Shown here: positions 1-51,841 of the stretch, piece after piece
Position numbering within the stretch: position 1 is the stretch's first letter
How the letters are laid out: each line of letters begins with the position of its first letter
From: a virus
DNA length: 51,841 bases
Strand: one strand, 5' to 3'
Virus record (IMG/VR): IMGVR_UViG_3300042887_003127
Coordinates: 1-51,841 of that record
Translations under genes and position numbers: made by a program
Notes under the pieces: generated by a model
Told to the model about the DNA's origin: nothing
The model's database searches: none
What the model saw: only the letters and a program-made list of their open reading frames with translations

Positions 1-51
1 TCCAAAGTGGATATCTGTAAAAACTGCTGCTTTTTTAAATAAATTATCCAT
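1..51 (-). CDS. 47: Recombination endonuclease subunit gp47-like, N-terminal fragment (cut by window edge)
   Basis: Only the first 17 codons are inside the window. They read MDNLFKKAAVFTDIHFG. The stretch AVFTDIHFG is the first metal-binding motif (D-x-H) of SbcD/Mre11-type metallophosphoesterases and closely resembles the start of T4-like gp47. With gp46 this family forms the nuclease complex that resects DNA ends in recombination-dependent replication. The ATG at 49-51 follows an AGGAAATA ribosome-binding site and overlaps the stop of the upstream gene (ATGGATAA arrangement). The position just downstream of gp55 and one small gene fits the gp55-gp47-gp46 order of marine T4-like phages. The body of the gene lies outside the window, so the call rests on a short motif plus context. 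Confidence 0.7.
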   Translation of the reverse strand, partial: MDNLFKKAAVFTDIHFG

Positions 52-301
52 TATTTCCTGTTGAGTCGTGTTTTAATAAAAACCAAACTAAATCTTTGTT
101 TGTGTTAAATGTAACTGAACCGCCAAATCTATTATCAAAAATTATTTTGCATTTATAAGTTTCTTCAAACAGTTTTTCAATATAACTAGCTTTAGCATCC
201 AAGTGTTCTTCTTTAAGAATTTGATAAGCATCATCAAGTGCAGGATGTGCTATATCCAGTGTATTATTCATATTCGTCTGATCTTCGCATTGCGTTTTCA
301 T
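44..301 (-). CDS. Small conserved-type phage protein between gp55 and gp47, function unknown
   Basis: An 85-residue acidic soluble protein with no membrane segment and no motif I can name. It overlaps the 3' end of gp55 and its stop overlaps the start of gp47, so the three genes are probably translated in a coupled way. An alternative start is the ATG at 269-271 (residue 11, MNNTLDIAH), which would overlap the gp55 stop by only eight bases. Neither start has a strong ribosome-binding site. Small genes of this size are common between gp55 and gp47 in T4-like cyanophages. The function is not recognisable from the sequence. Confidence 0.6.
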   Translation of the reverse strand: MKTQCEDQTNMNNTLDIAHPALDDAYQILKEEHLDAKASYIEKLFEETYKCKIIFDNRFGGSVTFNTNKDLVWFLLKHDSTGNNG

Positions 302-1088
302 ATTCTTCAGATCCTGTTCTAGTATACGATGGATTCATTCCGTTCATTTCTAAAATGTCATCTCTAATGTTTTGATTTCGTTTTTCAATGTTAATAACTC
401 TAACAAAACTATTAGTAACTGCTGCTGTAAAATACGCAAATGGGTTATCTGATTTAGATTCGTCAAATTGTAATCCAATTTGTGTTAGTTGTAATATTGC
501 CTGTCCACGCATTTCATCGTTGTAGGTATAACCTCTAACATTACCTCTAGTAGCATAGCGTTCACATAATTTAATCATCATACGAGCTAATGTATTAGTA
601 ATTTGACCTGCATTTTTATCAAAATGTCCAGTTTCTAAGTCGCCGTTCCAGTGGCTCTTGCCTACACATACTAGTTGATCATCTATAAATTTCCAATGTT
701 GGAACGGAGGAAAGTTTACTTTTTCTCGTTTATCTGCTTCTGTTTTTGGATTTTTCTTTCTTGTTGCGTTTAGCGGAATATGTTCATATGACATAATTCT
801 AAATACTACATCTTCTTTTGGAATAGTTTTATAATTAACCTCGCATTCTGCTTGTTTAATTTTTTCGCCTTCGCTCTTTCTAGTTAAATATGCTAAGTCC
901 CCTATACGCTTTGCTTGATTCCGTTTTGCAGTAGCGATAGTACGGATATTTATTTTATCAATATTAGGTAAAATAAGGTCGTATTGATGATATGCTGGGT
1001 CTGTAAAGACACAATACGAACTTTTTGATCTATGTATTTCTAACAGCATATCTTTATTGTTTAAGTAATTTACTTTTGGTGTAAGCAT
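264..1088 (-). CDS. 55: Late-transcription sigma factor, gp55-like
   Basis: Predicted 274-residue sigma factor that redirects host RNA polymerase to phage late promoters. The C-terminal third carries the clearest signature: RMMIKLCERYA, then a region with DNPFAYFTAAVTNSFVRVI followed by basic residues. This matches the sigma region 2-like core of T4 gp55, whose family typically has NPFAYFT followed by a conserved basic helix. It is longer than T4 gp55 (185 residues), as in marine relatives. An in-frame ATG at 1103 would add five residues, but I chose 1088: CTCC on the plus strand at 1098-1101 gives a GGAG site nine bases before it, and the predicted transcription start near 1107 leaves no leader for the upper ATG. 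It is divergent from the structural operon whose promoters it should activate. Confidence 0.85.
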   Translation of the reverse strand: MLTPKVNYLNNKDMLLEIHRSKSSYCVFTDPAYHQYDLILPNIDKINIRTIATAKRNQAKRIGDLAYLTRKSEGEKIKQAECEVNYKTIPKEDVVFRIMSYEHIPLNATRKKNPKTEADKREKVNFPPFQHWKFIDDQLVCVGKSHWNGDLETGHFDKNAGQITNTLARMMIKLCERYATRGNVRGYTYNDEMRGQAILQLTQIGLQFDESKSDNPFAYFTAAVTNSFVRVINIEKRNQNIRDDILEMNGMNPSYTRTGSEEYENAMRRSDEYE

Positions 1089-1113
1089 TTTTTGTATCTC
1101 CATTTACAAGTAT

Positions 1114-1142
1114 ATTATAAACTCTACACTTAATAAAGTCAA
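1114..1142 (-). promoter_or_regulatory. Sigma70-type promoter for gp55
   Basis: On the minus strand TTGACT (1142-1137) is separated by exactly 17 bp from TATAAT (1119-1114). The predicted start of transcription is near 1107, about 19 bases before the chosen gp55 start. This near-consensus promoter would let host RNA polymerase express the late sigma factor early. Confidence 0.8.
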
Positions 1143-1149
1143 ATAAATA
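1142..1149 (+). promoter_or_regulatory. Late promoter AATAAATA before the baseplate operon
   Basis: AATAAATA on the plus strand matches the T4 late consensus TATAAATA and the NATAAATA form described for marine T4-like phages. It sits 23 bases before the first structural ATG, which has a strong AAAGGAG ribosome-binding site at 1157-1163. Its first base is also the outer base of the gp55 promoter -35 element on the other strand. Confidence 0.7.
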
Positions 1150-1172
1150 ATACAATAAAAGGAGTAATAATA

Positions 1173-2099
1173 ATGTCATTTTCAGGATTAGGCGCAGCAG
1201 CTGGTGCAGGTATTGGTGCATTAAGCAATGCAGGTAATTTTTTAAGCATGACACGTTCGGCAACATTGCCTAGAGCAGGCGAAGTTGCGGGTGATTTAAT
1301 GAGCGTTTATGCAGTAGTTCAAGACATGTTTGTCGATGACTGGCGAGTACGCCTTACACTTCCAACATGGCCGAGTTTTAGAGGAAGTCCGGTTTTAAAA
1401 CCGTTAAAAGATGCAGGCGGCATGATATTTCCATACACTCCACTGATTAGTTTGTCAGCTAATGCAACCTATACATCAATGCAACCTGTGCATTCAAACT
1501 TTAAATTTCAAGCGTATCAACATAGTGATCCAGGTACAATTACAATCAATGCTCCAATGAATGTTGAAGATGCTAACCAAGCGTTGTATTGGATTGCAGC
1601 ATTACATTATTTTAGATCAGTAACAAAAATGTTTTCAGGAAACGATCCAAAAGCAGGAAATCCGCCACCTATTGTAATGTTAAATGGGTACGGAAGTTAT
1701 GTTTTTAATAATGTTCCGGTAGTTGTAACCTCATTTAGTACAAGTTTAAATGCAGAATGTGATTACATTCCAGTTGAAACAACTACTAGTTTAGCAGGAG
1801 CAATTGCATCTATGGCCGGCGGAGTTGGTGCAGCTGCAAGCGCAATTGGTGGATCATTTGGGTTAGGAAAGATAACTGAAACAATTACTGATATTGCCGA
1901 TACTGTTGGTGAAGTTGCATCAATGGCAAACTCAATGGGTATTGGCATGTCAAAAAGCGGCGGAACTGCATATGTTCCAACTAAAAGTTCATTTACAATA
2001 GTTTTAACACCTGCATACAGCAGAACAAGTGCTCGTAAGTTTGGATTAGACAACTTTGTAGCCGGCGGCTATCTTAACAATAGTTTTGGGTATGTATAA
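1173..2099 (+). CDS. Baseplate tail-tube initiator/cap protein, gp54/gp48-like
   Basis: A 308-residue structural protein at the head of the late operon. The N-terminus (about 1-50) is rich in Gly and Ala. Residues about 50-210 contain DWRVRLTLP, FPYTPLISLS and FNNVPVVVTSFSTSLNAECDYIP, a beta-rich tail-tube-like pattern. A Gly/Ala linker (about 215-275) precedes a conserved end with SSFTIVLTPAYSR. This combination is typical of the gp48/gp54 proteins that sit on the hub and nucleate the tail tube. The order gp54/48-like, gp53, hub, gp5, gp25, gp6 supports the role. I cannot decide between gp48 and gp54. The stop overlaps the next ATG (TAATG). Confidence 0.6.
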   Translation: MSFSGLGAAAGAGIGALSNAGNFLSMTRSATLPRAGEVAGDLMSVYAVVQDMFVDDWRVRLTLPTWPSFRGSPVLKPLKDAGGMIFPYTPLISLSANATYTSMQPVHSNFKFQAYQHSDPGTITINAPMNVEDANQALYWIAALHYFRSVTKMFSGNDPKAGNPPPIVMLNGYGSYVFNNVPVVVTSFSTSLNAECDYIPVETTTSLAGAIASMAGGVGAAASAIGGSFGLGKITETITDIADTVGEVASMANSMGIGMSKSGGTAYVPTKSSFTIVLTPAYSRTSARKFGLDNFVAGGYLNNSFGYV

Positions 2100-2401
2100 T
2101 GGCAGCAAAATATAGCAATAAAAGTCCGTGGTTTTTAACTACAGTTACTAATGGATACTTAGATATATTAAAAATTCGAGCAGTTGCAGCTGATGTATCT
2201 GATTACTTGTATACTATTGAATCACAATATACACATCGACCTGATTTGTTAGCGTTTGATTTATATAATGATGCTGCGTTATGGTGGGTATTTACACAGC
2301 GTAATTTAGACGTAATTCAAGATCCTATATTTGATTTTGTACCAGGTGTTCAAATATATATACCTCAACTAAGTAAATTAAAAACAGTAATGGGGATTTA
2401 A
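2099..2401 (+). CDS. 53: Baseplate wedge protein gp53-like
   Basis: A 100-residue protein resembling the core of gp53, the wedge subunit that joins neighbouring wedges around the hub. Key family features are near the N-terminus (YSNKSPWFLT), then YTIESQYTHRPDLLAFDLYND, LWWVFTQRN and DPIFDFVPGVQIYIP. The last part looks like the turn of a LysM-type fold that sets the protein into the baseplate. It is shorter than T4 gp53 (196 residues) but of normal length for marine relatives. It begins inside the stop of the previous gene (TAATG), so the two are probably translationally coupled. No lytic or catalytic residues are visible. Confidence 0.8.
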   Translation: MAAKYSNKSPWFLTTVTNGYLDILKIRAVAADVSDYLYTIESQYTHRPDLLAFDLYNDAALWWVFTQRNLDVIQDPIFDFVPGVQIYIPQLSKLKTVMGI

Positions 2402-2402
2402 C

Positions 2403-4601
2403 ATGGCATTTATAGATGCAGCAACTAAAGGTCTAAACGATGTTTTAAAAACAGTAGCAACAAATGTATCAGAATTTGCATCAGATCTTGGGTTAGACTT
2501 TGATTCTATTCCAGAGATTGAGTTGCCAATTCCAAATGTATTGCATGATTATGCAACGTATGATTATATCATCACTATTAGCGCATTGCATGATAATGAT
2601 GTTAATTTCCCAGATAACTCATATCTTAAAGGAGTAACGTTACAGCCAGGTAAACGAAAAGGAAAACCTTTACAAATTATTTGTAAGTCAGCAAATGCTG
2701 ATCCTAATAATCGAGTTCATACAGATTACGGTAAGTTTGATTTCTTTGTTGACGAACTAACAGTTGAAGGTATAATTGGTTATTTGCAAGGAAACAACAT
2801 CTCATCTACGAATATCGCGTTTACAGTAAAAGAACCGTACAGTATGGGACTGTTTACCATGGCATGTCAACAAGCTGCTTGGGAAGCCGATCATCATAAC
2901 TGGAATGCAGCACCGTTCTTATTAACAATTGAATTTCGAGGTAATGATGAGTTAGGTACAATGCAGCCTATTCCAAACTCTACACGATACATTCCGTTTA
3001 CTTTTACTCAAATTGAAATGGCAGTTAATGAAACTGGTAGTACATATCAAATCAAAGGGTTGGTTTGGAATTCGCAAGGTCTAAGTGCAGAACATTCACA
3101 TTTAAAAACCGACATGACAGTTAAGGGAACAACTGTTCAAGAAGTATTACAAACTGGTGATAAAAGTTTGCAATCAGTGTGGAATGCAAGGCTTCAACAA
3201 TTTAAGAAAGATGGAATTATTGCAGTACCGGATGAGATTTTAATCATATTCCCAACATCGATTGCATCTAATAAAAAAGATGATTCTGGAGATTCAGGAA
3301 GTGCAACGTCTGGGTCAAAAGAAGATCTATATAAAAAATTAGGAGTAACTGAAGTAAGTGTAAAAGGAAAAGATAGTAGTGTTCCGGATGTTAAATATCA
3401 TGTTCAAAAAGCTGATGAATGCAACAACATTGGAAAATCAAAGTTAGGGTTTGGACCAGACCGCGCAGCTGATGCACCATACGGCACTGAAGATACTGTG
3501 TATGATGAGAAACTAAAAGTAAATGTTCGAGGAAAAACTGAACCAAACCCAGCCGAAAGTGATTTTAAATTTAGACAAGATTCTAGCATTCCTAATGCAA
3601 TTGATCAAGTAATTTTACAAAGTGAGTATCCGGCTAGTTCTCTTGAAGAAGACAACACGTCACCATCGGGTTATAAAAAATGGTGGAAGATTGATATTCA
3701 GGTGTATAATGTTTCAACACATGAAAATGATACATCAACTGGGGTAAAACCAAAAATAATTGTATATCGTGTAGTTCCTTATAATGTACATGCTAGTTCG
3801 GGATTAACTGTAATTAATCAAAAACCACAAGGATATGATAAGTTGTTACTTGGCGCAGTAAAAGAGTACAACTATTTGTATACTGGTAAAAACATTGATG
3901 TGTTGTCGTTTGATATAGGAATAAAAAACACCTACACTCAACTACTAGCAGCAGATTATTCAAAATCATCTCAGGATGTAAAGACTTCAGATAAAACTAG
4001 TTCAGAATCGGGCGGTGTTGTTAATGATATAATATCGTTTTTTGGAAAAACCCCTGAAAAAGGATCAACTCCGCAACGTAATTCTTATACTGCTACTATA
4101 TCAATCACTGATGGGTTCGGCGGCGGGGGGTCAGACTCACCAAAAACTCGAGCTGCTAAACTATTTCACGATGCATTAATTTCTGGTAATGATATGGTTA
4201 ACCTTGATATGAGAATTGTTGGCGACCCTGCATTTTTACATCATAGCGGATTTGGTAATTATACATCAAAACCTACACAATATCCAAATTTAAATTTAGA
4301 TGGCACAATTAATCATCAGTCTGGCGAAGTACATATAGTAGTTAATTTTAGAACTCCAATTGAGATTGATCAAACAACCGGTATGTATCAGTTTAATGGA
4401 GAAGTTGCATCAACACCGTTAATGCAATTTAGTGGATTATATACGCCTACAAACGTAACAAGTTCGTTTCGAATGGGAATGTTTGAACAGACATTAAAAT
4501 GTCGTAGAGCGTCATTGCAAGAATCAACACAAGAAGACTCAAAAAATAAACCATTTAGTTTGGGTAATATTGTAAAAGACGTTAAAGAGTTTTTTAGTTA
4601 G
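2403..4601 (+). CDS. Baseplate hub protein (gp27-like position), large
   Basis: A 732-residue protein directly before the gp5-like spike, the position of a tail hub. The N-terminal 240 residues are compact and beta-rich (YDYIITISAL, DYGKFDFFVDELTVEGIIGY, PFTFTQIEMAVNETGSTYQIKG), a pattern like tail-hub and tube-like domains. Residues about 290-330 are a charged, low-complexity linker (KKDDSGDSGSATSGSKED). The C-terminal part resumes beta-rich sequence and ends with PTNVTSSFRMGMFEQTLKCRR, as expected for a trimeric hub. It is about twice the length of T4 gp27 (391 residues), so the name is by position and general character. It has no signal peptide or enzyme motif. A virion structural protein is near certain; hub identity is an inference. 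Confidence 0.6.
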   Translation: MAFIDAATKGLNDVLKTVATNVSEFASDLGLDFDSIPEIELPIPNVLHDYATYDYIITISALHDNDVNFPDNSYLKGVTLQPGKRKGKPLQIICKSANADPNNRVHTDYGKFDFFVDELTVEGIIGYLQGNNISSTNIAFTVKEPYSMGLFTMACQQAAWEADHHNWNAAPFLLTIEFRGNDELGTMQPIPNSTRYIPFTFTQIEMAVNETGSTYQIKGLVWNSQGLSAEHSHLKTDMTVKGTTVQEVLQTGDKSLQSVWNARLQQFKKDGIIAVPDEILIIFPTSIASNKKDDSGDSGSATSGSKEDLYKKLGVTEVSVKGKDSSVPDVKYHVQKADECNNIGKSKLGFGPDRAADAPYGTEDTVYDEKLKVNVRGKTEPNPAESDFKFRQDSSIPNAIDQVILQSEYPASSLEEDNTSPSGYKKWWKIDIQVYNVSTHENDTSTGVKPKIIVYRVVPYNVHASSGLTVINQKPQGYDKLLLGAVKEYNYLYTGKNIDVLSFDIGIKNTYTQLLAADYSKSSQDVKTSDKTSSESGGVVNDIISFFGKTPEKGSTPQRNSYTATISITDGFGGGGSDSPKTRAAKLFHDALISGNDMVNLDMRIVGDPAFLHHSGFGNYTSKPTQYPNLNLDGTINHQSGEVHIVVNFRTPIEIDQTTGMYQFNGEVASTPLMQFSGLYTPTNVTSSFRMGMFEQTLKCRRASLQESTQEDSKNKPFSLGNIVKDVKEFFS

Positions 4602-4608
4602 GAATAAT

Positions 4609-6117
4609 ATGGGTACAAGAAATGAAATGTCATCGCCGATTGGGCAGCCTAATGCCACACCTGGTCCGTTTTTGGCAAAAGTAGTTGGACATCTAGACGC
4701 AATTTATATGGGCGGCATAGAGGTTGAAATTCTAAGAATATCAGGTAGCGAACCAGTAGCAGGGCAAGTAATTCCGGCAAAATATATGTCACCGTTTTAC
4801 GGGATTACTCCAAAAAGCAATAATCCTGAAGAAGATGAAAGACAAAGTTACGGTATGTGGATGGTTCCACCTGATCCTGGGTCAACCGTTATTGTATTTT
4901 TTATAAATGGTGATGTAAAACGTGCATATTGGATTGGTTGCGTACAAGATGATCATATGAATTTTATGGTTCCAGGCATAGCAGCTACAAAATTTAATAC
5001 AGCTGATGACAAATCTAGATTGCCGGTTACTGAATATAATAAGACTAGTAAGAATACAGGAACTGATTCTACTAAATTTAAAAAACCAAAACATCCATTT
5101 GCAACAGTCTTAGAACAAGGCACAGAGGGCGGTGGCTTAATTAAAGATGACATCCGTGGTATTACAACTAGCAGCTCACGCCGTGAAACACCAAGTATGG
5201 TATTTGGTATTTCAACTCCTGGACCCCTTAACAAAAGTGGAAAGCAAGGTACGATTGGTAAACAAGATCATCCTATAAAAAACGCTTATGTAACAAGACA
5301 TGGCGGATCTACATTTGTAATGGATGATGGTGACGACAAGTATGTTAGGGAAAAACCTGCAAAAGATGCCGCGCCTAAATATATTGCAATTGAACAAGGC
5401 GAATCAGCAAAAGATTATAGTACCCCGCATAATGAGTTAATCCGTATTAGAACACGCACTGGACATCAAATACTGTTACATAACAGTGAAGATTTAATTT
5501 ACATCTCACACGGTAGTGGTAATTCTTGGATTGAAATGACAGCTAACGGAAAGATTGATGTGTATGCTAAGGATAGTATTAGTTTTCATACAGAAACTGA
5601 TTTTAATTTCCATGCCGGTCGAGATATAAATTTTCAAGCAGATAGTAACATAAATTTTAAAGCATTAAAAGAAATGCATATTGAAACTGGTGAAAATTTT
5701 ACAATCAAAGCAACTAAAGATGGCAACATTACTATTGGTGGAAAGTTTGATTATGCAATTACTGGCGATTTTGGTGTTAAGGCAGCGAATACTGCTATAG
5801 ATGGCGGTCAGATACATTTAAATTCAGGAAAAGCAACGTCAGTAGCAGCAAAACCATTAAAGATACATGTATTACCGACTGACGTAAAAGATAAAACACT
5901 AAATTCAATAATGATGCGTGTACCGACACATGAACCATATCCGCAGCATGAAAATTTAGATCCAGAAAAGTTTAAATCACCGGTAACTAATCGAGATGGT
6001 AAAGGCAGGACTGAAGGTACTAATGAAGAAATGAAAACACCACCAGAAGCATGGACCAAATACACAATAGATACAGACACGTTTGAAAAAATTAAACCAC
6101 CGGAAAAAGACCAATGA
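4609..6117 (+). CDS. 5: Baseplate central spike protein, gp5/VgrG-like, no lysozyme domain
   Basis: A 502-residue protein forming the membrane-piercing spike under the hub. Residues about 15-130 look like the OB-fold domain (FLAKVVGHLD, MGGIEVEIL, MWMVPPDPGSTVIVFFINGD, AYWIGCV). A linker follows, then residues about 270-420 form a VgrG-type beta-helix with repeating short strands (GHQILLHNSEDLIYISH, GNSWIEMTANGKIDVYAKDS, INFQADSNINFKALKEMHIE). The lysozyme domain that T4 gp5 carries between these parts is absent: the middle 130 residues have no lysozyme-like catalytic pattern. The C-terminus is charged and probably disordered. It has an AGGA ribosome-binding site, and its end overlaps gp25 by ATGA, indicating coupled expression. 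Confidence 0.85.
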   Translation: MGTRNEMSSPIGQPNATPGPFLAKVVGHLDAIYMGGIEVEILRISGSEPVAGQVIPAKYMSPFYGITPKSNNPEEDERQSYGMWMVPPDPGSTVIVFFINGDVKRAYWIGCVQDDHMNFMVPGIAATKFNTADDKSRLPVTEYNKTSKNTGTDSTKFKKPKHPFATVLEQGTEGGGLIKDDIRGITTSSSRRETPSMVFGISTPGPLNKSGKQGTIGKQDHPIKNAYVTRHGGSTFVMDDGDDKYVREKPAKDAAPKYIAIEQGESAKDYSTPHNELIRIRTRTGHQILLHNSEDLIYISHGSGNSWIEMTANGKIDVYAKDSISFHTETDFNFHAGRDINFQADSNINFKALKEMHIETGENFTIKATKDGNITIGGKFDYAITGDFGVKAANTAIDGGQIHLNSGKATSVAAKPLKIHVLPTDVKDKTLNSIMMRVPTHEPYPQHENLDPEKFKSPVTNRDGKGRTEGTNEEMKTPPEAWTKYTIDTDTFEKIKPPEKDQ

Positions 6118-6551
6118 CAGACTTATATACAAGAATAAAAATTCCTGCAGTTTTAAAAAAACAGAATGACATAGTTAAACCAAAAACTTATAAAGGATTT
6201 AGTACTGTAAGTAATAAAACTGAGCATTTCAGTTTGTATGATTTTGAACTTATTAAGCAGGATATTTTAAATCATTTTCATGTACGCCAAGGTGAGCGAG
6301 TAATGCTTCCTCGATTTGGTACTATTATATGGGACTTGCTATTTGAGCCATTAACTGAAGATATTAAAGGGATGATTAAACAGGATGTAGAAGCAATTAT
6401 TAACTATGATCCTAGAGTACAAGTATCAGATACAAATATCTCAACATATGAAAGCGGTATATCTATTGTGTTCTCTCTAACATACACTCCATATAACCTT
6501 ACAGAACAAATTAGTCTGCGATTTGACCAAACAAATGGCTTAATAGCGTAA
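6114..6551 (+). CDS. 25: Baseplate wedge protein gp25-like
   Basis: A 145-residue member of the gp25/IraD-like family, part of the wedge core that binds gp6 and starts sheath assembly. The family signature is in the middle: NHFHVRQGERVMLPRFGTI followed by WDLLFEPL, then a helix, and a C-terminal strand pair around ISIVFSLTYTPYNL. Length is close to T4 gp25 (132 residues). It starts four bases before the gp5 stop (ATGA overlap). Despite the historical name gp25 lysozyme, no catalytic residues are evident and a structural role is expected. About 50 bases without a gene follow and contain the late promoter for gp6. Confidence 0.88.
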   Translation: MTDLYTRIKIPAVLKKQNDIVKPKTYKGFSTVSNKTEHFSLYDFELIKQDILNHFHVRQGERVMLPRFGTIIWDLLFEPLTEDIKGMIKQDVEAIINYDPRVQVSDTNISTYESGISIVFSLTYTPYNLTEQISLRFDQTNGLIA

Positions 6552-6574
6552 TAAACTGCGCGGTTAAAATTTTC

Positions 6575-6582
6575 AATAAATA
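6575..6582 (+). promoter_or_regulatory. Late promoter AATAAATA before gp6
   Basis: AATAAATA followed by CC, in the short gap between gp25 and gp6, 19 bases before the gp6 ATG. It is the same octamer as the late promoter at 1142. It would give gp6 and the giant downstream gene an internal late start. Confidence 0.65.
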
Positions 6583-6601
6583 CCTTTATTAGGACAACAA
6601 C

Positions 6602-9600
6602 ATGAGTGCAACTGACAGACAAAATAGATTACTAGTAACGGAAGATTGGAAGAAAATTTATCAATCTTTTAGAAACGCAGATTTTCAAAGTTACGATTTT
6701 GAAAATTTACGTCGTGTAATGGTTGATTATATTCGCCAAAATTATCCAGAAGACTTTAATGATTATATTGAAAGTTCGGAATACTTAGCATTACTTGATG
6801 TAATTGCATTCTTAGGACAAAGTGTAGCATTTCGAGTAGATTTAAACGCTAGGGAGAATTTCTTAGAATTAGCAGAACGCAGAGAAAGTGTTTTGCGATT
6901 ATCAAGATTGATTAGTTACAACGCCAAACGCACAACTGCTGCATCAGGATTAATGAAAGTAACTTCAGTACAAACTTCAGAAAACATTCTTGATGGTAAT
7001 GGTCGAAACTTATCAGGACAAGTAGTGTCGTGGAACGATTCATCTAATGATAGTTGGTATGACCAATTTATTAAAATTATGAATGCAGCAATGCAGCCTA
7101 CACAACAATTTGGCAACCCATCAGATAAAGCTACAATTTACGGAATTCCAACTGAACGATATAGATTAAGTTCAAATTCAACAGGCGTGCCTGTTTACTC
7201 GTTTACTAAAACAGTAGCTGGTAAAATGATGACGTTTGAAGTAACTAGTACTACATTCTCTGGTAAGGATTTTATTTACGAAGAAACTCCAAAAGACAAC
7301 AATCAGCTTTCTTGTATTTTTAGGAATGATGGAAGAGGATACGGCAGTGCAGGATCAGGGTTCTTTTTAAACTTTACACAGGGTACATTAGCATCTAGTC
7401 AATTTACAGTTGATCAACCAAGAAGCAATGAAATTATCGACGTTGGCACAACTAATATAAATGAAACTGATGTATGGTTATATCAGTTAGATAAAAACGG
7501 TGCTGAATTAGATGAAAATTTGTGGACTAAAGTTCCTAGTGTTGAAGGTAATAACATAATTTACAATAGTGTTAACAAAAGTATTAAGAATATTTTTAGT
7601 GTTATAACTCGTGCAAATGATGCAGTAAGCTTGTCGTTTAGTGATGGCACGTTTGGAAACAAACCGTTAGGAACATTTAAAGTTTATTATAGAACTAGCA
7701 ATGGTGTTTCGTACACTATTCATCCTCGCGACATTAGAAATGTGTCGTTATCGGTGCCGTATCTTTCTAATACCGGAAAATCGGAAACATTAACGTTAAA
7801 CATGTCTCTTGCATCGTCGGTTTCAAATGCAGAATCAACTGAATCTAATGCAAGTATTAAAGCAAATGCGCCAGCTACGTTTTATACACAAAACAGAATG
7901 ATTACAGGTGAAGATTATAACATTTGCCCGTTAAGTGCTAGCCAACAAGTATTAAAAGTTAAAGCAATAAACCGTGCATCAAGTGGAATTAGTAGATATT
8001 TTGATTTAGTTGATCCAACTGGAAAGTTTAGTTCAACTAATTTATTTGCTACAGACGGTGTAATATATAAAGATGTGTTTAAATCGTCTGTTAAGTTTTC
8101 GTATACTAATAAAACTGATATACAAGGTATAATATATAATACATTAAGCACTATTCTTAAAAAAGCAGGGATACGTAATTTTTATTATATGAATTATGCG
8201 TATGCAACAAATTTATCATGGAATGAATTATGGTCTACTGCAGGTGATACTTCTACCGTTAATGTTGCTGCTGATAAATTGGCATATATGACAGTTGGTA
8301 CATTAATTAAGATATCTATTGATGGTATTAATACATTATGGGCAACTATTGTAAAAGTTGTAGGAAATCAAATAACCAGTAGTGTTGCATTACCAGCAGG
8401 TTCCGTTATTATACAAGTAATACCTAGATGGAGAACTAGCTTAGAATCAAGTGTTATTACTACTATGATTGATTTAATTTTTGAAAATAAATCATTTGGA
8501 TTATCTTATGATGCGGCTACCCAATCTTGGATAATTGTATACGAATCAAATTTAAACTTAACTTCTACGTTTGATTTAAATTCACAAAAAAATAACACAA
8601 ACAAACACTTAGACTCTAGTTGGATGATATCATTTACTACTGATAACGAATATTATACAATTGAAAACCGAGAGCTTCGCTATATTTTTGAAAGTGATAA
8701 AGAAATTCGATTTTATTTTGATAGCAGTGAAACTGTGTATAATAGCGTGTCTAGCTCAGTAGTACAGGATAAGATTAATATTTTAAACATTAACACATTA
8801 CCATATGATAATTTTGCGTCATTTAAGAATGATCTTAAATGGGATATTGTTTCAGAGTATAATGGATTAGACGGGTATATAGATAACAAAAAAATTGTAA
8901 TAACGTTTGCTGATTCTGATAACAACGGAGTTGTTGATGATCCGGAGTTATTCGAACAGGTTGTCTCTCCAGACACTTATGTTGTTCAAGAACGATATTT
9001 AATTTCGCAAGGTCAAGAAGATTATCGATATGTAGATAACAATAATGCAATTGTATTAATTTGTAATAATGTATTTGAAATAAGTCCTGTACCGGGGAAA
9101 TATTACTATGTTAAAGATGCAGGTATTGTGTTGAAATGCTCAGATGCGTCAGTATTAGAGCCGTCACTAGATTACAAAGTATATAATGGTCGCGATAAAA
9201 TCAAATTCCAATATACCCATAATGCTAGTTACAATTCAAGAATTGACCCAAGTGCAAGTAATTTTATCGATGTATATGTGTTAACAAAAGGTTATGACAT
9301 TGAAATGCGCCAATGGATAAACGGATCAATATCTACTAAACCGCTCCCGCCGGGTTCAGACGAACTTTATAATACAATTGCGCCTTCGTTAAATTTAATT
9401 AAGTCTATATCAGATGAAGTTGTATATCATCCAGTTAGTTACAAAATCTTATTTGGGTCTTCAGCTGCACCAGAAGTGCAAGCAACTTTTAAAATTACAA
9501 AAACACCAGGACAAGTTATTTCAGATAACGACATTAAGTCAAAAGTTATCGTTGCAATAAACACATTTTTTGCATTAGATAATTGGGATTTTGGTGATAC

Positions 9601-9877
9601 ATTTTATTTTACTGAGTTATCAGCATATGTTTGTACTCAAGCATCACCGTATATTTCTAATTTTGTAATTGTTCCAAAACATTCAGAGCTTAATTTTGGA
9701 GGATTATTTGAAATAAAAGCGGTAAGCAACCAAATTTTGTTAAGCAGTGCAACTGTAACTGATATTGAAGTAGTATCAGGGTTAACTTCAAGTAATATTA
9801 AATCGTCAAATGTAATTGCAAATAACAACACCTCAAACACACAATTAATAACAAGTTCATCATATGGGAGTATCTAA
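6602..9877 (+). CDS. 6: Baseplate wedge protein gp6-like (baseplate J family)
   Basis: A 1091-residue wedge protein. The N-terminal region is diagnostic: SYDFENLRRVMVDYIRQNYPE, then YLALLDVIAFLGQSVAFRVDLNARENFLELAERRESVLRL. This helical segment with the ANENFL-like motif matches gp6 and baseplate-J proteins, which dimerise to close the inner ring of the baseplate. The middle is long and beta-rich. The C-terminal part near residues 960-1060 (ISDNDIKSKVIVAINTFFAL, FGDTFYFTELSAYV) matches the conserved J-like end. It is longer than T4 gp6 (660 residues), as in marine relatives, because of inserted beta domains. It follows a late promoter, and its stop overlaps the next ATG by one base. Confidence 0.88.
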   Translation: MSATDRQNRLLVTEDWKKIYQSFRNADFQSYDFENLRRVMVDYIRQNYPEDFNDYIESSEYLALLDVIAFLGQSVAFRVDLNARENFLELAERRESVLRLSRLISYNAKRTTAASGLMKVTSVQTSENILDGNGRNLSGQVVSWNDSSNDSWYDQFIKIMNAAMQPTQQFGNPSDKATIYGIPTERYRLSSNSTGVPVYSFTKTVAGKMMTFEVTSTTFSGKDFIYEETPKDNNQLSCIFRNDGRGYGSAGSGFFLNFTQGTLASSQFTVDQPRSNEIIDVGTTNINETDVWLYQLDKNGAELDENLWTKVPSVEGNNIIYNSVNKSIKNIFSVITRANDAVSLSFSDGTFGNKPLGTFKVYYRTSNGVSYTIHPRDIRNVSLSVPYLSNTGKSETLTLNMSLASSVSNAESTESNASIKANAPATFYTQNRMITGEDYNICPLSASQQVLKVKAINRASSGISRYFDLVDPTGKFSSTNLFATDGVIYKDVFKSSVKFSYTNKTDIQGIIYNTLSTILKKAGIRNFYYMNYAYATNLSWNELWSTAGDTSTVNVAADKLAYMTVGTLIKISIDGINTLWATIVKVVGNQITSSVALPAGSVIIQVIPRWRTSLESSVITTMIDLIFENKSFGLSYDAATQSWIIVYESNLNLTSTFDLNSQKNNTNKHLDSSWMISFTTDNEYYTIENRELRYIFESDKEIRFYFDSSETVYNSVSSSVVQDKINILNINTLPYDNFASFKNDLKWDIVSEYNGLDGYIDNKKIVITFADSDNNGVVDDPELFEQVVSPDTYVVQERYLISQGQEDYRYVDNNNAIVLICNNVFEISPVPGKYYYVKDAGIVLKCSDASVLEPSLDYKVYNGRDKIKFQYTHNASYNSRIDPSASNFIDVYVLTKGYDIEMRQWINGSISTKPLPPGSDELYNTIAPSLNLIKSISDEVVYHPVSYKILFGSSAAPEVQATFKITKTPGQVISDNDIKSKVIVAINTFFALDNWDFGDTFYFTELSAYVCTQASPYISNFVIVPKHSELNFGGLFEIKAVSNQILLSSATVTDIEVVSGLTSSNIKSSNVIANNNTSNTQLITSSSYGSI

Positions 9878-12800
9878 TGGCTGACAACAAAAACAATTTT
9901 ATACCTAGATCAAACGCTATCAACGACAGCGATCGCGCAAATGTTGCTAGTTTGTTACCTGCATTTTATAAAACAGATGCTAATAAAAAGTTTTTTAAAT
10001 CAACATTAACTCAACTTACACAATCAGGTTCTGTTAACAAAGTTAGCGGTTACATTGGTCGAATGAATTCAAAAGCAACAACGTCAGATGATGTGTTTGT
10101 AAATGCACCTACTAGATTACGTCAAAATTATCAATTAGAACCTGGGTTTGTAATTGAGAACGACTTAGGTAACAATATATTTTTAAAAGACTATCAAGAT
10201 TACATAAACCAGTTGCGAGTTTTTGGCGCAAACGTGTCATTTGATAAAAACGGAAATGATAATGCATCAAATCATTCTCGCGTAAATAAAGAAGAATTTT
10301 ATAGTTGGAATCCGCACATTGATTGGGATAAGTTTGTTAATTTTCAAAATTATTACTGGATGCCAAATGGCGCAGACACAGTTACTATTAGTACTGCACT
10401 GCAATACGATGTTATTAGTACATACAGTGTATCGATAAATTCTGAATCTTATCTATTTTCGGCAAACACTACTTTACAAAACCCAACTATTACATTATAC
10501 AAAGGTTATACTTATTATTTTAAAATTGATAGCACTGGACATCCATTTAGTATTAAAACTGACCGCGATGCAGGGGAAATAAATCGATATATCACTCCTA
10601 CATTATTAAACAATGCAACTGAAAATGGTATTATTGAATTCACTGTTCCGGACAATGCACCATCTGAATTATTTTATGTTAGTGAAAGTGATGTAAATTT
10701 TGGTGGATTATTTATTATTTTAGATCCTGCAATAAGTGGAGAACTTAATGTTGATGCTGATATTATAGGTAAACTAACGTATCAATTTGGCTCTAATAGT
10801 TTATTAAGTAACGGAATGAAAGTTCGGTTTGTTGGAAATATTTACCCTGCTGAGTACAAAACTGGACGGTATTATGTTGAAGGAGTTGGCGAGTCAATTC
10901 AATTAATTAATGAATCTCAGTTAGAAATTATTACTCCGTATACTACATCTGAATCGATATTATTTGACACATCTAAGTTTGACACAACTCCTTTTAGTGA
11001 TGCAGTATCGTATTCCGGTAAACCTGATTACATTGTTATTAATCGAGGAAGTAACGATAAAAACGGTTGGAGTAGAAATAATAGATGGATACACAAAGCT
11101 GTTATTGAACAGAGTGCAACACTTAATGGTATACATGCATCGTTTGACCAATCAATGCGAGCAGTTAGACCAATCATTGAATTTGAGAAAAATTTAAAAT
11201 TATTTAATTTTGGAAGTAATGCAATTACTGATGTGTCAGTTATTGATCAGTTTACTGTTGATGCATTTTCAACAATAGAAGGATCATTAGGATATAGCAT
11301 TGATGGTGTTACCTTAACTAACGGTCAGCGTGTTATATTTACAGCCGATACTGATTCGTTAGTAGCAAACAACATTTATCGTGTTGAGTTTATTGATGTT
11401 AAACATGAGGTTAAGTTAGGTTCAACAAGTGCGCAAATTCGATTAGTATTAGAATCATATCCAGAATATGATCAAGTAGTTCTAGTAAAAGAAGGAAGAT
11501 TGGCGCAAGGTTCTATGTATTGGTTTAATGGAATTAGCTGGGTTACTTGCCAACAAAAGACAGAGCTAAATCAGTTACCATTATTTGATGCATACAACGA
11601 AGATTTAATAAGTTTTGGCGACACTAGTACATATCCTGGAACTACGTTTAAAGGAACTTCAATCTTTTCTTATAAAGTAGGTAACGGTACTGTTGATAAC
11701 AATTTAGGGTTTTCGTTATCGCATAAAAATATTAATAACATTGGTGATATTGTATTTAATTTTACATTATTATCGGACACATTTCAATATGAATATAACG
11801 GAACTACAGTTAGTAAACAAATAAACACCGGTTTTTTATACAGCAGCTATAATGGATTTGTAAATGGATGGGAAACTTATGTAGGTCCACCACAAGCAGC
11901 AATTCGGTTATATCGAAATTCAAATAAAACTAATAATTTTGATATAGACATTTTTGATGTAGCACCTGCATTTATTCAAGTGCGGGTATATGTAAATGGC
12001 GTGTGCGTGCCTCAGCAAACATATGTAGACGGCGTTGTTGTTAACAATTGGATACAAACAATTGGAACAGAAGATGCAATACTTCCGTATTATCGGATTA
12101 TTTTTAGCAACGATGTTAAAGTAACTGATACGATAATGTTTAAAGTGTATGCTAATACTACAATAAATTCAAATGGGTATTATGAATTTCCTAATAACAT
12201 ACAGAACAACCCATTAAATGGCGAGCTTACTGAATTTACATTAGGTGAAGTGATTGATCATGTTGAAAGTATTGTTGATAATTTACGTGCTACTACTGAG
12301 TTTCTTGGAGATTTTCCAGGAGTTGGTAATTTAAGAGATTTAGGAAGTGTATCAAAATTTGGCACAAAGTTTATTCAGCACAGTGGTCCTGCTAGTTTAG
12401 CAGTATATCACATAACATCAGACTCACATAACGTAATTCGTGCAATTGACCAAGCACGAGATGACTATTGTAAATTTAAACGTATTTTTATAAATCTAGC
12501 CGACTCACTTGGTGTAGATTTAGATACCGTACCACATACTGATTTAATATTACAGACTATTATTAAAGATACACCAGCAACATCATCGTATTACTTTAGT
12601 GATATGGTACCAACTGGATCAAAAATAAGAACTGATTTCTTAGTTGCCGATTCAAGCAATACGATTTTTTCATTATCAGCAGTGTTTAGTTTATCTAAAT
12701 TATCAAATAAAGCAGTTAATGTGTACTTAAACGACCTACAACTTTTACATAGACGAGATTACACGTTTAGTGACCAAGGGTTTGTTACTGTTACTGCTGA

Positions 12801-15800
12801 GTTAGTTACTGGCGACATTATTTCTATTTTTGAATACGATACTACTGATGGTTGTTTAGTTCCTGAAACACCTACAAAGTTAGGTATGTGGCCTAAATAC
12901 GAACCAAAAATGTATTTAGATACTACACTAGTTACGCCTCGCTGGATGATTCAAGGCCATGATGGTAGTTTAACATTAGCATATAATGACTATAGAGACG
13001 ACTTAATTTTAGAATTAGAAAAACGAATTTATAATAATATAAAAGTAGCATACGATGAATCTATTTTTGATATAAATGATGTAATTCCTTGTTATTATCA
13101 ATTATCTGATTATAGTTTACAAGAGTTTAACGACGCGTTAATGTCTAATTTTTATTCTTGGTCGCTTAATATAGGTATAGATTTTTCAACACCGTTAACA
13201 TATGATGATCAGAATCCATTTACCTTTAATTACAAAAATCATATTGCAGCTGATGGCACTGTTGGTCCTAAATATTGGAGAGGTATATATCAATGGATGC
13301 TTAGGACTGATCGTCCTCACATTTGTCCATGGGAAATGCTAGGGTTTAGCGAAGAGCCGTTATGGTGGGTAAGTGTTTATGGACCAGCTCCGTACACAAA
13401 GGATAATCTTATTTTATGGGAAGATCTAAGCAATGGTTTAGTAAAAGATCCAGCATTTACATATAATATATTCAAACATATAAAACCAGATTTGTTAGAT
13501 CATATTCCAGTTGACTCAGACGGCCGATTAGTTGATCCTCGCATTTCTAATTTTACTACAGGTATAATTTCTCAATCAAATCAAGGTGATTTTACATTTG
13601 GTGATGTATCCCCGTTAGAATCAGCATGGAGAAGACATTCGCATTATTCGTTTAGTGTAATTAAAACTGCTATATTATTAACACCTGCAAAAACTATAGG
13701 TTTGCTATTAGATAGATCAAGAATTAAACGGAATAACGCTGGGCAACTTATATATTCTGAAACTGGATTACGAATTAAACCAAGCGACATTGTATTGCCT
13801 AGCATATATTTAGGAAATGATCGAGTTCAAACTGCAGGACTTTTAAATTATTTGGTTAATTATCTTAATTGTGAATCGTTGCAACAGTATAACGAGTATA
13901 AACATAATTTAAAACTAATAACTGCTAAACTTTGTTATCGAGTAAGCGGCTTTACTAGTAAAGAAAAATTTAATTTATTATTAGATTCAAAATCTCCAAC
14001 TACTGTCGGTAGTGTATTCATTCCTCAAGAAGATTATACAGTAGTATTAAACACATCATCTCCTATTGCTACTATAACATATAGTGGTGTAATTATTACT
14101 AAGGTTGAAGGCGGCTTTGAGATTAAAGGATACAGCAAACTACAACCGTATTTTAGATATTACGAAGGTCTTGGTGTAGGTACAATAGTAAACATTGGTG
14201 GAATTTCAGAGGCATATGCAGTGTGGGGTGCCTTACAAACTTTTGTTGAAGGAAAAATTGTTCTATATAATAAAAAGTATTACCGTGTAACTACTACTCA
14301 TGTAGCATCATCTGTATTTGATAACTCTTACTTTGCAATGCTAGGCGAATTACCAATCATTGGCGGAGTTTCTGCAGGTTTTAAACAAAAATGGGTTAAA
14401 ACTCCAGTTATATTACAATACGGCAGTAAATTAGATTCAATTCAAGCAGTAGTTGACTTTTTATTAGGGTACGGTCAGTGGCTAATTGAACAAGGTTTTG
14501 ATTTTAATGACTTTAATACAGACTTGCGTGACATTGCAAACTGGGAAACTAGTGCGAAAGAGTTCTTATTTTGGACAACATCAAATTGGAAATCAATGCA
14601 AGATACTTGGTACGAATGGTCTCCGTACACTGCAATACAACGTGGTGATATTGTAAGATTTAATGGTAGCTATTTTACTGCACTTAAATCAATACAATCG
14701 GATATATTTAATATTGGCGATTATGAATTCTTACCAGGACTTGATATTGTTGGATCGGCATTAATTTCATTAAGTCCTGCAGCAAATAAGTTAACATTTA
14801 CTTCAATTTTAAGTGTTGTTGATTCTATATCAAATACAAACAATATTTGTGAACTTTTAGATATATCGGGCCATCAAATAACAGTACCAATGATACAGTT
14901 ATATAGAACAGATAATGCAATTTCATACAGTCCAAGAGACGAATCTGGAATTTATTGTGCAAGTTTTTATTTAGTACAGCATGAGCATGTAGTAATTCTT
15001 AATAATTCTACTATGTTTAATGACACCATTTATAATTTAGAAAGTGGATATAAACAAGACAAACTTAAAGTTTCGGGTTATGTAAGCACACTTTGGAACG
15101 GATCATTAGACGTACCTGGGTTTGTAATTGATCAAGCAAAGATATCAGAATGGACTCCATGGAAATCGTATGCAGTTAGTGACGTTGTACAACATCGTTC
15201 GTTTTTTTATAGTGCAAAATCATCAATACAAGGTGATGAAACGTTTGTTGATGACCACTGGGTAATGCTATCTAAGAAACCAACTTCTAAATTACTTCCA
15301 AATTGGAATTATAAAGCATCACAGTTTACAGACTTTTATAGTTTAGACAGCGAAAATTTTGATGTAAATCAACAGAAAATGGCACAGCATTTAACTGGAT
15401 ATCAAAAACGGCAATATTTAGAAAACATTATCCAAGATGATGTTAGCGAGTACAAATTTTATCAAGGAATGATTCTTGAAAAAGGTACACAAAATGTGTT
15501 AAACAAATTGTTTGATGTGTTAAGTGCTGATGATCAATCGAGTTTACAGTTCTACGAAGAATGGGCAGTTCGTTCAGGGCAATATGGTGCGTGTAATGCA
15601 TTTGACACGCTTGAATGTGTATTAGATGAATCTTTATTTAAAACAAATCCGCAAGGATTTGAGTTAGTTGATTCTAAACCGTTAAATACTGACTTAGTTA
15701 TTCGGCACTTACCTACCGACTTGTATGTAAAACCTGTTGGTTATAGATCAGCAACTGCATTTCAGGCAGCACCGAGTGTTGCATCATCTGCAATATATGC

Positions 15801-18800
15801 TAGATTAGATGAAGTAAAAACAAGTGTAAAATCACATACTGAATTACTTGCACTTAATATTTTAAATTATACATATTATGATTATATTTTATGTACGTTT
15901 GTTGAAAATAGTTGGAATGTGTATCAGTATGTTAAATTACCGCTATCGGTCGTTAGTGTTGAACAGATTGATACTGGGTATACTATAACTGTTCATGAAT
16001 CAATTTCGTTTGCAAATAATGCATTTATTGGGATTAAAGATAATACTCATACTACTCCAGAATTAATAGACGGATTCTTTAAAGTTTCAAATGTTAACTA
16101 TGCTAATAACTCTTTTGAGATTGCAATTCCTAACAGTCGAGCAGTTCAAGTTGTAACTGCACGTATAGAAATTGGAATATTAGTAGCTAGAAAGATTTCG
16201 TCGATTGATAATAACACTTGCACATTTAATGAGTTGTTGCCTGCAATTAAGGTTACATTTACTGCAGGATCTGGCTACACTATGTCACACACGTATAATG
16301 CAGTTCAACTAGTATATGTGTCTGGATCTACTGCAACAGAGTATCCAACTGCAAATATTACTACAAATGATAAAGGATTAGTAGATAGTGTAACATTAGT
16401 AACCCATGGCAACGGATTTATTGATAATACAACTGTTATGACATATTACGGCATGGGGTCAGGTACTGGATTTACAGTAAAAGTAGCATCAATTGTACCG
16501 TCTAACAATGTAGCATGGGTTGATAACGAAAATGGCCAATGGGAAACATGGAAGTATAATCCAGTTTATAAATCAGTAGTCATTGACAACGGTATATTTA
16601 ACGGGTCAGTTGGTAGTAAAATTGTTGCAAATAAAGAAGGAAACTTAGTTGCAGTATTAACACCAACTAATGTCTATATTTTTAAATTGCAACTCACTAG
16701 TAGTTTAGTTAAACCAGTTGACTGGGTAGTATTGCAAAAACTTAATATAGTTGCATCTGAAATTGCGTTATCTAAGGATGGCAGTTGGTTAGCAACCACA
16801 GAGAATAATAAAGTAAAATTGTATAAAAATAATTCTAGTGATTATTATGAATATAATTTTACACTTGATCGCCCTAGTTCACCTATGCAGTTTGGTAAAA
16901 CATTAACTTTTGACAATACTACACTGTTTATAGGCACAAATAATAACAGGATTTATAAAGCTACTTATTCTGCAATTGAAAGTGCAACAGTGCAAGCGTA
17001 TTATAATCCTAACGGTAGTAGTCAAACTACATTAGTAGTGTCCAGTGCAGCTCAACTTGTAAGTGGTATGAGACTCTCAGGTATTGGATTTACTACAGGG
17101 CAAACTATCCGTTCAATAATAAATTCAACTACTGTATTGTTAGACGAGATGCCTGATTCAACACCGGAAGGGGTTATTACATTTAGTAAAATAGCATGGC
17201 AGATAAACACTTCTACTTTTATTAAACCATCATCAACCTTTGGTAAAGACGTAGTAATTTCTGATAATAATGTATTAGCAGTATTAGCGGCATCGCATGT
17301 ATATGTGTATAACAACTATGATAATTACACTGATCCAATAATTACTATTCCTGCTACTGATTTTTCATTTGCTAGCAGTATTGCTATTTCTAAAAATGCT
17401 GATTATGTTGCAGTGCTAAACAGTTCATACATACTAGTATATTCAACAGACACCTTAGAACGAATTAGAATTTTAAATCCATCTAATATGCCTGGCTCAT
17501 ATGCAACAAGCAAAGTTCAGTTTGTAAATAATTTTAACACTATTATTGTTAAAAGTGATACAACAGTAGATATATTTGATATCTATAAAACTAAATGGCA
17601 GTTTAGTGAACGTATTACTGGAATATATGGAACTAGTTTTATTTCAACGTCATCAAACATTATTGTAACTTCTGATAATGCTAATCAGATACATCACTAT
17701 ATTAAACCTACTAACACATATAGTTGGGCAGTGCAACATAGGGCAATAACAAAACCAAATATTTCAAAAATTAAACAAGTAATAATGTATGACAAAAATA
17801 CAAATACACCTGTTAAATATTTAGACATAGTTGATCCTGTTCAAGAAAAATTTCCAGAGGTTATTAATCGAGAAGTGAAGTTTAAAACTACGTATGATCC
17901 AGCAACTTATTCAGTTGGTAATTCTACTGTAAATGTAGATGAAGGAATAGCATGGGCTGCTGATCAAGTTGGTGTACTATGGTGGGATAAACGTACTACT
18001 AAGTTTATGGATAATTACACTGATAATGTAGTTTATCGAAATAGTGTATGGAGCACATTAGCACCGGGTGCATCGGTTGATGTTTATGAATGGGTTAAAT
18101 CAACAGTAAAACCGTCAGTCTGGGATGACGATGCAGGTACTGAAGCAGGATTAGCATTAGGAATTAGCGGAACATCGTTATACGGTGATTTAGCGTATTC
18201 AACAGTGTCGGCGTATGATACGTTAAGTCAGAGATTTACCTACACTTATTATTTCTGGGTTAAGAATAAGACTACAATTTCAATTAGTGGCCGTGAGTTG
18301 TCTGCAAGCGATGCATCTGCGATAATTGCTAATCCAAGAGGTGAAGGGTATCAATGCATTGCACTAACTGGAGAAAATTCATTTAGTTTAGTAAATGTAA
18401 GACCGTTATTAACTCACACAAATATTGTATTATTGATTGAATATTGGTTAATTGATAAAACTGATCAAAATATTCACACGCAGTGGAAATTGATTAGTTC
18501 ATCACCTCAATCAATACTTCCTGCCAACATAGAACAAAAGTGGATTAATAGTTTATGCGGTAACGACGAATACAATAGAATTGTACCGGATCAAAAAATT
18601 CCGGTTAAGTTAAGATATGGTATTGAAAATCGCCCTCGTCAAAGTATGTTTGTTAACAGATTTGAAGCACTTAAACAACATATTGAAGAAGTTAACAGAA
18701 TATTACGAGATAACGATCAACCAATTGTTGATACTTGTAATTTATCAAATTTACAAAAATACGATATACCTCCAACATTAATTAGCGGCTTATATGACAA

Positions 18801-21800
18801 ATCTATTGATACTGATGCTGAATTGCAATTTGTTATTACAAAGAAATTTGTAAAAGCAAGTGTAGCACCGGTAATAGTTAACGGAAAAATTATTGACATT
18901 TTAGTAGTTGAACCAGGCCGCGGGTATGTAGTAGCACCAACTATTAATGTACACGGCGTTGGTATTAACGCAAGAATTAAAGCTAAGATTAGTTCAACTG
19001 GGTCAATTGAAGGATGTGAGATACTAAATGCAGGTGAAGGATATTTACAGAACACAGTATTAACTATTAGAAGTTTTTCAGTATTAGTAAGTAGCGATTT
19101 GCAAGCAAATGGGAAATGGAGTATTTACTCGTACGAACCGTCAACTTCTATTTGGTCTAAATCAGTGTCGCAAGCATACGACACTATGCAATACTGGCAT
19201 AAAGTTGACTGGTATGCACCATCGTACAGCCAGTTTACTGCAATAAATCATGCAGTTAATACATATGCTGATTTAGGAGCATTTGAAATTGAAGTTGGGC
19301 AAACAGTTAAAGTTTTAACTACTACTGCAAATCGATGGGTGTTATTAAAAAAATGGAAAGAAATTGACTCAACTAATTGGGCGGATGCGTATAATGTAGT
19401 TGGAAGCCAAGAAGGTACAATTCAATTTAGTTCGTTGTTATATAATTTTCTAAATACACCAGTCGGGTATGACGGAATGTTATATGATTTAGGGGTGTAT
19501 GACAACTATGCATTAGTAGAATTGCGTATAATTTTAAATGCAATAAAGGACGACCTTTTAATAGATAACAGCAAATATCTTAGCTTATTTTTTGCAAGTG
19601 TACGGTATGCAATGAGCGAGCAAACTTATGTTGATTGGATATTTAAAACTAGTTTTGTTAATGTAATGCACAATGTAGGTAGTTTACGCAAGTCAGTTAC
19701 ATATAAGAATGATAATTTAGCAAACTTTGAAGATTATGTGTCAGAAGTAAAACCGTATCGTACACAAATTAGAGAATATGTTAGCTCTTATAATTCAATT
19801 GAAACTGCAGAGCTATCAGTAACAGATTTTGATTTACCTGCAATAATTAACCCTACAACTAAACGTGCAGAACCAATGGAAATAACAGTATACGATGATA
19901 TAATTTTTTCTAGTCATTATGCACTAGATGAATTATATCCGTGGAAACATTGGCTAGATAATGTTGGGTTTTCAGTAACCTCAATAAACATTATCGATGG
20001 CGGCAGTGGATATGTTACTGAACCGATAGTTAATATTGTAAGCAGCTGGGGTTCTGGTGCAACTGCTAGAGCATTTATTTTAAATGGATCAATAAATCGA
20101 ATTATAGTTCTAACACCAGGGTCTAAGTATAGATCAACACCAACGGTAGTTATTACCGGGGGTGTGAGTAATGACGGCACTCCGGCAGTAGCTGCTGCAA
20201 TTATTGGTAATAGTGTAATCCGTACTAATTTAATTAAAATGAAATTTGATAGAGTGTCACAGTTAACCACTATAACTGAATTAGAACAGGCAGAAACAAT
20301 ACTAACTACGCTTGTTACCGGTAATAGACTGCAATTTCCTCTTAAATGGGCACCAAATGTTAAAATCGGAACACATTCAGTGACTGTAAATGGATTACTT
20401 GAAATAAGAGACAATTATACGTTACAAGTTGTAAAGTCAACTTCTAAAGGATTTACAGAATATACTGGAGCAATTACATTTTCTCATAAACCAGAAAAAA
20501 ATAGTGTTATCGTAGTAAATTATTTGATAGATTCGTCTGTATTAAACGCAGTAGATCGTATTGAGCATTACTACAATCCACAAATTGGTGATTTAGGTAA
20601 AGACTTAGCTCAATTAATGGTTGGTATAGATTACGGCGGTGTTGAAGTTAGTGGATTAGATTTTAATGTAAAACACGGATGGGAAAGTTATACATACGAT
20701 ACAATTAAATGGGATAATGTAAATTCTAAATTTAACGATGTTAAAGTTGTATACACTACTGGTGGTGTAAAGGCGCCAGTTACTATACATTTTCCAGATG
20801 ATGGTTTTAATATACCAGCAATAGGCACGGAGTTAAATGTTTATTACGATGCAAATCCAGCTAATAGATCTCCCATTAGAATAGACGGCACTGCAATTAT
20901 GCAAACACCGACTGTAACCGGAGATGTTACAACGATAGTAATTCCTGAATTATTCTTTGAAATATTGTTTGAAGCTGAACAATTAGATATTCCAAGTTCG
21001 TGTATGTTTATTGTTCGTGAAGTAACAAGCGACGGTACTGATGAAAACGATAACGACTATGATGTTGCAATTTCAGGCGGACGGTTTAGTGCAAGTTCTG
21101 CATCTGGATTAGCTCCGGAGGATATTGTAATTGACGGCGATAAGTTTGAGAATATTTTTGCAGGCCCTGAAGAGATAGTTCCTGGACAAGTAGTTGATAC
21201 TGTTGCTATTAAAGTTTACACAACTATTGATAATGTAACATATACATACATGCAGTTTAAGGACATGCTGAATCGTGTGCATTATAAGCGGCTGCCAGCA
21301 AGTAAACAAACAACATTAACAGTTATGCTTTTAAATACAGATACTACTATTACGTTAGACGATGTAAGCATGTTAGACCAGCCAGACCCGCTAACTAATA
21401 AACCGGGTGTGATTGAGATTGGCGGTGAACGGATTGAATATTTTACAATTAACAATAATACAGTAGGACAATTGCGTCGTGGTACGTTAGGAACGAGCAT
21501 TCCGGAAATACATTACGCTAGTTCAATAGTTCAAATTATAGGGATTTCTGAAACAATCCCATATGCAGATACTACTCTTATTGAATATCATTCGTTAGAA
21601 AAGAAATCAGTAATCAGAGTTGACGAAAATTCAGAGTTGTATCACATATATGGAAAATCAATAGTAGTAAATTTATCGTTTAGGCCTAATAAATCTAAAA
21701 TAATATGGAAAGGAGCAGAATCGGCAAGTATTGTTAGAAAAGGGTTTGGACAATGTAACGACATTGAAGTATTTGTTGGTGGGTATGATAGTAGTTCATC

Positions 21801-22230
21801 ATGGATGCCTAATGTTTTTTATAATACCGATGACATTGTAACATTTGGTAGTTACACTTATAAATGTAAAAGCCCACATACGAGTGCAGATTCATTTAAA
21901 TCTGATTATGATATATGGGGATTCTTTGTTGGTAATATTAGATTGCAAAAAACTCCATATAAGGTATTTAATGAACGATTAGGAATTGAAGAAGTATTTC
22001 CTGCAGATTTTTCAGTAAATGGAATTTTTAAAACTGTTAGATTATCTCAAACATTTATGTTAGGAGACAAAACACTTATTACTGTTATTAAACGCACTGG
22101 GAATAAATGGGTTGCTGATCAGACAATAATAAACTTTATAAATGCAGTACCTGGTGCAGAACATATAACGCTTCAAGATACATTTGATAATATAACTGAT
22201 ACATTCGGTAGTGACGAAATTCAATTTTAA
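9877..22230 (+). CDS. Giant baseplate wedge protein, gp7-like, 4117 residues
   Basis: By far the largest gene here. Position after gp6 and N-terminal motifs (YSWNPHIDWDKFVNFQNYYWMPNG, residues about 142-165) match the very large gp7-like structural proteins of marine T4-like phages. T4 gp7 has only 1032 residues. Recognisable inserted modules are: four short Trp/Tyr motifs like CBM5/12 chitin-binding domains (near residues 1448, 1579, 1759 and 3976); a beta-propeller-like run of 40-50 residue blades (about 2230-2620); and GxGY...P-V-I repeats (about 2130, 3011-3060 and 3374-3425) seen in other phage fibre proteins. It has no signal peptide or membrane segment. No separate gp8-like gene is recognisable, so this protein may cover that role too. 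It probably forms the wedge arm with exposed domains. Confidence 0.75.
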   Translation: MADNKNNFIPRSNAINDSDRANVASLLPAFYKTDANKKFFKSTLTQLTQSGSVNKVSGYIGRMNSKATTSDDVFVNAPTRLRQNYQLEPGFVIENDLGNNIFLKDYQDYINQLRVFGANVSFDKNGNDNASNHSRVNKEEFYSWNPHIDWDKFVNFQNYYWMPNGADTVTISTALQYDVISTYSVSINSESYLFSANTTLQNPTITLYKGYTYYFKIDSTGHPFSIKTDRDAGEINRYITPTLLNNATENGIIEFTVPDNAPSELFYVSESDVNFGGLFIILDPAISGELNVDADIIGKLTYQFGSNSLLSNGMKVRFVGNIYPAEYKTGRYYVEGVGESIQLINESQLEIITPYTTSESILFDTSKFDTTPFSDAVSYSGKPDYIVINRGSNDKNGWSRNNRWIHKAVIEQSATLNGIHASFDQSMRAVRPIIEFEKNLKLFNFGSNAITDVSVIDQFTVDAFSTIEGSLGYSIDGVTLTNGQRVIFTADTDSLVANNIYRVEFIDVKHEVKLGSTSAQIRLVLESYPEYDQVVLVKEGRLAQGSMYWFNGISWVTCQQKTELNQLPLFDAYNEDLISFGDTSTYPGTTFKGTSIFSYKVGNGTVDNNLGFSLSHKNINNIGDIVFNFTLLSDTFQYEYNGTTVSKQINTGFLYSSYNGFVNGWETYVGPPQAAIRLYRNSNKTNNFDIDIFDVAPAFIQVRVYVNGVCVPQQTYVDGVVVNNWIQTIGTEDAILPYYRIIFSNDVKVTDTIMFKVYANTTINSNGYYEFPNNIQNNPLNGELTEFTLGEVIDHVESIVDNLRATTEFLGDFPGVGNLRDLGSVSKFGTKFIQHSGPASLAVYHITSDSHNVIRAIDQARDDYCKFKRIFINLADSLGVDLDTVPHTDLILQTIIKDTPATSSYYFSDMVPTGSKIRTDFLVADSSNTIFSLSAVFSLSKLSNKAVNVYLNDLQLLHRRDYTFSDQGFVTVTAELVTGDIISIFEYDTTDGCLVPETPTKLGMWPKYEPKMYLDTTLVTPRWMIQGHDGSLTLAYNDYRDDLILELEKRIYNNIKVAYDESIFDINDVIPCYYQLSDYSLQEFNDALMSNFYSWSLNIGIDFSTPLTYDDQNPFTFNYKNHIAADGTVGPKYWRGIYQWMLRTDRPHICPWEMLGFSEEPLWWVSVYGPAPYTKDNLILWEDLSNGLVKDPAFTYNIFKHIKPDLLDHIPVDSDGRLVDPRISNFTTGIISQSNQGDFTFGDVSPLESAWRRHSHYSFSVIKTAILLTPAKTIGLLLDRSRIKRNNAGQLIYSETGLRIKPSDIVLPSIYLGNDRVQTAGLLNYLVNYLNCESLQQYNEYKHNLKLITAKLCYRVSGFTSKEKFNLLLDSKSPTTVGSVFIPQEDYTVVLNTSSPIATITYSGVIITKVEGGFEIKGYSKLQPYFRYYEGLGVGTIVNIGGISEAYAVWGALQTFVEGKIVLYNKKYYRVTTTHVASSVFDNSYFAMLGELPIIGGVSAGFKQKWVKTPVILQYGSKLDSIQAVVDFLLGYGQWLIEQGFDFNDFNTDLRDIANWETSAKEFLFWTTSNWKSMQDTWYEWSPYTAIQRGDIVRFNGSYFTALKSIQSDIFNIGDYEFLPGLDIVGSALISLSPAANKLTFTSILSVVDSISNTNNICELLDISGHQITVPMIQLYRTDNAISYSPRDESGIYCASFYLVQHEHVVILNNSTMFNDTIYNLESGYKQDKLKVSGYVSTLWNGSLDVPGFVIDQAKISEWTPWKSYAVSDVVQHRSFFYSAKSSIQGDETFVDDHWVMLSKKPTSKLLPNWNYKASQFTDFYSLDSENFDVNQQKMAQHLTGYQKRQYLENIIQDDVSEYKFYQGMILEKGTQNVLNKLFDVLSADDQSSLQFYEEWAVRSGQYGACNAFDTLECVLDESLFKTNPQGFELVDSKPLNTDLVIRHLPTDLYVKPVGYRSATAFQAAPSVASSAIYARLDEVKTSVKSHTELLALNILNYTYYDYILCTFVENSWNVYQYVKLPLSVVSVEQIDTGYTITVHESISFANNAFIGIKDNTHTTPELIDGFFKVSNVNYANNSFEIAIPNSRAVQVVTARIEIGILVARKISSIDNNTCTFNELLPAIKVTFTAGSGYTMSHTYNAVQLVYVSGSTATEYPTANITTNDKGLVDSVTLVTHGNGFIDNTTVMTYYGMGSGTGFTVKVASIVPSNNVAWVDNENGQWETWKYNPVYKSVVIDNGIFNGSVGSKIVANKEGNLVAVLTPTNVYIFKLQLTSSLVKPVDWVVLQKLNIVASEIALSKDGSWLATTENNKVKLYKNNSSDYYEYNFTLDRPSSPMQFGKTLTFDNTTLFIGTNNNRIYKATYSAIESATVQAYYNPNGSSQTTLVVSSAAQLVSGMRLSGIGFTTGQTIRSIINSTTVLLDEMPDSTPEGVITFSKIAWQINTSTFIKPSSTFGKDVVISDNNVLAVLAASHVYVYNNYDNYTDPIITIPATDFSFASSIAISKNADYVAVLNSSYILVYSTDTLERIRILNPSNMPGSYATSKVQFVNNFNTIIVKSDTTVDIFDIYKTKWQFSERITGIYGTSFISTSSNIIVTSDNANQIHHYIKPTNTYSWAVQHRAITKPNISKIKQVIMYDKNTNTPVKYLDIVDPVQEKFPEVINREVKFKTTYDPATYSVGNSTVNVDEGIAWAADQVGVLWWDKRTTKFMDNYTDNVVYRNSVWSTLAPGASVDVYEWVKSTVKPSVWDDDAGTEAGLALGISGTSLYGDLAYSTVSAYDTLSQRFTYTYYFWVKNKTTISISGRELSASDASAIIANPRGEGYQCIALTGENSFSLVNVRPLLTHTNIVLLIEYWLIDKTDQNIHTQWKLISSSPQSILPANIEQKWINSLCGNDEYNRIVPDQKIPVKLRYGIENRPRQSMFVNRFEALKQHIEEVNRILRDNDQPIVDTCNLSNLQKYDIPPTLISGLYDKSIDTDAELQFVITKKFVKASVAPVIVNGKIIDILVVEPGRGYVVAPTINVHGVGINARIKAKISSTGSIEGCEILNAGEGYLQNTVLTIRSFSVLVSSDLQANGKWSIYSYEPSTSIWSKSVSQAYDTMQYWHKVDWYAPSYSQFTAINHAVNTYADLGAFEIEVGQTVKVLTTTANRWVLLKKWKEIDSTNWADAYNVVGSQEGTIQFSSLLYNFLNTPVGYDGMLYDLGVYDNYALVELRIILNAIKDDLLIDNSKYLSLFFASVRYAMSEQTYVDWIFKTSFVNVMHNVGSLRKSVTYKNDNLANFEDYVSEVKPYRTQIREYVSSYNSIETAELSVTDFDLPAIINPTTKRAEPMEITVYDDIIFSSHYALDELYPWKHWLDNVGFSVTSINIIDGGSGYVTEPIVNIVSSWGSGATARAFILNGSINRIIVLTPGSKYRSTPTVVITGGVSNDGTPAVAAAIIGNSVIRTNLIKMKFDRVSQLTTITELEQAETILTTLVTGNRLQFPLKWAPNVKIGTHSVTVNGLLEIRDNYTLQVVKSTSKGFTEYTGAITFSHKPEKNSVIVVNYLIDSSVLNAVDRIEHYYNPQIGDLGKDLAQLMVGIDYGGVEVSGLDFNVKHGWESYTYDTIKWDNVNSKFNDVKVVYTTGGVKAPVTIHFPDDGFNIPAIGTELNVYYDANPANRSPIRIDGTAIMQTPTVTGDVTTIVIPELFFEILFEAEQLDIPSSCMFIVREVTSDGTDENDNDYDVAISGGRFSASSASGLAPEDIVIDGDKFENIFAGPEEIVPGQVVDTVAIKVYTTIDNVTYTYMQFKDMLNRVHYKRLPASKQTTLTVMLLNTDTTITLDDVSMLDQPDPLTNKPGVIEIGGERIEYFTINNNTVGQLRRGTLGTSIPEIHYASSIVQIIGISETIPYADTTLIEYHSLEKKSVIRVDENSELYHIYGKSIVVNLSFRPNKSKIIWKGAESASIVRKGFGQCNDIEVFVGGYDSSSSWMPNVFYNTDDIVTFGSYTYKCKSPHTSADSFKSDYDIWGFFVGNIRLQKTPYKVFNERLGIEEVFPADFSVNGIFKTVRLSQTFMLGDKTLITVIKRTGNKWVADQTIINFINAVPGAEHITLQDTFDNITDTFGSDEIQF

Positions 22231-22245
22231 GTAAGGAAACAATAA

Positions 22246-23619
22246 ATGGCTAAACAAATAATAAACATCGGAGCAAATTCAAATGATAAAACAGGAGATA
22301 CCTTGCGATCAGGTGCAGTTAAAATTAATGGTAATTTTACAGAATTATATAATAGTAATCAATCGGTTTTTAATCGATTAACTGCAGGTCAACATATTAC
22401 ATTAACTAAAACCGGCGACACTTGCATAATAACCGCTAATGTACCACCGTATGTATTACAACCTGCAAATACTGCTACATTAGGTGGTGTTAAAGTTGAC
22501 GGATCAACTATAATGATTAATAGCAGCGGAGTGATACACGCAGTAATTCCAACCGTTACTACTATTACCGGTAATGCTGGTACTGTAACTAACGGGGTTT
22601 ACACAACTGGAAGTTATGCAAATCCTTCTTGGATTACAGAGATTGCGTACTCAAAACTATCTGGAACTCCAAGCACATATTACACACTTTCAGCAGCAAC
22701 ATCAACTGTGTTAGGCGGTGTTAAAGTTGACGGTGTTACAATTACAATTGATGGAAATGGTGTTATACATTCATCACCTAATATTACTGGGAATGCCGGT
22801 ACAGTAACGAACGGAGTGTATACTACTGAGAGTTATGTAAACCCGTCATGGATTGAGAGTTTACCGTATTCAAAGATAACCGGCACTCCTATGTTGTATG
22901 TGTTACAACCTGCAACTGATACAACGTTAGGTGGTGTTAAAGTTGACGGTACTACAATTACTATAGATATTGACGGAGTAATTCATTCTAATTCAGGTAG
23001 TAGTTATTCTCTTCCAACTGCCGGTATTGGGTCAGACGGAACATTAGGCGGCGTTAAAGTAGATGGAAGTACAGTTACTATAAATGTTAATGGAGTAATT
23101 AGTGCATCTGCAGCCAGTTACACATTACCGGTAGCGTCTACTACTAAACTAGGCGGAGTTATTGCTGATGGCACTACGATTACAATTGACGGAAGTGGCG
23201 TGATTAGTAGTCCCGGTAGTATTGGTGTTGTTACATTATCTCGTGCAACAAAGACCGGAACTACTACGTCTATTGCAGCTGGTGCAACTGTAAACTTAAC
23301 AATTACTGGTTATAAAAGTTATGCGTTGTATTCAGTAGCAACTAGTTCAACTGCAGGCGGCGCATGGGTAAGGATTTATACTGACGCTGCATCAAGAACG
23401 GCAGATGCAGCAAGATTGCAAACTTCAGATCCGTCAACACCTGGCGTTATTGCAGAAATTATTACTACTTCAAATTCAACAGTTGTAACTGCTCCTGGAG
23501 TAATTGGGTTTAATAATGAATCTACCCCAACTGCAAACATTGAACTTGCAGTTACTAACACAAATTTGACAGCAGCTACATTTACTATTACCCTAACAGT
23601 ACTTCCATTGGAGAGCTAA
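22246..23619 (+). CDS. Tail-fibre-type structural protein with LGGVKVDG repeats
   Basis: A 457-residue protein. The start MAKQIINIGANSNDKTGDTLR plus GAVKINGNFTELYN is a common N-terminal attachment module of marine phage structural proteins. Residues about 79-325 hold five copies of a T-LGGVKVDG-TITI-xx-GVI unit with linkers of the type ITGNAGTVTNGVYTT and SYxNPSWI, consistent with a trimeric fibre shaft. The C-terminal 130 residues are a different beta-rich domain beginning GVVTLSRATKTGTTT, probably a head or tip. It has an AAGGA ribosome-binding site and lies 15 bases after the giant wedge gene. Which T4 pin or fibre it replaces cannot be told. Confidence 0.7.
   Translation: MAKQIINIGANSNDKTGDTLRSGAVKINGNFTELYNSNQSVFNRLTAGQHITLTKTGDTCIITANVPPYVLQPANTATLGGVKVDGSTIMINSSGVIHAVIPTVTTITGNAGTVTNGVYTTGSYANPSWITEIAYSKLSGTPSTYYTLSAATSTVLGGVKVDGVTITIDGNGVIHSSPNITGNAGTVTNGVYTTESYVNPSWIESLPYSKITGTPMLYVLQPATDTTLGGVKVDGTTITIDIDGVIHSNSGSSYSLPTAGIGSDGTLGGVKVDGSTVTINVNGVISASAASYTLPVASTTKLGGVIADGTTITIDGSGVISSPGSIGVVTLSRATKTGTTTSIAAGATVNLTITGYKSYALYSVATSSTAGGAWVRIYTDAASRTADAARLQTSDPSTPGVIAEIITTSNSTVVTAPGVIGFNNESTPTANIELAVTNTNLTAATFTITLTVLPLES
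22480..23211 (+). repeat. Five-copy protein-level repeat LGGVKVDG in fibre shaft
   Basis: Units begin near 22480, 22707, 22926, 23044 and 23147. Wobble positions differ between copies (for example taggtggtgtt versus taggcggcgtt), so the repeat is kept at protein level. The fifth copy is degenerate (LGGVIADG). Two longer linkers carrying GNAGTVTNGVYTT are also duplicated. Confidence 0.75.
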
Positions 23620-23620
23620 T

Positions 23621-25309
23621 ATGGATGATTTAGAAGAAGTTATAATTACATTAAACAGCATGGATGATTTAGATTCCTTTTATAATGATATGGAAGCTAT
23701 GAGTAGTTTAACTACTGTTCCTGATAGAGCTGTGCCGGTGTATAGACGAAGACCGATTAGTAAAAACACACATTATATGTTATCACATGCTGAAGTTGCA
23801 ATAATTGCCACTGATCCTCGAGTTGAAGGAATCACATTTTCAAAATTAGCCAAAGCTGCTGTTAAACCAATGTGGACATCTCCAACTAACACGTTTGATA
23901 AATCATCAACTGCAAATTCAAATCATTATAACTGGGGTTTAAAGAGATGTGTAGTAGGTATGCAAATCCCTAATTGGGGTAATAATGGTACTACTGCAGT
24001 ATTAGATTCGGTATCACATAGTCTAAGTGGTAAAAATGTTGATGTTATAATTGTAGATGGGCATATTCGCCCAGATCACCCAGAGTTTGCAAAAAATGCA
24101 GACGGCACGGGTGGCACTCGAGTTAATCAATTTCAATGGTTTACATTAAATGGTACAGTTGCGTCAATTGACGATGATGGTACTGCATTAACTGGATCAA
24201 CATATGCATATATGTGGCAGTCTACAGCTGGATCGGATATGGTATCGGATAACAACCATGGTTGCCATGTTGCTGGTACTGTTGCAGGTAATACAAACGG
24301 CTGGGCAAGAGATGCCAACATCTATAATATTAGCCCGTACAGTACAAACCCAAACACATCAATGAGTTCTCTAGTAATGTGGGATTATATTAGAGCATTC
24401 CATAGAACTAAAGCAATTAATCCAGCAACCGGTCGTAAAAATCCTACAATATGTAATTGCAGTTACGGGACATCGATTAGTTGGCCCGATGCGACGATAG
24501 GGACTGGTCCAATCACTCAAATAAATTATCGAGGAGTTAATGTTGGCACAGTTGGCACATCGGCAACTGCTGCTCAGTTAAATGCGGCTAAGATTCGAAA
24601 CCTTGGAGGCACTGCAACTGTACCGTATTACGTTAGTTCAGTAGTTTCTGATATACAACAAGCAATAGACGACGGAGTAATTATAGTTGGTTCTGCAGGG
24701 AATGACTCGTTTTTTGTTGATGATCAAACTGGTTTAGATTATAACAATTATTTTTGGGCAACTTATGGCGGTACTTCGTATTCGTGGTATGTTCATAAAG
24801 GATCTGCTCCAGGTTGTGCAACAAATGTAATTACTGTAGGATCAGTTGGCGCAACAACGACGGAGCAAAAAGCTTCATACAGTAATACCGGGCCCGGTAT
24901 TAACATATTTGCTCCAGGATCTAACATTGCAAGTTCATTTAACATAAGTGACGTATGGTTAAATTCCCCTGACCCAAGAGATTCAACATTTGTAAAAGGA
25001 AAAATATCAGGAACATCAATGGCTAGCCCGCAGGTTACTGGTGTATTAGCATGTGTGTTAGAGATGTACCCAACTATGACACAGGCAGATGCAATACGTT
25101 ATATACAAGCATATTCAAAAGATAATCAATTAACATCAGGTAGTGGGGGCATATCAGATAGTTATGATACAATGTTAGCACCAAATCGATATTTGTATGC
25201 ATATCCTGAGAGACCGGTATCTAATTATGTGTTTCCAAAAATTAATTATTGGATAAGACCTGCGTCTGGACAAGTATATCCGAGACCAAAACGGCGTGTT
25301 TACAAATAA
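23621..25309 (+). CDS. Subtilisin-like serine protease (peptidase S8) in the fibre locus
   Basis: A 562-residue protein with a complete S8 catalytic set: Asp146 in VIIVDGHIRPDHPEF, His213 in NNHGCHVAGTVAG, oxyanion Asn361 in VGSAGNDS, and Ser466 in SGTSMASPQVTGV. The first 130 residues resemble a propeptide or virion-attachment region (acidic start, then ISKNTHYMLSHAEVAIIATDPRVEGI, like an I9-type inhibitor strand). There is no signal peptide. The last 60 residues (PNRYLYAYPERPV onward) may be a docking tail. Its place between fibre genes under late control suggests a virion-borne protease that cleaves host surface proteins or trims fibres; neither substrate is shown. The ribosome-binding site GGAGAG lies in the preceding gene's end. 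Confidence 0.88.
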   Translation: MDDLEEVIITLNSMDDLDSFYNDMEAMSSLTTVPDRAVPVYRRRPISKNTHYMLSHAEVAIIATDPRVEGITFSKLAKAAVKPMWTSPTNTFDKSSTANSNHYNWGLKRCVVGMQIPNWGNNGTTAVLDSVSHSLSGKNVDVIIVDGHIRPDHPEFAKNADGTGGTRVNQFQWFTLNGTVASIDDDGTALTGSTYAYMWQSTAGSDMVSDNNHGCHVAGTVAGNTNGWARDANIYNISPYSTNPNTSMSSLVMWDYIRAFHRTKAINPATGRKNPTICNCSYGTSISWPDATIGTGPITQINYRGVNVGTVGTSATAAQLNAAKIRNLGGTATVPYYVSSVVSDIQQAIDDGVIIVGSAGNDSFFVDDQTGLDYNNYFWATYGGTSYSWYVHKGSAPGCATNVITVGSVGATTTEQKASYSNTGPGINIFAPGSNIASSFNISDVWLNSPDPRDSTFVKGKISGTSMASPQVTGVLACVLEMYPTMTQADAIRYIQAYSKDNQLTSGSGGISDSYDTMLAPNRYLYAYPERPVSNYVFPKINYWIRPASGQVYPRPKRRVYK

Positions 25310-25329
25310 ACATACACTTAATATTACTT

Positions 25330-25337
25330 GATAAATA
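25330..25337 (+). promoter_or_regulatory. Late promoter GATAAATA before the second fibre cluster
   Basis: GATAAATA followed by TACG in the 48-base gap after the protease gene, 20 bases before the next ATG. It fits the NATAAATA late pattern seen at 1142, 6575 and 29026. Confidence 0.65.
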
Positions 25338-25357
25338 TACGATAATGAGAGACTACT

Positions 25358-25966
25358 ATGCAGAATAAAGAAACAACAGGCATACATATTGAGGGACACC
25401 TTAAGATCTATGACCCTACAAGTAATGAAGTGTACGTTAATAAACGTAATGCAATTCATTATGAAAATATGAGCATTGCGCTAGCAAGCAGCATTGCAAA
25501 CAGAGGTCAGGGATTTATATACCAGATGGGTTTTGGCAACGGCGGAACAGCAGTTGATCCAACTGGAATTATTACATACTTATCACCAAATAGTTCAGGA
25601 TCAAATTCTAGTTTATATAATGAAACATTTACAAAAGTTGTAGATGATAATTCTAAGAATAATTTAGATCCAACCCGTAATTATATTGATTCTCGACATA
25701 CTGTAGGTAAAAATTATACCGATGTTTTTATTACATGTTTGTTAGATTACAGCGAGCCAGCTGGACAGAATGCATTTGACACTTCAATTAGTAGCGACGG
25801 ATTATTTGTATTTGATGAAATTGGATTAAAATCGTATAGCGACACTGGGAATGAATTGTTATTAACACATGTTATTTTTCATCCTGTACAAAAATCGTTA
25901 AATCGATTAATTCAAATTGATTATACAGTACGTATTCAAAGTTTAACTGGCATAACAGGAGTCTAA
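25358..25966 (+). CDS. Small virion-associated protein, function unknown
   Basis: A 202-residue soluble, beta-rich protein with no membrane segment. It opens with GIHIEGHLKIYDPTSNEVYVNKRNAIHYENMSIALA and contains GQGFIYQMGFGNGGT, a pattern reminiscent of phage baseplate or fibre accessory proteins that present a short beta-sandwich. I do not recognise a named family with confidence. It follows its own late promoter, ends three bases before a tail-collar fibre gene, and sits wholly inside the fibre locus, so a virion role (fibre attachment or baseplate decoration) is the simplest inference. The ribosome-binding site is weak (GAGAG, seven bases before ATG). Confidence 0.6.
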   Translation: MQNKETTGIHIEGHLKIYDPTSNEVYVNKRNAIHYENMSIALASSIANRGQGFIYQMGFGNGGTAVDPTGIITYLSPNSSGSNSSLYNETFTKVVDDNSKNNLDPTRNYIDSRHTVGKNYTDVFITCLLDYSEPAGQNAFDTSISSDGLFVFDEIGLKSYSDTGNELLLTHVIFHPVQKSLNRLIQIDYTVRIQSLTGITGV

Positions 25967-25969
25967 GAT

Positions 25970-28015
25970 ATGGCAAATAATTCATATGATGTTAGATTTA
26001 CTGATCCGGCATCTGGATCATTGCAAGTTACAGATGAAACCTATAACGACGAGACTGATCTTACGTTTGTTGGTAGAAATAAACCAAGGTATGCACAATA
26101 TATTGCAGAAAATTTTTTACATTTGTTAGAAAATTTTGCATCTGATTCAATGCCAACTAAGCCAGTAACTGGTCAGTTATGGTTTAATACTACAACTGAT
26201 ATTAATGAACTTCGAGTATATAACGGTTCTGAGTTTATTCCAACTGGATTAATAAAAAAAGCAAACACTGAACCTAGCGGTCAGCGAGGCGATTTGTGGA
26301 TTGACACTGAGCAACAACAGTTGAAAATTTTCTCAGGAACTAATTGGCAAGTAGTTGGACCGCAGTTTAGCGACGGAATACTAACCGGAACAAAACCAGA
26401 GTCAATGATAGCAGATGACGATACTACTCGGTCAATTCTATCACTGTATGCAAACAACGATAGAATTGCAATAATTAGTGAATCACAATTTACTCCAAAA
26501 GTTGTTACAGTTGGTTTTTCGGTAATTGGTAGAGGATTAACATTATCGAGCGAATCTAATGTAACTGACAGTACACAACTTAATAAATTATGGGGTACTG
26601 CGTTCTCTGCAGATAATTTAAATTACGATGGTAATGTAGTTAGTGCTATTAATTTTTTACGATCTGATAAAAATTCAGAAATTTCTGGGTCGTTAAGGGT
26701 TAGTTCAAATGACGGTATTACTATTGGAAAAGATTCAAGTTTTGGTATTAGTTCGTCGGTATCGGCTATTAGTTTAACATCGTTTGCAAATAAGAATATT
26801 AATTTTGCATTTGGTAATCCAACAGAGTCGCCTGTGTCTGGATTGTTTATTAAAAAAACTAATAATGCTCCATTTGTAGGAATTGGTAATAATTTAAACC
26901 CTCAAAAAGAATTAGATGTATTAGGTGATGTTTTAATTAGTGGATCATTATTTATTGACGGGACTGCTAATTCAACAGCTATTGGAACTGGTAGCATAAT
27001 TACTGCCGGTGGTTTGTCAGTTGCTAAACAATCAAATTTTGGAAGTCTAGCTAAGTTTGCTGATACTGTTACATTAAGCAAAGACACATCAGGGTCAGTA
27101 TTAGTACCAATGGCAACTGCAGTTCCAATTTATGATATTGGAGCAACAACACAACCATTTAGAAATGTATTTGGAATGTCGTTTGGCTCTGCAGATGCAA
27201 TAACTCCAAATAGTGTAGCTCCTAAATCACAGTTTTACGGTGTATTTAATGGAACACTTGCTGGTAACGTTAACGGGTCGGCAGCGTCACTAACACAATC
27301 TGTAGCATTTTCGCTCAGTGGAGACATAACGTCGGCAAATGTTAATTTTAATGGAACTGCTCCGGTTGTGTTTGAAACAAAAGTAAGTGCAGATTTTTTT
27401 ACATCTAAACCTGCATCGGCTACTGCATTAGATACTGATCAAATGTTAATATTTAGAAATAAAACTGGATTTGGTATTCAAACAATTACTAAAGCACAGT
27501 TTTTATCATCAGTACCGGTTGTGCCAGTTGGATCAATTTTTCCGTTTGCAGGAACTACAGTACCATCTGGGTATTTGTTTTGTGATGGATCAGAATTAGT
27601 AATTAAAAAATACAAAGGGTTATTTGATGTTATTGGGCATTCTTATCGAAATCAAACATTACTGTTAGGTGTGAGTACGTTTGCATTACCTGATTTAAGA
27701 GGTAGGTTCCCGTTAGGTAAAGATGATATGGACAACGAACTTTCGATATCATTAGCATCTGGAAGTACTGCTACTGCTGGAGGAAATCGTAACGGTGTAG
27801 GAGTAAACGGTGCATTACCGGCTAATCGAGTACATGATTTAGCAGCATCAACCTTAGGGTACGGTGCAGGTAACGAAACAATTGGTCAACTAGCGTCAGT
27901 TAATGCAACTGGAAGTAAAGCAACGGTAACTAGCGTAGGTGTTAACGAACAAGCATCTTCGATTATGAACCCATATCAGACAATTAATTATATTATTTTT
28001 ACAGGTGTTATTTAA
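25970..28015 (+). CDS. Tail fibre protein with C-terminal tail-collar domain
   Basis: A 681-residue fibre protein. Residues about 20-110 carry an N-terminal module (DLTFVGRNKPRYAQYIAENFLHLLENFAS, then GQLWFNTT and LRVYNG) shared with the next two genes. The middle is repetitive and Gly/Ser/Thr-rich, as in fibre shafts. From about residue 518 to the end is a phage tail-collar domain: VPVGSIFPFAGTTVPSGYLFCDGSEL, FALPDLRGRFPLGKDD and a final PYQTINYIIFTGV, as in T4 gp12 and many fibre tips. It probably contacts the host surface. It has a GGAG ribosome-binding site, and the stop overlaps the next gene (TAATG). Confidence 0.85.
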   Translation: MANNSYDVRFTDPASGSLQVTDETYNDETDLTFVGRNKPRYAQYIAENFLHLLENFASDSMPTKPVTGQLWFNTTTDINELRVYNGSEFIPTGLIKKANTEPSGQRGDLWIDTEQQQLKIFSGTNWQVVGPQFSDGILTGTKPESMIADDDTTRSILSLYANNDRIAIISESQFTPKVVTVGFSVIGRGLTLSSESNVTDSTQLNKLWGTAFSADNLNYDGNVVSAINFLRSDKNSEISGSLRVSSNDGITIGKDSSFGISSSVSAISLTSFANKNINFAFGNPTESPVSGLFIKKTNNAPFVGIGNNLNPQKELDVLGDVLISGSLFIDGTANSTAIGTGSIITAGGLSVAKQSNFGSLAKFADTVTLSKDTSGSVLVPMATAVPIYDIGATTQPFRNVFGMSFGSADAITPNSVAPKSQFYGVFNGTLAGNVNGSAASLTQSVAFSLSGDITSANVNFNGTAPVVFETKVSADFFTSKPASATALDTDQMLIFRNKTGFGIQTITKAQFLSSVPVVPVGSIFPFAGTTVPSGYLFCDGSELVIKKYKGLFDVIGHSYRNQTLLLGVSTFALPDLRGRFPLGKDDMDNELSISLASGSTATAGGNRNGVGVNGALPANRVHDLAASTLGYGAGNETIGQLASVNATGSKATVTSVGVNEQASSIMNPYQTINYIIFTGVI

Positions 28016-29016
28016 TGACGTACATAATAAACAAGACAGATGGTACAGTACTAACTGAAATTATTGACGGAAATATTGATCAATCTACAACTGATTTAAC
28101 GTTAATTGGTAAAAGTGCTAATGCATATGGCGAATATATAAATGAAAATTTAGTTCGATTATTAGAAAATTTTGCAAATTCAACACAACCTAAACAATCT
28201 ATACCTGGGCAATTATGGTTTGACACGTTAGAAAAAAGATTAAAAGTGTATGACGGTAAAGGATATAAAGTTTCAGGCGGTACTATTGTAGCTCCAATGA
28301 TGCCTAGTTCAATTTCTCAAGGTGATATTTGGATCAAGTCAAATTCACGTCAACTTTGGTGCAATAATGGAGTTGAAACATTTTTAGTAGGCCCTCAAGA
28401 TTCGTCAATGACTGGAATTAGTGTAGTGTCAGTGTATGGTACTGATCAAAATTCTCATACAGTAATAAAATTAATGATTGATGACACGTTAGTTGCAGTA
28501 ATAAGTAGTGACTCATTTATTATTGACACAAATAGTTTGCCTGTAATTTATGGTTGGCCATCTACTGAAGCTGGCCCGGATCCAATAAATCAAGGTTTGA
28601 ACTTAGTTAGTAATAATCCAAATTCAGAAAATGAAACAAAACCATTAATTACAAATGTTAGGACATCGTCTGGCACTAATGATGTAGTTAATAATGAACG
28701 ATTACTCACTGCAGTTAAGCAAACTGCACCGTATGCAATTTCGTTAGATATTTCCGGTTTGCATAATGCAGCAAACGATGCTGAAAAACATACTAAAATT
28801 GGATTAATGTTAGAGAAGTTATTTCCGGTTGCTGATTTTGATGTTGGCAATTTTACAGATCAGTTGCCTACATGTCGAGTGTTATGTACAGATGGCAGTA
28901 TTAAAACTGTTAGAACTTTTAAATTGTCATCAGGTACTGGTACATCAGAGGAAGATACTGTAATTAAATGGCGACAAGTAAATGACGTTATTACAGTAAG
29001 TTCGATACTAACATAG
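28015..29016 (+). CDS. Tail fibre paralogue, short
   Basis: A 333-residue protein paralogous to the genes on each side. It has the same N-terminal module: STTDLTLIGKSANAYGEYINENLVRLLENFAN, SIPGQLWFDT and KRLKVYDG, then GDIWIKSNSRQLW and a VGP motif. It lacks the tail-collar domain of its upstream neighbour. The C-terminal 80 residues (FPVADFDVGNFTDQLPTCRVLCTDGSIKTV onward) look like a separate small domain. It starts inside the upstream stop. It could be a truncated fibre, a fibre chaperone or a heteromeric fibre partner; the sequence does not decide. Confidence 0.75.
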   Translation: MTYIINKTDGTVLTEIIDGNIDQSTTDLTLIGKSANAYGEYINENLVRLLENFANSTQPKQSIPGQLWFDTLEKRLKVYDGKGYKVSGGTIVAPMMPSSISQGDIWIKSNSRQLWCNNGVETFLVGPQDSSMTGISVVSVYGTDQNSHTVIKLMIDDTLVAVISSDSFIIDTNSLPVIYGWPSTEAGPDPINQGLNLVSNNPNSENETKPLITNVRTSSGTNDVVNNERLLTAVKQTAPYAISLDISGLHNAANDAEKHTKIGLMLEKLFPVADFDVGNFTDQLPTCRVLCTDGSIKTVRTFKLSSGTGTSEEDTVIKWRQVNDVITVSSILT

Positions 29017-29025
29017 TACAATATG

Positions 29026-29033
29026 AATAAATA
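29026..29033 (+). promoter_or_regulatory. Late promoter AATAAATA before the third fibre paralogue
   Basis: AATAAATA followed by CATT, in the 37-base gap between fibre genes. The ATG lies 20 bases downstream with AAGGA at 29042-29046. Same octamer as at 1142 and 6575. Confidence 0.65.
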
Positions 29034-29053
29034 CATTAAACAAGGATACACAG

Positions 29054-30607
29054 ATGGCTTATAGCATTGACAGATATAATAGTAGTGGTAGTTCGGCAAT
29101 CATCGTTGACGACGGCACAATTAATACCACACTTGATTTAAAGCTGATCGGCAAGAATTATGCCGGTTATGGCGAAGCACAAAATGAAAATTTTGTGTGG
29201 CTGCTTGAAAATTTTGCTAGTCGTACAGCTCCGCCAAGTGCAATTATTGGGCAGTTATGGTATGACAGCAGTCTTGGAAAATTAAAAGTAAACTACGGCG
29301 CCGGTGCGTGGCGCACCGTGGCAGTAAACAACATTGTTGAAGACGGCGTTTCACCCCCAGGGTTAACCGTCGGTGATTTTTGGTGGAATTCAGTAACTGA
29401 ACGGTTATACTGCCGATCTACTAGTAACCGCGATATATATATTGGCGGTCAAGTTATAAATGCAAATACTCAATTAAAAATAACTAGCTTACCTGATGAT
29501 GTTGGTAATCCTCACCAGGTTATTGAAGCAATTGTTAACAACGTTATAACATTTATAATTAGTGAAATTGAATTTAATTTAGACACTACTGCGTTAAGCG
29601 TAGACGAAGCTACTGCGTTAAATGGATTTGCATTAATTCATAAAGGTATAACACTTTCTGGGTTAGACGCTGAAACTTCTACAATAAGTGAAACTGGTTA
29701 TAAATTTAATGGTACTGCATCTAATTCAGATAAGTTAGCAGGTACACCGGCAGAGGGTTATATTACTGTAGCTTCACCAGTGTTTCCAAACGCTGCAAAC
29801 TTTTCTGATGATGGATTTACAGTAGGACCAGGCCAAATTTTAGAAATTTATAATGAATTAGAAGTTCCTACAATTAAAAATAGAAAAAGCGAAACTATTG
29901 TATTTCAAACTACTGATTCCGTAACCCTAGAAACAAATACTGCATTAACATTAAACGGTGCTGATATTTTCCCAGGTACTAATGATGTTACTAACTTAGG
30001 CGGAATTGACAATCAGTTTCTTAATATGTATGCAGCATCATTTGAAGGTGCATTAAATGGGCATGCTACTAATGCAACGACTGAAGCAGACTTTGCTGAT
30101 TCAATTCCAGTTAGAACATCTACAGTAACTACTTGGAATACTACTACATTAGCTCCAGATGGAGTAACAATAGTTCCTATATCTTATGAAATAGCAGCTG
30201 GATCAATTTATGCAACTGAATTTGCAGGAAAAGCATATTTAGGCGTTAACGCTGACTTAGCGGAAAAATATTTAGCAGATGACACATACGATGTTGGTAC
30301 AGTATTAATAATTGGAGGAGATGCCGAAGTTACTGCTGCACAATCAGGGCATCGTGCAATCGGTGTAGTTTCGGCAAATCCGGCATACATAATGAATGTT
30401 GGGCTAGCTAACGGCACAATAGTTGCACTAAAAGGGCGAGTTCCAGTAAAAACAACTGGGGCTATTAAAAAAGGTGATCGGTTAATTGCCACAGATACCG
30501 GTCTAGCAAAATCGTTAACAAGTGAATGTGCAAGTTTAGTTTTTGCAATTGCGCTCAATGATAGTGATAACACGGAAGGCAACACTATTGAAGCACTTAT
30601 ACTTTAA
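29054..30607 (+). CDS. Tail fibre paralogue with self-processing-like C-terminal domain
   Basis: A 517-residue fibre. Residues about 15-85 repeat the shared module (LDLKLIGKNYAGYGEAQNENFVWLLENFAS, IIGQLWYDS, LKVNYG). The middle has a shaft-like stretch with GSAT-rich sequence. From about residue 396 the C-terminal domain reads NADLAEKYLADDTYDVGTVL, then HRAIGVVSANPAYIMN and VALKGRVPVKTTGAIKKGDRL. This resembles the DxAE-containing C-terminal domains of phage appendage proteins (Peptidase_G2-like), which can release themselves after trimer folding. Whether it cleaves is unknown. It follows its own late promoter and precedes the giant adhesin gene by 19 bases. Confidence 0.8.
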   Translation: MAYSIDRYNSSGSSAIIVDDGTINTTLDLKLIGKNYAGYGEAQNENFVWLLENFASRTAPPSAIIGQLWYDSSLGKLKVNYGAGAWRTVAVNNIVEDGVSPPGLTVGDFWWNSVTERLYCRSTSNRDIYIGGQVINANTQLKITSLPDDVGNPHQVIEAIVNNVITFIISEIEFNLDTTALSVDEATALNGFALIHKGITLSGLDAETSTISETGYKFNGTASNSDKLAGTPAEGYITVASPVFPNAANFSDDGFTVGPGQILEIYNELEVPTIKNRKSETIVFQTTDSVTLETNTALTLNGADIFPGTNDVTNLGGIDNQFLNMYAASFEGALNGHATNATTEADFADSIPVRTSTVTTWNTTTLAPDGVTIVPISYEIAAGSIYATEFAGKAYLGVNADLAEKYLADDTYDVGTVLIIGGDAEVTAAQSGHRAIGVVSANPAYIMNVGLANGTIVALKGRVPVKTTGAIKKGDRLIATDTGLAKSLTSECASLVFAIALNDSDNTEGNTIEALIL

Positions 30608-30626
30608 TATTTAAAAAGGAAAAATA

Positions 30627-33600
30627 ATGGCAACACTACCAGATACAACCAGTTTTAATGCAATGCAGGTACGGATTTCAAGAATTCTTGAAATTGGTGA
30701 CGGCGATTATGGTTACGGACAAATTGCATTAAGTCAACAATTAGCTGCAAATAATCCGGCTAATTTGCTCGATTTTCAGAATTTAAGAACTGATATTTTA
30801 GCAGCAAAACAACATCAAGTTGGTGTACTTACTACACTACCAATTACTCCAATTACTAACTCAATTACTGCCACACAATGGGCTGCATTTGAAACAGTTC
30901 TTAAACAAGTAGAAGCAAACCGTACAGTTACTCCACCTGCTGCACAAGCAGCTCGCGATATATTAGTATCGGATACTATTACAACTGATTGGAATGGCAC
31001 AACTACCCAAATTGTAACTGCTGAATTTGTTGATGAAGATGCAATTCGTAACTACTTTAATACAGGTAGCTCAATTGAATTTTCTGCGTCACGTTCTGCA
31101 GGCGCGTCTACAACAAAAAATTCATCATGGACTAGTTTATTAGCAAACATTGGTGTAATAAGTTTTAAAAGAAGTGCAACTTCGTCAACTAAATCAGTTG
31201 GAACATCAATTGGGTATTCAAGATTAACTGATTCTTATCAAGTTATATTTCAAAAATTAACTACTGATACACTTAAACCAAACACTTATAAACTAAGTGC
31301 AAGATTAGTTGACAGTAGAACAATTGAATTTACTGTTGAATTTACAGATGGATCTACATCATTGTCAGATCCAAACGTTAATGGAACATTAACAAGCAAT
31401 GTTAGGGCGTATCATGCAAGTGGTGTATTTGTAGCAGTTCCTGCTCCATCTGCAGTTGGCGAAATGTCTGCAGGACAAGCTAATCCGTCATTTATTATTA
31501 CACGTGACTCAACTTCAATTGGTGAAGGTCAAACTGGAGTAACATTTACTGTTACTACTGTAAACTTTGACGATGCTCCGTTATATTGGAATGTAAAAGG
31601 ATATGGCATCACTGCTGCTGATTTTGTTGAAGCTACGTTACAAGATAGCTTTGCTATTACTAGCGGATTTGGATCGTTTTCTTTAACTGCAAGCGATGAC
31701 AAATTTACTGAAGGAACTGAAAAATTTGTAGTTGAAATTCGAGTAGCACCTGAATTAACATCTCCGGTAGTAGCAACAATTGCATCAGCACCTGAGATAA
31801 TTAACGATTTATCATTAACAGTACCTGTGATACGAACAACACCATCTTACAATTTTGTATCACAATCAGTTAGTGCAACTGCTGAAGGTAACACAATTAC
31901 ATATACAGTTGTAACAACCGGTGTAGCAGATAATACACAATTATATTGGGCAACAAAAGGGTTAACAGCTGGTATAACTGCTGCTGATTTTGAAGACAAC
32001 ACATTAACTGGTACAATTACAATTTGGAACAATACTGCTGATATTGTTAGAACATTAGTTGATGATAAAGCAGTTGAACAAATTGAATCTTTCCAAATTG
32101 TGTTATCTACAATTGATGCTACTACCGGAGTTAAAAGACAAGTACAAATCAGTTATCTAATGCAAATTGTTGATACTGCAGTGGTTGTTCCGGATGTTCC
32201 TTACTTAGTATCTACAAGTTTAACAACAGTACCTGAAGGTTCGGTGCTAGCAGTTAACTATAAAATTACAACACCAAAATTACCAATTAACACTAGATTA
32301 TATTGGCAAACATTTTCTGATATTGGAACAATAAACGGAAGTGATTTCAATGACGGGTTGTTGTCTGGATCAGTATTAATATCAAATCAAATTGGTGTTG
32401 TTCCTCGTTATTTAAAAGCAGACGGTGTAACAGAAGGTCTTGAATCGTTTCATTTAACATTCTATTCTGATGCAGCAATGACTAACGAGCTACAAGAAGG
32501 TCCAACTGTATCAATAACAGAATCTGTTAGTTATTTAATCACAAAAGATTATAGTGCAATGGCCGAAGGTGGATTGGGCATTAATTTTACAGTTAATACT
32601 CCTGCATTAGAGAATGGTAAGAATTTATATTATAGAGTAGTATCTGAATTTGGCACAGTTGATGCAGATGATCTAGTTGATGGTGTATCTGGAACATTTG
32701 CAGTTAATAACAACGTTGGTAAATTTTTAATTCGTGCAAAAGACGACACGTTAACTGAAGGTGTTGAACAGTTCCGTGTCGAAATTCGTGAGACTGACGG
32801 TGTAAGTGGCGCAATTTTAGTATCAAGTCAAAGTTCAACAATTACTGAACCAAATGTTTATGATATTATATCACAAAGATCTGCAATTACTGAAGGCCAA
32901 ATTGGTGTTGAGTTTACAATTAAGACTCCAAAAGTAGCAAACGGTACTGTGTTATACTGGTCAACTGTAACTGATACTGGAACTATTACTGCAAGTGATT
33001 TTACTGATAACACATTAACTGGTACAGTTACTATCACTAATAACATCGGCTCTATTACAAGAACTGCAGTAGTTGATGCGTTAACTGAAGGTGATGAGTC
33101 TTTCCATTTAGTATTAAAAACAGGATCTGCATCTGGTACAACTGTTAAAATTGGCGATCCGGTTACAATCTCAGAATATGTAAAATATTCAATTACTCCA
33201 TCGACTCAGTCAATTGCAGAAACTGGAGCAGGTGTAACATTTAATATTACTACTCCAAAAGTATCAAACGGCTCGTTAGTATATTGGTCAATCTTACCAG
33301 GTTCTGGTAACATTACTGCAGATGATTTCATTGTTTCCGATGCACAAGGCGGGTCGGCACAACGATTAACTGGTAGAGTTTCTATTCAAAACAATAGAGG
33401 TTCGTTTATTATTGCTGCTAGACCTGATAGTTTAACTGAAGGTAGTGAAACATTCCAAGTTGAATTAAGATTAGACGATATTGACGGACCAGTTGAACAA
33501 ACTACCCGAGAAATTACAATATCTGAAACTGTTAACTATCAAGTTATTGCAGGTACATCAACTGTAACAGAAGGACCAGGCAGTGTAACATTTACTGTTA

Positions 33601-36600
33601 AAACACCAAAAGTTGCTGATAACACTGAATTGTACTGGACCACTCGTTCTGCGTCTGGCACAGTGTCTGAAGCAGATTTTAAAGATAGTACGTTACAAGG
33701 TAAAGTTACAATTGTTGGTAACGAAGGTACTATTATAAGAACTGCTAAAGACGATGTATTAACTGAAGGTGTTGATGCGTTTATTATAGAACTTAGACTT
33801 ACATCATACGGATCTCCTGTAGTTGTTTCAAGTGTACCTGTTACTATCCAAGATACTTCAATTGACATTGAAGTACCGGAACCAGAGGCACCGGTATATT
33901 CTGTTACAACTAGTGCAACAAGTATAATTAAAGGTGGCGCAGTAGTGTTTACTGTCCATACTGAAAACGTAACAAATACTACAAATTTATATTGGACATT
34001 ATTTAGAAGTCCCGGGTTAGAAATTACTGATTTTGTTACTGCAGTATCTCCAACTGCAGTAAATGTTACGTATGATGATGGATCAACACCAGCAAATGGT
34101 ACTAAAGAAATTACAGTTACTACTCAATCATCGTCGCCTGGAACAGGTGTGCGTTCATTTATCTTTGAATTACGCACTGGCTCAGTATACGGAAAAGTAG
34201 TAGCAACTAGTACAACCGCTGTTACTATTTCAGATGAAATAAAATATGCAATTAGTCCATCGACTCGTTCTATTGCTGAAGGAGCTGGACTTGTAACATT
34301 TACAGTTACTACGCCTGCATCAGCAATTGGAAACACATTAGGGTGGACCGTTGTTGGCAATACTGGAACATTAGACGCAATTGATTTTAATGATGGTCAA
34401 ACACCAACTCCCGGTCCGGGTTCGTTAACAGGCGATGTTTCAATTACCGGTGTTGGTACAGGTGCCGGTCGCTATGGTACTGGTACAATTACATTGTATG
34501 CATCTGCTGACGAAACCACTGAAGGTAATGAAACATTCCATATTGAATTAGCTAATGGTTTAACCCCAATTGTTTTAGGATCTCCGTCACCAATTATTGC
34601 AATTTCGGAAGTTGTTGAGTATGTATTAAGTGCTAACACTGCATCTATATCAGAAGGAGGCGACGGTGTAACATTTACATTAAATACACCAAAACTTAAA
34701 GCTAATTCTATATTTAACTATACTATTGTTGGTAAAACTGGTTCAATTGCAGCTCAGGACTTTGTTACAACTGCTGGCGGAAGTACTACACTTTCATCGT
34801 TAACTGGGACATTTACAGTTAACAGCACAACTAATTCCGGTACCTTTACACTGTATGCAGCATCAGATGCCGGTACAGAAGGTGATGAATCATTTACTAT
34901 TAGTTTAACTTCGGCAACTGGACAATCGATTGCAATTGGAGGAACAGGATCGCCTACTGTAACAATCACTGAAACTGTTGCTTATACTATTACTCCAACT
35001 GCATCTCAAATTAGTACAGTACAAGTAACTTCATTTGCAGAAGGCATTCCTGCGTATTTTAAAGTTACTACTCCAAAAATGGACGATGGTGATTTATTCT
35101 GGGTAATAACACCAACTCCAAGTACAAGCGGTATTAATGAGAATGATTTTGCTGACAAACAAATGTCAGGTACTGTTTCAATTGTTAAAAATAAAGGTAC
35201 AATTATCATTCCGCATGCTACTGATAGCAATACAGAAGGTAATGAAACTTATTCTTTAGTATTAAAACGTGATTCAGTTGAAGGCACCACTGTTACTACA
35301 AGTCCAACTGTACTAATTACTGAATCTATTTCATATACAATTATTTCGGATACAACTGTAATTGCAGAAGGCGGATCAGTAACGTTTACTGTTACAACTC
35401 CATTTGCTGATAACGGAGAAACATTAAACTGGACAGTTGTGCAAGTTACCGGAACAATGATATCCGCTGATTTTGTAGCATTTTCTGGAACAACACTACC
35501 AGTTGCAAATAGTACTGCTATAATTACAGTAACTGCTGCACCTGATGCACAAATTGAACCAAACGATACATTTACAATTGCTGTAACAAAAAGTGGTTTA
35601 CCGCTATCACCGTTAACAGGAGTTATTCCAACTATAACAGTTTCTGATGGTACTAATTATACATTAACATCAGATGTAACTACTATTGCAGAAAGTGGAT
35701 CAGCAGTAACATTTACAGTGCGTACTCCTGGTATATCAAAAGAAACTGCATTATACTGGTCTATTCAAGGAGTTGCCGGAGCAATTGATCCTGCTGATTT
35801 TGTAAAAGCAACCGGTACAGTTACTATTACTGGACATGTAGGAACATTTGGGGTAACTGCAGCACCTGATAAATTGCCAGCTGAAAATGATTCATTTAGT
35901 ATTGTATTAAGATCTGGTTCTCAAACTGGACCAATTATTAATATTGATAATACTCCAATTATTACTATAACTGATATTGAATTTTATACAATTAAAGCTG
36001 ATAAAACTAAAATTGCTGAAGACGGTGTTCCGGTAACATATACTATTACTACACCAACTGCAGCTAATGGTTCGCGGTTATACTGGACTGTAATTGGGCC
36101 TAAGGGTCTTACACCAGCAACTAAAAACTTAACACCTGCAGATTTTACAATTGCAACATTACCAAACGGTACGTTAAATGCAAACGCTACTAGTGCAGTA
36201 GTAACAAATAAAACTGTAACAATACAACTTGCTGCAGCGATTGATCAAGCAACTGACGGTGATAAAGAGTTTTATATTCAAGTAATGAACACTGCAACTG
36301 GTATACCAATTGCATTTGCAGCACCGTGTCCAAAAGTTGTAATTACAGATACATCAGGAAAACCTGCTGTAGTAACTAAAACAATAGAGATAACAGTGCA
36401 GTCTGCTCCGGCTCGTATTATTGAATCTGGTGCTGGCGAAATTATAATTGCAATAACACCATTTAATACTAATGTTTTAAAACCGTTAGATGTAAAATGG
36501 AAAATTTCTACACGCACTCCACAAGGAATCTCAACAGCACTATCAACTTCTGCAAGCACTCCGTTTAAATTAGTTAACAATGGAACATTTACAACCGTAA

Positions 36601-38483
36601 TAGATCCAACATCACCGTTAGTGTCAACTGCTAAGTTAAAACTATTTGCAAACAAATTAGCAGTAAACACATCAGGTTCGTTCCAAGTTGAATTTACAGT
36701 TACAGATCCTGTTACTAACACCCCGTTCATTATTACTACTAAACCTATTGAAGTTATGAAAGGTGATGACTTTATTGAAATTGATCAAAAGACAGGAAAT
36801 CAATGGTGGCCAAAAACTGCCGGTGTTAATTTTTATCAAATTGAATTAATTGGCGGCGGCGGCACGGGCGGCGGCGCAGGCGCAGCGTTTGATGGCAGTG
36901 CAGGCGGCAATGCAGCTTCAGTTAAGGGTATAATTGATCTTACTAATTTTGACGGATTGTCGTTTTCGTTTATTCCCGGCGGCGTATCTACACCTTCAAC
37001 TAACACAGTGTCTGGTATAACCGGTGATTGGGGCGGACTTGGCGGCGCAGGTGGCGCAGGTATTGCAATGTATATTGGAGGAACTAATAAAAAACCACTA
37101 ACCAACACCCCATGGGTAACAGTTGGCGGCGCAGGTGGTGGCGGTGCAGGGAGATTGAATGGAACGTTACCGGGCACCCCTGGTTCAACTGGTGTTCAGC
37201 TTATAGGTAAATATGCAGCAACTTATGTTTCTGCTGGCGTGTCTGCTAATGCTAAAGCTAGCCCTGGTTCAGGTGGCGGCGGCGGCGGAGGCGGTTTAGT
37301 TGATAAACAAGCATATAATAAATCTCCTAATGCAGTATCTCGAAATGGGGGCACTGGTGGTAACTCGTATGTTCCGCCAGAAAGTTGTTTTGTATATATT
37401 CCAAACGGCGGCGGATTAGGCGGCGCCGGTGTGCAGTTAATTGCAGCAACACCGCAGGAAGGATCAAGCGATACTACGACTATTATAATTAAAGGTAAGA
37501 CTTATGGTATACCAAGATTCTTTACAGATCATGCAATTGCTCCGCCAGATGCTACGACACGTACTGACGCATTCTTTGTATCATGGCCTAATGTAGTAAG
37601 TAGCAAAACAAAACCGCAAGTTCAGAATGGTCCTGCGGTAACGGCAGGACAGCCTATACCGCAAGGAGACTATATTTTAGACATATGGACAGACGGTTAC
37701 GGTTTTGTATCAGTAGGTGATACTACAACACCGTGGGATGGAACAAAGAAAGTAACAACTTATAACATTACGCTAGCAGCTGAATGGAATAATAGAATTA
37801 CACTTTCCTATAAATGGTTTAAAAATACAGCAAATGTGTGTAAGACTGTTGGTATAGCTGTAACGTTACGTCGTAGGGTTGATGAGATAGCTTCAGATGC
37901 CAATTATCTTTGGACAACTAGATCACCCGGTTCTTATATAAAACCAACACTTGGTTCTGGAACGGCGGGACAACCTGCTAAAGTACGAATTTCGTGGGGG
38001 CCATCTGTACCAACTAATACAGCAGTAATACCAACTGGAAAAGCAACATATCCAACAACACCAGCAGTACCGTCGATACCGCCAGCGGCGTATAATTTAG
38101 GTTCGTATATATCAGATAGAGCGACTGATGGTTATACATCGTATTGGGTATATCCAAAGGCAGACTGGTCAACACAGCCGTGGATTCCGGCATTGTACTG
38201 GGAAGATTTGAACATATTAGTAACAACTGGTATGGTATTACGCGCAGTTATTGTTGATCATCAAGCTGGTAGTATTGTTTTGACTGATAATAACGGAGTG
38301 TCATGGACACACATTCCAACTAGCGGCAATTGGAATAGCGCCATCCCAATTCCAACAACACTTAATATAATTGTTAAAATTGTATTTAATGCTGGCTATT
38401 ATGGCTATGGTGGTGCTGATATTAAAAACAGTGCAGGTGCAGTTGTGTGGAATACACGTAATCCATGGAAACATTCAGTATAG
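30627..38483 (+). CDS. Giant adhesin-like tail fibre with Calx-beta-like repeats and glycine-rich tip
   Basis: A 2618-residue protein, last gene of the structural operon. The first 285 residues form a unique N-terminal region (MATLPDTTSFNAMQVRI onward), probably the virion anchor. Residues about 287-1910 are 14 repeats of 100-115 residues, each with S-I-x-EG...VTFTVTTP, LYWT, TADDF, G-x-V-T-I and D...TEG-E-F-x-V-L elements. These are features of Calx-beta domains, which often bind calcium through their acidic residues. A degenerate fifteenth copy follows. Residues about 2075-2272 are glycine-rich islands (GGGGTGGGAGAAF and similar), like the exposed loops of phage adhesins. The last 340 residues are Trp- and Pro-rich beta sequence. 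A receptor-binding fibre is the likely role. Confidence 0.8.
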   Translation: MATLPDTTSFNAMQVRISRILEIGDGDYGYGQIALSQQLAANNPANLLDFQNLRTDILAAKQHQVGVLTTLPITPITNSITATQWAAFETVLKQVEANRTVTPPAAQAARDILVSDTITTDWNGTTTQIVTAEFVDEDAIRNYFNTGSSIEFSASRSAGASTTKNSSWTSLLANIGVISFKRSATSSTKSVGTSIGYSRLTDSYQVIFQKLTTDTLKPNTYKLSARLVDSRTIEFTVEFTDGSTSLSDPNVNGTLTSNVRAYHASGVFVAVPAPSAVGEMSAGQANPSFIITRDSTSIGEGQTGVTFTVTTVNFDDAPLYWNVKGYGITAADFVEATLQDSFAITSGFGSFSLTASDDKFTEGTEKFVVEIRVAPELTSPVVATIASAPEIINDLSLTVPVIRTTPSYNFVSQSVSATAEGNTITYTVVTTGVADNTQLYWATKGLTAGITAADFEDNTLTGTITIWNNTADIVRTLVDDKAVEQIESFQIVLSTIDATTGVKRQVQISYLMQIVDTAVVVPDVPYLVSTSLTTVPEGSVLAVNYKITTPKLPINTRLYWQTFSDIGTINGSDFNDGLLSGSVLISNQIGVVPRYLKADGVTEGLESFHLTFYSDAAMTNELQEGPTVSITESVSYLITKDYSAMAEGGLGINFTVNTPALENGKNLYYRVVSEFGTVDADDLVDGVSGTFAVNNNVGKFLIRAKDDTLTEGVEQFRVEIRETDGVSGAILVSSQSSTITEPNVYDIISQRSAITEGQIGVEFTIKTPKVANGTVLYWSTVTDTGTITASDFTDNTLTGTVTITNNIGSITRTAVVDALTEGDESFHLVLKTGSASGTTVKIGDPVTISEYVKYSITPSTQSIAETGAGVTFNITTPKVSNGSLVYWSILPGSGNITADDFIVSDAQGGSAQRLTGRVSIQNNRGSFIIAARPDSLTEGSETFQVELRLDDIDGPVEQTTREITISETVNYQVIAGTSTVTEGPGSVTFTVKTPKVADNTELYWTTRSASGTVSEADFKDSTLQGKVTIVGNEGTIIRTAKDDVLTEGVDAFIIELRLTSYGSPVVVSSVPVTIQDTSIDIEVPEPEAPVYSVTTSATSIIKGGAVVFTVHTENVTNTTNLYWTLFRSPGLEITDFVTAVSPTAVNVTYDDGSTPANGTKEITVTTQSSSPGTGVRSFIFELRTGSVYGKVVATSTTAVTISDEIKYAISPSTRSIAEGAGLVTFTVTTPASAIGNTLGWTVVGNTGTLDAIDFNDGQTPTPGPGSLTGDVSITGVGTGAGRYGTGTITLYASADETTEGNETFHIELANGLTPIVLGSPSPIIAISEVVEYVLSANTASISEGGDGVTFTLNTPKLKANSIFNYTIVGKTGSIAAQDFVTTAGGSTTLSSLTGTFTVNSTTNSGTFTLYAASDAGTEGDESFTISLTSATGQSIAIGGTGSPTVTITETVAYTITPTASQISTVQVTSFAEGIPAYFKVTTPKMDDGDLFWVITPTPSTSGINENDFADKQMSGTVSIVKNKGTIIIPHATDSNTEGNETYSLVLKRDSVEGTTVTTSPTVLITESISYTIISDTTVIAEGGSVTFTVTTPFADNGETLNWTVVQVTGTMISADFVAFSGTTLPVANSTAIITVTAAPDAQIEPNDTFTIAVTKSGLPLSPLTGVIPTITVSDGTNYTLTSDVTTIAESGSAVTFTVRTPGISKETALYWSIQGVAGAIDPADFVKATGTVTITGHVGTFGVTAAPDKLPAENDSFSIVLRSGSQTGPIINIDNTPIITITDIEFYTIKADKTKIAEDGVPVTYTITTPTAANGSRLYWTVIGPKGLTPATKNLTPADFTIATLPNGTLNANATSAVVTNKTVTIQLAAAIDQATDGDKEFYIQVMNTATGIPIAFAAPCPKVVITDTSGKPAVVTKTIEITVQSAPARIIESGAGEIIIAITPFNTNVLKPLDVKWKISTRTPQGISTALSTSASTPFKLVNNGTFTTVIDPTSPLVSTAKLKLFANKLAVNTSGSFQVEFTVTDPVTNTPFIITTKPIEVMKGDDFIEIDQKTGNQWWPKTAGVNFYQIELIGGGGTGGGAGAAFDGSAGGNAASVKGIIDLTNFDGLSFSFIPGGVSTPSTNTVSGITGDWGGLGGAGGAGIAMYIGGTNKKPLTNTPWVTVGGAGGGGAGRLNGTLPGTPGSTGVQLIGKYAATYVSAGVSANAKASPGSGGGGGGGGLVDKQAYNKSPNAVSRNGGTGGNSYVPPESCFVYIPNGGGLGGAGVQLIAATPQEGSSDTTTIIIKGKTYGIPRFFTDHAIAPPDATTRTDAFFVSWPNVVSSKTKPQVQNGPAVTAGQPIPQGDYILDIWTDGYGFVSVGDTTTPWDGTKKVTTYNITLAAEWNNRITLSYKWFKNTANVCKTVGIAVTLRRRVDEIASDANYLWTTRSPGSYIKPTLGSGTAGQPAKVRISWGPSVPTNTAVIPTGKATYPTTPAVPSIPPAAYNLGSYISDRATDGYTSYWVYPKADWSTQPWIPALYWEDLNILVTTGMVLRAVIVDHQAGSIVLTDNNGVSWTHIPTSGNWNSAIPIPTTLNIIVKIVFNAGYYGYGGADIKNSAGAVVWNTRNPWKHSV
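31486..36360 (+). repeat. Array of about 14 Calx-beta-like coding repeats
   Basis: Each unit is roughly 320-350 bases and starts with a codon pattern for (Y/F)xI-x5-S-I-A-EG. Some DNA stretches are close copies, for example around 31985 and 32996 where cacattaactggtaca recurs, while most copies differ at many positions. This suggests old duplication with some recent exchange. Confidence 0.75.
36849..37440 (+). repeat. Glycine-rich, GGC-rich low-complexity islands
   Basis: Runs of ggcggc triplets code Gly tracts separated by beta-strand-like segments. The DNA is clearly more GC-rich than its neighbours. Such islands form the exposed recognition loops of known phage adhesins; triplet runs can also change length easily. 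Confidence 0.7.
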
Positions 38484-38510
38484 CAGTTAGTAAAAAGTAG
38501 TACAAATGAT

Positions 38511-38532
38511 AAAGCCGGCAATTGCCGGCTTT
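38511..38532. terminator. Bidirectional terminator hairpin between convergent genes
   Basis: A perfect 22-base palindrome with arms AAAGCCGGC and GCCGGCTTT around AATT. It sits in the 56-base gap between the end of the adhesin gene (plus) and the end of thyX (minus). The T-rich end of each arm gives a short U run in either direction, so it can stop transcription from both sides. Confidence 0.8.
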
Positions 38533-38539
38533 GTTGTGA

Positions 38540-39307
38540 TTAGTGTTTGTAAAAATTAAAAAAGTGTTGATGCCATTTAAGTTTTTTAGGTTCAACAATT
38601 TCTTCTTTAATAGGTTCTAAAACTGGTTCTTCCTTATAAACAAAGTCATTTACCATTGGAAATACTGCGCTAATTGCTTGCGCACATGCTACAGCAACTT
38701 GTTTGTGTTCAAGCTGTGTATCCACGTTACTGCGCACTTGTATGTAGTGAATCCATGAGCGCAACGTCCCGTTAACATACACACGACTTTTAGTATTGCC
38801 TTCTGGAAGAACAACACGAGCTTGTTCTTTAGCAATCCCGTTGCTAATTGCCCATTCATATTGTGCTTTTGCTGAATTAATATGAGCTTCTTGTCTTAGA
38901 TGCCATTCGTCATTAATCGCCTCTTCTTCTGCAGTATTAATTGTAATTGAATTTTGACGATTTTTAGGATCTTGAAATCTAGCATCGCGTATTTCAAAAG
39001 ACAGATCGTTTGTTGGATCTGCATAGCGTTGACTAAACTCTTGGAATCTAAATGAAGCGTGACGTAGTAATTGACGTGCAATATCGCGGGTGGTATTAAT
39101 TTCTAAACACACATTAACCATTTCAAGCGGTGACCAATGTTTATGTTTAATTAAGTAGTTGATAAGTTTTTCTGAAGTTTCTGTATTAAACTGATTTGAC
39201 GGATTACTTACCCGAGCGCAAAACGCAATAAGTTCTTGTGCATCAGTAATTCCTAATTCAGCAAATTCTTCAGTTGGTTGAGAATATGATACTAATTTAA
39301 TGTTCAT
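38540..39307 (-). CDS. thyX: Flavin-dependent thymidylate synthase ThyX
   Basis: A 255-residue enzyme that makes dTMP from dUMP using methylene-tetrahydrofolate, FAD and NADPH. The ThyX signature region is present at residues 82-95: RHASFRFQEFSQRY. The canonical motif is RHRx7S; here the third position is Ala84 instead of Arg, while Arg82, His83, Ser92, Arg94 and Tyr95 remain. Downstream features also fit the family: KEQARVVLPEGNTKSRVYVNGTLRSWIHYIQVR. The last 40 residues after PMVNDFVYKE are a charged extension. The start overlaps the upstream gene's stop (ATGA). ThyX is common in marine T4-like phages and supports DNA synthesis during infection. Confidence 0.92.
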   Translation of the reverse strand: MNIKLVSYSQPTEEFAELGITDAQELIAFCARVSNPSNQFNTETSEKLINYLIKHKHWSPLEMVNVCLEINTTRDIARQLLRHASFRFQEFSQRYADPTNDLSFEIRDARFQDPKNRQNSITINTAEEEAINDEWHLRQEAHINSAKAQYEWAISNGIAKEQARVVLPEGNTKSRVYVNGTLRSWIHYIQVRSNVDTQLEHKQVAVACAQAISAVFPMVNDFVYKEEPVLEPIKEEIVEPKKLKWHQHFFNFYKH

Positions 39308-39624
39308 AATTTTTGTTTCTTTAAAAATTTATTGGTTAGTTTTTCTACATCTTTTTTTACTTTTGCTGCATCCAGTTTAAAATCTACATCGTCTATCTGT
39401 TCTTCATACGAATTTAACAATTCTGATAAACTCTGTTGAAAGCTATTCCATCCATCTTTTTTTATTTTAGTTGTTAATTTTATTTCCCAAGACTTATTAT
39501 CTTTAAAATTAATAACTACTGAATGCAAATAAAGAAGAGGTAACACATTAAGTGTTACCTCTTCAAATACTTCTGGCCAGTGTGCAACTACTTCTTTAGG
39601 AAGCGGTTTCGTCTGTTTTAACAA
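39304..39624 (-). CDS. Small protein upstream of thyX, TTG start, function unknown
   Basis: A 106-residue charged protein: a hydrophobic strand-rich N-terminal half (EVVAHWPEVFEEVTLNVLPLLYLHSVVINF) and a lysine-rich helical C-terminal half that may form a coiled coil. It begins with TTG at 39624, six to seven bases after an AAGG site, and overlaps the end of the upstream gene by 29 bases. It ends in the thyX start (ATGA). No ATG fits near the beginning, so TTG is the best start. A long perfect hairpin lies within codons 21-31. I recognise no family. Confidence 0.6.
   Translation of the reverse strand: MLKQTKPLPKEVVAHWPEVFEEVTLNVLPLLYLHSVVINFKDNKSWEIKLTTKIKKDGWNSFQQSLSELLNSYEEQIDDVDFKLDAAKVKKDVEKLTNKFLKKQKL
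39534..39564 (-). other. 13-bp perfect stem-loop inside a coding region, possible attenuator
   Basis: Arms GAAGAGGTAACAC and GTGTTACCTCTTC flank a 5-base loop. On the minus strand the 3' arm is followed by TTTATTTG, a moderate U-rich run. It lies inside the small gene just upstream of thyX, where it could end or slow part of the transcription or block a ribosome. Confidence 0.55.
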
Positions 39625-40261
39625 CTTTTTCCTTTTTTGCTGTAGTGGTAGTTACTACTTCTTCTGCTACAGTTTCAGTTTTAACTTTTTTAGCAGTTGG
39701 TACTAATTCTTCAGCCTGTCTACGTAAAGATGCAGCTTCTTTTGAAAGACGATCTGCTTCTGAACGATAGTGTTTAGCTTTTTGCTCGGGAGTCAATAGT
39801 TCAACAAGTGCCGCTTTTGCCTCAGCCGGAGTTTCTTTAACTACAGGTTTAGTAGGTTGTTCTATTTTAACTGTAGATTTAAGAGATAGCTCATCAACTG
39901 TAGTGCCACGTTGTTCTGCAATAACTTGATTTAGTTCAGACAACAAAATTGTGTACGAATTAGTTGGTAACATTTCAATTTGATCAGTTGAAACTTTAAC
40001 TAATCTATCTTGAGTGTGCAACGCAGCAAGCATGATACTGCCATCTGGAAAGTTAGTGCGTGCCATTGCTTCTGCAAATTCATACGAAGCCTGACCACTT
40101 GAACTTTCAACTAAGTTAATAAGTGCATCGTGATAGCTGTCTGGCAAATTTTCAGTAGGTACAATTAAGCAATTGTACGCATCGCCTGGTAGGGTGCGAT
40201 ATGCTACTATACATTTTTTGCCAGAAGCTTTAACTCTTCCAACATGTTTAAGTTCTGCCAT
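39596..40261 (-). CDS. Conserved phage protein with coiled-coil C-terminus, function unknown
   Basis: A 221-residue protein. The N-terminal 120 residues look like a folded domain (HVGRVKASGKKCIVAYRTLPGDAYNCLIVPTENLPDSYHDALINLVES, FPDGSIMLAALH), and similar sequences occur in marine T4-like phages by my recollection. Residues about 155-190 (TPEQKAKHYRSEADRLSKEAASLRRQAEEL) are a predicted coiled coil, followed by a low-complexity Lys/Thr/Glu/Val tail. It is directly adjacent to or overlapping both neighbours. A DNA- or capsid-associated role would be a guess. Confidence 0.65.
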   Translation of the reverse strand: MAELKHVGRVKASGKKCIVAYRTLPGDAYNCLIVPTENLPDSYHDALINLVESSSGQASYEFAEAMARTNFPDGSIMLAALHTQDRLVKVSTDQIEMLPTNSYTILLSELNQVIAEQRGTTVDELSLKSTVKIEQPTKPVVKETPAEAKAALVELLTPEQKAKHYRSEADRLSKEAASLRRQAEELVPTAKKVKTETVAEEVVTTTTAKKEKVVKTDETAS

Positions 40262-40500
40262 TATTGAGCACCTTGCGCTGCTTTAGCTTGATCAGTAACT
40301 GCTGTTAAAAATGTATCCAATTTTGTATATGTTTGTCCTACAGCAACCATTTCATTTGGTTTAAATGCACCACGTGAACTTGCAATGTCAATAATAGTTT
40401 TTAACGCATTTAAATCGTTAATAGTAAGATCAGCACCTGCTTGTTCTTGAGTTGCTTCTGCTGCGGTTTCTTGTACTGCTTCTTGTGTAGTTTCGGTCAT
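40261..40500 (-). CDS. Small acidic conserved phage protein, function unknown
   Basis: A 79-residue protein starting MTETTQEAVQ. The first 25 residues are rich in Glu, Thr and Gln; the rest (LTINDLNALKTIIDIASSRGAFKPNEMVAVGQTYTKLDTFLTAV) is helical and looks conserved. The reading frame extends 19 codons further upstream, but I start at 40500 because the AGAGG ribosome-binding site lies just before it and the extra residues would lie over the end of the previous gene. It abuts the following 221-residue gene, suggesting they are co-translated. No enzyme motif. Confidence 0.7.
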   Translation of the reverse strand: MTETTQEAVQETAAEATQEQAGADLTINDLNALKTIIDIASSRGAFKPNEMVAVGQTYTKLDTFLTAVTDQAKAAQGAQ

Positions 40501-40532
40501 GTTATTTTCCTCTGTTAGTGTAATATAATTAA

Positions 40533-40820
40533 TTATCTTGAATGTAAATATGGGCATGCAATTGTGAAAAAGCTAAGTTCTTTTTCTGATTCAAACCCAA
40601 TTGTAATGTTGTAAACAATAGCGTTATTACTATCTAATGAAATTCCTTTTCCAATGTAGTATCTGCTATTTAAGTTTTTAGTAATCCATTCATTAATAAA
40701 TTCGAGTAAATCCGTTCTTGATTTATTAATAGTAAAGTATTCAAAATGCGGACAAGCAAAATCTACTCTCCGCATTTTAAAATAATCTAATGGATTAGGT
40801 TTTCCATTTTTTAGTGCCAT
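40533..40820 (-). CDS. Hypothetical protein, 95 residues
   Basis: A soluble alpha/beta protein (DYFKMRRVDFACPHFEYFTINKSRTDLLEFINEWITKN, then IVYNITIGFESEKELSFFTIACP). Cys24 and Cys90 occur in similar ACP contexts, possibly paired. Its start directly follows the stop of the VWA gene, with AAAGG before the ATG, so it is probably expressed with it. I do not recognise the family. Confidence 0.6.
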   Translation of the reverse strand: MALKNGKPNPLDYFKMRRVDFACPHFEYFTINKSRTDLLEFINEWITKNLNSRYYIGKGISLDSNNAIVYNITIGFESEKELSFFTIACPYLHSR

Positions 40821-41999
40821 TTATGCCTTTTCTTTTGAAAACTCGTAATAGCAAGTTTCACCAAATGGGGCTACGATTGTATCATTACCGTGTATAATAA
40901 ACACAGTATCGCAATACGACTCATCGCCCCAGCTTCCAAAAGGATACCCATCAGTAAAACATAGGAACTTTTTAGGATTAATGTCATTTTCTTTCATATA
41001 TTCCCAGTTAGCATCAAAGTCAGTACCACCGCCACCTTTTGGTTGATACTCATCAAACTCGCTTATAGTATAACCAGTAAATGATGCCTCGTTATAAACT
41101 TGTGTATCAAAGCACCATAACTTAATGCTAAAGTCCTGATACTCTTGCATGATGCCTTTAATCTCACTTAAGAAATCTCTAGCTTGATCATCGCCAATTG
41201 ACCCTGACATATCAATTGCAACACAGATATCAATTGTTTCGTCATAGTTAGTACCTGGCAAAATTGCATTCATGTGCCAACCTTTTCTGTTAGGACGCAT
41301 AAACGAAAAGTCATTTTTAAGAGTACTTTGTATTTGCTGACGTAAAATCTCACGCCAGTTCATTTTAGACTCAGTAAGATCTTTAATTAAACGTGCAATA
41401 CTAGCTGGAGTATTACCTGCACCTGCTGCTTGTGCTGCAGTCATTGTAGCTTCACGAATTTCATCACGAATCTTTTTCAATTCTTCTTTACTGTATGATG
41501 GACGACCGTTTGACCCTGAACTTTCCCAGTCAATATGTTCGTCAAGCATCTCACCAATTTTAGAAAGTGAATCTTCATCGTGATCTTCTAGTAACTTATC
41601 ATATATCTCTTCAGAACCCATACCGTAATAGTTAGTGTCGTGGAAGATTTTAATAACAGGCGGAACTTCGCCAATCTTATCACGAATTAACTGACCATTT
41701 ACATTATAGTCACATGCAATATTAAAGATTTTAGGATTGCGACCATCACGACGTGACATGTGATCAAAAACGTTGTGTAGGATTTCATGACCAATAACAA
41801 ATTCAATTTGTTTTACAGTTAACGGTTCAAAGAACTCACGATTATAAAAGATATGACGACCGTCAGTTGCTGCAGTTGGACACCAGTCGGATCCGTCTAC
41901 AATTTTTAAACGTGTTGCCATAGTACCAAAGAAAGGATGGCGTAATAGTAAGCCTACGCGAGCTACGATAATTTTATCAACAATTGAATCTAAAGCCAT
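40821..41999 (-). CDS. Metallopeptidase-like plus VWA domain protein, MoxR partner
   Basis: A 392-residue two-domain protein. Residues 71-80 read HEILHNVFDH, an HExxHxxxxH zinc motif, followed by NIACDYNVNGQLI as in DUF2201-type metallopeptidase-like proteins. Residues about 258-392 form a von Willebrand A domain with the MIDAS signature DMSGS (Asp263, Ser265, Ser267) and GGGGTDFD. Such proteins usually work with a MoxR-type AAA+ ATPase, and one lies immediately upstream (42070-43161). The combination suggests a chaperone or remodelling machine, possibly with protease activity. The gene has its own strong promoter and an AGGAG site six bases before ATG. The leader holds a three-codon reading frame ATG CAG GAG TAA that covers the ribosome-binding site. 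Confidence 0.85.
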   Translation of the reverse strand: MALDSIVDKIIVARVGLLLRHPFFGTMATRLKIVDGSDWCPTAATDGRHIFYNREFFEPLTVKQIEFVIGHEILHNVFDHMSRRDGRNPKIFNIACDYNVNGQLIRDKIGEVPPVIKIFHDTNYYGMGSEEIYDKLLEDHDEDSLSKIGEMLDEHIDWESSGSNGRPSYSKEELKKIRDEIREATMTAAQAAGAGNTPASIARLIKDLTESKMNWREILRQQIQSTLKNDFSFMRPNRKGWHMNAILPGTNYDETIDICVAIDMSGSIGDDQARDFLSEIKGIMQEYQDFSIKLWCFDTQVYNEASFTGYTISEFDEYQPKGGGGTDFDANWEYMKENDINPKKFLCFTDGYPFGSWGDESYCDTVFIIHGNDTIVAPFGETCYYEFSKEKA

Positions 42000-42029
42000 G
42001 AATTACTCCTGCATAATTATAAAGTACAA

Positions 42030-42058
42030 AGTATAACACCGCCTTGCGGCGGTGTCAA
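42030..42058 (-). promoter_or_regulatory. Sigma70-type promoter with palindromic spacer before the VWA gene
   Basis: On the minus strand TTGACA (42058-42053) and TATACT (42035-42030) are 17 bp apart. The spacer and the end of the -35 form an inverted repeat, ACACCGCC and GGCGGTGT around GCAA. The same bases as RNA make an 8-bp hairpin with a GNRA loop at the end of the upstream transcript. It may be an operator, a processing or stabilising hairpin, or both. Confidence 0.75.
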
Positions 42059-42069
42059 CTGTTTTGGTA

Positions 42070-43161
42070 TTACTGACCGCTTGCAGCAGTAATGTATTTG
42101 CCGTACTTGCTGTGGAAATCATCAAAGCACGCAATGTCGTCTGGATCAATTTGCAATTTGTATGAGCATAACGCAAGTTTAGTACCCATAATTGCAATTT
42201 CAGTTTCAAAGTTGTTCATCATAAACAAAAAGTAATTGTTCATTGCTGTGTTTTTGTTAGCAGCCTTTTTATTGAAAAGTTCTTTCAACTCATAGCACAT
42301 ACTAACAGTTAGTGAATACATTGCTGAAATCTCTTTAGTTTCACAATGTGTAATTTTACCCTCAAGTACAGCGCGTGGATCAGGAAGTTTACTTGAAAAC
42401 TGTCTGTGTGCCATAAATTTAATAGCAAGCCCTTCACCAATTGAACCAGCAACTAAGTCAGCTAGTGTGTCTGAGTCAGTATCGCCGTCTGTTAACAACT
42501 CGCTAACAAAGCTCCATGAACGTGGTGTAGCAAACGCTCTATCTGCTGATTTTGAATCAAAAGTGTATAAATCACTTTTGCAAGCAGTTAAATAACCAAC
42601 AACATCTGGATGTACATTGTTGTCTGTGGCCCATTCAAAGTAGTCATCCCATTCAACAGCCATTTCTAAGTGGATAAATCTGTTAGCTAATGGAGCTGGC
42701 ATACGATAAGTAACACCTTTGTCTGTTTCTCTGTTACCAGCAGCAACAATAACAACGTTGTCTGGTAATTCGTACTGACCTACGCGACGGTTTAAAATAA
42801 GCTGATAAGCAGCAGCCTGTACACTCGGTGCAGCAGAATTCATCTCATCTAAGAACAAAATAATCATTTTGTGTTTTTCAGCAAATGATTTGCTTGGTAA
42901 CTCTGATGGTGGAGCCCATACCATTGTTTGATCTACTGAGTCAAAGTATGGAATACCTTTGATGTCTGTTGGTTCCCATAAACTTAAACGCACGTCAGTA
43001 ACATGAGCATTTAACTCGGTACCAAGTTGTTTAATAATATCTGATTTACCAATTCCTGGAGGTCCCCAAATAAACAATGGACGTTTGCTGCTAAATGCTT
43101 TGCGTAAAGATTTTTTAGCGCCTTTTGGCCCGACTGTACGTGATGCGATGTTGTTGCTCAT
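42070..43161 (-). CDS. MoxR/CobS-like AAA+ ATPase
   Basis: A 363-residue ATPase. Walker A GPPGIGKS is at 33-40, Walker B LFLDEMN at 102-108, sensor-1 AAGNRE at 140-145, and the arginine-containing NRFIHLE at 160-166. The sequence between them (DIKGIPYFD, PSVQAAAYQLILNRRVG) is typical of the MoxR/CobS clade. Marine T4-like phages often carry a gene labelled cobS; this one pairs with a VWA-metallopeptidase rather than with cobalamin genes, so a MoxR-type remodelling ATPase is the better name. It is preceded by a strong promoter and a leader of about 90 bases with GAGGT before ATG. Hexamer formation and VWA partnership are inferred from the family. Confidence 0.88.
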   Translation of the reverse strand: MSNNIASRTVGPKGAKKSLRKAFSSKRPLFIWGPPGIGKSDIIKQLGTELNAHVTDVRLSLWEPTDIKGIPYFDSVDQTMVWAPPSELPSKSFAEKHKMIILFLDEMNSAAPSVQAAAYQLILNRRVGQYELPDNVVIVAAGNRETDKGVTYRMPAPLANRFIHLEMAVEWDDYFEWATDNNVHPDVVGYLTACKSDLYTFDSKSADRAFATPRSWSFVSELLTDGDTDSDTLADLVAGSIGEGLAIKFMAHRQFSSKLPDPRAVLEGKITHCETKEISAMYSLTVSMCYELKELFNKKAANKNTAMNNYFLFMMNNFETEIAIMGTKLALCSYKLQIDPDDIACFDDFHSKYGKYITAASGQ

Positions 43162-43256
43162 AAATTATTACCTCATAGGTTAGTAAAAAAGAAAAAGTAA
43201 ATTAAATAACTTGTAGCAGTGTTAATATGTTGTGTTGCTAACAAACTATGTAGCAT

Positions 43257-43284
43257 ATTATACAGTATTTTTAGCAAACGTCAA
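43257..43284 (-). promoter_or_regulatory. Sigma70-type promoter for the MoxR-like gene
   Basis: On the minus strand TTGACG (43284-43279), 16 bp, TATAAT (43262-43257). Predicted start near 43250 gives an untranslated leader of about 90 bases. It lies in the 136-base gap between 43162 and 43297; the rest of that gap shows nothing recognisable. Confidence 0.75.
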
Positions 43285-43297
43285 GACTTATTTTTAA

Positions 43298-43681
43298 TTA
43301 AGAAGTTCGTTCTTTCATTGCTTTCGCTAATCCAAATCGTCGTATGTCATCTGAAAAGAAATATAGTTCAACGCATTTGCGTTCTGAGAACACTGTTATA
43401 CTTTTATATGTTAAGTAATAAGGACAATCTAAATACCGTTCTAAGAACACAATAGTCTGCGGACTTATCTCAATTGTATCTGTAAATGGGATTTCGTATG
43501 ATTTGAGTTCTAATGTGTTAGTTAAAAACTCAAACCCATCTTCACTTAACCTGTAAGCAGTTTGTTTTCCTACACGCGAGGATTGCCACCATTTGCGAGA
43601 GTATAGTTTTACGTTAGTGTCGTCAGAACACTTTCCCCATTGGTCTAAAAATATGCGTGTTAGTGTGTCGCGTAGAATCAT
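43298..43681 (-). CDS. Hypothetical phage protein, 127 residues
   Basis: A basic, aromatic-rich protein with RKWWQSSRVGKQTAYRLSEDGFEFL near residues 29-53 and SPQTIVFLERYLDCPYYLT near 73-91. The first part looks like a small winged-helix-like or DNA-contacting segment (YRLSEDGFEFL is a typical wing-type pattern), but that is only an impression. It overlaps the preceding gene by ATGA and ends just before the MoxR promoter. No catalytic motif is visible. Related small proteins exist in marine T4-like phages by my recollection. Confidence 0.65.
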   Translation of the reverse strand: MILRDTLTRIFLDQWGKCSDDTNVKLYSRKWWQSSRVGKQTAYRLSEDGFEFLTNTLELKSYEIPFTDTIEISPQTIVFLERYLDCPYYLTYKSITVFSERKCVELYFFSDDIRRFGLAKAMKERTS

Positions 43682-43953
43682 CGCACTGTAACCCCTTTAG
43701 TTAGCTTTACAACAGCGAAGTCGCTGCATTTAAATGTAGTGTTTAGCTTTTCTGCTAAGTTGTGTGCATGACCTGGATTTGAAAAAGACGATTTTTTATA
43801 TTTAGAACCGAGTTGTTTTGAAGTTGTCTTTAAATTAAATGGTTCGTCTTTATAAACAACCGCCCAAATAGCATCTGCTTCTAATATTTGATCTAATTGA
43901 AGTGTGTTCGGGTCAAGATTTTCTAATAATACACGTGGTTTGGGTCGAGACAT
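43678..43953 (-). CDS. Conserved small phage protein, 91 residues
   Basis: The start MSRPKPRVLLE and the central KKSSFSNPGHAHNLAEKLNTTFKCSDFAVVKL resemble a small conserved protein family of T4-like marine phages of unknown function. It is basic (many Lys residues), suggesting nucleic-acid binding as one option. It has a very strong ribosome-binding site (AGGAGG) and a late-type promoter octamer 24 bases upstream, and overlaps the next gene by ATGA. Confidence 0.7.
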   Translation of the reverse strand: MSRPKPRVLLENLDPNTLQLDQILEADAIWAVVYKDEPFNLKTTSKQLGSKYKKSSFSNPGHAHNLAEKLNTTFKCSDFAVVKLTKGVTVR

Positions 43954-43976
43954 GAGGTCCTCCTATTAACTACGTG

Positions 43977-43984
43977 TATTTATC
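43977..43984 (-). promoter_or_regulatory. Late promoter-like GATAAATA inside the minus-strand operon
   Basis: On the minus strand GATAAATA is followed by CACG, between the gene ending at 43986 and the ATG at 43953. It fits the late pattern. It overlaps none of the coding sequence start and would add late expression to 43298-43953. Confidence 0.5.
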
Positions 43985-43985
43985 G

Positions 43986-44234
43986 TTAGTTGCCTTCGCT
44001 AAATCCGCCACCATCCATAGTTATGTTTACTATTTCAGGAGAAGATGGATTACGTAATTCAATAAGTAGCGCAATGTTATCTTGATTAAGCTGATCTAAA
44101 ATCTCAGTTAGTGCTAAGTTAAGTAATCTAGCTTGTTGAACTGGAATTTTAACTTCTTTTTGTTGAGAAAGCTCAGTTGCACGTAACAACTGAGCAAATT
44201 GTGTTATTGGTGTTAAATTAATCTGATTTTGCAT
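43986..44234 (-). CDS. Hypothetical protein, 82 residues
   Basis: A mostly helical protein (ITQFAQLLRATELSQQKEVKIPVQQARLLNLALTEILDQLNQDNIALLIELRN) with a short flexible end, MDGGGFSEGN. No motif is recognised. It overlaps the end of the previous gene by 17 bases and lacks a strong ribosome-binding site, so it probably depends on translational coupling. The Gln-rich helices suggest an oligomeric or accessory protein. Confidence 0.6.
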   Translation of the reverse strand: MQNQINLTPITQFAQLLRATELSQQKEVKIPVQQARLLNLALTEILDQLNQDNIALLIELRNPSSPEIVNITMDGGGFSEGN

Positions 44235-44700
44235 TAGTTAGTACCATTTTCATTTCTAATTCCGTTTTAAACGGACCTTTGTGATCATTGCGTTCTATAG
44301 TAATTACTTTAGGACAGAAGCTTTTAACCCATCCTTTTTCAAATTTAATAGTATAATATCCGGCGCAGTACAGACTTTTACTTTGATCACTTTTAGTAAA
44401 CAGTGGTAACTTGCGTCTAACGTCGTATATAGCGTTATACGGTTTACAACTAGTCGGATATCCATAACACTCATTTGTTTCAACCGCAGACACTTTTATA
44501 TTATGTTTAGTTAAGAAGAAATCAGATCCAAATTGATTAGTTATTTCTTCTTTTTTATTAAACAGTATCTCACCGTCTATATTACTTAACACATATTTGT
44601 TTTCTTTTTTATGCAGTGTAGCAACTTTTAAACCGTCTTGTTCAACAATCCAAAATTTGCCATCAATAATAGGTTTAGCGTGTAATTCAATTTCTACCAT
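44218..44700 (-). CDS. Conserved phage protein, 160 residues, function unknown
   Basis: A beta-rich protein. The stretch YNAIYDVRRKLPLFTKSDQSKSLYCAGYYTIKF followed by W-x5-FCPKVITIERNDHKGPFKTELEM is a pattern I recall from conserved but uncharacterised proteins of T4-like marine phages. Cysteines near ECYGYPTSCKP, YCAGYY and FCPK could bind a metal, though spacing does not match a named zinc finger. It overlaps both neighbours by a few bases and is part of the operon that runs toward the exonuclease gene's 3' side. Confidence 0.68.
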   Translation of the reverse strand: MVEIELHAKPIIDGKFWIVEQDGLKVATLHKKENKYVLSNIDGEILFNKKEEITNQFGSDFFLTKHNIKVSAVETNECYGYPTSCKPYNAIYDVRRKLPLFTKSDQSKSLYCAGYYTIKFEKGWVKSFCPKVITIERNDHKGPFKTELEMKMVLTNAKSD

Positions 44701-44894
44701 TGATCTACACCTGTAATTTCAACAGTTTGAGTAGTAGCAACACCGTTTACTACGTATGGGAATGAAATATTTAATATGTAACCAATACCGCTATTGTTAT
44801 CATACCCTACATCAATCTTTTCTACATCTGGAAACTTGTCTAGTACTGCTAATATTTCAATTAGTTCTTCTTTTAGTATTGTAATCTTTTTCAT
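44694..44894 (-). CDS. Hypothetical protein, 66 residues
   Basis: A short acidic protein: a helix (ILKEELIEILAVLDKFPDVEKIDV), then strands (GIGYILNISFPYVVNGVATTQTVEITGV). It fits tightly between the exonuclease gene (two bases away) and the next gene (seven-base overlap), which supports it being real. No function can be read from it. Confidence 0.6.
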   Translation of the reverse strand: MKKITILKEELIEILAVLDKFPDVEKIDVGYDNNSGIGYILNISFPYVVNGVATTQTVEITGVDQW

Positions 44895-44896
44895 AA

Positions 44897-45883
44897 TTAT
44901 TTTATTGGGTAGTTTGCTTGAAACGGTTCTGCAAATGGTTGGATATTGTCAATCATCCGTTTCATATCATATGATTGACAAAATTTAATCATGCGTGAAC
45001 CAACTTGTGTAATACATTTAGGTTTAGAATTAGTACTAATTGTTTCGTTAATAAACGACCGAATTTCTGCTGGTTGTTTAGTTAAGTCAACTAGCACGCG
45101 ATTTCGTTCATAATCGTCTAATACCCGATGTTCTTGACCATTATGATCAGTCCATTTTTGTAATAAAAAGTTATTCCACGAATAACCTTTTGTGTTGCGA
45201 TCTTCAAACGCTTCAGTTAACCCGACTTTCTTTGAAGTGCCTTTGGTTCTAGCACCAGGATATGCTGAAAACACATTATCGCTAGTATCACCGCGGATAC
45301 ATTTTTCAAATAATACCCATTCCGGATCAAATGGTACTTTGTGTTCGCCTGTTTTCTTATCAATTACAGGTTTTCCTTTAGCATCATAATATCCGGTGTG
45401 AGTAACGTGTTGATCTGCTACACCGTTATATTGACTAACAGTTTCACTAATCAATTGATGAAAGTCAGTATCTGTACTAACAATAACATGTTTAGATTCC
45501 GGATGCATCTGAATAAATCCAGCAATTAAATCATCTGCCTCTAACTTTGAATGTTGTAATACTGTGCAATTAGTTTTTTCATTTAGGAATGTTGTAAAAT
45601 CACCGTATGCCTCCCAAAAAAGTTTATCTTCTTCTTGTTCTCTTACTGTCATAGCAGCGCGTGTTACTGCACGATTTTTCTTATATGGTTCGTAAAAGTC
45701 TTTACGCCAGCTGCGTCCTTCTAAACAGAATACTACGTGTTCTCCTCCAAAGTCTTGCCATGCTTTTTTAACACTATTAAATGTAATGTGCAATGCCATT
45801 CCAAGTTTTAAATCGGCACTACCTTGCACTGAATGTCTTGCACGATAAAATAAGTTTGAAGTATCTACTAAAATAAATGTCAT
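44897..45883 (-). CDS. rnh: 5'-3' exonuclease / RNase H of the FEN-1 family, T4 Rnh-like
   Basis: A 328-residue nuclease. Metal-binding acidic residues of the FEN family are all visible: Asp7 in LVDTSN, Glu115-Asp117-Asp118 in EADDLI, Asp138 and Asp140 in STDTDF, and the GDTSDN helix-hairpin-helix motif (198-203). The basic region RSWRKDFYEPYKKNR (57-71) contributes substrate binding. In T4 the related enzyme removes RNA primers and adjacent DNA during lagging-strand synthesis; length (305 in T4) fits. The ATG overlaps the stop of the upstream gene (TAATG). Confidence 0.88.
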   Translation of the reverse strand: MTFILVDTSNLFYRARHSVQGSADLKLGMALHITFNSVKKAWQDFGGEHVVFCLEGRSWRKDFYEPYKKNRAVTRAAMTVREQEEDKLFWEAYGDFTTFLNEKTNCTVLQHSKLEADDLIAGFIQMHPESKHVIVSTDTDFHQLISETVSQYNGVADQHVTHTGYYDAKGKPVIDKKTGEHKVPFDPEWVLFEKCIRGDTSDNVFSAYPGARTKGTSKKVGLTEAFEDRNTKGYSWNNFLLQKWTDHNGQEHRVLDDYERNRVLVDLTKQPAEIRSFINETISTNSKPKCITQVGSRMIKFCQSYDMKRMIDNIQPFAEPFQANYPIK

Positions 45884-46317
45884 TAGTTGCCTGATCGGTT
45901 AACGTTAAGGAATCCAAAGTCCTGATCTGATATATCAATGCCTTCGGCTGCTGCAGCGTTGGTGCAAATATCTCTGTACCAACGACCTACTATTTCTTCT
46001 TCAGGATCGCCGTCAAAGCCATACCCTTCTTGTTTTAATTTTTCAATCCAGTGATCATTCCAATCAATTTCAAAAAAACCATTTCTAATGTTACTTGGAT
46101 TAACTTTAAACCCAATTACATCAACCCATGGTTCATGTTTTAAGGTAGCTTTTTCTTTGTCAGTTAGCGGTTCTTTTTCAATTACTTTAGCTTTTGGCTT
46201 AACTTTTGCTTTAGGTTTAGCTTTTTGTTTAGCTTTAATTGCTTCTTGTACTTCTTGTTGATGTTTTAGTTCTGGATTTTCACCACTAAACACTTTTTTT
46301 ATAAAATTTCCAAACAT
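45883..46317 (-). CDS. Hypothetical protein with Lys/Ala/Pro-rich segment
   Basis: A 144-residue protein. Residues about 28-50 are a repetitive basic stretch (AKQKAKPKAKVKPKAKV), like histone H1-type tails, which could bind nucleic acid. The C-terminal 80 residues are a folded, acidic domain (WVDVIGFKVNP, GFFEIDWNDHWIEKLKQEGYGF, VGRWYRDICTNAAAAEGIDI). It starts within the stop of queE and ends within the start of the exonuclease gene, so all three are translationally coupled. Function unknown. Confidence 0.65.
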   Translation of the reverse strand: MFGNFIKKVFSGENPELKHQQEVQEAIKAKQKAKPKAKVKPKAKVIEKEPLTDKEKATLKHEPWVDVIGFKVNPSNIRNGFFEIDWNDHWIEKLKQEGYGFDGDPEEEIVGRWYRDICTNAAAAEGIDISDQDFGFLNVNRSGN

Positions 46318-47159
46318 TATGTTCCCCAGTTGTTACCGAAGAGAGGGAGGTGAAGTCTATCACTGTATCTCAATCCGTGCGTTAATGCAAGTTCTGCTAC
46401 TCGTCGATTATTAAGGTTGTATACATCAGTTACACCGCCTACTGGCATTAAGTAAATATCACCTCTAAATCCGTTGTCTTTATATAGCTGCATTACTTCA
46501 CGCGCTTCTTCTACGTCTTCTTCAGATGCTACTACAAATTTTAAAAATGAACTATGCCCTGAAAACTGATACTCGGTTACTATTTCAGGACGTATTGCCT
46601 TTTCTCTAGGCTCGCCACTTACACTTAGTTTAGGACTAACTGAAAACGTAGTTTGATACCGTCTTTCCATGTATAAGTAGTTTTCAAAATCTTGTAACAG
46701 TTCTTGTGTACCATTAGTTTCGAATGTAATGTTTTTTAAGTCTGCTAATAATGGATGTCTTAGTAATTCTGGATATATTTGTTGCCAACCTGGTAATAAT
46801 GGTTCGCCGCCTGTAATTACTAAGTGTACTCCACCCCATTCACCGTTAGGTAACAGCTCAATCATTTTAGCTGCAACTTCGTCTATTGACATCGCTGGAC
46901 TTAGATGTTTAAACTTTGGATGCCAACTTGCATAACTGTCACAGCCAGTAGTTACTAATGGTAGTTCATCATATGAATGATATTGTATACCATTATTAGC
47001 AATCGCATCTGCTTGTACACTTAGTTCACCTGCTGGCATTCCAAACCCTCTACAAGAAAAATTGCACCCAAACGTTCTAAGGAACACACTTGGCACTCCC
47101 ATAAATCTACCCTCTCCTTGTAGAGAGTAAAATATTTCTGATATCTTAATTTTTGACAT
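46317..47159 (-). CDS. queE: 7-carboxy-7-deazaguanine synthase QueE (radical SAM)
   Basis: A 280-residue radical SAM enzyme converting carboxy-tetrahydropterin to CDG, the third step toward preQ0. Family features: ISEIFYSLQGEGRFMGVPSVFLR at the start, cluster cysteines Cys32 and Cys36 (GCNFSC), VITGGEPLL near 114-122, and the QueE-typical FETNGT. The third cluster cysteine appears to be Cys73 in TGCDSYASW, leaving 36 residues where canonical QueE has two. With FolE encoded nearby, it points to 7-deazaguanine made for phage DNA modification or host tRNA. QueD and QueC are not in the window. The ribosome-binding site AAAGGA lies in the upstream homing endonuclease gene. Confidence 0.9.
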   Translation of the reverse strand: MSKIKISEIFYSLQGEGRFMGVPSVFLRTFGCNFSCRGFGMPAGELSVQADAIANNGIQYHSYDELPLVTTGCDSYASWHPKFKHLSPAMSIDEVAAKMIELLPNGEWGGVHLVITGGEPLLPGWQQIYPELLRHPLLADLKNITFETNGTQELLQDFENYLYMERRYQTTFSVSPKLSVSGEPREKAIRPEIVTEYQFSGHSSFLKFVVASEEDVEEAREVMQLYKDNGFRGDIYLMPVGGVTDVYNLNNRRVAELALTHGLRYSDRLHLPLFGNNWGT

Positions 47160-47796
47160 CTGTATCCTTTATTATTTCAAAACCTATTTCTCTTGGCGTT
47201 TTACCTCTCCAAGTTTTTGGAGTTCGCCTGCCTTGTAAGTTTAACACAGTATCTAACGAATGTAAATACTTTCTTAAAGTATTGCCATCTGTAATTACTT
47301 CTGTATTTCCTAATTCTCTTAATCGTTTGCCTTCTGTAATAGCATCTAAACCTGTATCAAAAAGACCCCATGGGGTCTTTATTTGACCTTTAAATTGATA
47401 GTTGTTTTTACCAGCAGTCTTTTTTTTACCTTCATACCAAGCATCTGTTTTAGTTTTTGGTTTATTCATATTAGATGTATCTTTAATTTTCCAAGTTTTA
47501 CCTAATTGTCCGTTACCTATTAATCCACCGTCGCCTTTTTCTTCTGTTAAATTTGCCCAGGTGTAATCTTTTACTACATTATATAATTTAGAATAATGCA
47601 GACCTGCTTCTTGCAATTCTTCTTTAGTATTATATTCACCTATTATACAAGTTATAATATGTGATTTGTGTTTCTTAATATGGTGCAACCATCTAACTCC
47701 GGATCCGGTATATAAATAAGGATTTTTGTTACCGCTTGTTTTACACAGATATTTAAGTCCGGTATTCATACATTTTTTAATCATTAAGTAGTTCAT
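47146..47796 (-). CDS. GIY-YIG-like homing endonuclease (free-standing)
   Basis: A 216-residue protein. The N-terminal 90 residues contain GLKYLCKTSG, LYTGSGVRWLHHIKKHK and GEYNTKEELQEAGLHYSKLYNVV, then TWANLTEEKGDGG, a degenerate GIY-YIG pattern of phage homing endonucleases. The C-terminal half has modular DNA-binding-like segments (GKTWKIKDTSNMNKPK and NYQFKGQIKTPWGLFDTG). It lies between queE and an unrelated phage gene, overlaps queE by 14 bases, has its own late promoter and an AGAGGA site, and its product role (selfish mobility) is independent of the neighbours. Activity is not proven: the catalytic Arg and Glu of the family cannot be placed with certainty. Confidence 0.75.
   Translation of the reverse strand: MNYLMIKKCMNTGLKYLCKTSGNKNPYLYTGSGVRWLHHIKKHKSHIITCIIGEYNTKEELQEAGLHYSKLYNVVKDYTWANLTEEKGDGGLIGNGQLGKTWKIKDTSNMNKPKTKTDAWYEGKKKTAGKNNYQFKGQIKTPWGLFDTGLDAITEGKRLRELGNTEVITDGNTLRKYLHSLDTVLNLQGRRTPKTWRGKTPREIGFEIIKDTDVKN
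47361..47380 (-). other. Perfect 20-base palindrome inside the homing endonuclease gene
   Basis: Arms AAAGACCCCA and TGGGGTCTTT. As minus-strand RNA it can form a 7-bp stem with a 6-base loop followed by a short U run (TTTTTG across the arm end), resembling a weak terminator within codons 139-145. Confidence 0.45.
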
Positions 47797-47813
47797 AATA
47801 GTTCCTCTACACT

Positions 47814-47821
47814 TATTTATA
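47814..47821 (-). promoter_or_regulatory. Late promoter TATAAATA before the homing endonuclease
   Basis: On the minus strand the exact T4 consensus TATAAATA, 17 bases before the endonuclease ATG. Late-promoter control is known for T4 homing endonucleases such as I-TevI. The 46 bases between 47797 and 47842 hold nothing else. Confidence 0.7.
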
Positions 47822-47842
47822 TGTTAAGGGTTTAAAACTACC

Positions 47843-48295
47843 TCATTTAAGATTAGTTGCCCTATCTTGTTTACGAAAATCTTTGCAATCATTAACTGCA
47901 GCCTTCAATGTTTCTGCATAGTTTAATGTCTGTTGTTCAGTCATTATAGTTGATTGCTGATATTTAAGATAACCATTAAACCACAAATTCCATGTCATTT
48001 TAATACGATGCTGAAACCCGTTAAGAAAGCTCAATGTTTCGTATGCAATACTGCTTAAAAACGAATTTTTAATTTTGTATGTGTTTGAAACATCAAATGG
48101 TCTATCCCAGTACGCAGTTTTTTGCGTTGTAAATGTAGTTATAGTAATCATATCGAGATCGTCTGCCTCAACCATAAACTCAATACTGTCATCGTCGTTG
48201 CCGCATGTGCATTGAATTTTATACATTTTACTGTTACCCCAGTCACTTGTTTTCATAATGCCTACTGCTGGAATTTGTGGTTTTAAGTCTTTCAT
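47843..48295 (-). CDS. Conserved phage protein, 150 residues, function unknown
   Basis: A protein with KIQCTCGNDDDSIEFMVEADDLDMITI near the start and a helix-rich end (LSSIAYETLSFLNGFQHRIKMTWNLWFNGYLKYQQSTIMTEQQTLNYAETLKAAV). The CxC pair near residues 29-31 could be part of a metal site. It is positioned between folE and queE, where QueD might be expected, but it lacks the QueD histidine motifs and is not that enzyme. The AGGAGAG ribosome-binding site is strong. Similar proteins occur in marine T4-like phages by recollection. Confidence 0.65.
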   Translation of the reverse strand: MKDLKPQIPAVGIMKTSDWGNSKMYKIQCTCGNDDDSIEFMVEADDLDMITITTFTTQKTAYWDRPFDVSNTYKIKNSFLSSIAYETLSFLNGFQHRIKMTWNLWFNGYLKYQQSTIMTEQQTLNYAETLKAAVNDCKDFRKQDRATNLK

Positions 48296-48303
48296 AACTC
48301 TCC

Positions 48304-48975
48304 TTATTTGTTTACAATACTCATAAATTCTGCACGAGTAGTTGGATCGTTTTTAAATGCACCACCTAACTTACTAGTAATAGTAGTGCTACCTGTATCT
48401 TCTACACCTCTTGCAGCAACACAATAGTGTTTTGCATCAATTACTACTGCAATATTATCAGTATCTAAAATGTATTCCAGTGCATGGAATACTTGTTCTG
48501 TTAATCTTTCTTGTACTTGTGGACGTTTTGCAAAGTATTCAACTACGCGATTAATTTTGCTTAATCCAAGTACAACATCTTTTGGAATGTAACCTACTGT
48601 TGCAAACCCGTCAATTACTACAAAGTGATGTTCGCAGTTACTTTGTACGTTAATGTTGCGTTCAATTAACATTTCATTGTATCCCATCTTATTTTGAATA
48701 GTAGTACATTTGGGAAACGCATCATAATCAAGACCCCAAAATATTTCGTTGACAAACATTTTTGCAACACGTTTAGGAGTGTCTGCTAAACTGTCATCTG
48801 TTAAGTCTAAACCTAAAGTTACCATAATATCATAAAACTTGTCCTGAATGATATTAATCTTTTCTGATGATGTTAATATTTTTTCAGTTACCGGAGTTTC
48901 TACTCCTAAACTTACTAAATGATTGTGTATTTCTAAACCTAATTCTGAATCGGTTTTTGTTTTATTAAAGCTCAT
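48304..48975 (-). CDS. folE: GTP cyclohydrolase I (FolE)
   Basis: A 223-residue enzyme converting GTP to dihydroneopterin triphosphate, the entry to folate and 7-deazaguanine synthesis. The zinc ligands and active-site signatures are intact: SNCEHHFVVIDG (Cys114, His116, His117), GLSKINRVVEYFAKRPQVQERLTEQ and HYCVAARGVEDTGS (Cys185). The N-terminal 40 residues are a variable helix. Here it most likely feeds QueE, and perhaps folate for ThyX. It is transcribed from a consensus promoter just upstream and has an AGGAAA ribosome-binding site. Confidence 0.95.
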   Translation of the reverse strand: MSFNKTKTDSELGLEIHNHLVSLGVETPVTEKILTSSEKINIIQDKFYDIMVTLGLDLTDDSLADTPKRVAKMFVNEIFWGLDYDAFPKCTTIQNKMGYNEMLIERNINVQSNCEHHFVVIDGFATVGYIPKDVVLGLSKINRVVEYFAKRPQVQERLTEQVFHALEYILDTDNIAVVIDAKHYCVAARGVEDTGSTTITSKLGGAFKNDPTTRAEFMSIVNK

Positions 48976-49001
48976 ATATAATTTCCTAGTTGTAAGTGTG
49001 T

Positions 49002-49030
49002 ATTATACAACACTACTGTTTATTTGTCAA
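49002..49030 (-). promoter_or_regulatory. Consensus sigma70 promoter for folE
   Basis: On the minus strand TTGACA (49030-49025), exactly 17 bp, TATAAT (49007-49002): a perfect consensus. Predicted start near 48995, about 20 bases before the folE ATG. The -35 overlaps the last codons of the small gene at 49013-49174. Confidence 0.85.
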
Positions 49031-49174
49031 TGTTTTTAATTCGTCTTCTAAATAATTTACATATTCTTGAAGGCCTAATAATATACGTGGATTACTTGAA
49101 TCGCTATGTTTAGAAATATCACGTTTTACTTGTAAAATCTTTTCTTGTAGTTCTTCTTTAGTTAAGTCTGTCAT
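49013..49174 (-). CDS. Small protein, 53 residues, function unknown
   Basis: A short reading frame beginning MTDLTKEELQEKILQVKRDI and ending YLEDELKTLTNKQ. It starts inside the end of the preceding gene with a 17-base overlap, follows GGAAG eight bases upstream, and fills an otherwise empty gap before folE. It is highly charged and almost fully helical, possibly a coiled coil. The layout resembles the tight packing of its neighbours, which is the main reason to accept it. Confidence 0.55.
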   Translation of the reverse strand: MTDLTKEELQEKILQVKRDISKHSDSSNPRILLGLQEYVNYLEDELKTLTNKQ

Positions 49175-49490
49175 TGTGTACTTCCGATCTTGCTATTTCT
49201 AAAAACATTTGATATTTTTCGTATGCTGCTTTTACAGTTGGATTAGAATCTCTAACATACATATCTTCATAATATTTTTTATTCCAGTCTTCACACTTTT
49301 CAGCTTTGTCAATTAACTTTATAAAATCGTTCTCGTGTATTTTAACAGTTAATGACCGTGTAACGTTTGCTCTTTCGCTTGGTAGGTTTGATCTTGACCA
49401 ATCTAACGAATAGTTATCACCTGCAGCATAAAATTGTTCAACGTCTATGCTTCGTATACCGTGTTTCTTAGCTATTGAATGTAGTTCCAT
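49158..49490 (-). CDS. Hypothetical phage protein, 110 residues
   Basis: A charged helical protein (MELHSIAKKHGIRSIDVEQFYAAGDNYSLDWSRSNL, DFIKLIDKAEKCEDWNKKYYEDMYVRDSNPTVKAAYEKYQMFLEIAR). The frame extends eight codons upstream, but I choose 49490 because GGAAG precedes it and its ATG overlaps the stop of the phosphoribosyltransferase (TAATG), the same coupling used throughout this operon. No function recognised. Confidence 0.65.
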   Translation of the reverse strand: MELHSIAKKHGIRSIDVEQFYAAGDNYSLDWSRSNLPSERANVTRSLTVKIHENDFIKLIDKAEKCEDWNKKYYEDMYVRDSNPTVKAAYEKYQMFLEIARSEVHNDRLN

Positions 49491-50020
49491 TATTTCTTCC
49501 AGTAGTTTTCCCATGGAAAGTCAATCCAAATTGGATCGTCTCGGTTATCAAATTCTTCTGCACAATAATCAACATGTGCATTACTAGCACTATTATCAAA
49601 TATTGTAGCAAATCTTACATTCTTATGCCATACATCGTGTTTCCATCTTATGTCATTTGGTAAACACAATGATTTCCAATCTTCTTTAATCCAATCAAGG
49701 GTTGCACCTGAGTCATTTATGTCATCAACAATTAAGATGTTTTTAGCTTGTCCGGTACTTGCTAGTTCGTCATCAGTAATTCCAAATGCATCACATGCCA
49801 TCCATGCATTGTGTTCGTTATCATCCGGATGATCACGTAAACTAACGTGTAATGTTAACATCTTAACTCCAAGATACTGACTAAGTAAGTTTGCAGGAAT
49901 AAGTCCACCGCGTGTAATTCCAACAATGTAATCTGGTTTCCAGTTATCTTTTTGTATTTGACGTGCAATCTCCAATGCTGCGCCTTCTAATTGTTTCCAA
50001 CTGTATTTTACTACTTTCAT
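49490..50020 (-). CDS. Phosphoribosyltransferase
   Basis: A 176-residue type I PRTase. The PRPP-binding loop is ILIVDDINDSGATL (residues 95-108, Asp99-Asp100), and the earlier YIVGITRGGLIPANLLSQYLG (31-51) is the usual PRPP/pyrophosphate strand-loop. This arrangement is closest to xanthine/hypoxanthine-guanine PRTases, which join a purine base to PRPP. The insertion around HPDDNEHNAWMACDAF differs from E. coli Gpt. It may salvage purines for phage DNA synthesis; the substrate cannot be read. It starts at the ATGA overlap with the upstream gene. Confidence 0.85.
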   Translation of the reverse strand: MKVVKYSWKQLEGAALEIARQIQKDNWKPDYIVGITRGGLIPANLLSQYLGVKMLTLHVSLRDHPDDNEHNAWMACDAFGITDDELASTGQAKNILIVDDINDSGATLDWIKEDWKSLCLPNDIRWKHDVWHKNVRFATIFDNSASNAHVDYCAEEFDNRDDPIWIDFPWENYWKK

Positions 50021-50430
50021 TTATCGTCCTTTGGTAATAAACTATCTGCATGGCACATAGTATAAAAAGTTTTTAAGTTTTGATATGCTCTTTCTAATCC
50101 TGGATATTCATCACACAACTCTCTAAATGCATTCCATTCTGGAAAGTTATCTTCAAATGGTTTACCGTTATATGATTGATTCCAATAACCACCAGTGCCG
50201 GTGTAATAAGATGAACCGTTCATCCCAGTAATAGAAGAATTACTAATTGTGTACGGAGCAGTTCCCATCATTGTTCCATTGTATATTCCGCTAGCAGTTG
50301 AACTAGATACATAGTCACTAAGTGTAATAGTATCAAACGCTGGTATATCGTAACGTAGATCTCCATCCATCGTAAATGTAATAGTATCACACCCAGATGA
50401 TGTTGTTATTGTATCATTTAAACTTGTCAT
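50017..50430 (-). CDS. Conserved phage protein with repeat-like N-terminus, function unknown
   Basis: A 137-residue protein with two parts. The N-terminal half is Ser/Thr/Gly-rich with recurring DTIT motifs (LNDTITT, CDTITF, FDTITLSDY), which look like beta-strand repeats. The C-terminal 50 residues (PFEDNFPEWNAFRELCDEYPGLERAYQNLKTFYTMCHAD) are a helical motif I recall at the C-terminus of several uncharacterised marine phage proteins. I start at 50430 rather than 50445, because CAGGAG precedes the lower ATG. It overlaps the glycosyltransferase end by 17 bases. Confidence 0.65.
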   Translation of the reverse strand: MTSLNDTITTSSGCDTITFTMDGDLRYDIPAFDTITLSDYVSSSTASGIYNGTMMGTAPYTISNSSITGMNGSSYYTGTGGYWNQSYNGKPFEDNFPEWNAFRELCDEYPGLERAYQNLKTFYTMCHADSLLPKDDK

Positions 50431-51511
50431 ATAAATCTCCTGCATTAAAAAATTCCAGTGCTAAGTAATCGGCTTGTTGTTTAACATATGGTACAATATC
50501 ATTATAGTTTTCTATGTAATGGATAATTTTGTTACACAAATCATAACTGTGTACTTCGTAATCTGCATAGCTAGCAGTCCATTCTGATGGATATTTAAAA
50601 TGATACATATACATTTCTTTATAACTTAATCTATCAGGAACCATTGGAATAGCACCAAGTAACGCACCTTCATAACAACTAATGCCTAATGTTTCTTGTA
50701 AGTTAGCACTAAACACGATCTTTGCTTCGCTTAACAGGTTGTGATATTCATCTTTACTTAGCTTTTGTTCTTGACATACAACAAAGTCGTATTGTGGTAA
50801 TTGATGAGCTAATGCTTTAAAAATATCAACTTGTTTTTCGCTAGCAACTCTATGTGGAAATACAATTAAATCACGTTTCTCTTTATTAGCATACGGCGCT
50901 AGTTCGTCTGCTAAGTATTCCATTGGCCAACCAGTGCGTACAATTTTACCATCGTCGTAACGTTCATCCCAATCTTCTTCAAACCACGGATTTTCACTAG
51001 TCATTCCGTTGTTTAATAATTGTTCCATAAACATACGCACGTGGAATTCAGTTGCAAAGTAATTATGATCAAATGCTGCATAATAACTCTTTTCAGCTAG
51101 TTTAACCCACCCGTGATCAATAGCACCTAGAAAGTCGTGTTTATCATAACTACCTGCGTGCCACAACCCGTGAAATGTCCAATTTAATCTCATTAAGTCT
51201 TTAATGTACTTTAAGTTTATAATTGCCGGATTCCATGCATCTGTAAATAAGAAATGATCATTAGTTGAAGATTTATTATAGTTTTTTAAAAAACCAACAA
51301 GCTGTGATCCTTTCCAAATGTTAGTATCTATAAAGTTTAAAAATGCACCCGGTGTTACTTCTGAGTCTTGTTGATCACCAGTAATTTGTACAATGTTGTA
51401 ATCACCAACGTGTTCTTTAAGTTGTGATGGAATATGCTCGATCCATTGTTTAGTATATCGAGTATCTAATGGTTCAATAGCAAATATCCAAATAGTAGGT
51501 TTTAATTTCAT
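50414..51511 (-). CDS. GT-B fold glycosyltransferase (GT4-like)
   Basis: A 365-residue protein. The C-terminal half fits GT-B glycosyltransferases: LIVFPHRVASEKQVDIFKAL, a strand-loop start of the nucleotide-sugar domain, and VFSANLQETLGISCYEGALLGAIPMVPD, which resembles the E-x7-E motif region. The N-terminal half (IWIFAIEPLDTRYTKQWIEHIPSQL, HFLFTDAWNPAII, HGLWHAGSYDKHDF) is the acceptor-side domain. The target could be modified phage DNA or a surface glycan; the sequence does not say. The ribosome-binding site is AGGA. Confidence 0.75.
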   Translation of the reverse strand: MKLKPTIWIFAIEPLDTRYTKQWIEHIPSQLKEHVGDYNIVQITGDQQDSEVTPGAFLNFIDTNIWKGSQLVGFLKNYNKSSTNDHFLFTDAWNPAIINLKYIKDLMRLNWTFHGLWHAGSYDKHDFLGAIDHGWVKLAEKSYYAAFDHNYFATEFHVRMFMEQLLNNGMTSENPWFEEDWDERYDDGKIVRTGWPMEYLADELAPYANKEKRDLIVFPHRVASEKQVDIFKALAHQLPQYDFVVCQEQKLSKDEYHNLLSEAKIVFSANLQETLGISCYEGALLGAIPMVPDRLSYKEMYMYHFKYPSEWTASYADYEVHSYDLCNKIIHYIENYNDIVPYVKQQADYLALEFFNAGDLYDKFK

Positions 51512-51525
51512 AATATGTCCTGCGG

Positions 51526-51547
51526 TGAAAGCCCCGTAGGGCTTTCA
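51526..51547 (-). terminator. Stem-loop with cUACGg tetraloop between genes
   Basis: A perfect 9-bp stem (TGAAAGCCC with GGGCTTTCA) closes on the loop TACG on the minus strand, a UNCG-type very stable tetraloop like those of T4 terminators. No U tract follows, so it may rather stabilise or process the transcript after the small upstream gene. Confidence 0.6.
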
Positions 51548-51560
51548 GTTAAAAATAAGA

Positions 51561-51815
51561 TTAAGATTTTTTTTGATATGTGTTTTTGGGTCTAACACCG
51601 TTTGGCCAAGGTTTATTACCTTGATATGGTTTACGAGGGCGTTTACTAGCAATGTAAGCACCGTATGATTTACTATCTTTACGATATAAATCTGCTGGAT
51701 CAAATTTACGTAACTCAATTCTGCAAAAGTCATGGAATGCTTCTAAATCTTCAAAGATTTTAACAACATCTGGACGTGATTCTAAGTATGAGAATGTTTT
51801 GTAATTTTTAGCCAT
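51561..51815 (-). CDS. Conserved small phage protein, 84 residues
   Basis: The core SYLESRPDVVKIFEDLEAFHDFCRIELRKFDPADLYRKDSKSYGAYIASKRPRKPYQGN is followed by a basic Pro/Asn/Lys tail. I recall this pattern as a conserved uncharacterised protein in T4-like cyanophages and relatives. It is basic overall (nucleic-acid or virion association possible). The ATG at 51815 follows GGAAG, and a stable hairpin lies right after its stop. Upstream sequence is cut by the window end. Confidence 0.7.
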   Translation of the reverse strand: MAKNYKTFSYLESRPDVVKIFEDLEAFHDFCRIELRKFDPADLYRKDSKSYGAYIASKRPRKPYQGNKPWPNGVRPKNTYQKKS

Positions 51816-51841
51816 TTTATTTTCTTCCGTTTTTTAATATA

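Follow-up and report, generated by a model that had tools for sequence, protein, structure and literature searches.

The window analysed here, i.e., the whole stretch of 51,841 bases, is an IMG/VR record which probably represents a fragment of a virus genome, with contractile-tail genes on its plus strand and metabolic and replication genes on its minus strand. ORF and domain searches confirmed on the minus strand the gene pair that the first-pass annotation had placed at 40821-43161, namely an ATPase gene and a gene whose product combines an HExxHxxxxH motif with a VWA domain (Table 1). The families of the two neighbouring genes, PHROG 13789 and PHROG 15894, were each found in 10 of the 24 genomes or loci compared, the window counted.

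Table 1. Features of the pair and its surroundings (positions in the window, or amino acids of the metallopeptidase-VWA protein where aa is given)
Feature	Position	Strand	Basis
221-aa neighbour, PHROG 15894; possible adaptor or substrate	39596..40261	-	relatives lie near the pair in other jumbo phages
98-aa neighbour, PHROG 13789; possible accessory	40261..40557	-	relatives lie near the pair in other jumbo phages
DUF2201-family metallopeptidase-like + VWA protein, 392 aa	40821..41999	-	ORF, Pfam, PHROG 1314
HExxHxxxxH motif (HEILHNVFDH) of the N-terminal zincin-like metallopeptidase domain	aa 71-80		sequence motif
VWA domain with MIDAS, C-terminal	about aa 255-390		sequence and model fold
sigma70-type promoter of VWA gene, TTGACA-17-TATACT, TG before -10	42030..42058	-	kept in 69/70 distinct loci
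Hairpin, 8-bp stem and 4-nt loop, between -35 and -10 of VWA promoter	42036..42055	-	sequence, covariation
MoxR-type AAA+ ATPase, 363 aa	42070..43161	-	ORF, Pfam, PHROG 1297
sigma70-type promoter of ATPase gene, TTGACG-16-TATAAT	43257..43284	-	kept in 67/71 distinct loci

From our domain searches, the ATPase was matched by PF00004 (9e-8), AAA_3 (9e-7), AAA_5 (4e-6), and PHROG 1297 (1e-94). In the residue-conservation alignments, which hold sequences of at least 85% of the query length, G36, K39, D105, E106, N143, R161, and R214 were identical in 16/16 representatives; we take G36 and K39 to be Walker A residues, D105-E106 to be Walker B, and N143 to be sensor 1. The window protein thus carries the intact Walker A and B, sensor, and arginine residues of a MoxR-type AAA+ ATPase. 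A structure search with the predicted model (pLDDT 88.5) returned NorQ and CbbQ as small single-domain matches with Z scores of 13-15, and the rows of the MoxR subfamilies all fell within about 2 Z of each other, with dynein rows above them, so that the subfamilies were not separated. RavA and CobS were absent among the structure matches listed, an absence that excludes nothing.

The partner protein was matched by PF13203 (DUF2201_N, “putative metallopeptidase”; 3e-40, 138.8 bits against a curated cut-off of 23.2), by PF09967 (DUF2201, “VWA-like”; 3e-14, 53.9 bits against 26.4), and by PHROG 1314 (2e-108). Its MIDAS residues (D263, S265, S267, T326, and D350) and the three histidines of its zinc motif were identical in 19/19 representatives under 80% identity. 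Among the 123 distinct homologues, a pattern search found HXxxHxxxxH in 123/123, Glu at position 2 in 122/123, and DxSxS in 120/123, the other three ending at a contig edge. The sole exception to the Glu is the protein of phage Atu_ph07, which served as the example in the published account of the pair and in which Gln replaces this catalytic residue; as it is seen in one genome only, a sequencing error is possible. In the divergent phage RM378, which lies outside the set of 123, Glu replaces the first His, and the standard Walker A pattern is absent from the ATPase. The residues expected of a zinc metallopeptidase (HExxH, a further ligand, and the catalytic Glu) are all present in the window protein, which is a putative peptidase by these residues; given the motifs of Atu_ph07 and RM378, proteolysis may not be general to members of the pair. 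The model of the protein is of moderate quality (pLDDT 77.8), and its VWA fold matches (Z 11-12) cover the VWA half only. The “HNH endonuclease” label that PHROG 1314 and RefSeq phage records attach to this family was rejected for the window protein, for which Pfam gave no HNH family at E up to 1.

The first-pass annotation regarded the two genes as parts of one machine and named their association in relatives as a check, which we ran and which the pair passed: the partner is present at every examined locus that is clear of contig ends. Both genes were found in 136 of the 149 viral loci (one broad clade) retrieved by similarity to either protein, and the 13 loci without the partner all stop at a contig edge where it would lie; counted by contig, 116/129 distinct contigs, plus the window, hold both. 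All 16 named phages from unlike groups also carry both genes, 13 of them hand-picked from match lists and prior knowledge and not a random sample, and three (AR9, RM378, and LPJP1) added as divergent, partial matches. The genes are directly adjacent in eight of these phages (N4, Atu_ph07, 121Q, S-TIM5, phiA009, Phosso, AR9, and RM378), have 1 to 9 genes between them in six (PEV2, phiTE, SCTP-2, phiFa, PA5oct, and G), and lie about 3.5 kb apart on opposite strands in APECc02, while the VWA match of LPJP1 is split over several ORFs. A further 35/35 loci hold both genes on one strand, with a gap of more than 1 kb in eight; some of these loci are near-identical, three repeat named phages (L163 is N4, L174 is 121Q, and L197 is phiTE), and five are plasmids, out of 69 matching plasmid records. 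The pair thus occurs in Vequintavirinae, a cyanophage, Thermus and Rhodothermus phages, AR9, and plasmids, and 758 and 813 of 50,697 phage records match the two proteins. A scan of a genome collection found no relative. The best relatives of the window pair are those of PA5oct, other jumbo phages, and unclassified viral contigs, and not the marine T4-like cobS phages to which the first-pass annotation had wrongly tied it.

Maximum-likelihood trees of the two proteins, compared by eye, agree in their main clades, including the same 22-row phage clade, and both trees group cyanophage S-TIM5 and a viral relative with plasmid copies of Synechocystis and Thermus, a grouping starred in each. The trees disagree on the phiFa, N4-like, and Burkholderiales-plasmid copies, and some of the branches are long. 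On the evidence of the sequences, the ATPase and VWA genes are one co-inherited unit, and their linkage supports the proposal of a two-gene machine.

We then considered the promoters and the time of expression. A host-type promoter precedes each gene, as the first-pass annotation had described. The number of such sites alone means nothing because 40 random sequences held 3.4 sigma70 sites of at least 11/12 on average and the window holds 5, and an argument for “strong promoters” from the number of sites was discarded as not significant. The promoter evidence was nevertheless retained because both position and sequence are conserved in relatives: among distinct loci with at least 150 nt upstream, a site of at least 11/12 lies before the VWA gene in 69/70 (one locus without a measurable gap being left out) and before the ATPase gene in 67/71, against 10/788 random windows of 90 nt and 19/788 of 150 nt. 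In four related contigs the exact sigma70 pattern was found 73 times and the reversed pattern twice, which indicates that these phages use sigma70-type promoters widely. The motif ATAAATA resembles the T4 late promoter. On the plus strand of the window it occurs five times, four of these within the 900 intergenic bases and each directly before a tail-block gene; on the minus strand it also occurs five times, two of these intergenic and before genes other than the pair. One of the four genes behind the motif (25358-25966) lies in the tail block without an identification of its own. Across 124 loci with at least 100 nt upstream, ATAAATA was found before neither the ATPase gene (0) nor the VWA gene (0).

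Records of other phages bear on the same question. The N4 genes gp24 and gp25 are middle genes and belong to the 14-gene core of N4-like phages (PMC4193335). The gene that lies between the two PEV2 homologues is annotated as “transcribed in early infection (RNA-Seq data)”, and in AR9 the ATPase gene directly follows an annotated early promoter and is itself followed by the VWA gene. For AR9, dRNA-Seq confirmed 33/34 predicted early promoters, 41/43 virion proteins fell in the late class, and expression throughout infection is possible for genes with early promoters (PMC5312081). No transcript timing for PA5oct was found in the open literature. Early or middle action of the pair, over late assembly, is favoured because of the conserved host-type promoters, the late-like motif at the tail genes, and the N4, PEV2, and AR9 records. 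The early action expected by the first-pass annotation is thereby supported, with PA5oct mass spectrometry and some structural neighbours as counter-evidence.

In this clade the VWA promoter also contains a hairpin, a few bases past the ATPase stop codon. This hairpin has a perfect 8-bp stem and a 4-base loop, and takes in the 17-base spacer plus the final three bases of the -35 box. The exact hairpin-promoter core was present in 137 of the 142 loci that hold the ATPase end. The remaining five comprise two loci truncated at a contig end, L131, whose spacer is longer by one base and whose hairpin is near-perfect by eye, and L023 and L096, both from one contig, in which a T run comes after the hairpin and the promoter is absent. 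In the 28 distinct cores, 224/224 pair cells are standard, and four of the eight pairs vary on both sides; the covariation score was 0.449, compared with 0.106 in shuffles, which ignore kinship, and at most 0.144 in slid controls, which account for it. The other four pairs are invariant, including three within the -35 box which are uninformative because their partners overlap the TG before the -10. The covariation of the arms suggests that selection acts on the structure of the hairpin. By promoter, the hairpin was found at 64/65 VWA promoters and 0/60 ATPase promoters, counts that leave out four VWA promoters (the window's included) classed as “other” by a position rule. Within the 73 exact promoters of the four related contigs, an 8-bp spacer stem occurs only at the two VWA promoters; in three of the remaining promoters the stem reaches 6 bp and in two it reaches 5 bp, for the most part around a longer loop.

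On the simplest reading, the ATPase message would end at its 3' side in an RNA hairpin whose sequence lies inside the promoter that follows. A protein operator as the cause of the palindrome is disfavoured since both arms change together, and a canonical terminator is uncertain because the -10 box, without a T run, usually follows the hairpin. Rfam gave no match in the window at the gathering score. After termination, a polymerase can restart at nearby promoters (PMC6978380); by analogy, restart of the terminated polymerase may be the mechanism of the hairpin promoter.

Putting these observations together, we consider it moderately probable that the two proteins are one ATP-driven remodelling or clipping machine of the early to middle stage. 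As its family suggests, the MoxR-type ATPase would form a ring, which in complex with the VWA protein would use ATP to pull on a partner via the MIDAS face of the VWA protein, and the zinc-peptidase-like domain of the VWA protein would then clip or hold the target. In the window, host sigma70-type promoters would drive its production in the early to middle phase of infection. The target would be a protein complex, of the host or of the phage, that is required ahead of replication or in the course of it, and late particle assembly would not be the main role of the machine.

The alternative already in the literature is that the pair is a virion-assembly chaperone and protease which folds and trims structural proteins, a proposal made by Iyer et al. 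by analogy with p618/p892 of the Acidianus two-tailed virus (PMC7824862). Several records are consistent with it: the PA5oct ATPase (although not the PA5oct VWA protein) carries an ESI-MS/MS annotation, the 121Q pair is preceded by several consecutive structural genes, the second gene downstream of the pair in S-TIM5 is labelled “virion structural”, a gene labelled “similar to major head protein” is found at a distance of two genes and on the opposite strand in RM378, and the N4-like roseophage RPP1 has a second structural module near its gp24/gp25 homologues (PMC4193335). An early promoter is, moreover, compatible with a later role. However, the early-type promoters are conserved and ATAAATA is absent before the pair in the 124 loci, N4 places the pair in its middle class (PMC4193335), and early annotations exist in PEV2 and AR9 (PMC5312081). 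As the pair is also common to podoviruses and myoviruses of different tails, and to plasmids, we consider a main role in assembly rather unlikely.

A narrower form of the early model is counter-defence or host takeover, in which the pair would dismantle or cleave a specific host complex. The early promoters, including that of AR9, are consistent with this form, as are two plasmid copies near helicase, DUF262, or CRISPR genes. Against it stand the status of the pair as core genes of N4-like phages, noted above, since genes for counter-defence tend to be patchily distributed, and the PADLOC matches, which were weak and confined to the ATPase domain. Bacterial conflict systems do contain MoxR-vWA modules with peptidases (PMC7159879, PMC12839542), and we regard counter-defence as possible but doubtful. 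The more general early machine that we prefer can also be extended, in a form which we offer as speculative and improbable as a whole: a core early ATP-driven protease machine of unrelated phage families and plasmids would dismantle a common host complex, and in one jumbo-phage clade the protease subunit would be dosed separately by a promoter with a selected spacer hairpin, so that one element would both close the ATPase message and open that of the protease.

A third function to be weighed is cobaltochelatase-type metal insertion (CobS/CobT) on cobalamin, towards which the general resemblance of the AAA domain to CobS/MoxR and a weak match of the window ATPase to PHROG 249 (25 bits, over the AAA part only) would point. 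In the marine T4-like phages P-SSM2, S-PM2, and HTVC008M, PHROG 249 (cobS) was matched over most of its length (432-469 bits), and the PHROG 1314 (VWA) gene was absent in 3/3; N4, PA5oct, 121Q, and S-TIM5 hold PHROG 1297 and PHROG 1314 in 4/4 and match PHROG 249 only partially (at most 47 bits), in what is a comparison of seven phages and not a survey. Neither window protein was matched in Pfam by CobS_N, CobT, or CobT_C at E up to 1, which we take to be the domain names marking the cobaltochelatase CobS/CobT. The separation from marine T4-like cobS that the first-pass annotation had drawn is hence supported. Its statement that other cobalamin genes are absent, which also speaks against this function, holds for the window genes scanned, and says little about the whole phage because the record is a fragment of which a part of the ORFs was scanned. 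We therefore rejected the CobS/cobalamin reading of the pair, which we regard as highly improbable.

The pairing had been taken as uncharacterised by the first-pass annotation. It was, in fact, already described in jumbo phages (Iyer et al., 2021; PMC7824862) and as gp24/gp25 of the N4-like core (PMC4193335). No functional study of the pair was found among the open papers searched. Our analysis adds that the pair extends beyond the group 2.2 jumbo phages, is separate from cobS, and is co-inherited; it also contributes evidence for an early/middle class, the changes to the zinc motif of Atu_ph07 and RM378, and the promoter hairpin. The pair is widespread, core in N4-like phages, and often labelled “HNH endonuclease”; its early/middle placement directs experimental work to stages other than late assembly, and the infection of E. 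coli K-12 by N4 offers a system in which it can be examined directly. The promoter with its hairpin packs regulation into a small space, and might reveal by what means the proportion of two subunits is controlled in a phage.

With its vWA partner fused to an N-terminal metallopeptidase domain and encoded nearby, the window pair belongs by its domains with the phage MoxR/metallopeptidase-vWA pairs reported for group 2.2 jumbo phages by Iyer et al. (2021; PMC7824862). For that group virion assembly was proposed, whereas the promoter evidence argues for early action, and the spread of the pair is wider. Atu_ph07 (ASV44729.1/ASV44728.2) has the same two proteins in the same domain order, with 40% (VWA) and 38% (ATPase) identity to those of the window, but has Gln at the catalytic position where the window keeps Glu. 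N4 gp24/gp25 are likewise adjacent genes of the same families and core in N4-like phages (PMC4193335), but share only 25-26% identity with the window proteins; N4 also uses its own RNA polymerase for middle genes (PMC4193335), and the best sigma70-like site before gp25 reaches just 7/12. One paper reports small Vibrio N4-like phages without “gp24 and gp25”, although the genes are called rIIA/rIIB-like there (PMC9525291). AR9 gp028/gp029 are likewise adjacent, have the HExxHxxxxH, MIDAS, and Walker A motifs, and follow an annotated early promoter, although AR9 reads its early promoters with its own virion RNA polymerase (PMC5312081).

The marine T4-like CobS (PHROG 249) is an AAA+ ATPase of related fold, but it is of a different family and had no VWA partner in 3/3 phages. 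NorQ-NorD, CbbQ-CbbO, and RavA-ViaA also combine a MoxR-type AAA+ protein with a VWA protein, NorQ and CbbQ being structural matches of the window ATPase; to our knowledge, their VWA partners are without an HExxHxxxxH domain. The targets of these three systems are bacterial metalloenzymes or Rubisco. Midasin (Rea1/Mdn1), the protein of solved structure closest in sequence to the ATPase (3e-26 with the family profile), works by MIDAS-coupled pulling, and is a single giant eukaryotic chain without a metallopeptidase. By analogy, the phage pair may work in a mode like that of the MIDAS-coupled AAA+ remodellers NorQ-NorD and Midasin.

Several proteins of the compared pairs depart from the standard site motifs. 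In the Atu_ph07 protein, the published example (Iyer et al., 2021), Gln replaces the Glu of the zinc motif and all three of its histidines are retained. The pair genes of RM378 are adjacent and divergent in sequence; the metallopeptidase-VWA protein carries Glu for the first zinc-motif His with the MIDAS intact, and the ATPase has a non-standard Walker A.

Other irregularities lie in the records themselves. The frames of Listeria phage LPJP1 look interrupted in that record, since three ORFs share one VWA-family match, beside a short ATPase match. The start annotated for the APECc02 ATPase seems to be placed too far downstream: the Walker A residues lie in a longer ORF open from 17709 and are missing from the annotated gene; the name MoxR ATPase is given to an overlapping 97-aa gene. 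Many records, among them PHROG 1314 and RefSeq phage entries (e.g., NC_008720 gp25 and NC_031039 gp029), name the metallopeptidase-VWA protein 'HNH endonuclease', although Pfam listed no HNH domain for the protein of the window at E-values up to 1.

A covarying 8-bp hairpin forms the -35/-10 spacer of the sigma70-type promoter of the VWA gene in the window and its relatives, and is absent from the ATPase promoters examined. Exact sigma70 promoters in series, spaced a few hundred bases apart, occur in two related contigs (G001 and G004), as expected of immediate-early gene clusters. Some intergenic gaps of the window carry ATAAATA, which resembles a T4-type late promoter. The QueE-like and GTP cyclohydrolase genes of the window suggest 7-deazaguanine chemistry; a QueE-type gene is also close to the pair in PA5oct and Phosso.

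Coordinates of features in the window, related contigs and compared loci
Feature	Location	Strand
QueE-like radical SAM gene (PHROG 2076)	window 46317-47159	
GTP cyclohydrolase gene (PHROG 2197)	window 48304-48975	
Giant ORF (4117 aa) amid tail genes	window 9877-22230	+
Giant ORF (2618 aa) amid tail genes	window 30627-38483	+
VWA promoter with spacer hairpin	window 42030-42058	
Intergenic ATAAATA directly 5' of genes	window 1143, 6576, 25331, 29027	+
Intergenic ATAAATA directly 5' of genes	window 47820, 43983	-
Sigma70 promoter series	G001 (contig of L080) 445-3608	
Sigma70 promoter series	G004 (contig of L035) 27054-38609	
Atu_ph07 protein	L152 9208-10494	
APECc02 ATPase region	L155 17485-18962	
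RM378 pair	L224 14722-17157	
LPJP1 VWA and ATPase matches	L225 7102-9845	
pTHEOS01 gene run	L172 5916-13142	

Beyond phages, Thermus oshimai plasmid pTHEOS01 carries MoxR and VWA genes closely packed with genes encoding a UvrD-like helicase and a large uncharacterised protein; this gene run is reminiscent of a defence island.
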